This document shows, one piece after another, positions 1-64,000 of a stretch of 64,000 bases of DNA. A program made the translations under genes and the position numbers. The number at the start of each line of letters is the position of its first letter. Positions within the stretch are counted from its first letter, which is position 1. Below the pieces are notes generated by a model. The model was not told the origin of the DNA, did not search any database, and saw only the letters and a program-made list of their open reading frames with translations. Where the stretch lies: positions 7,874,501-7,938,500 of the forward strand of contig OX485805.1 of assembly GCA_950295325.1 (NCBI GenBank). The letters run 5' to 3'. The stretch comes from Polytrichum commune (Eukaryota; Streptophyta; Polytrichopsida; Polytrichales; Polytrichaceae).

Positions 1-44
1 CAATACCAGCAAAGCCATTGATGTGTTGCTGGAACCTCTGATAG

Positions 45-965
45 GTGTTCCGGTTATCCGAATCCTTGAAGTCTTCAGGAAGTTTTTTTGGTGGGCTTCA
101 TGAAACTGATCTCAGTAAGTACTTGTTTCTGCTGTGAATTTTGGGTTTAAATGGTGTTCTAAGACCTGTCGCTTCGCAATGTGCTTACTATGGAGCGTTG
201 ATATCTCTCTTAAGTTGTTGCTGATTGGACAATCCCACTTTAAGTTGTCTTTTTGCAGTCATTTTGGAAGCTGTGTGAGGACAGGAGTTTACAGTAGTTT
301 CTACATTGAGTATTTGTCGATGGGTGTCTTTACAGATCTGTATGTTCTGAAATTCTTTGGAGAATATGTCAAGCTTGAACCATGGGTGACCAGTCTCGGC
401 AAGCACATGGGGTATGGAGCAGTGCCTTCTCTATTGTTATCAAGCTCGAAAGACTTGCACTTTGTTCTCTCTTACATTGGAAGCTTGTTTCAAGAGCTTG
501 AATTTTGGATTGTGTTTTAGAGTGGATGCAGAGGCCCTGAAAATGTCTAGGGCACCTCCCATCACCACCATGCCCCCCACATTCAAGAAACAGGAAGGCA
601 AGGTATGCGCAGATCATATAGAGCCAGCTTGTTGTCATGGCTTGTTGTGATGTAAGTAGGTCAATTAAGTAGACTATTCATCCTTGTTGTAAATGGGAAG
701 GTTACCAATCCTTTGTATAATGTTGTGAACTTAAACATGCACCTGCTGATGTGTGACATGTAAGTCTGCTCTACTTCAGTCCGGTAGGGCAATTCCCCGA
801 CGTAGTATTCCATTCCCATTCATGTATATATTTTTGACGTGAGGCTTTTATTCCTTTCAGGGGAACAATCAAAGTGGTCATGTGGTGACCAAGAAAGCTG
901 CAACAAAAGCAACTCTGCAAGTGGGAACCCAAAAAATCACAAGTTTCTTTTCACGGCCTCGGTAA
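45..965 (+). CDS. RNASEH2B: Ribonuclease H2 subunit B, C-terminal exons (5' part lies outside the window)
   Basis: Non-catalytic subunit of the nuclear RNase H2 complex, which cuts RNA-DNA hybrids and single ribonucleotides in DNA. Exons read: about 45 or 79 to 114, 336-411, 521-602 and 861-965 (TAA at 963). Phases agree across all three introns, which begin GTAAGT, GTATGG and GTATGC. Exon 2 reads LYVLKFFGEYVKLEPW, matching the family helix before the flexible tail (human counterpart AHGLISDYIPKEL). The last exon is Lys-rich and ends with TQKITSFF then SRPR. This aligns with the C-terminal PCNA-interacting (PIP) box of human RNASEH2B, which also lacks Gln at position 1. The acceptor of the first visible exon is uncertain (AG at 44 or at 78). 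The N-terminal triple-barrel domain would be upstream. No neighbour relation is implied. Confidence 0.72.
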
Positions 966-1381
966 GGCAAAAAGTGGAGAAATCGAAAGTATGAGCATAA
1001 TCTACAGATTTTATTCATGGTTATTTGGCAACTGGGGGCAATAACCCCCCTACATACAAAACTTCTATGAGGGTTTTCAGCTTTTTCTGCACGGTATTGA
1101 ACCTCATATAGCAAGATGACATCCTCAGAAGCGGAGAAGAATCTGTAAGCCTTATTTGAAAATATAGGTCACTCCAACCCCCATGAAGACCTGACAAGGG
1201 CCCCCCATGAAATGTGAAGACTTTTTCACCTCTAGACTGCAATTCAGAGACCTCAAAATTGAATTGCACCGGCCTTTCTTGGCAGGAGCACGATTGGTTG
1301 TGGGGTGCTATGGCTAGGAAATGGGCACTAGAGTTGGTGTGATAACTTAAGCTTTTCAATCTTCAAAGAGTTTACCTTCAG

Positions 1382-1938
1382 GACAAGGAGCTGAAGTCTT
1401 TCAACAAGAAGACTAAGCTTGGAGATGCTCGCTCAATGCTTAGTTCCTTGCAAAGTGGAGTTGGAACTTTAGTGACTGAGGCTGTGAGATATATCAGAGA
1501 TGAGCGGAACATGTTACCTGAAGCTCAAGATAGGTGGAATGTCTGTTCCATGGATCTCCTGATGGTCGCCACAATTTTGTGATAAGACAGATGTTCAATA
1601 CAGATGTGCTACTGTAGGCTGTGAGGTTATTCAACAATGCAGGAGTCTGATAATGTGGTGAAGCGAGCCAGTTGCCTATGTATGACATATTTGGTTGTTA
1701 TCTGGAAGTGACCTTTCTGCTGGTCCTGATAGTATTGGTCTATGGCAAGTGGCAAAGAATCTTCCTTGGGAGGAGTGGGTATTGGCAATTCCTTTTTATA
1801 AGCTTACGAGTATTGAAGTGGAGTACATTGAAGGACAGAGAGTGTAGAGATAGAGGACGGATTCTTGAGTTTGTGTTCAAACTGAGAGTGATGGAAGCTA
1901 TGAATTCGGACCAGGAAGATCTATATATTTGGCACTAA
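1382..1938 (+). pseudogene. Broken coding-like sequence, family not recognised
   Basis: A strong acceptor (TTACCTTCAG, ending at 1381) is followed by an open frame from 1382 to the TGA at 1580. It begins DKELKSFNKKTKLGDARSML and has a good amphipathic look. Downstream, protein-like segments lie in different frames and are separated by stops: SPDGRHNFVIRQMFNTDVLL before 1610, then GPDSIGLWQVAKNLPWEEW in another frame (stop 845 bases into the second kilobase, at 1845), then a return to the first frame up to the TAA at 1936. Either this is a pseudogene with several frameshifts or the intron structure is more complex than I can resolve. It lies downstream of RNase H2B on the same strand. Bases 966-1381 hold its presumed 3' UTR and no clear gene. 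Confidence 0.3.
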
Positions 1939-2589
1939 GAACTATCTGCAAATGAAGGATAATAACAGACCACAGAAAGTAACCATGCAACCAAGTTCGT
2001 CCTGGGCTCCTTCCTGCCTGCCGTGTAACACAATCTATGTTTCGTCTTCCTGCCTGCTCTCACGTTGTTCAAAGCTTAACTTTGGGTTTTGCAGTCACAG
2101 ATGATTTCTTAGTCCATGTTTCCTTTCTAAGGCTTCTTGGAGCCGGTTGAATAACAGAGTGTGTCTCGTCCCTACTTTTGGATTAAAACCTGTCAACTTT
2201 TGGCTGTGTCGGGGCTATGCACATGTGTGATTGATTGCAAGCCACAGAGATAAAACACATGCAAGTCTTTCATGGTTCTCCCTTTCCCTCGTTTCAGTCT
2301 CTACTTGGAGTATGTACCTTCATGTCTAGACAGCTGATGCCTAGGGATCCAAGTGGTGCCCACATATTAAACCACAGAAGCTGAATCTCATATTGGACAA
2401 TTGCACCACATAACCTCAGCAAACATAAGCTCTATTCATGTCACATGAGTAATCTAAGCATCTACACAACAAAATTATCTTTGTGATATTAAAGTGTTTA
2501 GCTATAGGATCAGATATTTTGCAGTATCCACTAGCTGTTTGGAAATTGTACACCAGAGTATCAAAGTGAATGTGCATGGCACATGCTAA
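1939..2589. other. Non-coding stretch, nothing recognised
   Basis: All six frames are closed by frequent stops. No motif, RNA gene or transposon end was recognised. The sequence is moderately AT-rich and probably intergenic. Confidence 0.4.
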
Positions 2590-2593
2590 CATT

Positions 2594-3232
2594 CCCCATT
2601 GTTAACAGACAGAGGGTTGAAACTTCATGTAATGTTACAATAGCATTTTACTTGCATTACATTTATAGGTGTTATCTTCTTGTTCGTTAAACTCTGAATT
2701 TGTTAAAGTGTTAACATTCTATATGTGTTAAGAAGAGTCCCACTCTCCATTGTTAACAGATATAGAGGGTTGAAACTTCATTTAATGTTACAATAGCATG
2801 TTACTTGCGTTACACTTATAGGGATTATCTTCTTGTTCATTAAACTATAAATTTGTTAAAGTGCTAACATTCTATATGTGTTAAGAAAAGTCCCACTCCC
2901 ATTGTTAACAGACATAGAGGGTTGAAACTTCATTCAATGTTACAATAGCATTTTATTTGCATTACATTTATAGAAGTTATCTTCTAGTTTTTATTTAAAC
3001 TTTGAATATATTAAAAGTGTTAGCATTCTATATGTGTTAAAAAGAGTCCCACTCCCCATTGTTAACATACATAGAGGGTTGAAACTTCATGTAATGTTAT
3101 ACATAGCATTTTACTTGCATTACATTTATAGGTGTTATCTTCTTGTTCGTTAAACTCTGAATCTGTTAGAGTGTTAACATTCTATATGTGTTAAGAAGAG
3201 TCCCACTCCCCATTGTTAACAGAGATAGAGGG
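2594..3232 (+). repeat. Tandem array of ~151-157 bp units, MITE-derived satellite
   Basis: The marker CCATTGTTAACA recurs at 2596, 2747, 2899, 3056 and 3210, giving four full units and a fifth start. Each unit runs: TAGAGGGTTGAAACTTCAT, a GTTACAATAGCATTTTACTTG-like block, GTTAAACTCTGAAT, GTGTTAACATTCTATATGTG, then the CCACTCC run. The same order of blocks occurs once at 15990-16120 as the right end of the pogo-type MITE at 15286-16120. The array therefore looks like an amplified subterminal piece of that element. The last unit ends in TAGAGGGCAAACTG, close to the element's terminal GAGGGTGGACTG. Confidence 0.8.
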
Positions 3233-3254
3233 CAAACTGAAGCGAAAGTGACAC

Positions 3255-3331
3255 TTTGAAACATCTAGACATCTAGGTTAGGCCCTTCGCAATAAGTGTA
3301 CGTGACAATAAATACCATAAACGGTGTACTG
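3255..3331 (+). repeat. Dispersed repeat copy, partner at 13300-13374
   Basis: About 75 bases with the order TTTGAAACATCTAG, GGCCCTTCGCAA, TAGTGTACGT-like and AATACCATAAA match 13300-13374 at most positions. The family is unknown. Confidence 0.5.
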
Positions 3332-5486
3332 AGATTAGAAGGTAACTGAAAGAAACAGCAGGCGGAGAGGGATGGGGTCATTTACCGCATCAGGATCAGA
3401 CGACATTCGGAGACATCTTTCGAGGGGCTCTGAAGATAATCTTAAAACACATTTTGAAGATGAGAAATTCAGAGGAAGTGGGAATGCTTAACGTATTCAA
3501 TGACAAGCACCTACAAGTTAATTGCACCAAAGTAGGGCAGCTTTCAACAAATCGTTCCTGATGACGTGCTATCGTGTGTGTCAAAAATGCTCACATTACA
3601 GTTCCAAGTAAGTTTCCCCAACTTCTGAGTTGTAAAGGGGAAGGGCAGGTGTGTTGGGTTGTATACAGAGATCATTCTCACTCCGGCCAACCGATGAAGA
3701 CCTTCTCTATCTTCAAATTAATTAAATGCCAGTGCGTGAGGTTATTGAGCGCCGGTACTGCTCTAGCAATTGGACCATATGATCCATCTGAGAGAATCAA
3801 AAATCTGCTAGTAAACACATTTGTAAATGGTTTAATTCCTCCTTTAGGAGAGACCGTCAGTGGTAAATTTGAGACGTTGCACTCCAGTATGGGGCAATAA
3901 TTGAGTGTGACTTGCACTACACCCTCCATAGCAACAGCAAAGAGCTTGACACAATAAATAGGAACAAGTTTCTTGCTGATGTGGTACCATGTTGCTTATC
4001 TGAAGAACTGCACATATCAAGCAAACAGCCAGCCCAGGTTTCATCATCTCAATGTCGAATCTTATTTCAATGTTCACTGCAACTACAAAGAATTCACGTA
4101 AAATGTGTGGAAACCTCGTGTTGCGAAAATATTCATGTGAGAATGCGAAGCTTCATATGTAAGGGAGAAGAACGGCTTGCAAGCTGAAGACATTATCTTT
4201 TTATGTATTTTTTGAATCTTAAATTTTCTTCATTCACAGAACAAAACGTGTCAAAGACTTTATAAAATAAATAAAACCCAACAAAATGAGCTTCAATATC
4301 TCCAAAGAGCTAAAAAAAACAAATATTTCTTTAAAGGATGGTGGCCGAGGCACCCATCACCTATCTAACTCATTAGGTGACTTAAATTTGAGTGATTTTA
4401 CATCTTCAGATCCAACTACACCTTTACATCTTCCACTCTTAGAGTTAGACTCACCTTTCCATGTGATGAGATTGGACATCTCACCCTTCTTGAAAGATTT
4501 AAATTCTAGTTATCTTCCCCAAAGGAATGGACTTTGCATCTTACAACCCTCAACTCTCACTTCACATTTGTTCAAAACAATATCCTCCCCTCTACTCGTA
4601 CACCTTTTACAACTCCTCTCAGTACATTTGATATTATTAGGACATGGTTTGAATCCTGTTAATATATGTGTGTGTATGTGTGTGTATACAACAAGTTAAC
4701 AAATGCACAATGTGTGTGACATCAATAGAGGGATGGAAGGAGATGTCAATATGAGCGAGTACCTTGGAACATAGTAACACGAACCATAACCTGCACAGAG
4801 GAAATGACAAGGGCAAATGTGAGTAACTTCTCCCTGAACTTCCTGAGAGGCCATTTTTCGGCTTATAAATGACTCTTGAAGGCAAATCTATCCAAAAGGA
4901 AGGCTCTTGAAGGGCAAATTTTCTTGGCATTGGCAGTGATCCCATTCCAATATGAAGAGAGAGTTGTTCACAAGATTTTTTTTTTAAAGTCAAGAATGAA
5001 CTAAGTTTTTCCATTTGTTGATGCATTCCTTTATATATAGTAACTTCATATTATTCTGACTGAAATTTGTCAATTTTCTGTGGACTATTTCTCTTACCTT
5101 AAAGTGTATTACCATTCTGAAATGTAACCTTGAAGTTTGGACTATACTTCTATTGCATATATTTGTGACAATTTCTTGAAGTTTAATAATTCTGAAATGA
5201 TTATAAACAATTCATGAAAATTACTAAATATTGCTACTGTATTGCTGTGATCTTAATATCATTAGCAACAGCTTTTTTTTTTAGGTACAATAAAAATTGA
5301 GGTGTAGAAAAGCTTGCTCTTTTAAAGATGATCTAACGAAACCACAATCCGCTCCAGGAAGTTCAGGGTTAAAAGAAAGCAATGCAAAAAGCTGCACCGT
5401 GAGGAGACGATCGGAATCACCCACCATTTCAATACACCACAAATTGTCTATGGAAGTAGGGAATGAATCCTGATCTTCGTTCTCTC
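3332..5486. other. Intergenic stretch with weak ORFs only
   Basis: Two protein-like stretches are present on the + strand: an open frame around 3400-3560 containing FGDIFRGALKIILKHILK, and 3574-3900 containing ALAIGPYDPSERIKNLL. Neither belongs to a family I recognise, and no splice pattern joins them convincingly. The stretch 4286-4699 is open but low in complexity and ends in a (TG)n run near 4668-4684. The part from 5040 on is AT-rich and probably the 3' flank of the glucanase gene. Confidence 0.35.
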
Positions 5487-8400
5487 TTAGAGGCGCTCAC
5501 AACTGGTATTGCAATGACAGAATTGGTTGGATTGATGTAAACAGGGAGGTCGTGTGGAGGAGGGAGACATACTAGGGTCAACATTGGTGAGTTCAGCATC
5601 GCCGCCGAAGACGCAAGAGCGCGGGTCGGATTGGAAGAAGTGGTAGTGGATGTTGAAGGCGTAGGATGCATGCGAGATGAGGGTGTTGGGGAGGTAGCAC
5701 TTCCCCCCAGACTGGATGGGGGAGCACATGGCTTTCCCTGGTCCACACGCCCAATCCAAACCCTGGTCGCCAACATTCACCACTCATTCGTATCAACAGC
5801 TGCAAAATTTTACTTGAACGGGGAAAAGATCTCTGTGTGGGTTGAACAAAACGATTAGGGCAAATTTAGCAGAGAGCAGACAGGAGCTCTCGGCAATGGC
5901 CAGGGATTGGGATCCAGTTTCGGAGATTGGTTCCATGCAGCTCAGGAAGTATACAGATTCCAGCTTCGCAATTTGTGTTCTTACGCCACTTGTTTTGCTT
6001 TCGAGGTGGGACAATGGAGCTCTCCGTAGATTTTCGCTGTGCTAGTTTGACCTAAGACACAGAATTTATCTTTCGCCCCCGACGACGAGCTGAGCAATCA
6101 GTTAATTCAGGATGCAGCTCAGGAAGTATACACATTCCAACTTCGCATTTCGCATTTTTCCACCTTTTCTTTTAATTCGAGATGGCACAATGGAGCTGTC
6201 TCTAAAGTCCTGTGCTCAGATTCACCTAAGACACAGGACTTTCCTTTCGTCTCCGACCAAGTGTTGAGCAATCAGCTAACTCAGGATGCAGCTCGGGAAA
6301 TATACAAATTCCAACTTTGCAATTTGCACTTTCTCCACCACTTCTTTTGATTTCGAGGTGGACAATGAAGTTTTCCGTTAAATTTTCGCTGTGTTGGTTT
6401 GACCTACGACACTGGATTTCTCCTTTCGTCTCCGACCAAGCGTTGAGTGATCAGTCAATTCAGGATGCAGCTCAGAAAGTATACATATTCCAACTTTGCA
6501 ATTTGCATTGTTCCACCACTTCTTTAGGTTTCGAGGTGGACATTGGAGGTCTCCGTAAATTTGCTTTCTGAGTTTGACCTAAGACTGAGCTTTCCTTTCG
6601 TCTCCAACCCAGCATTGAGCAATCAGCTGTCTCAATCCTTGACCCCCAAGTTTCTTTCTCTGCAAGTGATTAAATCCCCGGGTAACAAATTAAATGATGT
6701 GATTTCTGTGCAGAGATTGTACCTGTTGCAAGCTCTCATTCGACGAACCCTCCTTCGCGACACACCACACGGATTGCGAGCTCGGTGTCGGACTTGTGCC
6801 ATTACTGCTCCCTGAGCCAGAACCTGTGTCGTTCCCCGAACCACTCCCCGATCCACCATTGCTACCGGTTTCACCGTTACTAAAGCTAAAGTCGTATTTA
6901 AAGCTCCCATTCACATAAAACAACCCCCAGTGCTGGTTAGATGCAGGCGGGGTAGTTCGGAGGTCCTCATCGTACAACGAGACGATGTACGCAGGAATTT
7001 CTTCACCAGGCCGCAACGGAGTTCCAGAGTTGTTCATCGTTCTGGAAACAAGGTTTTGGTTGAACGTCACTGCATTTGCATAATTCGCCGCAGGCTCATA
7101 TGATGCATCCCCATCCGATGGCCACCCTGTCTCGGTCACCACCACACCAAGAGTACTATGGTTGAGAGCTGCCATAGCCGAGACAAGAGCATCGATCTGC
7201 GCATCATATAAGTTCCAGTACTGCAGATTGTTGTTGGAATCCACCACCGGTGATGTTGTGTTGAAGAGAGCATAATCCAAGTTCACGGTGGTGACGCTAT
7301 TCTCGTAGGAGTAGAAGGGGTAGACATTGAGCATGAAGTAGGATCCAGTTTGACCTAAGAAATCCAGCATGGGTTGCAACACCGTTTCGAGGCTTGTGAA
7401 AAACACCCCGGACGATGGTGGATATGAGACTTCCAAGATGCCTAGGCCATGTGGAGCAGAAACCTTCACCGAGGTGTCGTATCCTTGGGACACGAGTGCG
7501 GTGTGGATGTTTTGCATGGCAGGTAGGAGGACTGCGGATAGGGTGGAGTCACTTGTTAAAACCTCGTTGCCCACGGCTATGGCGTTGATGTTGGTCTCCT
7601 TGATGTATGGTGCTACGTTCGTGCTCACCCATGTGTCTGCGGCGGATTGCGTTGCGGCAACGTTGGCAATCTCGTCGTTTGTTACGGCGATTATCACTCT
7701 GATTTGCGTGCTGGCGAATGCTTGGATCACGTCTGTGTCGTGGTCGTATATTCGAACCCTACTTATCGAGTAGTCCTGCATGAGGGAGGCTGCTGTGCTT
7801 GCCGTGGGGATGTTGTCGCCATTGCGGCCATACACGGCCCCAATGGAATGCGCCTCTGCACACATGAAGACATCAGTAACAGTGCCGATCAGTCGTGGTG
7901 AGAGGGAGATCCTTATCCAGGAGAATGGTTCAATGGTGAAGAAAACTCTATGAATTTTGCATTTGGCATGGCCATTCACCCTGAAGAGGAAGAATGCAGA
8001 ATGCATCACAAGGTGTGGCAAGCCAATTGCGGCCTCCTTTAGCAATTCAGTAGAAGAAAACAACATTTGTGTCTCCTCGTAATGAATTGCAGGAAGTGCA
8101 GGGATGACCAGTTCCATCGAGCATGGGAACCTGTTCCCCGCTTCCGGTGGGAAGATCTGAGAGATTTGGCCGATGATGGTGGTGATCGGTCATGGTGAGA
8201 AGGAGACTTATGCAGGAGAATAATTCCATGGTGAAGACTGATCTCTATGAAATCCGCATATGGTGTGTATGGCCGTTCACCCTAACGAGGCAGATTGCAT
8301 CACAAGGCGTGGAAAGTCAAGTGCGGCCTCTTTCAGGAATTCAGTAGAAGAAAATAGCATATGTTTTGATGAACGCTATCTGTGTCTCCTCATAATGAAT

Positions 8401-9413
8401 TGTAGGTAGTGCAGCGACCACCAATTCCATCAAGCATGGCAATCTGTTCCCCACGTCCGATTGGAGGATCTGAGAAATTAGAAATGACCCCCAAACACAC
8501 AACAAGTGTTTCATTATCATTGCGGCCGCCACTGGTACGCTTCAGGCAGGAAATCAGTGCTCTCGGGAAGATTTTTCTTTCGATACCAAGGCGATTTCGT
8601 TCCCTCGTCGGATTCTTGTAATGCCAGGTTAAGGTTTGCCCACTCCTCAGGTCCCTCCCCTTCCGAAACAGGCTTCGTACCCATAGAATTAAATCAACGT
8701 AGATCTGTCATGATGCTTCGCAGAAATTCGAACCTCGAATTTCCTGGAATCTCCTCCGCTTGACAGCTTTTTAGAGGGACAGGTGTCACAATATCTTGCG
8801 TCAACGAGCAAAACAGGGGACTCGAGAACTCGAAAGTTGCAGGGATATTCCTAACGTAATGGGGGTCCTATGTTACTAGAAACTTCACTCTCTAGCACTC
8901 CAACAACTACCTACAGCACTTTGACACTCTGTCTCCATCAACATCACCATCCTCAGCCTCTGTCCAAAACGAGTTAAACTCAAGCTCTTACTTAATTTCA
9001 TCGATCTTCACCCACCGACCAAGTCGGCCATCCCTGTCTAGATTAAGAAACTTGAGACCTTGGGTTTCGAAATCTATTGCAAAGGGAACGTGACCACAAA
9101 ATGGCCACAAAACTTGCAACAACAAAATTGCGAGAGCTTAGTCCGAAAACGACCCATCGTGATCAGACGACAACCGCTAGCATTTAGAATCTACCGAGAC
9201 CGGGGTATGTGAGGGAGTGTCCCGAAACTAATAACTGCTTCCAATGCCAGAGACCCCGGGCGACCATTACAAATCACAAATGAAAAACAAAAATTAATAA
9301 CGTGTGAGGAGGTGGTTACCTGCACTAGGGAAAAAGAGGAAGAGGAGCAAAGCAGCTGCGAGAAGATAAAGCTGGAGCTCCCGCAACCGTAGCCACCCTA
9401 CCCCGGACGGCAT
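5487..9413 (-). CDS. Secreted glucan endo-1,3-beta-glucosidase, GH17 with C-terminal CBM43 (X8)
   Basis: Hydrolyses beta-1,3-glucan (callose) at the wall or plasmodesmata. Coding exons: 9320-9413, 6723-7855 and 5487-5762, about 500 residues, with introns of ~1.46 kb and ~0.96 kb. Exon 1 encodes a signal peptide: Arg-rich start, then YLLAAALLLFLFFPSA. It ends GCA G|GTAACC and joins exon 2 (GTGTGCAG|AG) to give SAEAHSIGAVYGRNGDNIP, the usual GH17 mature start. The catalytic acid is Glu129 in AVGNEVL; the nucleophile is Glu273 in VVVTETGWPS. A Gly/Ser linker (about 365-392) leads to CBM43, split by intron 2: WCVAKEGSSNESLQQ, then GLDWACGPGKAMC and SCVFGGDAELTNVDPS. The open frame from 7855 towards 8117 is intron. 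The C-terminus is the weak point: a good donor (A|GTATGT after 5573) at the usual CBM43 exon end suggests a further exon, perhaps carrying the GPI signal, that I could not place; otherwise the frame stops at 5487. Confidence 0.85.
5934..6640 (-). repeat. Tandem ~177 bp repeat inside intron 2 of the GH17 gene
   Basis: The marker ATGCAGCTCAGGAAGTATAC recurs with small changes at 5935, 6112, 6286 and 6465, a spacing of 174-179 bases. A partial fifth unit ends near 6640 (AGCATTGAGCAATCAGCTGT). Each unit also carries TTTGACCTAAGACAC and CCTTTCGTCTCCGACCAAG. The array fills most of the intron that separates the catalytic exon from the CBM43 exon. Confidence 0.8.
7880..8490 (-). repeat. Two-copy ~298 bp tandem duplication inside intron 1 of the GH17 gene
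   Basis: The block GATCAGTCGTGGTGAGAGGG near 7884 recurs as GATCGGTCATGGTGAGAAGG near 8182. AATTCAGTAGAAGAAAA at about 8045 recurs at about 8339, and TCGAGCATGGGAACCTGTTC at 8117 recurs in altered form at about 8427. Divergence is roughly 15-20% by eye. The second copy has a 20-base insertion near 8360. Frames are not conserved between copies, so this is a non-coding duplication. Confidence 0.65.
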
Positions 9414-10580
9414 TGTCACAAGGACTGCCCCCCCCTGTTGCTGTAGGTCCAGCTTAAAGTCTCGCCATCAATCCAGTACCACTTCTCACACCACCATAGC
9501 CAGCAAAACGTCACCCAAAAAACACTTCCCTTACCCTTGCTGCTGCAAGAATTGAAGTCGAATAAGAACAAGAGGACCTAGCTGCTATCCACAGTGAGAT
9601 CCAATATTATGGCAAGCTTGAATTCAAGGACCGGTCACAGCACGGGACCTGCCCGAGCCTTGCTCCCAATCAGAGGCCCATCCCAAGCTCAATCTGCCTG
9701 CAACCCGCCCAAGTCCAACCAAACACTAGGAAACGACAACAACAACAAAAAAAAATTTAAAAATCCTGGCACCCACCACAGCAGCAGTAGTACTCCTCGC
9801 AGCTGCCACCAATCTGTCTACACTCCACAAAAACTTCCCAATCTCACCACTTCGCAAACCCCAGAGTCCTCTGCAACAGCAAGTACTCAACCCCCGGTAA
9901 CGTACCCACTCATTAACCTCACCAGGAAGCCTCCAACCAAAACCGAACAGACATCATGGCTGCTTGTAGCTTTCCTCCGAAATGTGCGCACACTCCAAGT
10001 GCTCACCACTGAGGTCTTCCAGATCAGGGAACTTTGAATCCACAAACAATGCCAACAACACCAACCCACCACAGCAACGACAAGCTTGTCAAGTACTAAG
10101 TCACAGTGAGCAACTTAGTTTAATCAGAAGACTAGAGTAGTTAATAAGCACAACCTGCAGCAGCTGCAGAAGAACTACACAGTAAAAGTTTTATTTAGAA
10201 GAGTAGTGGATGAGCTAGCCATCGAGGTTTGAGGTGACGATGACGATGATGATAATGATGGCCTGGTTTGATGATCTAGAGCTCGGTAGCAATGATGCTG
10301 CGGCCATGGAGGTGGACGTTGAGCAATCAAGGTGGTGGAAAAGCTGCCTGTCTCCCTGACTGCTCATGTCCACCGGAAAGAAGCAAAGGAAGCAACGAAG
10401 AAAGGAAGAACAAAAGCACCAAAGGAGCGAGAGAGAGAGAGAGAGGTGGGGTCATGTTTCCCATGATTGGACTCACACCACCGGCCACGTGGCATGCTTG
10501 TTTTTCTACGTGTTGAAGTTTGCAATTTATTTTCACCCATGAAGGCCTAGTATATATGCGTCCCGTAATGGGACCGGTCA
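9414..10580 (-). promoter_or_regulatory. Leader and putative core promoter of the GH17 gene
   Basis: Read on the minus strand, a TATA-like ATATATACTAGG lies at about 10549-10560. It is followed by a pyrimidine patch, (CT)8 at 10431-10444, typical of plant core promoters and leaders. That would put transcription start near 10500 and leave a ~1.1 kb leader. The + strand frame 9594-10037 is open but rich in Ser, Thr and Pro, with no recognised domain. I treat it as leader sequence read backwards. No intron was identified in the leader. Confidence 0.3.
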
Positions 10581-10622
10581 TGTATGTTGTTGTTGTTGTT
10601 GTTTATATATATATATATATAA
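10581..10622. repeat. Compound microsatellite (GTT)n (AT)n
   Basis: A run of GTT units is followed directly by about nine AT units, just upstream of the putative GH17 promoter. Confidence 0.9.
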
Positions 10623-10639
10623 GGTAGATGTGTCTAAAT

Positions 10640-11690
10640 TGAACACAACAATAATCTAGACACCTATATTTGAGTGGGCAAGTACTGGTGAGGTGTGGAT
10701 TTAAGAACAGACACTAAGAAGACATTGTTTGTTCAAAATATGCTAACTATTCTAGGTTCGATAGTCAACATGATCGCGGGGGGGGGGGGGGGGAGGGGGG
10801 CTTATGTGAGCATTTGTTGAGCACGATAATCTTGATGTTGATAATGAATGAGATGTTTACATGATCTCTGCAAGTTGTGAGGCAAATGGTTATGGGCATG
10901 GTTTGGATTTGCTAACCATCTCCAGGGGTGGACTCTTCATACCAAGTATGAACTAACGTGAGTGTAAGAAGGGGGTATTATTTGAAGCGATAGCGTACAA
11001 AGCATGCATGTGTAGGTGAGAGTTTTTTTATTTTTGTCTCTAGAGTGTACATTTTAAAAGGCTATTAAGAAATTTATAGTAAATGTACATGTACAAAATG
11101 TTTAATATGCTAAAGTGGATTTTATATGCAATAAAGGCTTATATAAAAAATAAAAATAAAAATAATATGTAGTGGAGGCATTTATCACATTAAATTGAGA
11201 AGTTTAGTATAAATACCTAAGTTTCTTTTCTAGTCTACCATTAGTACATATACATTTTTTTTCTCTACAAACTTCTCATATATTGGGGTTTAATTTCATA
11301 ATGACCCACGCACATCATTAGGTTTCCAATGAAGAGTCCACCCCCTGGACTAATCATCTTGCAGTAATTGCGTGTTCATATCCTGAGAGAAGTGGCGGTA
11401 AAGAGGAAAGGCACGTTTACCTTATGAGCCAAAGTGATGCTCATACAAGATGGTTAGCACAGCCAAATCGAGGTTGTACCCAACTCATATGAATATCTAA
11501 GTTTCTTTTTATCAAAGTGAAGATTCTCATGCTCATGAAACCAACCCCCCACCCCCCTTACGGCCCTTTATGTCGATTATTGAACCTAGAATGATTATTA
11601 TCATATTGTGGATGTGCGGTCCAATCTCCATTAAACATAGGTGTCTATTTAAGAAAAGTAAACCAAATAAGGGTTGTCTACCTTAGATAA
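10640..11690. mobile_element. Foldback element of dispersed family D, two inverted arms, with a nested hAT-like MITE
   Basis: The left arm carries GGTGTGGATTTAAGAACAGA, ATATGCTAACTATTCTAGG, GATAGTCAACATGAT, a poly-G tract (10778-10800) and TTGCTAACCATCT. The right arm carries the reverse complements in mirrored order: AGATGGTTAGCA, a C-rich run near 11545, ATTGAACCTAGAATGATTAT and AGGTGTCTATTTAAG. Related arms occur at 28885-29180, 38415-38925, 43785-44110, 59545-60690 and 61960-62700. No transposase was seen. Boundaries are approximate. Confidence 0.55.
10922..11349. mobile_element. hAT-like MITE with CAGGGGTGGACTC terminal inverted repeats
   Basis: The left end is CAGGGGTGGACTCTTCAT (from 10923). 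The right end is its complement, ATGAAGAGTCCACCCCCTG (to 11347). CAGGGG-type ends are typical of hAT elements. The flanks are CTAACCATCT (10912-10921) and CTAATCATCT (11350-11359), a near-perfect duplication containing the 8-bp size expected for hAT. The interior is AT-rich and non-coding. It splits a family D arm: removing it restores the order seen in other D copies. A related copy lies inverted at 31361-31625. Confidence 0.65.
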
Positions 11691-12206
11691 GGCAAGACGA
11701 AAGAAGAAGGGAAACTAGGAAGAATGGTGGGGTCTTGGAATTATAAACCCAAAGGGCAAAGCAAAAGGGCAAGGGCAACATGATTGGACATCTAAGATCC
11801 AAGTTTGCTTTATAATATATTCTTCATGTGTTGTTTGTTGTCGTGAAAAAGGGAGCCCGGTGGTCCACGATATGGACTGTGTAGTTGTCCACATAAACAA
11901 AAACAAAAACCAAAAAAACGTGAACACTATGATATCATTGATTCTCATAAAACAAAGTCAACCACTTGACACACACTCGGGACTATGACCCATAAAATTT
12001 GTGTATCCTAATAATAAGCCACCGAAATTATTGAAAGCATTGAACATCTTCAAGACTTACACATTTGCAACCAAATCGATCACATGGACGATGGAATCCC
12101 TAGTAGATAATCCCAAATGTCACAAGTGGGATTGAACTTGTATTTAATTGGACCTAGTGGACATACTTTCAAAATCTGATTTTTTTGGTTAACTCAATTT
12201 TATGGA

Positions 12207-12308
<102 letters not shown>

Positions 12309-13299
12309 TAATGTTAAATCTATACAATCAAGTGTTGAATACTAATGAAAGCTTCATCAAAACATTCATTTTTGATATTTTGATTTTATATATATATAAT
12401 CGATTGGAGGATCCCATGAGGCATTTTAAGCATGTTGTAGCTTTATACCGGGTCTTGGTCCAATTATACATGTATATCGGTTATCGTCCGTTGTGGGTGT
12501 GGCCCATCTTGGAGTACATCCATATACATCAAGGGAGGGAGGCAAGAGGAAGGGAGAGCGTAAAAGAGTGATGGTGGGGTCTTTGGGGTTCTAACTTCTA
12601 ATGTATAATACATCCAAAGAGTAGCAAGAAAGGAGAGGGGCACATGATTGGACACCACCACCGTTCAAGCTCTTTCCTTATTTTCACTATTCTTTGTAAT
12701 TTAATTCTTCAAGCTATGGACTAGGTGATCGACAAGTGTCACAAGGCTCAAGCTATAGAGGAGGCATAACCCTTTGTCCTAAAGCCAATGTCAAGGGCTT
12801 GTACTATTTGAAGTGGGTATAGGGTTATTAGTTTCATTTCATTTCACTAATGCAATGTTTATGGTATTTAGTGTCACATGCGTAATGGTGTCACTTACCT
12901 TATGTAGAGAGAGGCGTATGCTATATGTTATACTAATGATCAACAACTCCACCATTAGCGTCACCTCATGCCACCTGGCCTTCAAGTTCGCTTGCTAATA
13001 ATGTTACGAGGTCTATGCCTATGTTACACAAAGTCTATAAAGTTGATTAAAGTGTACACAAATGGCACTTGACATCAATATGCTCAAGAATATCTTCCTC
13101 TTGGATACTAAATTATAAATGCATGACACTTGCCAGTAGTATGCTTAATAATATTCTCCCCTCAAATATTAGAATGGCAAACTATCATCTCAAGCATCCC
13201 AATGTGCTACACTAAATGTCACAATGTAAATAATTTTTCTCGTTCAAAAGTTACTTTTGTTGATGTATGGTATCGTATTGGCAATTAGTTGATATGACA

Positions 13300-13374
13300 A
13301 TTTGAGACGTCTAGGCATCCAATTTAGGCCTTCGCAAATAGTGTACGTCACACTAAATACCATAAATGATGTAG
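13300..13374 (+). repeat. Dispersed repeat copy, partner at 3255-3331
   Basis: TTTGAGACGTCTAGGCATCC, GGCCTTCGCAAATAGTGTAC and CACTAAATACCATAAATGAT align with the copy at 3255-3331 in the same order and orientation. Confidence 0.5.
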
Positions 13375-13948
13375 CACATGTATGTGGATAAAATTCACCA
13401 AATCGATGTGTTCATAAATGCTATGGTGTTGAAATTAGTGTGAGGCACACAAATGTGCACAATCAACTTCATCTTTTGTAAACAATGTGTGTCACACTAT
13501 ACCGGATTAACAACGTACCATATTAACCTAAATCATTGTAAAATAGTCCTACACTTATATGTATGTGCAACTAGGTTGACCTTGCAAATAGGTTGACTTT
13601 TGACCAATGCCAACTACGTTGGCTGTTGGGTCAAAATCGTATCGCAAAAGGTTATGATTTTGTTTATCCATCCATATAGCAACCGCAATTACATGTTATT
13701 TTGTTGAAGTGGTAATAAATACTCAAAGTAGTGTGAAATATTCATAAAGTAGCATGTGCAGTTTTAACATTGTTGATGATTTAATGAGACTTTTGAATCT
13801 TTGATTTTATCCAAGCATGCTCCATAAAACACCGAAACCAAAAGAAGTAGTTGAGGAACAGCTTTCACCTGAACACATGGAGACATTCGAGCTGGTTTGG
13901 ATGGGGATTGGGTTGTCACAAAGCTGCGTGAGCAGAGAAAACTGCCCA

Positions 13949-13979
13949 AGGACACTGAGGACACTGAGGACACTGGGGA
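13949..13979. repeat. Short minisatellite, 9-bp unit
   Basis: The unit GAGGACACT is repeated three to four times with one end change (GGGG). Confidence 0.8.
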
Positions 13980-15285
13980 CCCGACAGACAGTAGGTGTCA
14001 CTTGACACTGATAACTTATAAGGGCCACTTTACATGAGTCAAGGCCAATTTGGGGCTCTGACATGCGTAAAATTTTGTACAGTTGGTTTAAGGTAGAAAA
14101 GCAGAAAACATGATCACTACCGGTGCATTATAATAGGAATAAAAAGATTCTTGTGTGGACCCAAATTGCCTAATTGTAAAATTGATGGCTTGAAAAGGAT
14201 GCAGTGCTTCGTCGGATAGGACTTGTGTCACAACACTTGGGATCACTTTTGAGTGCCATTGAAGTTAATCGTTTGGTGTGCATTTGGATGCAAAGTATGA
14301 TAATTTGATGCTCAAATTTAGGGAGACTCTACTATACAAATAGGGGGTTTGACTTACTTACCTCTTTGGGGAAATGTAACTAATTACTTACAATGAATAA
14401 AATTATGAAACAACTTGCATCCTTGACATTTCCTCGACTCCAATCTTTGAGAAATATTGCATAAATTTCAAGCCAATCTTTCTGGCCAAATTAGCTTAGG
14501 CTCAACATTTTTTCGTGTTTCTGCCTTAAACCGGTAAATCGATCCCAAGGCTACATGATGGAGTCAAGGCCACTCCTTGAAATTCGTATTCAAATGAGAT
14601 GAAATTGTATTTTAATGCACTAGAGACAAAATCTAGCACGGCATGAGGGAAAAGAATTGGGTTGGACCACTATGGTAACTCAATGTGCTTCCTTGGGGCA
14701 TGTCCAAGCCTCCTTCCTTCTTCGCTTGAGTCAGTATTTCATTTGAATTGGCTTCAAGACTTAAAGGCCTTGACCCCTCATGTAAAGCGGACCTTATGTA
14801 GTCTACTCTTACAACACAAGACTTAGGCATATTTCAGTATATAGAAAACTCCAAGCCGATGACTCTAAATAAATTTGCTATATTACCTTACAGGCAAAAG
14901 GCACTTGGCCACACTTGCTATCCCTATGTACCTGCAAATACCTTAAAGGCCTCATAATTGCACAACACGACAATACCACACAACAACTAACCAACCTTCT
15001 TAAATCATGTATCCACACAAGATACTACATTCTCACAAATATTGGCATCAAAGGCAACAATCCTCACAAAAAATACCATCTTGCCACATATTACAATGCT
15101 CATGCTCAACAACAAAAATGTAAATGCCTAGCAAAGCTATGCCCAAACATTATGTATATCCAAGGTGCACCACAAGAACAATCGAGCCCCTTCATACCAA
15201 CCCCCAATTTAGCCATCCAAATATTAAGGTTTAGATTCACACACGAGAAATATATGCACAAAGCCATTCAAACAAAAAGGAGTTA

Positions 15286-16120
15286 CAGTCCACCCTCTAT
15301 AAGTGTTACCTCTATAAGTGTTAAAATTCCATAAGTGTTAACATTTTTTCTACTCCCTACTTGGGGAGACTACAATAACGTTAAGTGTTAAGTGTTAACT
15401 GATTGGCTACTCCCCTCTTTGTAATTTTGCCCTCTATATCTGTTAATTTATTATTATACTATATAATACCATACAATACAATATACTGTAACATAGCACA
15501 TGTAATATACTGTAACATACCCCCCATTTAGAAATTATTAGGGTTTACCTCGTCAACTCAGTTTACCCTAGCAGGTTGAGCCAATCTACCAGGGTTCGAA
15601 TTTATGAGAATGTTGTTTTTGAATTTTAGACTTGTAGGGCGAATCACATACCATTAGAAAGCTATTGAGGAGACAATTCCAATGGTAGTAGTTTTGTCGA
15701 ATTCCGACTTCTAACGAGTGAGTTATGGTTGGCCGAAATCTGCCTTCCAAGTCTCCCGCGGCAGCGGCGGCGAGTTTTGTCTGATTAATTTTGAGGGTGT
15801 TGTATTATTTTTGTGGATAGGGTTTGTGTCCTTGTGGTTTAGTGTCAGTTTGCATTTGTCTTTCAATTTAATCTAGGGCAGTAGAGATGGGGAAGGCTTC
15901 AGAGTTCAGACCTCTATAGATGCCTTCTTCCATCCTAGAGGAGTGGAAATGGAGGAGTGAGACTCCTCAATTGTATTTTGGAACTTCATTTGGTATTATA
16001 ACAATATTTTACTTGTGTTACATTTATACGTGTTATGTTTTGATTTGTTAAACTCTATATTTCTATAAGTGTTAACAATATTACCACTCCCAATTGTTAA
16101 CACTTATAGAGGGTGGACTG
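15286..16120. mobile_element. Pogo / Emigrant-type (Tc1-mariner) MITE, 835 bp
   Basis: The left end reads CAGTCCACCCTCTATAAGTG (from 15286). The right end is its exact complement, CACTTATAGAGGGTGGACTG (to 16120). Both sides are flanked by TA (15284-15285 and 16121-16122), the duplication made by Tc1/mariner elements. The start CAGT..ACCCTCTATAA resembles the Emigrant/Lemi group of plant pogo elements. TAAGTGTTAA-type subterminal repeats occur at both ends. The middle (about 15530-15980) is less AT-rich, includes a GC-rich patch near 15760, and may be captured DNA. No transposase frame was found. Confidence 0.8.
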
Positions 16121-16272
16121 TAGATAAAACCCACTCGTCAATGCCATTAAAGCCCAAAGATGGAAAGTCAACCCACTCCTAGTCATCACCGCATGAGTAT
16201 GCAAATCCATGCATACAACATGCATTGAACTACTCAAAAGCCTACCATAACATTATTCAAATCCATACTAGT

Positions 16273-16385
16273 GTTGTATGGGATTGATAATATTCCACAA
16301 AATATTCTCTACTATTTCCCACATTGAGTTTGAATGTGGGAAACATAAGAGAATATTCTGTGAAATATTGTCAATCCCACACAAC
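16273..16385. repeat. 113-base imperfect hairpin (miRNA-like or foldback MITE)
   Basis: The left arm GTTGTATGGGATTGATAATA... is complementary to the right arm ...TATTGTCAATCCCACACAAC along its full ~50 bases with a few mismatches. The centre is near 16329 (TTTCCCACATTGAG facing TTGAATGTGGGAAA). A related, rearranged sequence lies at 37370-37450. The length and small number of mispairs would fit a plant small-RNA precursor, but foldback MITEs look the same. Confidence 0.6.
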
Positions 16386-17656
16386 ATTGTTATGGATCTT
16401 AATAATGTTATGACATATAACCCCCAACATAATAATAATAAATCAATGGAGGTTGTTCACCGTATTGCAATAAAATACCTCACATATCTAGTCCTCAATA
16501 AGCAGAAACTAGATAACAAACAAGAACCTCTACAACAACCTGCATGAAGCCTTAAATCTATTTACTTCTCAAAATGAGCCCACCTATTGCAAATATAGGC
16601 CATGAACCCTACACGTGTAACAAGACAACTCTTGAACATAGTAGGGCCAACATGCTCAAATTTCATGTCAATGATATCATCGATGTTTATTTTTCTTTCT
16701 CTTCTTACCTTATGAGTGGGGCCAGTTACTTCTTGTGCCACATGTCATCACGTGCTTGGATGGAATCTCTTGAAAGATGATGTGCATGAGCCCAATCATG
16801 CACCTATATACAACATAAGATGTAATGGTTGTCGCCCCATCACTCCCCACCATTGCCCATCGTTCCGAAAAGGTGGGGTGTCCATGTTAATATGATGTGT
16901 CATATGCACGGTTGTAAAGGGCGGGGGTGGCACGGGTTTAAGCTATTGGATTTACATTGTAGCATCATGTAATAGTCACCCTCTGTAATGTCACTCCCTC
17001 TCTTATATCCCAAAACCTTGGGGAATGGATATGCTTAGTTTAAATCTCCCTCCTTGTTGTCACATTTCCCTCCCATAATAAATCACATGATGCGATAACT
17101 TAAACATGTCATGAAGTGAAACGGTGATAAAAGCGGCAACCACGTTGTTTTAGAGCTCATAAATTCTTATGAAATGATGTTAAATATCAATTGTGGCTAA
17201 ACAAACTAGGTAACCCTTGAGATTTGGGAGGGCCGATGGGGATACTGGACGTAAACATTTTGACGCCCTCTTCTCTGGACCTTCCAATCACGTAGATCGT
17301 CGGCTTAGATTGATGGAATGGGGAGGAGAGAGTTTTGCTTCGTGGGTAGCATTCTCTTCCCAAATCTCATAACGCAACCTCATTTACCAAATGGATACAC
17401 ACCCAAAATTGACATGAATAGGTACAGTAAACAATCCTAATAATTTAGGTGGAAAATTAGCATGGAAATAACTAAACATGGTCCACACTAATTTTTTTGA
17501 AGTCAAGGATTTAACATGGGTCCAAGACTCCAAGTCTTCCCTAAGTGTTCATCAACGCTTCCAACCAAACACAATAAACATCAATTACAAAGACAAAAGT
17601 AGCACCAAATAAAACGATCACTCACACTAACTCTCAAACAAAACAACTAACACAAC

Positions 17657-17706
17657 CCACATTGATTTTCTACTAGAAATCCAACGTGGGTTGAAAATCA
17701 ATGTGG
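17657..17706. repeat. Perfect 14-bp inverted repeat
   Basis: CCACATTGATTTTC (17657-17670) and GAAAATCAATGTGG (17693-17706) are separated by 22 bases. Confidence 0.7.
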
Positions 17707-18694
17707 CCCCATTAATTCTCATCATAAGAACTAGCGTGGGGCTCTAAAAAATTAGTGTGACCCACGGTAATAGGACTATTTAGTGTACCTAATGCTCGAT
17801 CGTAAGTTCTAGAATCTACCCACTTTACTTAATCACTACACGAGCTAGAGAGTTAGTTACAAAGGCCGTGGGCACGGATCCTTAGTCCCCTTGTCCCCTT
17901 CACTTACACACTAATCACTTAATCTCCAAAGGCCCATGGTACTTACCGAGAACAAATCTCCAAAGTACGGGATAAGGCACAGAGTGGCCTACCTATATAG
18001 CTCGAGGAACGAGTCAAAAGGGCGGGCGGACTGAGAGGTCGGAAGTTCATTAGTATAAAAGACAACCTGCACCTGCCCCTACTTCTTCTTCTTCTGCCAG
18101 CCCTGCCCCTGCCCGGCCCTTGCATTGATTGATTGGAGGCAAAAGGCTGGGCTAATCACGAGGTGGTTGCGAGGAAGTTACAAGCTATGGTAAAGGGGAG
18201 ATGTGTGCATGCGAAACCAACCGCTTTAAGCCCATGAGAAATATGTGGTGTTTTAAGATATAAGGTAGAAATACCATACCCCGTGAAAATAAGGTGATTT
18301 GCATTGAAGTTATGGTATGACAATCGTGAGATAATTTTCCAAGATTGACGAGAAGGATTCGTGAAGAATGCAAGTTGTTTCGTATTTTTCTGTCCTATAT
18401 AAAAAATGTTACGATTTTTCAAAGTGGAAAGTTGTCCAGCTCCCTGCTCGTTCACTAGATTCTCCCTACACCGAACACGGTAATCTGCATTTTCATATAA
18501 AACATTGCCTAAATCGGTTATCTCATGAGTACATTAACACTTGACTCCCATGGGCTACACTGAGTGTACATGCATTGAAGTTGCCGTTGAGCCACAGTCG
18601 GTTTTAGAAATCGCACTTCACCATTATGACGGCGGTCTAGTGCACGGCTAGAGGGTGGTTAACGGGTTATGGTATTTCTACCTTATAGGTGAGC

Positions 18695-19035
18695 AGTTGA
18701 CAGGGAATACCAACGCACCAAAGTATGTCTTGTGTTGAAGTCCATATGTAAAAGTTATAAGGGTTCAAATGCTTATTGATAGATGACTTAGGATCAGCGC
18801 ATGGTTATCACGAGGTTGTTGTGAGGGAGTTACAAGTTGGGGCGAAGGTAGATGGTGCTAAAACCGTCACTTCGAGCAATGAAAACGTATGATAAGATGA
18901 GATTTTAGAAAAGAAAAAAGAAAAAGATTTGGGTAATTTTTGTCCGTTGTTGACAAGGATTCCAACGCACCGAAGTATGTCTTATTTGAGTTTCGTATGG
19001 AAAAGTTATAAGGGTTCCAGGGTTTATTGATGGAT
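18695..19035 (+). repeat. Direct duplication, ~252 bp period
   Basis: CCAACGCACCAAAGTATGTC at about 18708 recurs as CCAACGCACCGAAGTATGTC at about 18960. Both are followed by AAAAGTTATAAGGGTTC and TTATTGATRGATGACT. A weaker third relation is the TATCACGAGGTTGTTG block near 18801 and its partner near 18157. Confidence 0.6.
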
Positions 19036-20577
19036 GACTCCAGACCAACACAAGAGCATGGTGTTAAGGTGGTGGACATGTCTCACAAGTGATATGTACT
19101 TCTCGTGCAAGATTTTGGGGGTGTTGGTTTTAGCACCACCTATCTTTAGGTATCTCACCCCGTTGTGGGCAATTCCAACTGCACATACACATTTGATTGT
19201 TGAATTGAACAATGAATTGTTTCATTCGATTAGCAATCGTGGATCGCACATATTGTCATTTCAAAGTTTATGCAACAAAGTTGAGATATGGATGTAATTT
19301 GCGTGTGTTTTATAACAACTTTTGTTTTTGTTTTAATGATACTTAAGCATGGAAGTCATTCATCTTAAGTTATCTCACCTTCAAGAAACACCCATTGACC
19401 TTGAGGGTTAAGAATGGAAACAAAAAAGCGGTGTGATAGAATGAGATTGGATGTATATTAGACAACATGCTTAAGATATGCTAACCATTCTAGGTTCAAT
19501 AATAAGCACAACCGAGAAGGCCTATGTGATCGTATAAATTACAAGAAAATGTTCGCTTTAGATTTCCACACATATGAAAGTTGATCAGATGACAATATTT
19601 GTGATTTGCAATAGCTAATTGAATGCAACTATTCCATGATGATCCAACGGTTGGAAATGAACATGGGGTTGGAAGTGCCCACGACATGGCCACGTACTTG
19701 ACATGTAGTGGGTCAACTTCAAAATGACAAGGCAACAACTGAGGTTAACTCATATATAGAGTTTGGGAATCTCATGATCTCCTACATGAATGTGTTTCTT
19801 TCTGTTTGGTTGCAATTGAAGTTGCTAATAGGTGTTGAACTTCTTGTTATCATGATTGAAGGACCCGTTACAATCAATAGATTTTGTGACAAGACAACAA
19901 ATTTGTTAGACATAATTTGCCCATACAAATACTATTTCCTAGTTTTGAGCACATATCTTGACGCACTAGTTTCCTTTGACACATTGATAATGTTGCCATG
20001 GACAATTTACGGACTTCCCATTTTCAAAAAGGACGAGGGGGGGGGGGTTGTAAGGTGAATGTTTGGGCCCTACTTTCTAATCTTGCAATCCAATGTTACT
20101 TTTGTCTAGACTTTACACCTAGTGCTCAAAAGGGGCCTCGACAAAAGTCCACATAATAATGGGACGAAGATTCACCATAGGAGTATGATAGGCAAGGTTC
20201 GGGCACTATGTGGCAAGCAAGCTCTAAAGGACATCGATTCTCCCATTATGTGGTATTGGATAGGCTATTGGTGGAAATATAATCTCATTGTGTTAAGAGA
20301 AAATCCTTGATTATCTCGCAGCAGGTTAGTTACAAGTTGTTTGGAAATTATGACGTTTTTCTTCATTTTTAAAGACATGGTCGACATGATTTTGTTAAGA
20401 TCCATCTATCACTAACTCTAGGTTAGAAAATAATACAGCTAAGGATTGAGAATAGATATGTTGTGGTTCCCAAAAAACAACATTCAAGTCTCAGTGTCAC
20501 GTAAGGTCCCCATGGAACATGGCATCTCTTTTATTTGAGAAGGGTCAAGGAGCATGTAGCTTAGCAATGTTATGAAC

Positions 20578-20716
20578 AGAAGAAGAAGAACTCCGGTCCC
20601 TACCAGGGACCGGAGTGAATAAAGTGTCTGTTCGTAGGACAGCCGTGGCCGTACCCCAGGGTAGCGGCGTTGGGTGTAATACTACTTCACCCTTTGCAGG
20701 GAGTAGACACTATGTG
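20578..20716 (-). mobile_element. 5'-truncated SINE copy of the family seen whole at 33043-33399
   Basis: Read on the minus strand, it ends ACGAACAGACACTTTATTCA then GGGACCGGAGT. It matches the last ~140 bases of the SINE at 33043-33399 (ACGAACGGACACTTTATTCA, GGGACCGGAGT). The tRNA-like head is missing. The 3' end holds a perfect 12-bp hairpin, ACTCCGGTCCCT with AGGGACCGGAGT and a 3-base loop (20590-20616), which is imperfect in the full copy. Confidence 0.6.
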
Positions 20717-21257
20717 AGTAACTGATGTTTTAACTGGTTGAACCGGGAGGGGGGGGGGGGAGGGTGGTATGTAGGGTGCATGGGTTTTAATTTAGAATTG
20801 TGTGGGTTTTGCTACTTTGTTTGAGACGAGAAGCGTGCGTATTTGTTTGAGTATAAATGATGATTGATTGTGTTGTTGGTCGCCAAGTCATGGTTCCAAG
20901 GTTGGTTGGATAAGGACGTGCGTGTTGTATTAATACGGTCCGGGTTCGAAATGTTATGAACACTCATAACTAGCAAGTAGTTGAAAATAAAACTTGAACA
21001 CAAAATAATAGTTGTGATATTGGGAATAAAGAATATGTTAGTGAAACATTGTACCAGACTGGTCCAAAGTAGATGTAGTCTACATGTTGCATTAGCAAGT
21101 GTGTGCTCCATTTGCAACAATATGGAAGAGTTCCAAGTCATATCCAAGTGAATACTTCTTTTTTAATAAAAAAAATTGGGGGGGGGGGAGGGGGTTGCAT
21201 ACTATAAGTTACCATGTATTGGCCCGTATATATACACCCCATACCGTTAAAAAATAG

Positions 21258-21577
21258 GGGTGGGCTTGCGCTAGGGACCAAGACCAAAGAAACTTCAATT
21301 GAGAGATCTTATTGGTCGAGAGCAAAATTTTGAACCCAAGGAGTTTACACTAAGGTTTGGGACCAAGGCGTGCAAAAAATGAAGTGTTCTTGATGCGGCA
21401 TCATTTTCCCACCACATCTCGGAGGTCTTCTCAAAAGAACATACTCCTCTCAGTTTGAGAAACAAATCATCGAGCTTGGGTCTGATCTTAAGTTGGGAAG
21501 TAAGGTCCAGTTAAGAGGTGTTTTGGACCCCCAAAGTTTCTTGGATCATGATTTGGGAACCTAATGTAAACCCACCC
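21258..21577. mobile_element. Tourist-like MITE, family C copy 1
   Basis: Ends are GGGTGGGCTTGCGCTAGGGA and CCTAATGTAAACCCACCC, imperfect inverted repeats. The interior shares TTATTGGTCGAGAGCAAAAT and GGAGTTTACACTAAGG with copies at 60734-61026 and 61082-61391. The target duplication is unclear here. Confidence 0.55.
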
Positions 21578-22364
21578 TATGTTACTCAACACTTCACTAC
21601 TACCATATGAGTTCTCAACAATCGTCATGCATCACTTGGAAAACAGATCAAAGGATGCAAATCCATCGTTACGATAGATTTGCATATTTTCCAATGATGT
21701 GGGACAACTTTCAAGTGAAATGGGCCAGTTACTCATGACTCATATGCTTGCAGTAACTCTAAGCACTTATGAGGGAAAGTAAACAAACTTACACCTTCTA
21801 CATTTTTGTTTATTTCACATCCGTGTACTACAAACTCATGAATTTTGGACAACCGTCTCACGACGTTGGAACATATATAAATTTGTAGTTATAGATAGAT
21901 ATATTTACATATTTCTTTCACCGACCCAAGACGATTACCTAGGACGCATACACTAGCTAGTAGTGGTTTCATATTTCGGAAGTTGAGGAGGAGCATCCAT
22001 GCTCATTGAATAGGCTTAATAATGAAATTGTCAACTCACCTACCCATTTCAAATTTATTAGTATGGTGCAAGTAGTAGTACTACGTACATTAATTACTAG
22101 CAGGCCGGGGACCATAAATTGCAACTCTATCCTCATGGTATATATTGAGTCTCGACGCCAGATACATAGTTAATGTGTTGTGGGCAGTGGCACTTTCACA
22201 TCAACTTCAACCTCATAACTTCACTTGAATTCGACTCCGGTACTTGCCAATTTGAGACCCATGGTTGCAGGTGTCCTTGCATGATAATTTTTTAATCATG
22301 TCCGATGATCCACATGTGTAAGGCATCTTGTAATACGGGACCCAATGTACGATGCGGCCACTAA

Positions 22365-22862
22365 GGGCCACTTCACAAGTTCACACACGAGCCAAGAGCC
22401 GTGACCATGAAATTGTGGGAGCCCAAAAGAAAAGTGTCCAAAGGCCGTCCCAACACACCTCCAAACTCGTGTAGTGTGGTCACGGACCCCCAAGTGTAGT
22501 GTGAAGTCATATGTGATCAAATGCTATTTCAATGAATTTCTATTCACGCGGGTCTTCACAGGTGATAAAGTAGAATAAACCAACGGTTGTGAGCGTTCGG
22601 AGTGCCATGGTCTCCTGGTTTTGTGTTAGGCTTACTTCCAAGAGACGGTTTTGGAAAATAATCCAAGTGACCATGAAACATGATCCATTCGATGCTCTAT
22701 AGGAATTCATGTAGACTTTACATCCATCCTCTTGCATTCACATACTCCGTTGGTCCCTCGAGCATAGTGTGAAGCGAACTTAGACCGGCTCTGCCTTTTC
22801 CACCAATGAGAGTGCTTGAAGTGAAATGTCACGGGCTCTCAGTCTCGTGTGTGAAGTGGCCC
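22365..22862. mobile_element. Tourist-like (PIF/Harbinger-type) MITE, family A copy 1
   Basis: The left end is GGGCCACTTCACA and the right end is TGTGTGAAGTGGCCC, flanked by TAA on both sides (22362-22364, 22863-22865). The interior is non-coding and nearly the same as copies at 24457-24963 and 36055-36552, which suggests recent movement. A short duplication (TTCACAAGTTCACACAC) disturbs the left end. The right TAA is also the left TAA of the family B element that starts at 22866. Confidence 0.75.
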
Positions 22863-22865
22863 TAA

Positions 22866-23384
22866 GGACTAGTTTACACCATGGACCATGAAGCCGGACC
22901 ATGGAAGATGGCCTTTCTTCATGGTCCGACTTCCATGGTCTGATTTCTTAAAAAAAATCAATTCACAAAACCTTTGGGCCCCTCACTAGGTGTAAACTGA
23001 ATGTGGACAAACAGGAATGACCATGTGCCAAAAAGTGAATGATCATTCTCTTGTCTCCGTCTTCTTTCTCCCCCCAAAAAAAAACTTTTTAAAATAAATA
23101 AAAAATCATTGATTTATTTTATTATAACAACATTACTCTGCCATGAACCCTTGCATGTTTCTACCAGAGCGCCCCTTTTGCCTCCCCCACTGCAAAACAC
23201 AATAGACCACATCAGTGAACAATGTAGGCCTTAAAATAAGTCTTTTAGGAACCTCGGACTCCATAATCACTCTAACACATCTTCCTCGGTGTAAACCAAA
23301 GTCGTCCCGGGACGAGTTCAACAACCAATCACATATTTTACAAGGCCTTGGGACGACTTCACGGTCCATGGTGTAAACAACCCC
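22866..23384. mobile_element. Tourist-like MITE, family B copy 1
   Basis: Ends are GGACTAGTTTACACCATGGA and TCCATGGTGTAAACAACCCC, inverted repeats flanked by TAA (22863-22865, 23385-23387). Near the ends the string CATGGACCATGAAG and its complement recur. No coding capacity. It abuts family A copy 1, sharing its target trinucleotide. Confidence 0.7.
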
Positions 23385-23696
23385 TAAAGCCACTAAACAA
23401 ACCCAGTTTGGTGATGTTTCTTCACCCTTTATCTCCCAAGGTGACCTCCCTTACTGCTTGCCGACATGGCTCAAAGCCTGAATGGCTAGGGGACTTTGAC
23501 AGACTCTATATATATGGCGCTCCTGCTTCTTCTCCTCCGAACGGTCCCCACAAATTGGGCTCAATTTCATCAAGAGGGTGTTCAATCTCAAGCCTAGTTG
23601 ATCTTCTTTAAAGCACCTCCTTAGAACCCACAGCCAACGCCTCAACCAAGTTTGCCTCTGCCCACTAATTACATTGGAGCCCGCACTTGCATTTTA

Positions 23697-24291
23697 GGGC
23701 CACTTCACACATGAGCCAAGAGCCGTGACCTTGTAATGGTGAGGGCCCTTGACTCTCATCCAAAGGCCGTACCATGGGTGTTGGGAAAGCCGTTTTACGC
23801 AGTCACGGGCCTCAAGCATAGTGTGAAGTGAGAATGGACCATGTCGCGGGACCATTGCATGTTTTGTTGGCGGAAAAAGAGGGGAGCATTTGGTTTGATA
23901 TGATATGTCTCAAACTCTATCAATTTAAGAGAATTACTTGGTGGTGTTTGTCGGTCATGGAATCTGATTTGGAATTTGCCCTGCAATCTGTAATCCTGAA
24001 ATTTGTCACGGTGGGGAAAATATATATAAAAAAAGTCATGGTCTTTGGAATTTACGTCAAGGCCACCACTTGGAGGTGGACCTAACGTAAATTCTGGGAG
24101 ACCATGAAACCTTATCCGTAGTCTGCCATGTACGACTCCATGTAAACTTTTCATCCATGAAATCTTCTTTGGACCTTCAGGCCTTCACCTTCGTGTGTGA
24201 AGTGTACTTGGACGGTCTCCTCCTTTTCAACCAATGAGAGCTCTTAGGTTGCAATGGTCACGGGCCTTCAGTCTTGTGTGTGAAGTGGCCC
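23697..24291. mobile_element. Tourist-like MITE, family A copy 2
   Basis: Ends are GGGCCACTTCACACATGAGC and CTTGTGTGTGAAGTGGCCC, flanked by TTA on both sides (23694-23696, 24292-24294). The interior diverges more from copies 1, 3 and 4 than those do from each other. Confidence 0.75.
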
Positions 24292-24456
24292 TTAATCACC
24301 ATCCACAAACTTCTATCCAATTGACCTGAAGCCCGTTCACTGGCCCAATTTTAGAGCTTACTAGCGCTATGAAAGTGGCTGTGATGCAAGGGAGTCTTGA
24401 GCAGGCCATTGAAGGTTTGCAGCTTGCCCATGCAACCGTTGAGGGAGATAGTCTCA

Positions 24457-24963
24457 ATGCCACTTCACACACGAGCCAAGAGCCCGTGACCATGAAATTG
24501 TGAGAGCCCAAAAGAAAGTCTCCAAAGGCTGTCCCAACACACCTCCAAAACCATGCAGTGTGGTCACGGACCCCCAAGTGTAGTGTGCAGTCATATGTGA
24601 CCAGGCCCTCAACCAAATGCTATTTCAATGAATGTCTATTCATGCGGGTCCTCACACATGATAAACTAGAATAAACCAACAGTTGCGAGCGTTTGAAGTG
24701 CCATGGTCTTCCAACGGTGTTGTGTTAGGCCTACCTCCAAGAGGTGGTTTTGGAAAATAGTCCAAGTGACCATGAAACATGATCCATTCGATGCCATGTA
24801 GGAATCCATGTAGACTTTACATCCATCTTGCATTCACTTATATACTCCGTTGGTCCCTCAAGCGTAGTGTGAAGCAAACTTGGACCGGCTCCACGTTTTC
24901 CACCAATGAGAGTGCTTGAAGTGTGATGGTCACGGGCTCTCAGTCTCGTGTGTGAAGTGGCCC
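24457..24963. mobile_element. Tourist-like MITE, family A copy 3
   Basis: The left end is GCCACTTCACACACGAGCC, lacking the first GG. The right end is CTCGTGTGTGAAGTGGCCC. TCA lies on both sides (24454-24456, 24964-24966). It is inserted in a coding-like frame. Confidence 0.72.
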
Positions 24964-25144
24964 TCAATGTACAAGCTGCCCAAGACATCACCCAGTGGGC
25001 CATCACCGAAACAAAGTGCGAAGATATCCCGGACCACTTGAACCCAAACCGACGACTCCTTATGTATGCGCTCCTGCTTCCGAATCTCGAGGTCCCTAGT
25101 CCTCTGAATTTGAGGATGCCTTCACTCTTCATCTTCAATGCCTG

Positions 25145-27045
25145 AAATAAACTTGAATTCCTAGCACCGTCCAATTTGTATTTTGCATGTTCTCAGTTCT
25201 CGTGCAACCCTCGGCACCTCAGATGGTCGAATGCTCCCACAACACCACCCTTGTATGCTCTTGCTGATCCTCTCAAATCTACCTCAATTGCCGTCGCTTG
25301 CCATGCCAATCAACTCCTCCAGACTGCTATATTTCCCTAGACACATGAATCCTACAATTGTGCCCAAAGATGTGTGTTCAAGACAACAATCTGATGTGGA
25401 TCTCAAGTGTAAAAATAGAGAAGACGAAGAAGAAGACGACGAAGAAGAAGAAGAAGATATATATGCATGTACTTCAAAGATTGCAACCAAGAGTAACTCG
25501 TATAGCGTCCGCATTGCAATTCGGATCTGTCACACTGCCTTCAGATTCTGGGTATGTGGAGTTGAATGTTTCTAGTGTCATTGTTGAGGTTGATTAGGAT
25601 TCGATTCCTCTTTCATTGGATGTTGATACAGCTTGCAAACTGATGTTACTACCTCTGGTCTTGATGATGTGAATCTTGTTTCAATGCCGAATGTGAATGT
25701 TGTACCAAGTGTCGAGGCAATTGAGATTGTAGTTCCGAAGACTTGTGTCGGGGAAGGATCTATTCGACCACATGATGTCTCGGTGCCTAGATCGCACCCA
25801 CTTCACTTGTCATTATTGCCTACTGTGAATTTCACTGCCATGGTTGATTACCCTCACAATCAATCTGATTTTAGATTCGCCACATCAAGCTCACCAAATT
25901 ATGTCCATGTTGTGAGGTCGAAATCGAGCTAAATTCCTCCGTCTCTCATGCGGAAGTTGGAAGTTAATCATCGAATGATGATGTTGCTATTGGGTATGAA
26001 CCAATTCCGAATGTGCCTTCTGCCTCACCCACCATGATCGTTAGGAGGAGCAATAGATTGAGTGGAACTACACTGAATATGACATTCAATGTCACCAATT
26101 CTAATTGTCTTGCTCAATACTTGGGTGTAAGCATGGTAAAGTGGACCAAAAAAATGCTCTGGTATCTTAAAACCGTACCTTTTTGGGTCACATGCTTTAA
26201 AATAGTAGAAAAAATGTTGCTCAAATTGATTTTTTTTTTCCATGGTAATCTCTATATAACATAGTTGTGTTAAGCACTCAAATGTAGAATACGAAGATGA
26301 GATCTTCAAAACTTATCATTACAAGTGATGCTCAAAAGCAAATGGCTAGATTTCGTTTTGGACGTAAATTTCATGATGTTAACTATTTTGAACTCGACTT
26401 TTTTTTCCCATATTCCTTGAGTTCATTATACATTGGAGGTCGTCATCAAATATTTTGTAGAAAATCATCCATTTAATGTAATTAAATCACATTTTAAACA
26501 AGTTTTTGACAATTGCTTGTTCAATATCACCACTTGCACATTGATGTGCAACATCTTCTAAAATACGTAGATTTTTTTGAGAGTTTTTCGTTGACATAAA
26601 TTGCTTGGCTTTGGAGGTCAATATGTTTTACAAAAATTATGATCATTTTTTCACCAAATTCAAATTTTATATATTGTTTGAATCACTTTCAGTTAAACTT
26701 GTGCAAGGGTCAAAAGTTGTCCACTTTATTGTGCTTGCACCCACTAATTGTAGACTACGGCGTAGTGTCACCAACACTAAATGTTAACCCAACATTATTT
26801 GGCATTCCTCTTAATATTTTGGGGGGATTATAGATTTACAATGTTGCAATTATTGTCACTGACCAAGTGATTTTTCATCCAAATTTCAATCATCCATGAC
26901 AATGTTTCATCACAAGTTGCTGACAAGAGAAGGTAAGGATTTTGGCCAATGAATGGACTCATCCATCATTCATGACAATGTTTCTTCACTTATTCATGAG
27001 AAATGTCATCTGAAAAGTTACCATAGTGACATAAATACCATTTGA
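25145..27045. other. Degraded, possibly retrotransposon-derived stretch
   Basis: Discontinuous + strand frames occur: 25183-25575 with an acidic codon run (GAAGAAGAC repeats), 25633-25932 rich in Val and Ser, and 26013-26120 containing MIVRRSNRLSG. An RRSNRL-type motif is common between ORF1 and the endonuclease in plant L1 LINEs, so decayed LINE sequence is possible, but no endonuclease or RT motif follows. The rest is AT-rich with nothing recognised. Confidence 0.3.
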
Positions 27046-27130
27046 CACTAAATATCATATTTAGTGTAGTGCCCAACTGGGGGTTGAAGGGGTTCGACTC
27101 CCCTCACTACACTAAATATGATATTTAGTG
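27046..27130. repeat. Two facing 26-bp perfect inverted ends around a T-arm-like loop
   Basis: 27046-27071 and 27105-27130 are exact complements and correspond to the CACTACACTAAAT ends of the MITE family at 27105-27419. The 33-base spacer contains AGGGG TTCGACT CCCCT, the shape of a tRNA T-arm with a TTCRANY loop. Confidence 0.75.
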
Positions 27131-27419
27131 TTTGATACACTAAATACAAACGCATACACTAAATGTCAATAAGCTCATGAAAGTAAGTAAAATTAAATGT
27201 GAACTCACACACTAATTATCAACAATGGTAATATGTGGAAGTTACATGTTTGAATTTAGTGTTAGTAGGATATGAAAAGAAAAATAACAATGATAAAATG
27301 AGAATTCCAACATATCTTCTAACACTAAAAATCAAGGAATTTAAAATTAGTGTTGAGCAGGGTAGGGTGGTAACAACATTAAATATAACTAAACACTAAA
27401 TACCATATTTTGCGTAGTG
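27105..27419. mobile_element. MITE with CACTACACTAAAT ends, family F copy 1
   Basis: The left end is CACTACACTAAATATG and the right end is CATATTTTGCGTAGTG. Inner repeats of ACACTAAAT occur throughout. Three related copies (29239-29568, 34254-34357, 35223-35635) share the order ACACTAAATGTCAATAA, GTGGAAGTTACATGTTTGAA and AGGGTGGTAACAACATTAAA. The CACTA start suggests the CACTA (CMC) superfamily, but no 3-bp target duplication was seen. Confidence 0.65.
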
Positions 27420-29238
27420 GCCGGGCTAAGTAGTGAAAATACCATGAAATGCTTGGAGAAGAACTTTTTTTTTTTTTTTGCCCAGTCGTCCACCGGGTTA
27501 GCATGTTGGATAACCTTGATTTGTAAAACTTTGAGTGACCAAAGCAAGAGTGATTTTCAACATAACCTTGCCTCAACATAGGCCAACGACATTTGAACAA
27601 GTAGGAATGATGCATGTTAGATCCAAATATAGAATTTGGAAATTTCTTGCTTGTTGTTTTATTGTCTTTGAATGTATGCAATAATATGCAAGGTTCAATG
27701 TAGTCCCCTCGTCCAAAAACAATAATATATCAAGCTAAGGGGTTGCCCAAAACGAGTAACCCACACTTAGTGATCAATTCATGATCACACAACAAGCCAA
27801 TATGTTTTTCTTTTTTTCCTCCTCACAACATTGAACTTGGAGTTGGTTATCTCCATCACTTCACCCTTTAGAAAGGAGAAAAAAGGAGCAATTTAGCCAA
27901 CCCAAAATGTCAGCGAGGGAGGGAGAGGTATGAACCGATCTATCTTGGAAGACGAAGAGTTGATAAACCCTAAAGGTTTCAGTAGAATCGTTTCAAATTC
28001 TCTAAATCAGTTGAGTCCAAAACATAAGCTCATCAAATGGAATCTATATTTCTTTTAATGATAGACATGATTGTATGGATATGAGCTTTGTAGAGTTCAA
28101 GTCTTCACACACATTTCCACCCATGCACATGTCCAAAATTGGAAGATTGTAATGTAAATGTGTATGCTAGTCTTTTTGGGCAACGATGATTGTGCGGACA
28201 AAAACATCCGTCTCGAACTTTAGGGGTTACGTTAATCAGACACCTAATAAGCATCCATGTCTTTGTGAGAGGTCTGAGGAGGGGGGGGGGGCTTAATTAG
28301 CCAACAAAAAGTTCGTGGTCATCAGGACGATTGATGTCGGGGTGGGGATATGTGTTTATGGAGTAGTGATATACTTTTATGTGTTTAGTAAGTGGTTTAT
28401 CTTCATGCAGCAAGCACATGCATGATAAAGGTAGTGCTCACCACCAAAATCTACCTTCAAGAAACACCTCCGGTTGCTTTAAATGATCGTATGTCCTTGA
28501 AATTTAGAACATTTCCACAAACACAAAAATTCAGCTTGTAGAGCCTTTTCAAGCGATTTCCATAGACACTGGATTACCTTCTAACTCTTAGCCATTTGGG
28601 CACATTTGGTGGCCATTCAAAGATCAACTCCCTTTCATATCAAGTTATGAATTCTATTCCCCTCGGTTCTTGGTCATAGGAAGTGAGATTGCGCTTTATG
28701 AATTCGCAATTCCAATAGCTTTTGGTGTATACCTTGCCTTCAACTATGCGTGAAAGAATGATACCGAGTGGTTGAAATCTTAAAAGCAGTTGTGTTTTTG
28801 AAAGAGCTCGCCAACGGAATATGCCACCTCCACTTATGACGACTTTTTCGATTTGGACCTTGGGAATGGGTTACAATTGTGTGACTTTACGTACCATGAT
28901 ATTCAAAGGTAAAGTTTGAGTGGTGTGTGGTTAGGTGTGGATTTCAAATGGACACCAAAATGATATGCGCATGGAAAAAAGATTTGACTACATGTTTCAA
29001 ATTTGGTAACCTTTATAGGTTCATTGGTTGACAGAGGTAATTCAAGAAGAAAGAGAATCTTCAACTTCGTAATGGACAAGATATTCATTTCAACTTCAAA
29101 GATTATGAGGAAAATGGATACGGCCTTGATTTGGATTTGCTACTCATCTTGTAACCCACCCTTTTACCATAACCAACACATGTGCTTTGAATACATGATT
29201 ACAAGAAAGTTCACAAACCTTGCTCATTAGCACCAACA
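27420..29238. other. No gene recognised
   Basis: AT-rich DNA. A poly-T run occurs near 27468 and a poly-G run at 28281. A fragment of family D (GGTGTGTGGTTAGGTGTGGA, about 28920-29170) is present. No open frame with a domain. Confidence 0.4.
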
Positions 29239-29568
29239 TGCCTACACTTAAAAGGGTATTTAGTGTCTGATACACTGAATAAGAACGCGTACACTAAATG
29301 TCAATAACCCTATGAAAGTAAGTAACATTAAATGTAAACTCAAACACTAAATACCAACTATGGTAATATGTGGAAGTTACATGTTTGAATTTAGTGTTAG
29401 TAATGATATGAAATCCATGCTTCACATAAAGGAAGGTGGCAGTGGGGAAGGTAGCGGCACATTTATGTCTAACACTAATTATCAAGGAATTGAAAAATAA
29501 TGTTCAACAAGGTCGGGTGGTAACACCATTAAATATCATCAAACACAAAATATCCTTTTGGTGTAGTG
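29239..29568. mobile_element. MITE family F copy 2
   Basis: Left end CTACACTTAAAAGGGTATTT (degenerate), right end TTGGTGTAGTG. The interior matches copy 1 and adds a block CATGCTTCACATAAAGGAAG that is also present in copy 3. Confidence 0.6.
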
Positions 29569-32106
29569 GAAAAGGAGAAAAAGGGAAAAAAAGGTAAAGA
29601 AAAACAATGAGTTCTAGATCACGGCAAAAGCAAAACATTCCCTAGGCACCTGGTGCAAGTGCAAACATGTGATTACACTACAGAAGAAGAAGACCTCTTG
29701 ATAAAGGTTGTTCTCTTCCACATGTGCACGTAACCTTTTCTCATACATCCTCGGGGGCGGGGGGGGTAGTCATTGGTTGGAGTAGCAATATACGTGCAAA
29801 CAAATGATAGGGTATTTTAAAAACATGGGGGCTAAAAATTATAAATGGACTTAAGAGTAATATAGGGTATCAAAAATGGCACTGGACATTTTTAAAGTAC
29901 TATAGGGTATGGAATAATAGGTAATTTGGAATTATAAGTAATGCAAGCCATTTTTCTATTAACCCAAAGTAGAAATTTACATAATGATAGCATGTGAAAA
30001 AAAGAAGAGAATTGAAAGTAATACCCCCCTATAAAATAGTGGTTGTTCGCACCTATATCCTTAACTTTTTAACACACTGCCCCCCCCCCCCCCCCCCGAG
30101 CATACATCTCAATGTTGCAGCAAACTAACATGAATTACATGAGGATTATATTTTCCTACTCATTACAAACAACTATCCACATCTCAATTCAAGCTTACCT
30201 ACACATGACGTTTCCTCCCCATAGTTCACATGGTGAAATGAACCAACAACCAATAGGGCATTTAATAAATGTCTCTAGTGCCCCCCCCCCCCAAATTGAA
30301 TAGTGCCGCCCACTTTCAATAAATGTGTGCCATGTCAGCATATTTGTGTGCCATGAAGGACAACTGGACCCCAACGGTAAATGACAACTTGGTCATAGCC
30401 TGCCACATGGCAGCCTTTTTGGACGAGTTACTTTTACTTGTAGTAAGCTTTTTTTTTAATCCCAAGGGCCCCTTTATGGAGCTCGTACCACATGTTTTTC
30501 TTCACTCACTCACTCCCTCCACAAGGTGGCCAAGGAGTACCACACGTGCCTTTTGTTGTCGGCGCTTCCAACTCCACACACACTTATTAACCCTTCAAAG
30601 TCAAGAATGCCTTCCTTCTTTTCTTTTTCTTTTTCTTTTTGGGCTGGGCAATCATCTCAATCTGATAATACCAACGTACACGTTTATGTTATAATCCTTT
30701 TGATTTTAAACACATGAAGAGCTAAAATCTTTTATGAACAACATAATTTTATATGAAGATGTCATTCGTATGGTCAGATCCGTGACCCCGAGAGGTGCGT
30801 ATACATGTTTTAATAAGTCGTTGGATTGTAGTGAATGTTTTTAAGCGATTTTGGGGAGGTTTCGCTTTGGCCTTTAGGGATTAAGTATGGTTGTTTGAAT
30901 GTCTCGTGAGTCGACTCACCCAATTAGCAATTACGAGTCACACATATTGTCATTTTAAATTTGAAAAATCGGAGTTGAGATGCAAAAGTTACAAGAGCGA
31001 TCGTTGAAATGTAATTTTTGTCATGACCCCTTTTTTTGAAGAGGAGACAGATGTTTTCAATGACAAAAAGAGTTTGATGATCACATAAGGCCTTCTTGAT
31101 TGTGCTGACTATTGAACCTATATGGTGTTTATATTTTGAGGACATAATCCAGTTTCATTGTAAACACAAATGACCATGACCACCATTGTCTAAAATCTCT
31201 CATTGGTTGTGAAATGAGTGGCAGTCCCACTACATTTAACACCAGATCACCTAAAATAGAAGTGACCATGGGTGAGAATGTTCGAATATGGATTAGAAAG
31301 TGACAAGGAAGTGACATGGCATCCTACATGGCCGAAAATGGATATTATTTGGTGCTCATCCCCTGGAGGGTGGACTTTTTATTGGAAACCTAAATGACGT
31401 GCATGCGTCAATATGAAATTAATCCTCCTATATATGAGATGTTTATAGAGAACATCAAATGTATATGTACTAACGGCACGCTAGAAAATGGACCCATGTA
31501 TTTATATTAAGCTTTTCAATTTAATGTGATAAATGCCTCCATTACATATACAAAATAAAAGCTATGAACTAAATAGGCCTTTATTACTAATAAAATCCAC
31601 TTTCACTATCCAATGAGAAAGTCATTGAACATTTTTTTTTCATTCATAGCATGTAAATCAATGATTGCATCAAACAAACAAAGGCAAGAGCATAGTAACT
31701 TATCCATAATCCAAAGAGCAAATCTCAACATAGTCCATGAGCGCTCCAAGAGCCTCTAGTTTGTAAAACCTGAAACCCAAATGCAAACCTTAATGAGAAT
31801 GTACAAGGTAGTCATTGAGGACTATCACCATATGACGACAATAGATGAAATCGTGATTTGGATGAAACTAACACATACATCGTCAAATTTTCATCAAAAC
31901 CTTACATCCCCCTTTTGTACATTTACCTTCAATTCTAAATTCCTAATAGCATTTCTTAAATGTACACTAGAGAAATATAAAACCTCTTTCTTATGTATAT
32001 TATGTACGTCAATGCCTCAAATAATACCCCTTCTTACACTCGCGTTAGTTCGTACGTTGTATGAATGCCCTTTCATGTTTGTTGTCAATTCATGAGTCAA
32101 TTTGGC
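29569..32106. other. No gene recognised
   Basis: Intergenic DNA with poly-G at 29756, poly-C at 30077 and 30282, and a family E fragment near 30915. A hAT-like MITE relic at 31361-31625 is listed separately. The frame 30323-30694 has no domain. Confidence 0.4.
31361..31625. mobile_element. Partial hAT-like MITE, inverted relative to the copy at 10922-11349
   Basis: Begins CCCTGGAGGGTGGACTTTTT, then TTGGAAACCTAAATGACGTG. These complement GGTTTCCAATGAAGAGTCC and the DNA next to it at 11310-11347. Later blocks (GATAAATGCCTCCATTACAT, AGGCCTTTATTA) also match. The far terminal repeat was not seen. Confidence 0.5.
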
Positions 32107-32109
32107 TTA

Positions 32110-32685
32110 GGGGTTGTTTACACCATGGACTGTGAAGTCGTCCCAAACCCTTGTAAGATATGTGATTGGTTATTGAACTTGTCCCCAGACCACTTCGGTT
32201 TACATCAAGGGAAAAACGTCAAAATAACCATGGAGTTTGGGATCCCCAAAATACGTATTTTAAGGCCTTTATTATCCACTGTCACGGTCCAATGGGTTTT
32301 GATGTGGGAGAGGCAAAAGAGGTGCTCTTGTATAAAAAGGTAGGGGCCCATGGAAGAGAAATGTCGTTATAATAAATCTTGAATGAAATTATTTTGGGGA
32401 AGAGAAGATGAAGACAAAAGGAGACAAGAGAATGGTCAAACTTTGAATGTTTTTCAAAACTGCCCTTTTTGGGCATATATTTAAAAAATTAACACATTCA
32501 GTTTTTGGTGCATGGTCATTCCTCATTGTCCACATTTGGTTTACACCTAGTGAGGGGCCCAAAGGCTTTGTAAATTGTTTTTTTAAAATAGAAATCGGAC
32601 CATCAAGTCGGACCATGGGGAAAGGCCATCTTCCATGGTCCGACTTCATGGTCCAACTTCATGGTCCCATGGTGTAAACCGGCCC
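32110..32685. mobile_element. Tourist-like MITE, family B copy 2
   Basis: Ends are GGGGTTGTTTACACCATGGA and CCATGGTGTAAACCGGCCC, flanked by TTA (32107-32109, 32686-32688). Shares GATTGGTTATTGAACTTGTC and similar blocks with copies 1 and 3. Confidence 0.75.
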
Positions 32686-33042
32686 TTAGAAATAAAAAAG
32701 CCATCGGGATATACAAATGTTTTTGTGCATTCTCCACCCTCCCGTATGGTAGAAGGCACAAACTTTCCCCCAAGACAAGTACATAGTCTACATTCTAGGT
32801 TCATGGCATTACAACATAAACTAGAAGTGACAATATTGGAAACCATTTAAGACTTTGGATGTAAATATTATTGATAACTACAATGATGATAGTAAATATT
32901 TTGGATAGATTTATAATATGGCCCGCACTATTAAAAAACGTCAATGGACAATGTTTGCAACCATAACTAATCGAATAAAAGAGCATTAACTATAAATTTA
33001 GATGAAATTTACACATCTTTCATATAAATTTGATCATCTTAA

Positions 33043-33399
33043 GGCACCACGGGCCTTGGCTTGGTGGTTAGGGCTCATGACCCCCAATGAGGAGGTTGTG
33101 GGTTCTATTCCCCATGCCGGCGTGGTGCTCACCACCTTAGTCCACCCAACTATGGTGGGGGGTCCTTGGACCTTGTTGTATGGGTACCTCAAAGCCCTTT
33201 GGGGGGATACCATGTCCGGTATCTTCAAGGCACTAGTGGCTAGCTAGGAACTAGTATGGTGTGTCACTATAGTGCCCATCCTCGAAAGGGGAGAGTAGTA
33301 TTGCCCCAACGTCTCCTTGTCCGGTGGGCATCAGGTCATTGCATTACGAACGGACACTTTATTCACGCTGGCCCCTTCAAAGGGACCGGAGTTTCTATC
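33043..33399 (+). mobile_element. tRNA-derived SINE, 357 bp, with perfect 14-bp target-site duplication
   Basis: Flanked by TTTGATCATCTTAA at 33029-33042 and 33400-33413, identical at all 14 bases, as expected of LINE-driven retroposition. The 5' head holds a Pol III box A-like TGGCTTGGTGG (33057-33067) and box B-like GGTTCTATTCC (33101-33111), in a tRNA-like context. There is no poly-A tail; the element ends GGGACCGGAGTTTCTATC. The perfect duplication suggests a fairly recent insertion. A truncated copy lies at 20578-20716 on the other strand. Confidence 0.85.
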
Positions 33400-34096
33400 T
33401 TTGATCATCTTAAACATAAATACCTAACATTTGATATTAGATACAATTAGTGTGGTCCACAAGTATAAGCTTAGATGATATATACTAAAAGGGCAAGTCC
33501 TCACCAAGAATTTGTGGTTTGCATAAACACCACACCCTAAATTGGGAGAGAGGGAGTTATCACACACGAGTGCACCTCTCATTCATCCAACATAAAAACC
33601 CTTGGACTATCATGGAACCCATAGGTTTTCATATTAGGGGCGGTTTACACTATGGACCATGAAGTTGGACCAGGGCTCTGCAAGGCAGCTGATTGGCTGT
33701 TGAAGTTCTCCTGGGACAACTTCGGTTTACACTAAGGAAAAAATGGCAGAGGGACCATGGAGGTCGAGGTCCCCAAAATATAATTTTTAAGGCCTAATAA
33801 ATGCACTGACATGGTCCAACGGGTTTTGCGTTGAGAGAGGCAAGAGAGGTGGTCTGGTAGGAAAAGGCAAGGGCCCATGTTAGAGAAATACCATTTCAAT
33901 AAATTCTTAATGAATCTACCTTTTAAGCACCTTAATTATACCATAGCCCATCAGACATACCAACACTACCTTGCCCTACCCCTTAAACCAGCTCACACGT
34001 GTTTCACCAAACAACGCGGGACATCTAGAAGTCAAGAATTCAAGTGCATATTTGTTTTTTTGGTCTACCAAATGTAATGTTTGGAATTTTGGGGCT

Positions 34097-34149
34097 TGTA
34101 ATATACCGTTGGAAAGGTCTTGAAAATACCTTTCCAACGGTATATTACA
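34097..34149. repeat. Perfect hairpin, 22-bp arms
   Basis: TGTAATATACCGTTGGAAAG... (34097-34118) pairs exactly with 34128-34149 (CCTTTCCAACGGTATATTACA) around a 9-base loop. Confidence 0.85.
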
Positions 34150-34253
34150 CACCCCACTATTCTTACAAAATGCAGTTGAAAAACAAAAAACAAAAATCTG
34201 TAGTGGTTTAGTGATTGTAGATCAGGGTAGTCAAAAGAAGTGCAATGGGAAAT

Positions 34254-34357
34254 CTTCTAACCTTAATTATCAAAGAATTGAAAATTAGTGTTGAGCAAGG
34301 TAGGGTGGTAACAACATTAAATATAATCAAACACTAAATATCCTATTTAGTGTAGTG
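34254..34357. mobile_element. MITE family F copy 3, right part only
   Basis: Runs from CTTCTAACCTTAATTATCAA through GTTGAGCAAGGTAGGGTGGT to CCTATTTAGTGTAGTG. The left half is absent. It lies inside family B copy 3. Confidence 0.6.
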
Positions 34358-34782
34358 ACAACACAAGGTACATGTCACATGTAAATTACATTGAGCATGT
34401 ACAAATTAAATTGCTCATTTTATTTTATTTAAAAAAATTGTTGTGAGAAGATTTGCAAGCCACATCTTCGACACATTTAACAAGAAGTGAAGACAAGTGA
34501 AGACAAGTGAAGCCCAAGAGAAGACAAGGAATGATCAAACTTAATTTTTTTTCAAAATTGCCCTTTTTAGGCATGTATTAAAAAAATCAGCACCTTCACT
34601 TTTTGGTGTGTGGTCATTCCTCTTGGTCCACATTCGGTTTACACCTAGTGAAGGGCCCATGAACCATGAAAACTAATATTTTAGTAACTCGGACCATGGA
34701 AGTCGTCCCATGAAGTCGTCCCACGCAAAATAGGCCTCTTACGTGGGACGACTTCATGGTCCATAGTGTAAACCGCCCCTTA

Positions 34783-36051
34783 GCTGATCTTACACAAGAA
34801 TTCAGCTATAAAGACCCCACGTTAGTCTAGTTCCAAGTCATTTGAGATGAATTGGCCACAAACATATAGGGGGTCAAGTTTTCATGTTGGATGAATGAGA
34901 CCCAGATGAGATACACGCTCGTATGTGATATATCCTTCTTCCCCTTTATTTCGGCTAGGGATTCATGATGACTATTTAATCTCATCCATTGTGTGACTAA
35001 AAACGCAATGGTTTATATTATAACCTATAAATGATCATATAAAAAACCGATTTCCAAAAAGAATATTGAAGACCCCAAATTAATGTAGTGGGTTGTAGCT
35101 AAAACGAGCCGGCCCTCAATCTTATAGGGGACTTGATTTTACTAGAACCCCCTCATCCATGATGGATGAGTTTACAGAAAGACACCCTAAATCCCAATCA
35201 CTTGAATTATATTTGCTTAGTAGACTACACTAAAAAAGGGATATTTAGTGTTTGATACACTAAATACGAACACATACACTAAATGTCAATAACTCTATGA
35301 AAGTAAATAACAATAAATGTAAACCCAAACACTAAATATCAACATGGTAATATGTGGAAGTTACATGTTTGAATTTAGTGTTAGTAAGGATACGAAAAAA
35401 ATGCCATCGACTTTGGCAGATGAGAGATCGACGAGCAGGAATGTGGGGCGCCATCTCTAAAATCGCAAGTCCAGTGACATCCATGCTTCACATGAAGGGA
35501 GGTGACAGCAAGGAAGGTAGCAACACATTTATGTCTAACACTAATTATCAAGATTTTGAAAACTAGTGTTGAGCAGGGTAGGGTTGTAACAACATTAAAT
35601 ATAAACAAACACTAATTTTTTTTTTTAATGTAGTTGCTTTCAAGTTGAATGCTTGGCAAGTTCCAAGAAACAAAGTAGAAATTCCTAACCAATAACCTAA
35701 TACAAGTGCCCAAATTTCAATGAGGTGGGGGGAGCCAAGAGGCTAAGAAGTTTCTCCTAGTATGTAAAGAACCTTGGAAGCATTTTCCGTGCTTTGAGGT
35801 GAAATAGTTTCGGGAGTGTGGTGTTCCGGGATGCATTGCTAGAGAACACCATAGATAAGTAAGATGCAAGTGAGTAAAAGGGAAGTGACCCAAAAATATG
35901 CCCACACTTTTTCCCTACGTTGCTTCCAAGTAGCTAAGAAGTGAATATATCCAAATTAAGACCAACTAGGTCCTATATATACGATGTGCATGAGAATAGA
36001 AAATAAGAAAAATAAAATAGAACCTCAGTGGTTTTTACCCCAATGTGAATA
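34783..36051. other. No gene recognised; holds MITE family F copy 4
   Basis: Apart from the family F element at 35223-35635, the stretch is AT-rich and closed in all frames. Confidence 0.4.
35223..35635. mobile_element. MITE family F copy 4
   Basis: Left end GACTACACTAAAAAAGGGAT, then TTTAGTGTTTGATACACTAA as in copy 1. The right end is decayed (AATGTAGTTG after a T run). A ~100-base GC-richer block in the middle (CGACTTTGGCAGATGAGAG) is absent from copy 1. Confidence 0.6.
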
Positions 36052-36054
36052 TGA

Positions 36055-36552
36055 GGGCCACTTCACGCACGAGACTGAGAGCCCGTGACTGTTACACTTC
36101 AAGCACTCTCGTTGGTGGAAAGGGTGGAGCCGGTCCAAGTTTGCTTCACACTACACTTGAGGGACCAACGGAGTATGTGAATGCAAGATGGATGCAAAGT
36201 CTACATGGATTCCTACATGGCATCGAATGGATCATGTTTCATGGTCATTTGGATTATTTTCAAAAATCATTTCTTGAAAGTAGGCCTAATACAAAACCAG
36301 GAGACCATGGCATTCCAAACGCTCACATCTGTTGGTTTAATCTATTTTATCATATGTGAGGACTCACATGAATAGACATTCACTGAAATAGCAGTTGATT
36401 GAGGGCCCGGTCACATATGAATTCACACTACACTTGAGGGTCCGTGACCACACTACATGATTTGGAGGTGTGTTGGGACGACCTTTGGACACTTTCTTTT
36501 GGGCTCTCACAATTTCATGGTCACGGCTCTTGGCTCGTGTGTGAAGTGGCCT
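36055..36552 (-). mobile_element. Tourist-like MITE, family A copy 4 (inverted)
   Basis: Ends are GGGCCACTTCACGCACGAG and CTCGTGTGTGAAGTGGCC, flanked by TGA (36052-36054, 36553-36555). It is in the opposite orientation to copies 1 and 3 and nearly the same length and sequence. Confidence 0.72.
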
Positions 36553-37652
36553 TGAGCCCGTTGGTCTTATAATGTACCCATGGTTTGTCATGTACTACTT
36601 TAAGGGTTTAATACCTCCCTTGCAGCAGGTGGGTTCAATTATAAAGTGCCCTAGACTCATGAGGTTTTTGAGACGTTTCAAAATCTAGGATAAAAGAGCT
36701 TGTTCCTCTCTATGAGAGAGAAAGCTTCTTAAGACAAAGTTGTTCATAGAAAATCAAAGTATAAATCTACACGGTTGGTGTTCATAGTGAAGCTTATAAT
36801 CTTTAAATGGTCATTATGAATGGGTTACAAATGAAAACATCTCATAAATGTATTTGTGACTTTTGGTAATAACCTATCACATGCTACACTAACTCTCTAT
36901 TATCATGCATCCATGTTAACACTATAAACCTCCTCAATATCATGTGCACTTTGGTTGCCACAAGCATGATATTGGGGAGGTTAGGATGTATTTGCAAATC
37001 CCAGGGCCGGGTGTGTATTGGGTGGGTGCAACCCGGATCGATAAGTTTCTATCGGCATACTGTAGAGGGCTCCCTATTCCATCTTTCCATGTGTCAGAAT
37101 GTAGTTTCCACATGAGATGCAAGTGGGCCGTGACAAATGCGAGCATGTTCGATGGGATAATAATTATGTTGTGTCGGAATAGGGAGCCTGCTAGGGTATT
37201 TATCCTTAAGTCCAAAGTTTTTTGAAATGTGAGATTGTCCGATTTAAATACATATGTTTTACACATATGAAAAGAGTGGAATAAGCATTTTGCCTACATT
37301 AAGTTAATGTCCTAGTTGGAAATTTTGACTTAAATACACTTTATGTAGGTGCAACATACAACATAACATACATGATATTATCCCATACATGATAATGTGG
37401 GGAATATCCAAGAATACTACATGGGATATTGTCAGTCCCACAGAACAAGCTTGTGTATGTGAATAATGTTATGAAGAAAGAACTTATCCCAAAAGTCCCC
37501 TTAGACCTCCTCAACACTTTAAAGGTTAGTGGGGAACCTACCAATAAAAAGAAAGAAAGACTTCATAATCCGTTGGCCACATTAACACCACCAGTATGAT
37601 ATATTGATACAATCCTTGAGAGATTGTCCCATACTCTATTGTTTTGAATTTT

Positions 37653-37683
37653 GATCTATCTATCTATCTATCTATCTATCTAT
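37653..37683. repeat. (ATCT)n microsatellite
   Basis: About eight perfect tetranucleotide units. Confidence 0.9.
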
Positions 37684-38414
37684 GCAAACATTGGCTCCTA
37701 TCGGAGCAAGCATGCATAAAGAGCCAATTCACGTGCATGCTACAATCCCCTCTTAGGGGTGGACTCCTTCATGATTATATACCATATAGCTTAGGGTTTA
37801 AAACTATGCTCGGTATATAATGGTGTAGAAAATGTTCGATCTGTAGTTAATTTCTCAATGTGAAAGTGCTAATAAATATAAGTAGTTAATCTGAAAGTAG
37901 TGTTCTTAACTACAAGTTATGAACATAAATGCAGCCACCATTCGCTACAAAGGAGAAAATACACAAGACAAAATATTGATAAAGGCTGCCCTCCACTTCG
38001 TGAGTAATTACAATACTATTTAGGTAGAGCATGTAAAAATTTAGTGCCACCCAAAACCAACATCCTAAAATCCTTGCACACTACATACATGGTTATTTTG
38101 AGAATATCCATCACCTTAACGTTAGGTTTAGATCATCTACAATTAAAACTTTGAACCTTTATCAACTTTTGTATTTGGAAATCAAATAAGGTATGCGTTG
38201 GTGCCTTGAAGTCCTCTTTCAATTGCTAGCGAGAGCAATGTAGAATTCAATCAATCTCATTACAAGTTCTAGTATGTTCAACAATTGAAGTGAGATTCTA
38301 AGCACAATCTACAATTGGTCTCACAAGACTAAATCATGATTTAATGGTGCATTGATTGAATGAGCTTCAAAGGTAATAATGTAAGTGGACATGATTGGGT
38401 TAGTTATTTTAAGT

Positions 38415-38925
38415 ACACACCTATATTGGAACGGTGTGGATCTAAGAACAAACACCAAAAATACAAGTGTTTAAAAAAAAACCCGGACTATGTGCTCAAA
38501 CCCTTTAGCCATTGTAGGTTCAAAAACCATTATACATGATATTGTTGAGATACAAGTGGCACTAACCCCAATGTGAGAATAAATCAGTCAAGGTTCGGGA
38601 ATAAATGATGTTGTTTAGAAAAATTGAAGTTTTCACTCTTAGTGTTGTGACAAGGTCAGTGATATGGAATAAGACATCTCAAGAAAGGATGAGGGAAAAT
38701 GAAGTTTAGTAATGTTCTGTAATTTGTTATGAAGACATGTAAATTATTCAAGAAACATAACATTATGTATAATATCAAACATGATATTCATGCAAGCTTC
38801 AAAATTTATGAGAGAATTGACTATGGTCTCAAGTTGAATTCACTAATTGTGTCGTACTAATTGTGTCGTGCTAATCACGAGTTTAATCTTCTAGGAGAAG
38901 TGGACCAATCGCAAGAAAGAAGTAA
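38415..38925. mobile_element. Family D arm
   Basis: Carries ACGGTGTGGATCTAAGAACA, GGACTATGTGCTCAAA, CATTGTAGGTTCAA, then CTTCTAGGAGAAGTGGACCA. This is the same order as the left arm at 10640-11440. The boundary is uncertain. Confidence 0.45.
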
Positions 38926-39959
38926 CCCTTTAATCCCTAATGTCCCACAAGTCAACAATATGGTCTTGGGTTCAAGGTTAGTACTCACTTAGCACTGGTT
39001 GGAGGTTTTTTTTTTTTTTTTGAGAAAACAATATTAGTATGGGTTGGGGGGGGGGGGGGGAGTGTGCAAGGGTTACTTCATGATAATGTCCTGAAAAGTG
39101 GATTTGGGTTTCCCATATTATTTGTGGTAATTCATTGAGTTCATGGCCAACCTCCCTCCCAATTGGTGAATGGTTTTCCCAATGGAATTGCTATATTCAT
39201 GAAAACTTTTGACTTGCAATCATTAAAGGGGTGTTTATTTGCAAAGGAGAGTCGTTGGAAACATTTTTCTCTATCCGTGCAAATGAACAAAACAAGGTAA
39301 AAACCTTTATTTCTCTAGATATTCAAAGTTACATAATTCATAAAAAATGCTAATTGTATTAGTTTTGTTTCAAATTCGGGTGTGTGTACCACCACAATGA
39401 TTATGTACGTAGAACAAAATGATAGAAACAAAACATCGACTTTGATGATATGAACGACAAGTTTTCAATTTCAGTATCCAACGCCATTGATACACTACAC
39501 AAAAGATCCTAGTCTTCCATGCTTTTAAATTAAGTCGTCAGTCCTCATAAGATGAACATATCCACACGTAATCTAGGCAAACTAATGTCATCTTCATTTG
39601 AAGAAAATTTTCTCAAGTTTTTCATGAAGTTACGACCTTATGTTGAGAAATTCCAATCGTACGAATACGTTCTTCAAACTTTGTGTCAACAATGTTGCTT
39701 CATGAATGGTCCATAAAGAAAGCTTGTGAATTTCACCTTGTAATGGAATCATGAAAAAACAAAAGACCCCTAGGGATAACAAGGGATAAGACCCCATCTT
39801 GGTACCTTTACATCATACCATTTTCGAGTGTTCACTTGTGAACGAGAGGTATGCATATATTCAAGTGCAACACGATGGCCAATTCAGTCAAAACTAGCCC
39901 AAGTGTGAAGAGGGGTAAAATATATCTGAATCAAGGCTGCCTAGACGTGTGAAAGCGCC

Positions 39960-40927
39960 TGCAGTGTACTACAGTCGTCCCGATTCCAACGATCGTCTAG
40001 CATTCGTCGAGTTCTTGTCGTCCACGTCGTGAGAAGTTCGTCCGAAACTCGTCCTGAATTTCGACGATCGCCCAGGGTTAGCCGACTCCCTCGCCCTCGT
40101 GGAGGTCGTTTCCTCGTCGAGATTCTGACGGTCGTCGGTCTCCAGTCGTGGACGTCCGTCCTAGGTCAACCCCCTCGCTCCCCCCACCGCCAGCTTCTTC
40201 CTCCGCCTTCCGGTCTTTCGTCCTCCGGAGCTCTGGGCGAGGGATTAGAGATCGCGATTTCTCCTAAACCGTGCAACTCAATTTCCTCTGTTGATGCACT
40301 CACAATATTCCCTCCGCTTTCTCCACCATTCCGGCCTTCTTCACACCCCTCTCAGTGCCATATCGAACTCAAAAACTCCACAAAACCGCTACAAACCCTT
40401 GTCACATTTGCAAACCTCGGTTTTGATCCCAAAACACCATACAATCCCTTCGTTGTAAGCGTCTCCATCTTCTAATCATCCTGAAAGTCCCAGTATAAGG
40501 ATCGTGGTGGAGTTGGAACTTGGAGTGGGGTTAGGGCCACGATTTTGTATGTGTTATGTATGTGTAGCATGCGACGGTAACGAATTGTATTTGTTATGTA
40601 TGAGGGTTTTGTTTTGAGCTAGGGTCGATGAGTCTGGCATGGTCTGAATGGATAGCAAGGAAAGGGCAAGGAGAATAAACCTTCATGGCCATGAGAGGGG
40701 TTTGAGAGGAGTGGTAATCTGGGATTAATATAAGTATGGCGGACAGGTGAAGAAATCATCGAAATTGAGGAAGAAGGGAAGGGTTAGAAGGTTTGAAGAT
40801 TTGGAAGGGAGGGCTAGGGTAGTGATTGATAGATAGATAGATAGAAGCGCAATTACAATTTTGTTGTTAGGAAATAAGAAAGAAAAGGCAGGTCAAGCTG
40901 GCGTACCTCCCGAGGCCCACGGTTCTG
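39960..40927 (+). promoter_or_regulatory. GC-richer leader and promoter region of the trihelix gene
   Basis: From about 39960 base composition changes sharply to GC- and CpG-rich with many TCGTC strings, then pyrimidine-rich DNA, ending in a GATA microsatellite near 40829. A 148-codon open frame (40029-40475) lacks any recognised domain and is rich in Ser, Pro and Arg. It could be an upstream ORF in a long leader, or chance in GC-rich DNA. The start region of transcription is probably here. Confidence 0.35.
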
Positions 40928-42693
40928 ATGGGAGAGAATCTGGGGGCGTTGCCTATCTCTCTACAATCTCCACATGACATGAACCATCCGGACATGGGGT
41001 CATTGACCCCTGGGAGGCGAGGAGGCAGTGGTGGTGGTGGGAAGAAGGAGGAACGTATCCCGCAATGGGGGTACCATGAAACCAAAGAGTTTATTGCCAT
41101 TCGTGCTGAGCTTGAGAAGGACTTTACACAAACCAAGCGGAACAAGACACTCTGGGAGCTCATTGAACGGAAGATGAAGGAGAAAGGCTTCCGGCGGAGT
41201 GCTGATCAATGCAAATGTAAATGGAAGAACCTCGTAAACCGCTATAAGGTAAAGTAAAAATTATTGTTGTTGTTGATGGGTTTATTTATTGTTCCAGTTT
41301 CTTCATAATAATGCCAAATGTTAAATGGAATGTTTGTCAATTTGCAAGACATTAAGGGACACCTACCTCCTCCTTCCTTGGTGGTTTTGAACTCGTGCTT
41401 TGGTGACGGTATTCGGTTAGTAAAAATGAAAGTGCATCCTTTTCATTGAAATGTTTGCAGGGTTGGGTATACGGGGTTTGCTACTACTGCATGATGCACT
41501 TGTCCAGCCTTGTCAACCTTTTTTTCTAGGTTGACAGGAATGAGATGCAAGGGCTTCATTTCCATTCTAAAACATTTCTATTGTCTTCACCTGCTCCTCC
41601 TACCTTGGTGGTTTTGGACTTTCACCTTGGACGGTATTCAGTTAGTACAAGTGTGCACTATTTTAATCCAAATGTTTGCAGGGTTGGGTATATGGGGTTT
41701 GCTATTACTGCATGATGCACTTCAGCCTTGTGAAGCTTTTCTGGGTTGACAGGAATGAGATACATGGGTTCCATTTGTATCCTAAACTATTTTTGTTGTT
41801 TGTTTGTATATGTATATGCAGGGAAAGGAGACTTCAGAACCTGACTATGAGGTGTGTTTCAGATCAAATTCTTGGCCTCCTCCCCAGAATGTGCATTTCT
41901 TTGCATGCAGTAATGAAGAGCTCGTGGTTGGTGATACTGCAGTTTTTATGGAAATTTCTCCTTTTGATAGTCACATGCATTTTGATATGTGTAGCTTGCT
42001 ACAGGGTTGGTAATGTTTGGTAAAGTCTTTGATTAGGAGTTGTCTGCTTCAATTTTTTTTTAATATCATTAGCTCTTGCACAAATGGACCCTTGATGTCT
42101 TGCCTGCTGACGGACAGTTCATGCAGGGGAAAGATTTGGCTGACCCAGACAATGGCAGACAATGTCCTTTCTTTGAGGAACTTGATGCGATCTTCAAAGA
42201 GCGTGCCAAGAATGCAGACAGAAATCTACTGGAGTCTGAGCCAGGGTCGCGACCGAAGAAGAAAGGGAAGCGAGGCAAACAAAAGAGTTCTGACGATGAC
42301 AGCGAGGAAGATGACGACGAAGAAGAAAGTGAAGAGGACCGAGTGGTTCGCAGGAAGAAGCGGAAAAACGAGAAGGACAATCGGCCGAGGGTTACGGCTG
42401 AAAAGTATCGCGCCAACAGCATGCAGGAAGTCTTGGAGGATTTCTTCCAGCAGCAGCAGCGAGTGGAGGAGCAGTGGCGAGAGTCGGTGGAGAGGAGGGA
42501 ACATGAGCGACGGGTTCGAGAGCAAGAGTGGAGAGAGGCAATGGAGAAGCTTGAGCAAGAGCGGATTCAAAGAGAATTGATGTGGCGAGAGCGTGAAGAA
42601 CAAAGGAGGGTACGGGACGAGGCACGCGCACAAAAAAGAGATGAGCTTTTTGCTGCATTGCTGAATAAATTGGCCCAGGATGAAGGTTACTGA
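40928..42693 (+). CDS. Trihelix transcription factor, GT-3 (GT-1 clade) type
   Basis: Nuclear DNA-binding protein of the plant trihelix family. Exons: 40928-41248, micro-exon 41822-41851 and 42127-42693, all phase 0; 305 residues, or 295 if the micro-exon is skipped. The DNA-binding domain (about 43-107) reads RIPQWGYHETKEFIAIRAEL, ends ADQCKCKWKNLVNRYK and has the three spaced Trp of the fold. It continues GKDLADPDNGRQCPFFEEL in exon 3. An acidic Ser/Asp/Glu stretch and a Lys/Arg cluster (likely NLS) follow. A long C-terminal coiled coil comes next: EDFFQQQQRVEEQWRESVE, then repeated WRE motifs and ALLNKLAQDEGY. That tail is characteristic of GT-3 proteins. The start ATG at 40928 precedes a Gly-rich linker and is the only one in frame before the domain. 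The micro-exon codes GKETSEPDYE, a near copy of the first ten residues of exon 3. Confidence 0.9.
41340..41800 (+). repeat. Two-copy ~221 bp tandem duplication in the trihelix intron
   Basis: TTTGCAGGGTTGGGTATACG at about 41455 recurs as TTTGCAGGGTTGGGTATATG at about 41676. Each copy also has CCTTGGTGGTTTT upstream and GTTGACAGGAATGAGAT downstream. Both copies have a good acceptor (TTTGCAG) followed by the same open frame (WVYGVCYYCMMH), so they could act as cryptic or alternative exons. Confidence 0.7.
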
Positions 42694-45600
42694 CTAATTC
42701 CTGACAATCCTATTTTATAGAAACCATGGCTGCGTCGAAGCATTCATTATGTGTTGATGATGAAAGTAAAAGTATGGTGCACACATCAGTGTTGCCAATC
42801 TGATGCAGAATGCTACTCGCGGCGAGGAGTAGTTCAAAAACTTGGAAAATGAGCTTGCCAAAGGTCAATTTTTTCCCCTTGCAAGAACAAGGGTCACTGG
42901 CACGGCAATCACTTGGCATGTTGATGATGAACGAGCAGAGCGCAGACAAGGAATAAATGAGGGAAGTGCAGGCAAGACATCGAACGGCGTCCTTTGTCAT
43001 TTTTGTGGATTGCATCACCTTGTGGGTTGTAAACAAGAACCTTGATAGTCTAAGGCGACTACTGACTGGGCAACATGAGTGTTCCCACATATAGAGATGA
43101 AAATCCAGTTATTCATAGTTCCTTGTAGTGTTTAGATTCTAGGTGTTTGTATTTGGAGCCCATCGGGAGACATGCACTGATTGTAAAATTAGCATGTACC
43201 ACCACCACCACCACTCCTTTTTCGTGTTTCTTTAGATTCATATCAACAATCATATCCTTCCCTTCCACTTATGGGACTCTCTACATCCACTTTCACGATC
43301 TAAGGAGGTCTTAAATGCCACTGGCAAACGGATGACTTCAAAAAGAATCTTGACACTTGCAAGGGCCAGGCTTTCTTTTTTCTTTTTGGTGGGAAGCCAT
43401 GGTGGATGATTCCAAGATCAAATTTCTGCAAAGTTGTAGTTTCCATGGTTTCTGCTACTGGCATAATCTCTTTTCATATCCCTGTGCATTTTTGTCCATT
43501 TGTATGTTATGCAGCTTCAGCACATATTGGGCACGGATCTGCTTATTAAATTGATTTTTATGAAGCTTTGGTTTCTTCAGCAAAAAAACTAGAGGTTCTA
43601 ATACAAGCATTGCTACAATGTTCAGCACTTTTAATATCTGTGCAACATCGATTACGCAAATTTCTTTACATCATGTCTGTGTTTACGAATTTCCTGAAAT
43701 TCAGATTGCAGAGTCTTCTGCCTGGAGACATGTCTAAGGTAGGTGGGTCTTAGATGGACACTTTCCCCTCTGCACCCACTTCTCGTAGGATATGAAACAT
43801 GCAAACATGCAATTAGTGCGAGACGATTAGCAAACCCACATCTCAGCTGAAGTGCCTTTCTCCATAGTTATTGGAGCTTGTATGAGTATCCTATCCATCG
43901 GCAAAGTGGAGATTCTTTGAGTAAATGATCATGAAAGTGCCCCCCCCCCCCAGCCCCCCATTATGTTGACTATTATGTCTAGAATAGTTTACAAAATTTG
44001 AGCACATAGTCCAATCTCTTTCCAACACATGTCTTTTGGGTGTGTGTCTTAATTTCACACTTAACCATACACCACTCATGTAGTTGTCTGTAAGATCAGA
44101 AACCGGATTAGTCACATTTACCTTACCCAGAGCATTTACTGTTATGGTGAGTGGAGTATAGTATAAATTTGAAGCTGGAGCTGGCTCCACTGGAGTCCGA
44201 ATTGCACCTCCTCCCCTAGAGATGTGAACGCATATTGTTTATAACCCCATTATTGAAGTTGTTGAGATTAATCCCCAAAGACTAGGATGGGATATTATTT
44301 GCCTTGAAATTTGGAGACCTTTGTGTATGGAACAGGACAGGAGCCGTCACATAAGCTTATGTAATGCGACTCCAAAACATGTGCCGACAAGGACTCTTGC
44401 TGTGCAGGAGGAAGCTATTTAGAGGGTAACCATGATGCCAAGCTTCCCACCAAATATGTAAGTTGCTGTCAATGGAAGTGGACACCTCACCCTTTTACAT
44501 GATGCAAAAGGTGGACTTCACATTGCATAATTTTGCGGACAGCCAGCAGGACTCTGATGTGTACAGTGCTGTTTCAATCTTATAAAAGTGTAATGATTTA
44601 GTGCACATTATAACTGACGAACCAGGAAGGTGAGAGTACCTTCATTATAAATATTCCTGTGTCCCTCATTCCTAAGTATTTTATTTGGGATACCAGCAAT
44701 TTTAGAAACTCAGAAGTCTGAAACATGAGAACTCCTCAGTCGAGGAGTCGATGTAGGAATGATGCACTTTCATCACAGGTACTGTTCCTACTTTAATGCG
44801 TCAACTTACACTCGAGTCTCGCAATTAGGAGAGTTGTGAGCATCAGATAAAACCATGAAAAATTTCCATTATTCATGTCCAAATACATGTCTTTAACATA
44901 TTTAAAATTCACACAAATATATGTTTTAAGAATCTACCAATATGATGTTTAAAGAGTACACCTATCTCTTTCGAATCTTGCTTACATCCCTTCCGACTAT
45001 GGTACTACCTCATCTTCAAAGCACCGATTCTCATTGAAAGGAGTTGGGTCACCTATATCTCTCATAGTCAAAATCAAACTGAAATGAAAGAGAGGGAAAA
45101 GAATTGGAGAAGTCTGCATCCCATCTGAACTTGTACCAAATGCTGAGACCTCCAGTATTGACTTCTTGTGTCCAAGGTTGAAAGAAGTATTTTTACAAGA
45201 CATAGAGAACGAATTCGTGTGTGTATTCTGTATTAAAAAATCATGTAAACACCAACCTTGGTTTGGGACATGTTTAGTTCAGTGTTGCCAACTGCCAAAA
45301 AATTGGGTTATTTTTCATACCTTGCAAGGACCACATACAACCAAGCTCGGTGATTATTTACCAACTGAGCTTCCAAATAGGAGCTTTCTGTTACTCTATA
45401 AAGCAGTCCACCACCACATTGAAAGGCAGGATACAGACAAATACATAAAGAAAACCTCTTGAACATAACTAAAAGTCTAGGACAAGATTACAAGTTCCTA
45501 TACTAGAGAAACTTGAGACAAACTGATTCATTAATTCGTACAATGCCTCCCTCCAGAGGTAGATATGTACACACAGAATCCTGCATCTAGATGTCTAATA

Positions 45601-45869
45601 GAAGTTACCATGACACCCCTTCCCACCTCTAATAATTCTTGGCCAGACATTTACTGTTGCCAATCCTGGATTTCCCTGGAACTGGAGGTACACTAGGAGC
45701 TGGAAAAGCCATTGATCAAGTAGGACCACTAATCAGCTTCATGTGCTCCCAGGAGCCCTATTTGATTCCTCTCCTGGAGATAACCTGTATAATATAGGCC
45801 ATATAATTTCTAAAGCACTTGATTACAGAGAAAGTTCTTTACCTGATTGTATCGTGCTCAAGTCCAAAA
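42694..45869. other. 3' flank of the trihelix gene and intergenic DNA
   Basis: Probably holds the trihelix 3' UTR (AATAAA-like strings, e.g. AATAAATGAG near 42951). A family D arm lies at 43785-44110. The remaining open frames (43357-43554, 45166-45462) have no domain. Confidence 0.4.
43785..44110. mobile_element. Family D arm with poly-C
   Basis: Contains ACTTCTCGTAGGATATGAAA, AATTAGTGCGAGACGATTAG, a poly-C tract (43939-43950), ATGTTGACTATTATGTCTAG and ATAGTCCAATCTCTTTCCAA. The order is the same as in 61960-62330. Confidence 0.5.
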
Positions 45870-45875
45870 CTCTAT

Positions 45876-45881
45876 TTTATT
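45876..45881 (-). terminator. Possible polyadenylation signal of the copper ATPase gene
   Basis: AATAAA on the minus strand lies about 200 bases past the stop codon. Plant signals are loose, so the assignment rests on position only. Confidence 0.3.
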
Positions 45882-46079
45882 TCTAGCTTTCCACTCCTGG
45901 ACTCCTTCCTGGCCACAAACACAGTAGTACAGCTTCTCGCAATGGCAACAAAGAGTCTAACCTTAAAAAATTGGATTTTCATTTCTTGAAGCCGAAATAG
46001 GTTGGACTTCAGAATCGCAGTCACGTGCAGTGGTGATAAGTAAATTTTCACATAAGGGGGTTTGTCAGCATATGGAAAG

Positions 46080-49000
46080 TCAATGCCTGAATTGTGCATG
46101 AAGTTGGTCAAGTTGCTGTGGTCGTTTGTACCGTTTAAGCAAGAGAGATGAGCACACCACACTTACAGAAGATGCGGCCATGGCTGCCCCTGCTACCCAT
46201 GGTGGTAATCGAAATCCGGTGCCTGGAAAGAGCACACCGGCTGCGATGGGAATGCCGAGCATGTTGTACCCAAGAGCCCACATATAGTTAAGGCGGATTC
46301 GACGGAATGTTTTGCGTGACAAGTCAATTGCTGTGATGACATCCTCCAAGTTACTCTTCATGAGCACAATGTCAGCAGCTTCAATGGCAATATCTGTCCC
46401 TGCTCCAATAGCCATGCCCACATCAGCTGCAACTAGCGCTGGCGAGTCATTGATCCCATCGCCTACCATCGCCACGGTGAGTCCTGTCGACTGCAAAGGA
46501 TAAAGACACTCGACCTTCAGGTTACCAAGTTTTTACTGATGGAAGAAGGGAATTACTTTGAAACCAAGCAAAGCAAGCCTTTATACACAAACTAATGGTA
46601 TCAACCGTCGTAGACATGAAGAATTGGAGACTGTCTACCTTTTATAAAAAATTTAGATGCCATCCCAATTTTTTGACATTGCCACCCAATTCCTATCTAA
46701 AGATGCTCTACTTTGGGCCTTTAGGAGCCCGAAGTGGCAACTCCTGTGATTATCATACAAGATAATCATGCTTTACTACACCTTATTGAGGATTCAAAAC
46801 TATTAAAACACAAAATTATTAATGTGGATGTATACAAAACACCAAAGTAAATTCCTGAATATAAAAATCAGTGCATACATACAAGAATAAGCTGCCAAAA
46901 TTGGAGTAGCATAACACAGAAAAATACAACTGCAGGGGGTCCTCACTGCTTTTCAGATTATTATTGTTAATAATAATAATTAGACAAACCTGTAAATGAA
47001 CTTCAAATGATGTATTTTTATGTAGGGAATTCTCCTCTTTACAAATTGGCTTATCCTCCAACATCTTGTATAGGTAATATGTGCATATTAACATATTCTA
47101 GATGCATAATCGACTCCAAAAAGCTAATATTATTGGAGGACCCTTGCAAGTCATATACATAAAAACTGCAGTAAGCAAAGGTAATTTAAGGTATGCAAAT
47201 TGTAAAAGTGTGTTAACGTACATTAAGTATTTGTTCTTTTTTACTTTTTCAATTCAAGGAATTTTATTTAGATTTTTTTGAGGAGTTGCCCCCCTGGGTT
47301 TAGGAAGTTGTAAAATGGGTCAAGCTTAAATTGGTTCCAACTTCAACAGAAACCAACTCTGATGGCCATCTTGTAGGAAGAGCTCCTGGAAGAAAGAAAA
47401 AAAATTGGGACATAGGATACCTGAAGCTCTTTCACAATCCTAGCCTTGTCCTCAGGCAGCACCTCTGCCCTAACGTACTGTTTCTCAATCCCCACTTCTC
47501 CTGCAATGGCATAGGCAGTCCCCCAATTGTCACCTGTGACCATCATGCTTTGCACATCCATTGACTTGAGAATGTTGATCACACTTGCTGCTTCTGGTTT
47601 CACAGGGTCAGATATGGCAATTTCTCCAACAAGCTCCTCTTCAATTGCAACCAATACACCTGTTCTTGCCACTGTTTCGGTCTCTTCCAAGTGTAGTTTT
47701 GCCTCATCAGACATCTCAATACCGGAATCCTTCATCAACTTGGGGTTCCCAATTAGAACTATTTTGCCTCCCACCCTACAACGCACGCCATGTCCAGCAA
47801 TGGACTCAAAATTGAGAACCTCGTATTGTTGTTGATCTTCTTGAGTCAAATGATCACCTTCAATTTTTCTCCTATACTCCACAATTGCTTTTGCTAATGG
47901 GTGCTCACTATTGACCTGCATGAGCCACAAGCACGCACTTGTGATGACAGAGAAGAAACAAGTATCTCCAATGAGAAAAGATAGCATCTTTTCTTCTTTT
48001 AAGAAACCAGAGGAAGAATGGAAAGCAGAATGCCTTTAGAAGGGCTTCAGAATCAAATTTTCTTTCTCTGACTTCTATCTTAAAGATCAATAGGTTAAGA
48101 TGCAGAAATTGATACAAGTCATGATATAAAGGGTTTGACAACATTCATGTGTCAATTGCCTTCAGCTTCTAGATAAAGTTCACCATTGCAGCATAACATG
48201 GTTACTTTTGTCAGCCTTGTAAGAGTAAAAATCAACCATTGATCCAATCTAACGTTAAGTGTCAAAAAATAGACATGATAGTTACCTCGGCAGCTGAAAT
48301 TATCTCATAAAAGACACGAAGGGCTATGTTCTTGTAAAGCTTGGTGCCAACGACAATGGGTCTACCAATTGTAAGAGTCCCCGTCTTGTCAAACACTATT
48401 GTCTTAATCTGCATAGGGCCACACATGTTGATGTTAAGTAGTTGAAACAGAACTGTCGTACATTACAATGAGGGAGGTGACTTGTCACTCCAAGAAAAAT
48501 TTCAGCAATAGACAAAAAACGTATGGCAAGTTCAAGAATGAAGTTTCTTAGCCATATTCAGCTTCGGTCAAATACACAAGCATTGATTCCAACTTTCAAA
48601 AATAATTCTGTGAAGAAAAGAATGGAACCTCAAACATGTGAAATAGTAGCAAATCATGTATAAATCGAAGATCCATTCTCCAAAGATATTCATAGACAAA
48701 CACTATTGGAATCTGTTCAGTGCACATTTCCAAATGCATTAACAAGAAACACACGAGGAACATAAAGTGAGGCATGGACTCAGGTGACGTTGTGAATCTT
48801 GCCTTATGAGCGGATTCAAGCGCCTGACCACCTTTAATAAGGATTCCTTGAGTGGCCCCTTTGCCAGTGGCTACCATGACAGCAGTTGGAGTGGCAAGGC
48901 CTAGTGCACAGGGGCAAGCTATCACGAGCACTGAGATTCCAAATTGAAGGGCTAGCTCAAACTCATCCATTGACGATGGTATCCATTTCTTTGGATAGGA

Positions 49001-52000
49001 ATTAGCTTTACCAGCAGCATACCATCCCAGCCATGTCAAGACCGAAACTATCACCACCTGCGATGGTCAATTATATAATTCAGGCAGAGTAGAATTGCAT
49101 AAAAGTACATCTTCCAGCTACTTGTACGATTTTCTTTTTAGCAGACTTCTAAGTTTTACACAAGCTCTAAAAGTCACAAAAAGAATAGCGGGTGTCAAAT
49201 TTTATTCTGGGTTACTGCAAAAGCATCAATACTGATGAAAGTCTATGATATATGCTATGAAAAGTCAACCATAAGAGATCAACTGATTTTGGATTTTTGA
49301 AGTATTCACTTTTTGTTCTGAGTTTTTGCTACACTTCACGTAACCACTCTGCTGGACGGACATTTAAATGATCTGAAAGTTAACCCATATATGTTTTCTT
49401 ATAACATAAGAATTTCTCTGGAGAGTCAAACACTTTCCCAAAATAAATGTCGATTGATGGTCATCATCTCAATAACCAACACCAATATTGTCATGAACTG
49501 TACACATGGGAGGAACAACTCTTCTTTCTAAAAAATGTGGCTTTGCAATAAAGATATATGCTAGTTTAATAATCAAATGACATTGAGACCCACTAATGTA
49601 CTGAAAATTATCTCTTGAGAGGCACTGAGATCAGTGAAAGGAGCTTAGCGGTGCAGTTACCTCACCAGAAAAGGAACAAAGAAGAAGCGATCCTCTAAGA
49701 ATATGGTTAACATTGGACCTCTAAGAATATTTATTCCTTGTTAGGGACAGAAACTTGTAGGAGAGTGAAGTTATTACAACAGTGAGGAAGAACATACCAA
49801 AGGCACAAAATACTTCGAGATGAGATCTGCAAATTTCTGCACTGGAGCCTTAGCCATCTGAGCAGCCTCCACCAAGCGCACAATCTGTGACAATGCCGTC
49901 TCTGCTCCAACGTGGGTTGCCTTTACATGTAGTACACCATTGTTGTTCATGGTTCCACCTATCACTTTATCGTCAAGTCTCTTTGCAACAGGGCGAGCCT
50001 CCCCAGTAATCATACTCTCGTTCACAAAGGATTGGCCCCACACTACCACGCCATCAGTGGGTACCTTGGAACCTGGCACAACCTTTTCAATTAAAAGGCA
50101 AAGTCTGTTATTGTCTGGTGAAGGGCAATGGTTTCCTTAAAATAGCTCCAAATCTAGCTGAAGTAAATTGAGGAAAAGAAACTATGTTCTACTCAAACTT
50201 CAATTTTTTGTTTTTGGATTATGTTAGCCAAATCCATTAGTTTCAATAACATTAAATAATGTTAATAAAGTGGTACCCATGCGCCCACCTACTCAAAAAT
50301 CACCAAAATTTTTTAAACAACCGGTGATTGGCCTGCCTATGATAAGCAGATAGATCAAGAGTCACTCAGGTACCCTTAATGTGCCATTTAAGAGTTGACT
50401 ATGGGAAAGAGCACATATGCACAGAAAGACAGAAGAGCCGATGAATGGTTTATAGAAAGCTAATTGGAAGCTTTTAAACTTAAGAGTTCATAATCAATCA
50501 ACAAATTTTTCCCATTCATTTTCACGTACACATTGAAGTTATCCTCTAACTCAACAGAATTGTGGTCAGAAGTTGGTTGTAAGACCTTCCATTTTCGGTG
50601 CATGTGGAGGTTTGAACGAAGAACATTCTACATCGGTTCATTGAGTGTCAAACTCATTTTGGCATGCCAAGAGGTGCTAAAATGAGTTTGGCCCTCAATG
50701 AACTGAAATAGTTTGCTCTTCATTCAAATTCAAACACTACCTCCAACCATGCACCACAATTGAAAGAAATAATTGATAGTGTATGCAAACCAACCAATGG
50801 AAAATCATTGGGGACCAATTCACAACAGAAAGTCCCATTGAGTTAAAGGATAACTCTAATAGAGGATGGCTAGCAGAAATTTTATTTTTATCTGTACCTT
50901 GATGATGTCTCTCCTCTGGATGAGTTGAGAGCTGATCTCTCTCTCCTGCACAACGATGCCCTGATCATCCAGAGTGAGCAGGGTGGCCGTGTCAGGAGCC
51001 AGGTCCATGAGCTTGGATATGGCTTCAGATGTCTTTCCCTTCGCCAAGACCTCCAGATACTTCCCCAAAAGAATAAAGGAGATCAGCATTGCACTGGTTT
51101 CAAAGAAATCTGTTCCTTTGAAACTGGGAGAGGTCGCTGCCCGCACCACCGTGTACACAGAATAAAAGTACGCTGCATTTGTGCCGAGCACAATCAGCAC
51201 ATCCATGTTGGCTGAACCATTACGGAGCGCTTTGTATGCCCCAACATAGAACCTCCTCCCAATACCAAACTGCACCGGAGTCGACAAAATCCATCGCAAG
51301 AGGGCGCCGATCGTCAACATGTTCACAATCGTCTTGTCCAGCCCTTCCATGATCCCTGGTATGTACATGAAAACCATGGAAAGCAGGAACACAGGAACAG
51401 TGAAGACACAGCTCAGGTAAAATAGGTTTCTGTAGTCTTTGATCTCCCTCCTCCTATCAGGGCCTCCTTCTCCGGGGTTCGCATGCAATTTTGCCTTGAA
51501 CAGACCTATAGAATTTGTCTGCTCAATGACTTCAATGAAACACCTTGGCCCTGTCCTGTCTGGGTCGTAAGCAACTTCAGCCATGGTACCAGTGTCATCC
51601 AATTGTACCAATGTAACTCCAGGCAGGGCTGCCAGTGATACTTTGATAAGCTCAATATCTTTGGGGGTGGAAAGACCTTCGAGCTGCAAGCGCACTTTGT
51701 TCCGTTCCTCTCCTGCACTAATCAGGTCAACTTCATACCCGAGGTCGTCTATGGTACTCATGAGTTGAACATGGGTGACAAGTCGCGGGTCATAGTGTAC
51801 CTCGGCTTCTTCGGTTGCAAGGGCTACTACTGCTTTCTTCACTCCTGGAAGCTTGTTGAGACCTGTCTCTATGGCGTTGGAGCATGATGTGCAGGTCATG
51901 CCTTTGATTCGGAAGCGACCTATTGTAGCACCAAGACCTCCGTCCTCAGTGATACAAACAGCTTCAAATCCTGCGTCCTCAATCGCCTCGCGGATTGTTT

Positions 52001-53460
52001 CCTCCTGTGATATATCCCACGACCTTGGAAAGTGAGAGTTATGATTTCGCTTTACACAAGCTTATACCAGGCTTGTAAGCCACTTTCCAGAGAATTGATG
52101 CCAAAATTATTGCGTCACATTCAGACGCCACGGCGTGCTGGGCAATTTAGAAAACATATCAGATTAACTTCACTACAAATCACAAGCAAAAAACACCACA
52201 TTAATGACTGAATATTACTAATTCTGTGATTGTTGAGACTGGAGTAGAACTAGTGGGAATTAAAAAAAGTTCACAAAAAAATCGAATCTACTGGAAAAAT
52301 GAAGAATTGTGCGCTGTGTAGATAAGACCCGGTTCGTGCCTTCTAGAGACAAAGTTTCAGAATTCAACAGACACAGCCGGATTCTCTATTTCATGTGCCA
52401 TGTACAATAATCTACAGGTAGCATCCACCAGACTGTGTGTTTATAGTTTAGGGTAGTTCAGCTCCAACAAGGAAGAGTTACATCTCAAATGCAAGTGACC
52501 AGCGTTAAATGTTGAGTCTATGCGCATACCTACATAGCCTTAAAGTGTTTAATATATTTCAGGTGATAACTCGACATTTAGTGACTGGTTCGTTCAACAT
52601 TGATTCAACTCACAAATGGAACCCTTTAGGTCTTGCAACTATGAAGTAATGAAACAAAAAATTAAAATTGCAATCTGGTTTATGTTTGGTAGGAATTTGA
52701 TTCAATGTTGTAGGATGATGCGAAATAATCAGTCTTGGTATATGAATTTAGAAGTTTGTGATGTGGTGCACTTTACCTCAACAAAAGCAGGCCGATATAC
52801 TACTTGAGCCCTGTTTTGCAGAACAGCCACTGAGGCGTCCTCTATACCAGCCAATCGCTTCACTGCTTTCTCTATCGATCCCGCGCACGCCGCACATTTC
52901 ATCCCCATTACCTACATTCCAGATTCCGATAAGAGACTCACCCTTGATGTATATAATGTAGCTAATACAAATATGTTATGTGTCCTAGGGAAGGGGGCAG
53001 CATGACGATCGTCAGAAAACTCTCAGCATTAAGATTGTGAATTTTCTACCTCAAGGTGGGTGATCCAAGAGTATTCAGCAACACAATTCAACCATATCCA
53101 GATTATAGTCAATAATAAACTTCTCTTGATTTTCTTGGTGAAGAAAAGGTGGAAACCTTTCTGTGAAGGGTGATGAGTATGGGAAACCCTTAGCAGGCGG
53201 CAACATGATAGTCATCATGTAACTCTCAGCATTCAATGTTTTGAACTTTCTCTAGTGCTGCTAAATCTTGAAGAACATAATCATACCTGGAAAGTTGCCT
53301 TCCGGACAAGTGAGGCATCAATGTCGGTAGGAGTAGGCGAGGGTGGAAATCGCGGCATTGAAGGATACCGAGGTGAAGGCAGGAGCACCACCTTCTCGGT
53401 GGCCGGCGCCTGTTCATCATCGTTCCTCTCAATCACTATCCCCATGATGGATGTACTCAT
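46080..53460 (-). CDS. Cu+-transporting P1B-type ATPase, HMA5/RAN1-like
   Basis: Pumps Cu(I) out of the cytosol. Eight coding exons give 994 residues: 53287-53460, 52777-52911, 50898-52004, 49798-50082, 48803-49057, 48286-48408, 47421-47915 and 46080-46490. All seven introns are phase 0. Two N-terminal metal-binding domains: [10 protein letters not shown] (Cys64, Cys67) and [10 protein letters not shown] (Cys141, Cys144). Then membrane helices, actuator TGE (498-500), transport motif CPC (615-617, in [13 protein letters not shown]), phosphorylation DKTGT (Asp659), SEHPLAKA (His698), TGDN (820-823) and GDGINDSP (868-875). The C-terminus ends in the final two helices and QFRH. The start ATG lies 58 codons before the first splice and in frame. 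Length fits HMA5-type pumps, and all catalytic residues are present. Intron 5 has a GC donor (AAG|GCAAGA). HMA5 and RAN1/HMA7 cannot be separated here: plasma-membrane or endomembrane location is open. Upstream, a leader intron probably ends at 53617 (TTTCATATTTCAG). Confidence 0.95.
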
Positions 53461-55990
53461 TGTTGCCGCTCTTGATTGTCAGAAAAGAACTTGTCGCTGT
53501 ATTTAGAGAGCTAGGTCATCACAGTGAGGCCGCAGCAGCTCTTAGTCGACCGCGACGACTCCGCTGGCAGTCTGGTTGGGGTACAAGGTGAACATGCCCA
53601 CAGGAGAAATCTTAACCTGAAATATGAAACACCGTGAATACAAAAGAATGGATCGTCTCCCAACTACTTAAGCAACAATGCTCCTACACCTACTTGAAGG
53701 TTCCTGCTTCAATTTCCTAAATCGGAAACCTGGGACCGCCTTAATCGCAAGAATAAAAAAGCTTGTCAATCCAAAAGGGAACTGGAAAAAGGGAACTGTA
53801 GAGGAGACCGATTAATGAAACTCGTGCTTCAGCAGTACATTGCCGAGGATAACTGTGGTGGTGCAATAGAAATTGATGTAACTTAACTATAGTAAACATG
53901 AACGAAATTTGATGAAAGCAAGGAGGTCAACCTTTCGTATGTTGATGCAACCTCCAATCTACACAAACATAATTCTACGTTCATGTTTATATATAGCCAA
54001 CAACAGGAGTTTGGTGCGCAATCCGAACTTCTGGCTGCAAGCAATTTTTCACGTATTGCTATCTATGTGGTAAGAACGAGTTGCAAAGTGTCAAATACAC
54101 AATAAACAATTTCCACTTACACCATAACATTGGCGAAAAACTTCAGGTATGGAAATTAGGCTCTCAAAACCCTTCGAGACAAACTCAAAAGAACTCACGG
54201 CAACACATTGAATCCTCGACAACAAGCTTACACCTAACAACAGGGGTTTAGTATGCAATCCAAACTTCTGGCTGTAAGCAATTCTTCGCGTATTGCTATC
54301 TATGTGGCAAGAACGAGCTGCAAAGTGAAGGCAAGTACACAATGAACAATTTCCAATTACACCAGAACAACAGGCGAAGCACTTAAGGCATGAAAATCGG
54401 GCTCTCAAAAGCCTGCCCCGTGACCAACTCATAAGAATATACGGACAACACGTTGAATTCTTGACAACAAGCTTATAGCCAACACAGGGGTGTAGTATGC
54501 AATCCAAACTTCTGGCTGCAAGCAATGCTTCACATATTGCTATCTACGTAGCAAGAAAGAACGACCTGCAAAGCGTAAAGTTAAACAATAATTTTCAGAC
54601 ACCAGAATAACATAGGCGACGCACATCAGGCATTGAAAATCAGGCTCTCAAAATCTTCCGTGACCAACACACAAGAATTCACGGACAACACGTTGAATTC
54701 TCGACGACAAGCTTATACTCGACAACAGGGGTTTAGATTCTCTCTAAACTTCTGTCTGCAAGCAATTCTTCACGTATTGCTATTTCTACGTGGCAAGAAC
54801 AAGCTGCAAAGTGTAGGAAAATACATAATAATTTCCACGTACACCAGAACAACATAGACGAAGCACTTCTGGCATGAAAAAGTAGGCTCTCAAAAAGCCT
54901 AGCCCGTGACCAACTCACAAGAATTCACGGGCGAGACAACACAACACGTTTCTTGACAAGGCGACAATAGGGGGATAACGTTTCAGTATCTCCAAGAAAA
55001 GAGTCTTGGCCAACAGAACTAGGTGAAAAGAGAAATTAAATAAACCGAGTCGAAGAGAAAAAAACAGCACGACCAATGTCCAACTTCTTGCAGTGACCGA
55101 AATTTTTTGGTGCCACTTCCAGAATAGGAGAAAAGACATAGTGAGACCTCTCTCGCACTCTCAAAATACGAAAAAAAAAAGTACACGTCAACTACATAAA
55201 CCCTAGGTAGCAGAATTACGGCGAACCTTTATACGGATCGATGACACCGAATTGCTCCTGATTCAAAATGCTCCAAAATGCGCGTAACACACGAGAAACA
55301 GCAACAACAACCAGCGGGCCGGTTGCTCTCTCTTTCACTAAAAATCGTTATCGCAAACCGAAAGACGACGTGGCGAGCAAGCCAATTCACGCTCCAGATG
55401 AAATATCCCACTTCAAGAAGCTTCGCTGTGACCGCATTCGGCGCCGGACTGCACTTGCCAACTAACTACTAGTGATCCTTCGACAGCTTCTACAACCTTC
55501 GGAGGTGAACGCCTGGCGTCGGTCTTGGGATGAATTTGATGCTTCCCGGGGTCCACAATCGACGATCCAACCAGCTCCGAAGTGTGGGGAGTGGATCCAG
55601 GTGAGCTCGAAGTTCGCGGTGGTTGCCGCTTCGACGAAGATTTACAAACAGTGTGTCGTTCAATTGGCATGCAACCAAAATGCCCTTGGGCGCTTCGAAT
55701 TCTGTGATCAGGTAACGTAGTTTGAAGATCCACGGTGGGTGCTATTTGTCATCGACGCAATGCCGATATGAGATGAGCGACTCTACTTCACTTAGCTTCA
55801 AGCCATTACTCAGCATTTCTCAGCCGATGAGCTGTGTTCCGGGGCCCAGCACTAGATTCCAGAATAAAGCCTCCGGATGCCGGAGTTTCACTGCTCTTGT
55901 TCTCCCTCTTTATAGTATGACACGCTTCGGAAACACCAAAAAAATTGTATTATCTACGTGTCGTCTTCTCATCAATTATAGGACAAATGT
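53461..55990 (-). promoter_or_regulatory. Leader and upstream region of the copper ATPase gene
   Basis: A good acceptor (TTTCATATTTCAG, last base 53617) suggests a leader intron, with 53461-53616 as leader exon. The repeats at 53997-54972 then lie in that intron or the promoter. From about 55200 to 55740 the DNA is GC-richer and open in several frames on both strands, e.g. 55472-55720 (+) containing NAWRRSWDEFDASRGP and 55413-55733 (-). None shows a known domain. It may be the first leader exon and promoter, or a small unrecognised gene. Confidence 0.35.
53997..54972. repeat. Four ~240 bp tandem repeats upstream of the copper ATPase
   Basis: AACTTCTGGCTGCAAGCAAT recurs with few changes at 54026, 54263, 54507 and 54747 (spacing 237, 244, 240). 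Each unit also has TATTGCTATCTA, GGCTCTCAAAA and GTGACCAAC, then ACAACAAGCTTA. The copies differ by substitutions and small gaps. Confidence 0.85.
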
Positions 55991-56289
55991 CATAAAATTG
56001 TCGTACTATTGAGGGAATACAAAAACATAAGTAATATGAGCTTAAAAATATATACGATGAGTTTAAGCAATGTAGATGGTATGAATTAATAACTTATAAC
56101 TCCAAACAAATACAAATATTTTCAAGAGCTCTTGAAATAAGAGTCGAAAGATCCATGGTGTTGCCTACCCAAGTTAGCAACTGTCATCTTATCTAAATTT
56201 CCTATGAACTTTTGAAAACTAATAATTTCATTAATACCAAAATATAAAGACTTTTCTAACAAGAAACTAGACAACAATAATGGGAGAAT

Positions 56290-57516
56290 GTTAAGTCCCC
56301 CCTCTCCCCCCACAAACTTTTCGGGGGAGGAATATTCGGGCAGGGGCAGCCGCCCGTCCGAAAAATCAAGGATTTTTGGACCCGACCGAAAACTGCTGCC
56401 AGCCCGCCCGACTTCGAAAAAACCATTGCCCTTGCATTTTTGAAGGCCACTTATCCACAAATCCCATATTGAGTGCACTTCATCTTCAAGAACCCAAATC
56501 CAATATTTATGTTCACTTTCATTGAGAAAGTAAGCAATTGACTAGGATTTCATTTTCAGAGTGAAACCACCAATAAAGCATGTAATTAACTTGGAAATAA
56601 AAAATACCTCAAAATCCTCATTAGCATTAAGGTTATAATTTGATGACTTACCATTGAAAGGGTCTTTGTCATTCTAAAATGGAATTAAAATTAGTAATTT
56701 ATTTTTAATATGTTAAATATTATAGTCTAGTGAATACCTTCTACTTTCACAAAGTTTTCATACGCATTTAAACTAATTAAGTGTGATTGAATGTAAATAA
56801 GTCTAATCAATTCTCATTAATTCTCATTAAGCCCAATTAAATCAGAAATATGATTACCAAATAAATTAAGCCTAATTAATTATAAATATATTTACTGGAG
56901 TTAATTCCAGTAAATAATGATTAATTCCAGTAAGTACATTTTATAATTAATTAGGATTAATTAATTTGGTAAGCATATTTCTGATTTAATTGGGCTTAAT
57001 GAGAATTAATGAGAATTATTTACATTCAATCTCACTTAATTAGTTTAAATGCGTATGAAAACTTTGTGAAAGTAGAAGGTATTAACTAGACTATAATATT
57101 TAACATATTCAAAAAAATTACCAATTTTAGTTCCATTTTAGAATGACAAAGATCCTTTCAATGGTAAGTCATAAAATCATAACCTCAATGCTAATGAGGA
57201 TTTTTTGATATATTTTTATTTCTGAGTTATTACATGCTTTATTGGTGGTTTCACTTTGAAAATGAAATTCCAATCAATTGCTTACTTACTCAATAAAAGT
57301 GAACATATATATTGGATTTGGGATCTTGAAGATGAAGTCACTCAACATGGAATTTGTGGATAAGTGGCCTTCAAAAATGCAAGGGCAATGGTTTTTACAA
57401 AGTCGGGCGGGCGAGCAACAATTTTCGGTCGAGTCCAGAAAACCTTGATTTTTTGGACGGGCGGCTGCCCTTCCCGAATATTCCTCCCCGAAAAGTTCGT
57501 TGGGGGGGAACTTAAC
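56290..57516. mobile_element. 1.2 kb near-palindrome (foldback element), arms ~600 bp
   Basis: The left arm starts GTTAAGTCCCCC and the right arm ends GGGGGGGAACTTAAC. The two arms are mirror images throughout: e.g. TTCGGGGGAGGAATATTCGG facing CCCGAATATTCCTCCCCGAA, TTGCATTTTTGAAGGCCACT facing AAGTGGCCTTCAAAAATGCA, and GAATACCTTCTACTTTCACA facing TGTGAAAGTAGAAGGTATTA. The centre is near 56903 (CTGGAGTTAATTCCAG). The arm ends include GC-rich, gene-like DNA (GGCAGCCGCCCGTCC) unlike the AT-rich core. Coding capacity is doubtful: a 118-codon frame (56122-56478, minus) crosses the left boundary. A transcript through it would fold into a long hairpin. No target-site duplication is clear. Confidence 0.8.
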
Positions 57517-59544
57517 GTCCTCTATAATGATGAATGACGTTTAGCATCAAGATACTAGTGATACTATATCACCCGTGTACAAGGCAACATACTAGGTAGG
57601 AGGCCACTCCGACCCTAACCATGTCCATTCTACACTAGTAACCCTAACTATTATTAAGTTCCCAATGATAAGTGAAGTTCCCAAGTAGTTCCCAAGTGAA
57701 AATGAATGTATTTTAGATGTACATAACATAGATGAAAGGAATTTTAGCATTAACTACCTCGTTAATATGACAAAATGGAGATTATGATGCCGCATTATCA
57801 AGTGTTGTAGTCGTAATATCGAGGGTGTCATATAAACGAGTGTCGCATTAACGAGGTTAGACTATATCCCATTGCTTCATGCTTAGATAACATTAAAATT
57901 TTAAATTTCATCCGGTTTCAGCCAAGAAATTGCTCAAAATTGTGTTGAGGAATTGATGTTGACCCACAACTTTTCGCACTATTACAGCCAAAGATGCTGA
58001 CATATGGTGTTTGAACTAGCTGGTGTGATCAACCCCTCATACTAAACCTAAAGTCAGAGCAATTGAACACAACTCATCAGTTGATGCCCCAATCACACCA
58101 ACTTTCTATCAGCTTCCAGATGTGAAATAATTAGCCTACAAAAAATGCACTTTCAGTTTGGTGTGATCAAGGCATGAGTTATGTTATGTTAAGGTTGAGG
58201 CATCTATATCTTTTAAAATAAGAGAGTTTTCATTTGTTTAGGAGGAGTAAAGCGGGGAATTAATTTTCTTGTGAAGAAAAACAAGAAAATGGTAGAACCG
58301 TGAGGCTCTGTCCTTTGCTATGAAAGACTACAATTGTAGCTGATTACTTTGCTCACGCCAATCCATGGCTATTCACTATACCAAACCTTTCTTGGATTTT
58401 GTGCACCTTCTTCTCAAATACAGGTCAAGGATTGAAGCTACTCATTTATGACCCGAAATTTTTAAAATAAATAATCAAGAACTGCCACATTAACTGTAGT
58501 TAACTAGATTTCTTTCAATGCATTTTAGGGAGCACTTGTATATATATAAAAAAAACTATAGTTAACATACACAATACATAAAGTGGACCAAAATAACAAG
58601 AACAAGTAACGTCCAAGTGTGAACACAAAGTGGTTAGGAAATTTGCTCTTGAAACGAAGAAGTTGATGCATAGTCTCTGTCCTACAGACAAAGCCAACAA
58701 ATTCTAAGGAGAATGCAATTTCATTATTTTTATAAATTTTTTTCGTGAATATGGAAATTGCTACAAATCTTGAAGCGGTAAAGTTAGGATAACACATAGT
58801 CAATCTATAAGTTAACTCATAATCGCTCATCTAAATTGTAATGCTTGGCTATGACAGTTTTCAAAAATCTTATGATGGTAATCAATGAAAAGTTGCCACT
58901 ACAAAAACCTTAACTCCGTTTGCCTAAAGAATATAGATTTCATCCATGTTGGCATTACATGACCCTAGTGAGGGGTTAAATGGGCATGATTGATTATGGA
59001 TGCCTTGACCTTACATGGCAACACTCTCTTCCTTATTATTATATAGGTAAGCTATGTGGGTGTAATTTGGTTACTTTTCTTAATCGGACACCTAAGAGTA
59101 GACAAACCCATTTCCAATAGCATAAGCAATTTCACTAAAATGTAGTGCAGTGTGATAATGAAGTGTTTTTTAACAGGTCTAGAAATTATTATCACAAGGT
59201 ATAACCAAAAAAATCGCAATTTATTTTCAAGTTTTTGAAAATATTGTAAAGGCAAAATTCTCTCCCAACTCATATTCACAACATAGGTTGACATGTTTCC
59301 GATAACTAGGAGATAAAAACTTGAGTATAATTATTGCCCTCTTCAAGACATCTAAATTTGTGCCCTTTCGACTTACTTTTTCCATCATGCTAAATGTGAC
59401 GGCTACAGGTGTGATTCTTCATGGCTTTTCCATCATGTTAAGAAATGATGGTTGCATATGTGGAAACTCCAGTTTTAGGAGACTCTATGTAGTTAGATTG
59501 GGGGAGAGGGGGGATGGGGGGGGGGGGTATCGGAAATGAGTCTA
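57517..59544. other. No gene recognised
   Basis: AT-rich DNA. At 57750-57865 there are repeated TAACGAGGT strings (TTAACTACCTCGTTAATATG, GCATTAACGAGGTTAGACTA) resembling pogo-type MITE ends, but both ends could not be defined. A poly-G tract lies at 59516-59528. Confidence 0.4.
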
Positions 59545-60690
59545 TCTACTCTATATTTGATTGGTGTGTGGCTAGGTGAAAACCAAAGACCAAACATCAT
59601 AAAAGCCAAATGTCTAAAAGAGATTGGACTACGTCGTCAAATTTTATTAACTACTCCACACTCAATACTAAACAGTGACGTGATTGGCAAGACTTATGTG
59701 TTCAATTAAGCAATGAACAAACATGCATTTTTCAATAAGTATAACAAAAACAAGGGAGACCATATCTTCAATTAGATTTAAACCGGTATTTCATCGTAGA
59801 TTTGCTAATACAACACAAATCTTGATGTGTAAATTTAATTGGTAGAATTTGGAGAATGTGAAAAATGAACCAACCAACACCCACATGCCTTAAGTTGACC
59901 CTAAACCTACCTATTTGTCTCCTAAGCACCTCATAACCAAACCTAGTCCTAATGCTCTAAAGCTAAGGTTCTTATTTTATTTTATTTTTCCTTTCCGATT
60001 AGCCCACTCTCCTAGGATATTTAGCATGTGATTACCTAGCATTATGGGATGATAAGGGCCATTATAGATTAGAGCTTGAGGGCCCTTTCCCGTGATATAC
60101 AAATTATGTAATTGGTTGAGGAGTTAGAGATGGTCCAAGTTCACTTTACACAAGACTCTAAGGAACACAAGGAAATTCAAATGAATGAAAAATCTACTTA
60201 ACAACAAGTGGAGAATATTTCATGGTCCACCAAATAATGTGCTAGGCCCATCAAAAGGAGGTGGTTCTAATGCAAAATTGGGAGACCATGACAATCAATT
60301 TAATTGATGCTAAATGAATCTCAAGGGTCCTTAGAGTTTCATGGTCATGGCTCCAACATGGCTCTGACTTACTCCATGTGTAAAGCGGCCCTAAGCAAAG
60401 CCAAATTAAGGTTGTAGCCATTTATTCATAGTTTTGGGATCCCATATGAACACCTTATTTGATATCAAAAAGTCTTCTTCTTAAATGACCAAACATCTCC
60501 CCTCAATTATGAATGACTATTGAGCCTTTAGTACTTCAAAACATTTGAGCACTCAATGCAGTCTCTTTTAAACACATGCATGTTTTGTACTTGTTCTTAG
60601 ATCCATGTCTAATACAAACCTCTCAAATACGGGTGCTTTATTAAAAATAAGTACCTGAGCTAGGCATGCTTACCTTAACCCATACTATTT
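59545..60690. mobile_element. Family D foldback element interrupted by a Tourist-like MITE
   Basis: Left arm: TGATTGGTGTGTGGCTAGGT, AAAAGAGATTGGACTACGTC. The internal junction CCGATTAGCCCACTCTCCTA is at about 59997. The right arm after the MITE: AAATTAAGGTTGTAGCCATT, GACTATTGAGCC and GCAGTCTCTTTTAAACACAT, ending with ACAAACCTCTCAAATACGGG. The element at 60056-60391 splits the segment that is continuous in 61960-62330. Confidence 0.5.
60056..60391. mobile_element. Tourist-like MITE related to family A
   Basis: The left end is GGGCCATTATAGATTAGAGC and the right end is CATGTGTAAAGCGGCCC. TAA lies on both sides (60053-60055, 60392-60394). The interior has GGAGACCATGACAATC and CATGGTCATGGCTCC blocks like family A, but is shorter. 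Confidence 0.6.
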
Positions 60691-60733
60691 GTCTCTTGGG
60701 GTGCCATGTCCCAAATTTTCTTAATATAGATTA

Positions 60734-61026
60734 AAGGTGGGTTTGCACTAGGATCCAAGACCAAGGAAACCCCCAAACCAAACAATCTTATTGGTTGAGA
60801 GTGAAATCTTGGACCCAAGGAGTTTACACCAAGTTCCAAGTCAATTTTTTTTTAATGAATTGGCACTAATGTGGCACCACTCTCCTGCCAAATTTTGTTC
60901 ATGTCCTAGCCCAAGATAACTATCCTTTTGCTTTTGAGAAACTGGCCTTCAAGCTTGCCAAGGTCTCAAGGTCCATGAAGGGGTGTTTTGGAACACAAGT
61001 TTCTTAACCCTAATGTAAACCCACCC
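60734..61026. mobile_element. Tourist-like MITE, family C copy 2
   Basis: Ends are AAGGTGGGTTTGCACTAGGA and CCTAATGTAAACCCACCC, flanked by TTA (60731-60733, 61027-61029). Interior as in 21258-21577. Confidence 0.65.
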
Positions 61027-61081
61027 TTAGCCCATATTTGCTTCCCAAGGTGCCCTTTCATGATGCTTTGAAGGTAGGTTA

Positions 61082-61391
61082 AAAGTGGGTTTATTCTACA
61101 GTCAAAGACCAAAGGAATTCCACAATCAAGTAATCCCATTCGTTAGGAGTGAATTTTTAAACCGAAGGAATTTACACTAGGTCTGAGGTTAAAAGTATGA
61201 ATAATGGAGTGGCGCTTTAAAATGTGGCACCACTTTCCTGCCAAATCTTTTTGGTTCCAACTCAAGAAATTATGTCCTACTAGTTTGAGAAACCAACCTT
61301 TAAAAGCTTGGATCCAGTCTTGAGCTTGAAAGTTTGGTACATTACATGGGTCTTCTTGACCCCAAGCTTTTTTTGGACCTAAACTGTAAAC
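61082..61391. mobile_element. Tourist-like MITE, family C copy 3, decayed
   Basis: Starts AAAGTGGGTTTATTCTACAG after TTA, shares GGAATTTACACTAGG and CCACTTTCCTGCCAAAT with copy 2, and ends near CTGTAAACAT without a clean terminal repeat. Confidence 0.5.
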
Positions 61392-61959
61392 ATAAATGAA
61401 TATTTTCATGTGCACTAGAGTGCTTATTATAGAAATATGATATATATGCCAATTATCTCATTGGATGTGGATGACATCAATTAGATATGATTGAACCATA
61501 CCTAAAACAACCTTGTATGGGAATCATGAGTCCAAATATTTCCAAACCCATTGTGATCTGATTGTGCTACCCATCCAAGTCATGGCCGCCCCACCTTTTG
61601 AATGGGATAAAGTGCTTCTTGAATACTTAACATGTGATGTCCTTACCTAAAACCTCGTGATTGTGAGAATGTGGGACCATGCCAAGTGACATGCCACACT
61701 TGCTTATCATGCTTTTTATAAAGTTCTTTGAAGTTGTTAACTTGGCAAATCCATGGCCCCAACATATGTTCGACCCTATGCACACATATCTCGTTCACTA
61801 TGTGTTACATAGCGCACTTGTCGTGTGCGTAGAACATGTGGTTATGATATGCCTCCAATTGATTTCTTTTCTTTTCAAAAGCATGTAACATATGATAATA
61901 TGTGTCCATAATATGTCACAAACCAAAATAGGTGCACCGAAGGTAGATGGTCTTAAGTG
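61392..61959. other. No gene recognised
   Basis: AT-rich DNA with no long open frame of known type. Confidence 0.4.
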
Positions 61960-62700
61960 GTTACCTTTTCCGACTAGCCCACTTCTCCTCGGATACAAAA
62001 CACACAACTAGTACGAGATGGTTAGCAGTTCTAAGTCAAGGTTGTAGTCACTTTCCTTATGATTTTTGGAGTTCATATGAATATATCATTCATTATAAAG
62101 AGTGAAGCTTCTCGTCATCATTAAACGGTCATATAGATCTCCCCAATCATGTTGACTATCGATCCTAGAATGGTTATCATATTTTGAGCACACTCTCCAA
62201 TCTCTTTTAAACACATGTCTTTTTCAACACCGTTTTTGGAGCCACACCAAAGTGCATACCACTCAAATATAGGTGTTGATTAAGATGAGAAACCAAATTA
62301 GGCATGACTTCCTTACCTTGATGTGCACTTCCCATGTGCAAGTTGTTTGAGCCAAGGAAATTTAGGGTAAGGTAAGCGGACCTAATTGGGACTTCTTTAA
62401 ACTATTGCTTCTCTTAATCTCACACCTATAATTGACACCAAAAGACACGTGTTTGAAAGCAATTGGACTACGTGCTCTGAATTTTAGTCAACTATGATAT
62501 GCTCAATAAATCAATTGGGGGACAATGTGGTGGACCTATATGATCATTTAAGAAGCAGACTAATCTCTCATTTTGACAAAGAACAACTATTCATGTATAT
62601 GAGCTTTAAGAACTATGAGGAAAATAACTAGGCCTGTCATTTCGGATTGTTTTGACCATCTCTTACTAATGACATATTTAATATCCTAAGAGAAGTGAGT
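61960..62700. mobile_element. Family D foldback element, two arms
   Basis: Outer ends: GGTTACCTTTTCCGACTAGC at about 61959 and GAAGTGAGTTAGTCGGGGAA at about 62691 are imperfect inverted repeats. Inner blocks mirror each other: CTAGAATGGTTATCATATTT with the reversed counterpart in 62460-62520, and CAATCTCTTTTAAACACATG with GTGTTTGAAAGCAATTGGAC. The spacer is about 62330-62390. Confidence 0.55.
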
Positions 62701-63252
62701 TAGTCGGGGAAAAGTGTATGTTTTTAGACCCATTCACTCCATTGGCTCTATTGTGGTCACTTCCAACTACCACAAACATAAGTATCGGGTTGTCGAATCG
62801 ACTCAAGAACTTTGTCTCTCGTTTGGCTACCAAATGTGTACTACAAAGATTTGTGTTTTCGAGGTTTTAGAATTGGAATTGTATTGCAATAGCTATAAAG
62901 TCCAAAGTGAGATATTCAATTTCTTTAAGTGACCACATAGGACCATCTCCCAATGGTGTTCATTTTGATCCAAAGTTATAACTTACATGTAAGGATCCAC
63001 ATAGTCGAGTCTCATTGTAAACACATACTTTTATGGTGTTTGTACTTGATTACAAGCCGTGCTATATAGGTCCACTTGAATATAAGTGTACAATTATAAT
63101 GAGTGACCATCTAAGGTCCACATAAGATATGTGGCCTTGTCACGGCCACTTCCAACTTCACAAACGTTGATGATCATTGGATTGGATCATTTGGTTAGCA
63201 ATCACGGATCACAAAAGATGTGTTGATCAAAAATTAGAAATGAGTTGCAAAA
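62701..63252. other. No gene recognised
   Basis: AT-rich DNA that includes a family E fragment near 63180-63240 (GGTTAGCAATCACGGATCAC). It may be the 5' flank or decayed ORF1 side of the LINE that follows. Confidence 0.35.
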
Positions 63253-64000
63253 ATGATCAAAGGTCATACTGAAGATTCTCATTTGAAAATAAAGAAAAAC
63301 ATTCATACACTATGGAAAAGCGATAATGTCTGGTCCCTTGAAGCTAGCCCAAGCAACGAAGTCGAAAATAGGCAAATTGGGGCAGGGAGAGGAGGTATTG
63401 CTTTATGCTTCCACCCTAGAATACAAGCTTTGATCCTTGATAAAGGATCTTTGGCTAGTAATAGGGTCCAATGGATTAGATTCAAAAGACTAGAAGGCGG
63501 ATATCTTGGCATCCTTAATGTTTTATGCATCTAACATGGCTGGTGAAAGATGCGCCACGTGGAATGAGATCATTTCTTCTAACAGATTGTAGATGGATCA
63601 TGACAGGGGATTTTTACATGGTTGAGAGCCCATTGGATAGGTCCACATCATCATGTAATCGGCTCATGGGGGTAAAGGAGGAATTGGCATGGGTGGACCT
63701 TAAAAACAAATATAATATCAAGGACTACTTTAGCATGAATGACGGCCCTCTATACTCATGGGACAACCTTAGGGAAGATGGCATTAGTCATGGCTAGACT
63801 AGATATATTTTACTCCTTCTCAACTTCAGTGCAAAATCCATCTTCTCATATTACACATTACAAGATTATGGGTGATTCTAACTTCTCTGACCACCATCCG
63901 GTCTCCTTTCAAATCAACCTTAGTAACAATGTCCAAAGAGGTTCCTCATGGAAAGCCAACGTGAGATTCTTTCAAGAGGCCAAGGAACCAATTGAAACAT
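63253..64000 (+). mobile_element. L1-type LINE, endonuclease domain, frameshifted, runs off the window
   Basis: An AP-endonuclease-type (EEP) domain is split over frames. First frame: WSLEASPSNEVENRQIG then GGIALCFHP and GGYLGILNV. A shift then gives MAGERCATWNEIIS; another gives WIMTGDFYMVESPLDRS (the family's GDFN with Asn changed to Tyr), up to YSWDNLREDG. From 63790 a further shift gives ARLDIFYSFSTS and the catalytic-type SDHHPV. At least three frameshifts or stops lie inside 750 bases, so this copy is dead. The reverse transcriptase would start beyond the right edge. Confidence 0.75.

Follow-up and report, generated by a model that had tools for sequence, protein, structure and literature searches.

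A dispersed family of 1.2-kb palindromes in Polytrichum commune, very probably non-autonomous foldback Mutator-like elements

Mutator-like elements (MULEs) have long terminal inverted repeats (TIRs) and target duplications of 8–11 bp (PMC6446971), and several systems close to the one described here are known from published accounts, cited here from excerpts. MuTAnT, a foldback MULE family of Medicago truncatula, comprises 218 related elements with a 9-nt duplication and counts among its relatives an autonomous element that encodes a mudrA-like protein (PMC4486113). In Tm1, a Mutator/Foldback family of root-knot nematodes, duplications of 8–10 bp were reported for 45 of 53 elements, the TIRs are 93.15% identical on average and MITE-like members exist (PMC3169594). 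FARE of Arabidopsis, a foldback whose two ends both carry long palindromic repeats, is now classed with the MULEs (per PMC4486113), and MULEs with tandem TIRs are non-autonomous elements that were amplified with duplicated long TIRs, the copies of which fall into separate phylogenetic groups (PMC3310237).

The palindrome family examined here was recognized from one copy in a window of 64 kb, meaning the whole stretch of DNA analyzed (C3:7874501-7938500). It resembles MuTAnT in its long TIRs forming a foldback and in its 9-base duplication, but the first MuTAnT element is 292 bp long with 144-bp TIRs and the terminus GGGGTTTGCTAGAACA, whereas the window element is 1241 bp long with the terminus GGAGGACGTTAAG; MuTAnT furthermore prefers (TA)n microsatellites, whereas the duplications of the present family, by inspection, are without evident TA runs (excerpts of PMC4486113). 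Long foldback TIRs and 9-bp duplications are also found in Tm1, which differs in its animal host, in TIRs built of 13–15 bp tandem repeats and in its known transposase-bearing members (excerpts of PMC3169594). Tandem Repeats Finder detected no tandem array between positions 56283 and 57523, so that the arms lack this trait of the FB/Tm1 type. The likeness to FARE is drawn from its published description (per PMC4486113), and MULEs with tandem TIRs differ in that their TIRs are in tandem and not fused head to head as in the window family (PMC3310237). A literature search with four terminus strings retrieved no paper on this terminus, the results being unrelated by title.

Alignment of the inverted arms bore out the preliminary description of a palindrome with GC-rich ends and an AT-rich core. 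At the ends first drawn the arms were identical in 535 of 576 ungapped columns (92.9%), with 25 transitions, 16 transversions and 25 gap columns, and the GC fraction of 75-base blocks was 0.49–0.56 at the element ends versus 0.19–0.32 in the core. Many family copies extend past these ends to the terminus GGAGGACGTTAAGTTCCCC, and because they continue outward in this way the window element is placed at 56283-57523, the first-drawn ends having been 7 bases short on each side. At the corrected ends identity was 92.5% (539 of 583 ungapped columns, 25 gap columns) with a longest exact run of 51, both identity values being above the 70% set as a floor when the palindrome was first described. The arms account for nearly the whole element (607 + 584 of 1241 bases), a foldback trait, and a chance palindrome is excluded because the other inverted pairs of the 64-kb window (at least 50 bases, within 3 kb) have arms of just 54–80 bases. 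The long hairpin expected on transcription was also recovered in silico, the element as one RNA strand being predicted to fold into a single long hairpin of -830 kcal/mol, a value given without a shuffled comparison. No Rfam match was found within the window, and searches of plasmids, viral contigs and prokaryote genome contigs gave no match. The features are collected in Table 1.

Table 1. Features of the palindromic element and its flanks (window positions)
Feature	Position	Strand	Evidence
Whole element, very probably a non-autonomous foldback Mutator-like transposon	56283..57523 (1241 bp)		Termini, arm identity, genome copies
Left arm (terminal inverted repeat)	56283..56889	+	Arm alignment
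Right arm (terminal inverted repeat)	56940..57523	-	Arm alignment
Short centre between aligned arms	56890..56939		Arm alignment, fold
GC-rich transposon end, left	56283..56440	+	GC profile; genome matches
GC-rich transposon end, mirror of left	57365..57523	-	Arm alignment, GC profile
Left target site duplication, ACAATAATG	56274..56282	+	7/9 with right copy
Right target site duplication, ATAATGATG	57524..57532	+	7/9 with left copy
89-codon outward frame, one stop, recurring in family	56407..56673	-	Frame search, codon test

Related copies were sought in the element's own assembly (408 Mb in 64 contigs, seven large ones of 42–78 Mb). Of 2678 first-look candidates the 40 best were scored, and the resulting 94 matches were grouped by hand into 40 places, all of which were extracted with 400 bases of flank; counting the window copy, the element is thus present in at least 40 places distributed over all seven large contigs, some copies being truncated and two composite. 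Compared with the terminus GGAGGACGTTAAGT, the window copy has two mismatches on the left and one on the right. A pattern search of the genome allowing one mismatch from GGNGGACGTTAAGTTCCCC returned 351 termini, compared with none for the reversed control; a TACCCC terminus variant with 76 exact occurrences in the genome belongs to the 351, since it lies one mismatch from the searched pattern. Among 168 of these at least 351 termini, 29 facing neighbor pairs were observed with spans of 154–1886 bases, 17 of them within 1180–1320 bases. A stretch of 155 bases of the left GC-rich end was matched at all 40 places scored (from 1955 first-look candidates), and this end is a probable transposase-binding region. 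Four size variants of 154, 399, 435 and 1839 bases all match the ends of the window element.

Target site duplications were analyzed in the 23 of 40 copies in which both ends were called at no more than four mismatches in 14, the other 17 being dropped. Flank identity at length 9 was 76.8% over these 23 copies, where shuffling gave 34% on average and 45% at most, and among the lengths 4–13 compared 9 alone stood far out, with a slight excess at lengths 6, 8, 12 and 13 (0.449, 0.478, 0.399 and 0.351 versus shuffled maxima of 0.413, 0.402, 0.373 and 0.348). The 9-base flanks matched fully in four copies, at eight positions in eleven and at seven in two, the window copy among them, while the remaining six copies matched at six or fewer. 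Four copies on C6 (L036-L039), together with L013 on the strength of its flanks, look like copies of a single insertion within duplicated DNA, and approximately 13 of 19 independent sites therefore have a good duplication. Six nearly identical copies of a single inserted palindrome (L019, L025 and L036-L039) lie at approximately 29.6–30.7 Mb of C6, with the related L013 at 33.1 Mb, and these six suggest a cluster of segmental duplications. Among the size variants, the 435-base member has a 9/9 duplication and the 1839-base member an 8/9 duplication, and the other two of the four have inverted rather than direct 9-base flanks. These two, L090 (C6:34873464-34873617, 154 bases) and L091 (C6:34931339-34931737, 399 bases), have inverted flanks CCGTCAGAG / CTCTGACGG and lie approximately 58 kb apart with flanks in common, as if the inverted repeat extended into the flank. 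The earlier impression that no clear target duplication is visible thus gives way to 9-base duplications across the family, imperfect in the window copy even at its true ends.

Long inverted ends and 9-base duplications together indicate a non-autonomous foldback MULE. Both MULE traits are present, namely duplications within 8–11 bp, mostly of 9 (at least 7/9 in 17 of 23 copies), and long TIRs of approximately 580–600 bases per arm with termini conserved genome-wide; the element had been assigned to no known superfamily, and the family's duplications now point to the Mutator-like elements. It is highly probable that the element is a non-autonomous foldback MULE without a working gene that moved and had its arms rewritten as follows. 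In the best explanation of the observed copies, termini, duplications, arm lineages and sister arms, a Mutator-type transposase encoded elsewhere in the genome would bind the GC-rich ends, excise the element and reinsert it where the target is cut with a 9-base stagger, giving rise to the 9-base duplication. The family would have been dispersed as a ready-made palindrome with its two arms already diverged, and later, in some copies including that of the window, template switching or gene conversion between the hairpin arms would have replaced most of one arm with sequence from the other, restoring symmetry. The window palindrome belongs to a common class of element and is best treated as representing a new foldback MULE family; a striking palindrome is now explained as part of a family whose true ends and probable superfamily are given, together with a minimum copy number.

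The history of the arms was reconstructed from a maximum-likelihood tree of 62 arms over 560 columns, representing the 31 elements left after near-identical ones were collapsed among the 34 in which both arms could be aligned. The best split (support 86) placed the two arms on opposite sides in 24 of 31 elements, a count reached by 8 of 3000 permutations in which the best split was chosen each time (mean 17.1). Since the arms of these 24 elements fall into two lineages, the palindrome was probably formed before the family's spread, most copies probably keeping two old arms. Sister arms were observed in six elements with support of 97–100 (100 for the window copy), a count reached by none of 3000 permutations, and one further element had both arms on one side of the split without their being sisters. 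Because their arms are sisters, it is probable that in these six copies, window copy included, one arm overwrote the other. Rare variants common to both arms numbered 5–7 in the six sister-arm elements (seven in the window copy) and 0–4 in the other 25, a count that shares sites with the arm tree and is not independent of it. A smaller tree of 19 elements gave 16 split and three with sister arms (43 of 5000 and 4 of 2000 permutations, respectively).

Raw identity separates the window arms narrowly. In the larger alignment they were 91.0% alike and the best other copy reached 90.5%; in the smaller alignment they were 88.0% alike and one arm was 89.7% like another copy, and in this set only one of the 19 elements had arms that resembled each other more than they resembled any other copy. 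The arms of L017 and L081 are more alike than those of the window copy, yet are not sisters, and L040, one of the six sister-arm elements, has a closer relative outside its own element by raw identity. Because of this narrow separation, confidence that the palindrome arose once and spread with two lineages, and that rewriting separately restored symmetry in six of 31 copies, window copy included, was lowered from an even balance to somewhat below it. Homogenization of inverted-repeat arms by template switching has been described (excerpts of PMC8604942). The main rival, considered rather doubtful, is that the window copy owes its sister arms to a fresh fold-back from one arm and not to the overwriting of an older arm; such an event would also yield sister arms in six of 31 copies, and the 435-base member does have one long and one short arm. 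However, the window copy has the usual family length, a short centre and two-ended 9-base flanks, traits that would be reached more easily by rewriting of an existing palindrome, although this argument is not decisive.

The expectation that such a palindrome must be unstable unless young or selected fits poorly with a palindrome that seems older than the family's spread and a window copy whose symmetry seems partly restored. Should the overwriting of arms be correct, the family would constitute a naturally occurring assay, within a plant genome, of how palindromes are renewed, in which long genomic hairpins would be renewed and not only decay; the frequency of arm rewriting could be gauged from scattered copies whose two arms can be told apart, and arm likeness would be unsafe for dating foldback elements.

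The 89-codon frame has at least 150 matches in the family (the best 150 of 4912 candidates being scored). Across 81 distinct arms, some of them from duplicated segments and counted at full weight, diversity by codon position was 0.103, 0.120 and 0.101 (P = 0.51), synonymous variants numbered 86 versus 82.9 expected and stops 31 versus 24.5; 21 of 50 gapless arms were free of a stop in this frame. Given that diversity is independent of codon position and that the synonymous count is close to neutral, the arms evolve, on the evidence of their sequences, as non-coding DNA with no sign of protein selection. In the window copy the frame weakly matches the SCD domain of cohesin in Pfam (E = 0.022), a match that was absent from all 10 related frames inspected, one of them having a different weak Pfam match (E = 0.1), and neither PDB nor NCBIfam yielded a relative of note. 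A by-eye resemblance of the frame to a MULE or piggyBac transposase was supported in neither case by Pfam, and a captured cohesin (SCC3) exon was dropped in view of the SCD result and the lack of codon constraint.

These results bear on the proposal that the palindrome is a captured and inverted host-gene fragment, akin to a Pack-MULE or a Mu-killer hairpin, silencing its parent gene via dsRNA. The recurrence of the frame across the family, the SCD match, the stable predicted hairpin (-830 kcal/mol) and the siRNAs associated with long MULE TIRs (excerpts of PMC6446971) are in keeping with such an origin, which is nevertheless improbable given that the SCD match is missing from the related frames, that over 81 arms neither codon position nor the number of synonymous variants departs from neutrality, and that PDB and NCBIfam hold no noteworthy relative. 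A parent gene ranking lower than the 150 matches scored, or an ancient capture free of constraint, would be compatible with these results. Because the four size variants share the GC-rich part, it is a transposon end and not a captured gene; the outer bases, thought at first to derive from a host gene, recur in other copies and in the short members.

A TTAA-targeting piggyBac-like element, whose duplication would be the TTAA found at 56291 and 57512, is very unlikely: the TTAA is symmetric at both first-drawn ends, but the terminus of other copies runs 8 bases beyond it, leaving it inside the family terminus, and a 4-base duplication at the true ends scored 0.348, within the shuffled range (maximum 0.446). 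Both TTAA and TA duplications had been considered from the window alone and were dropped once other copies revealed the true ends. Long palindromes are hard to assemble, but an assembly artefact is extremely unlikely, with arms differing at 41 of 576 columns and family palindromes present at many places with differing flanks.

An autonomous partner of the proposed non-autonomous MULE was sought using the MULE domain PF10551, which gave 142 matches in the genome (the best 150 of 271 candidates being scored). None of the 142 lay between two facing family termini among the 168 of at least 351 termini, and no transposase gene was found inside family ends among the termini examined. Five PF10551 matches lay inward of a right end within 15 kb, two of them separated from that end by its own partner terminus among the termini listed. 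Another of the five, a MULE gene that lies 5.9 kb from the family end, was rejected as an autonomous copy, since a 1.27-kb palindrome lies beside the gene and not around it.

Elsewhere in the window, two small foldbacks were observed, at 16246-16412 (80-base arms with 85% complementarity, spaced by 7 bases) and 50611-50728 (54-base arms with 81% complementarity, spaced by 10 bases). A dispersed repeat family at 27104-27420, 29242-29569, 34256-34358 and 35224-35634 has ends near CACTACACTAAA and inverted counterparts, termini reminiscent of CACTA elements, and a repeat of approximately 500 bases at 22380-22863, 24453-24966 and 36052-36556, with copies 88–90% identical, has inverted ends around CACTTCACACACGAGCC. 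Tandem arrays at 2593-3232, 5935-6626 and 53992-54930 consist of units of 153, 174 and 240 bases, respectively, in approximately four copies each. On the minus strand, a GH17 glucanase (PF00332) lies at 6690-8189 and parts of a gene for a heavy-metal P-type ATPase (PF00403, PF08282) at 46080-52911, genes that fit a plant genome. The palindrome lies approximately 3.4 kb upstream of the open frame at 52732-52911, which presumably carries a heavy-metal-binding motif.
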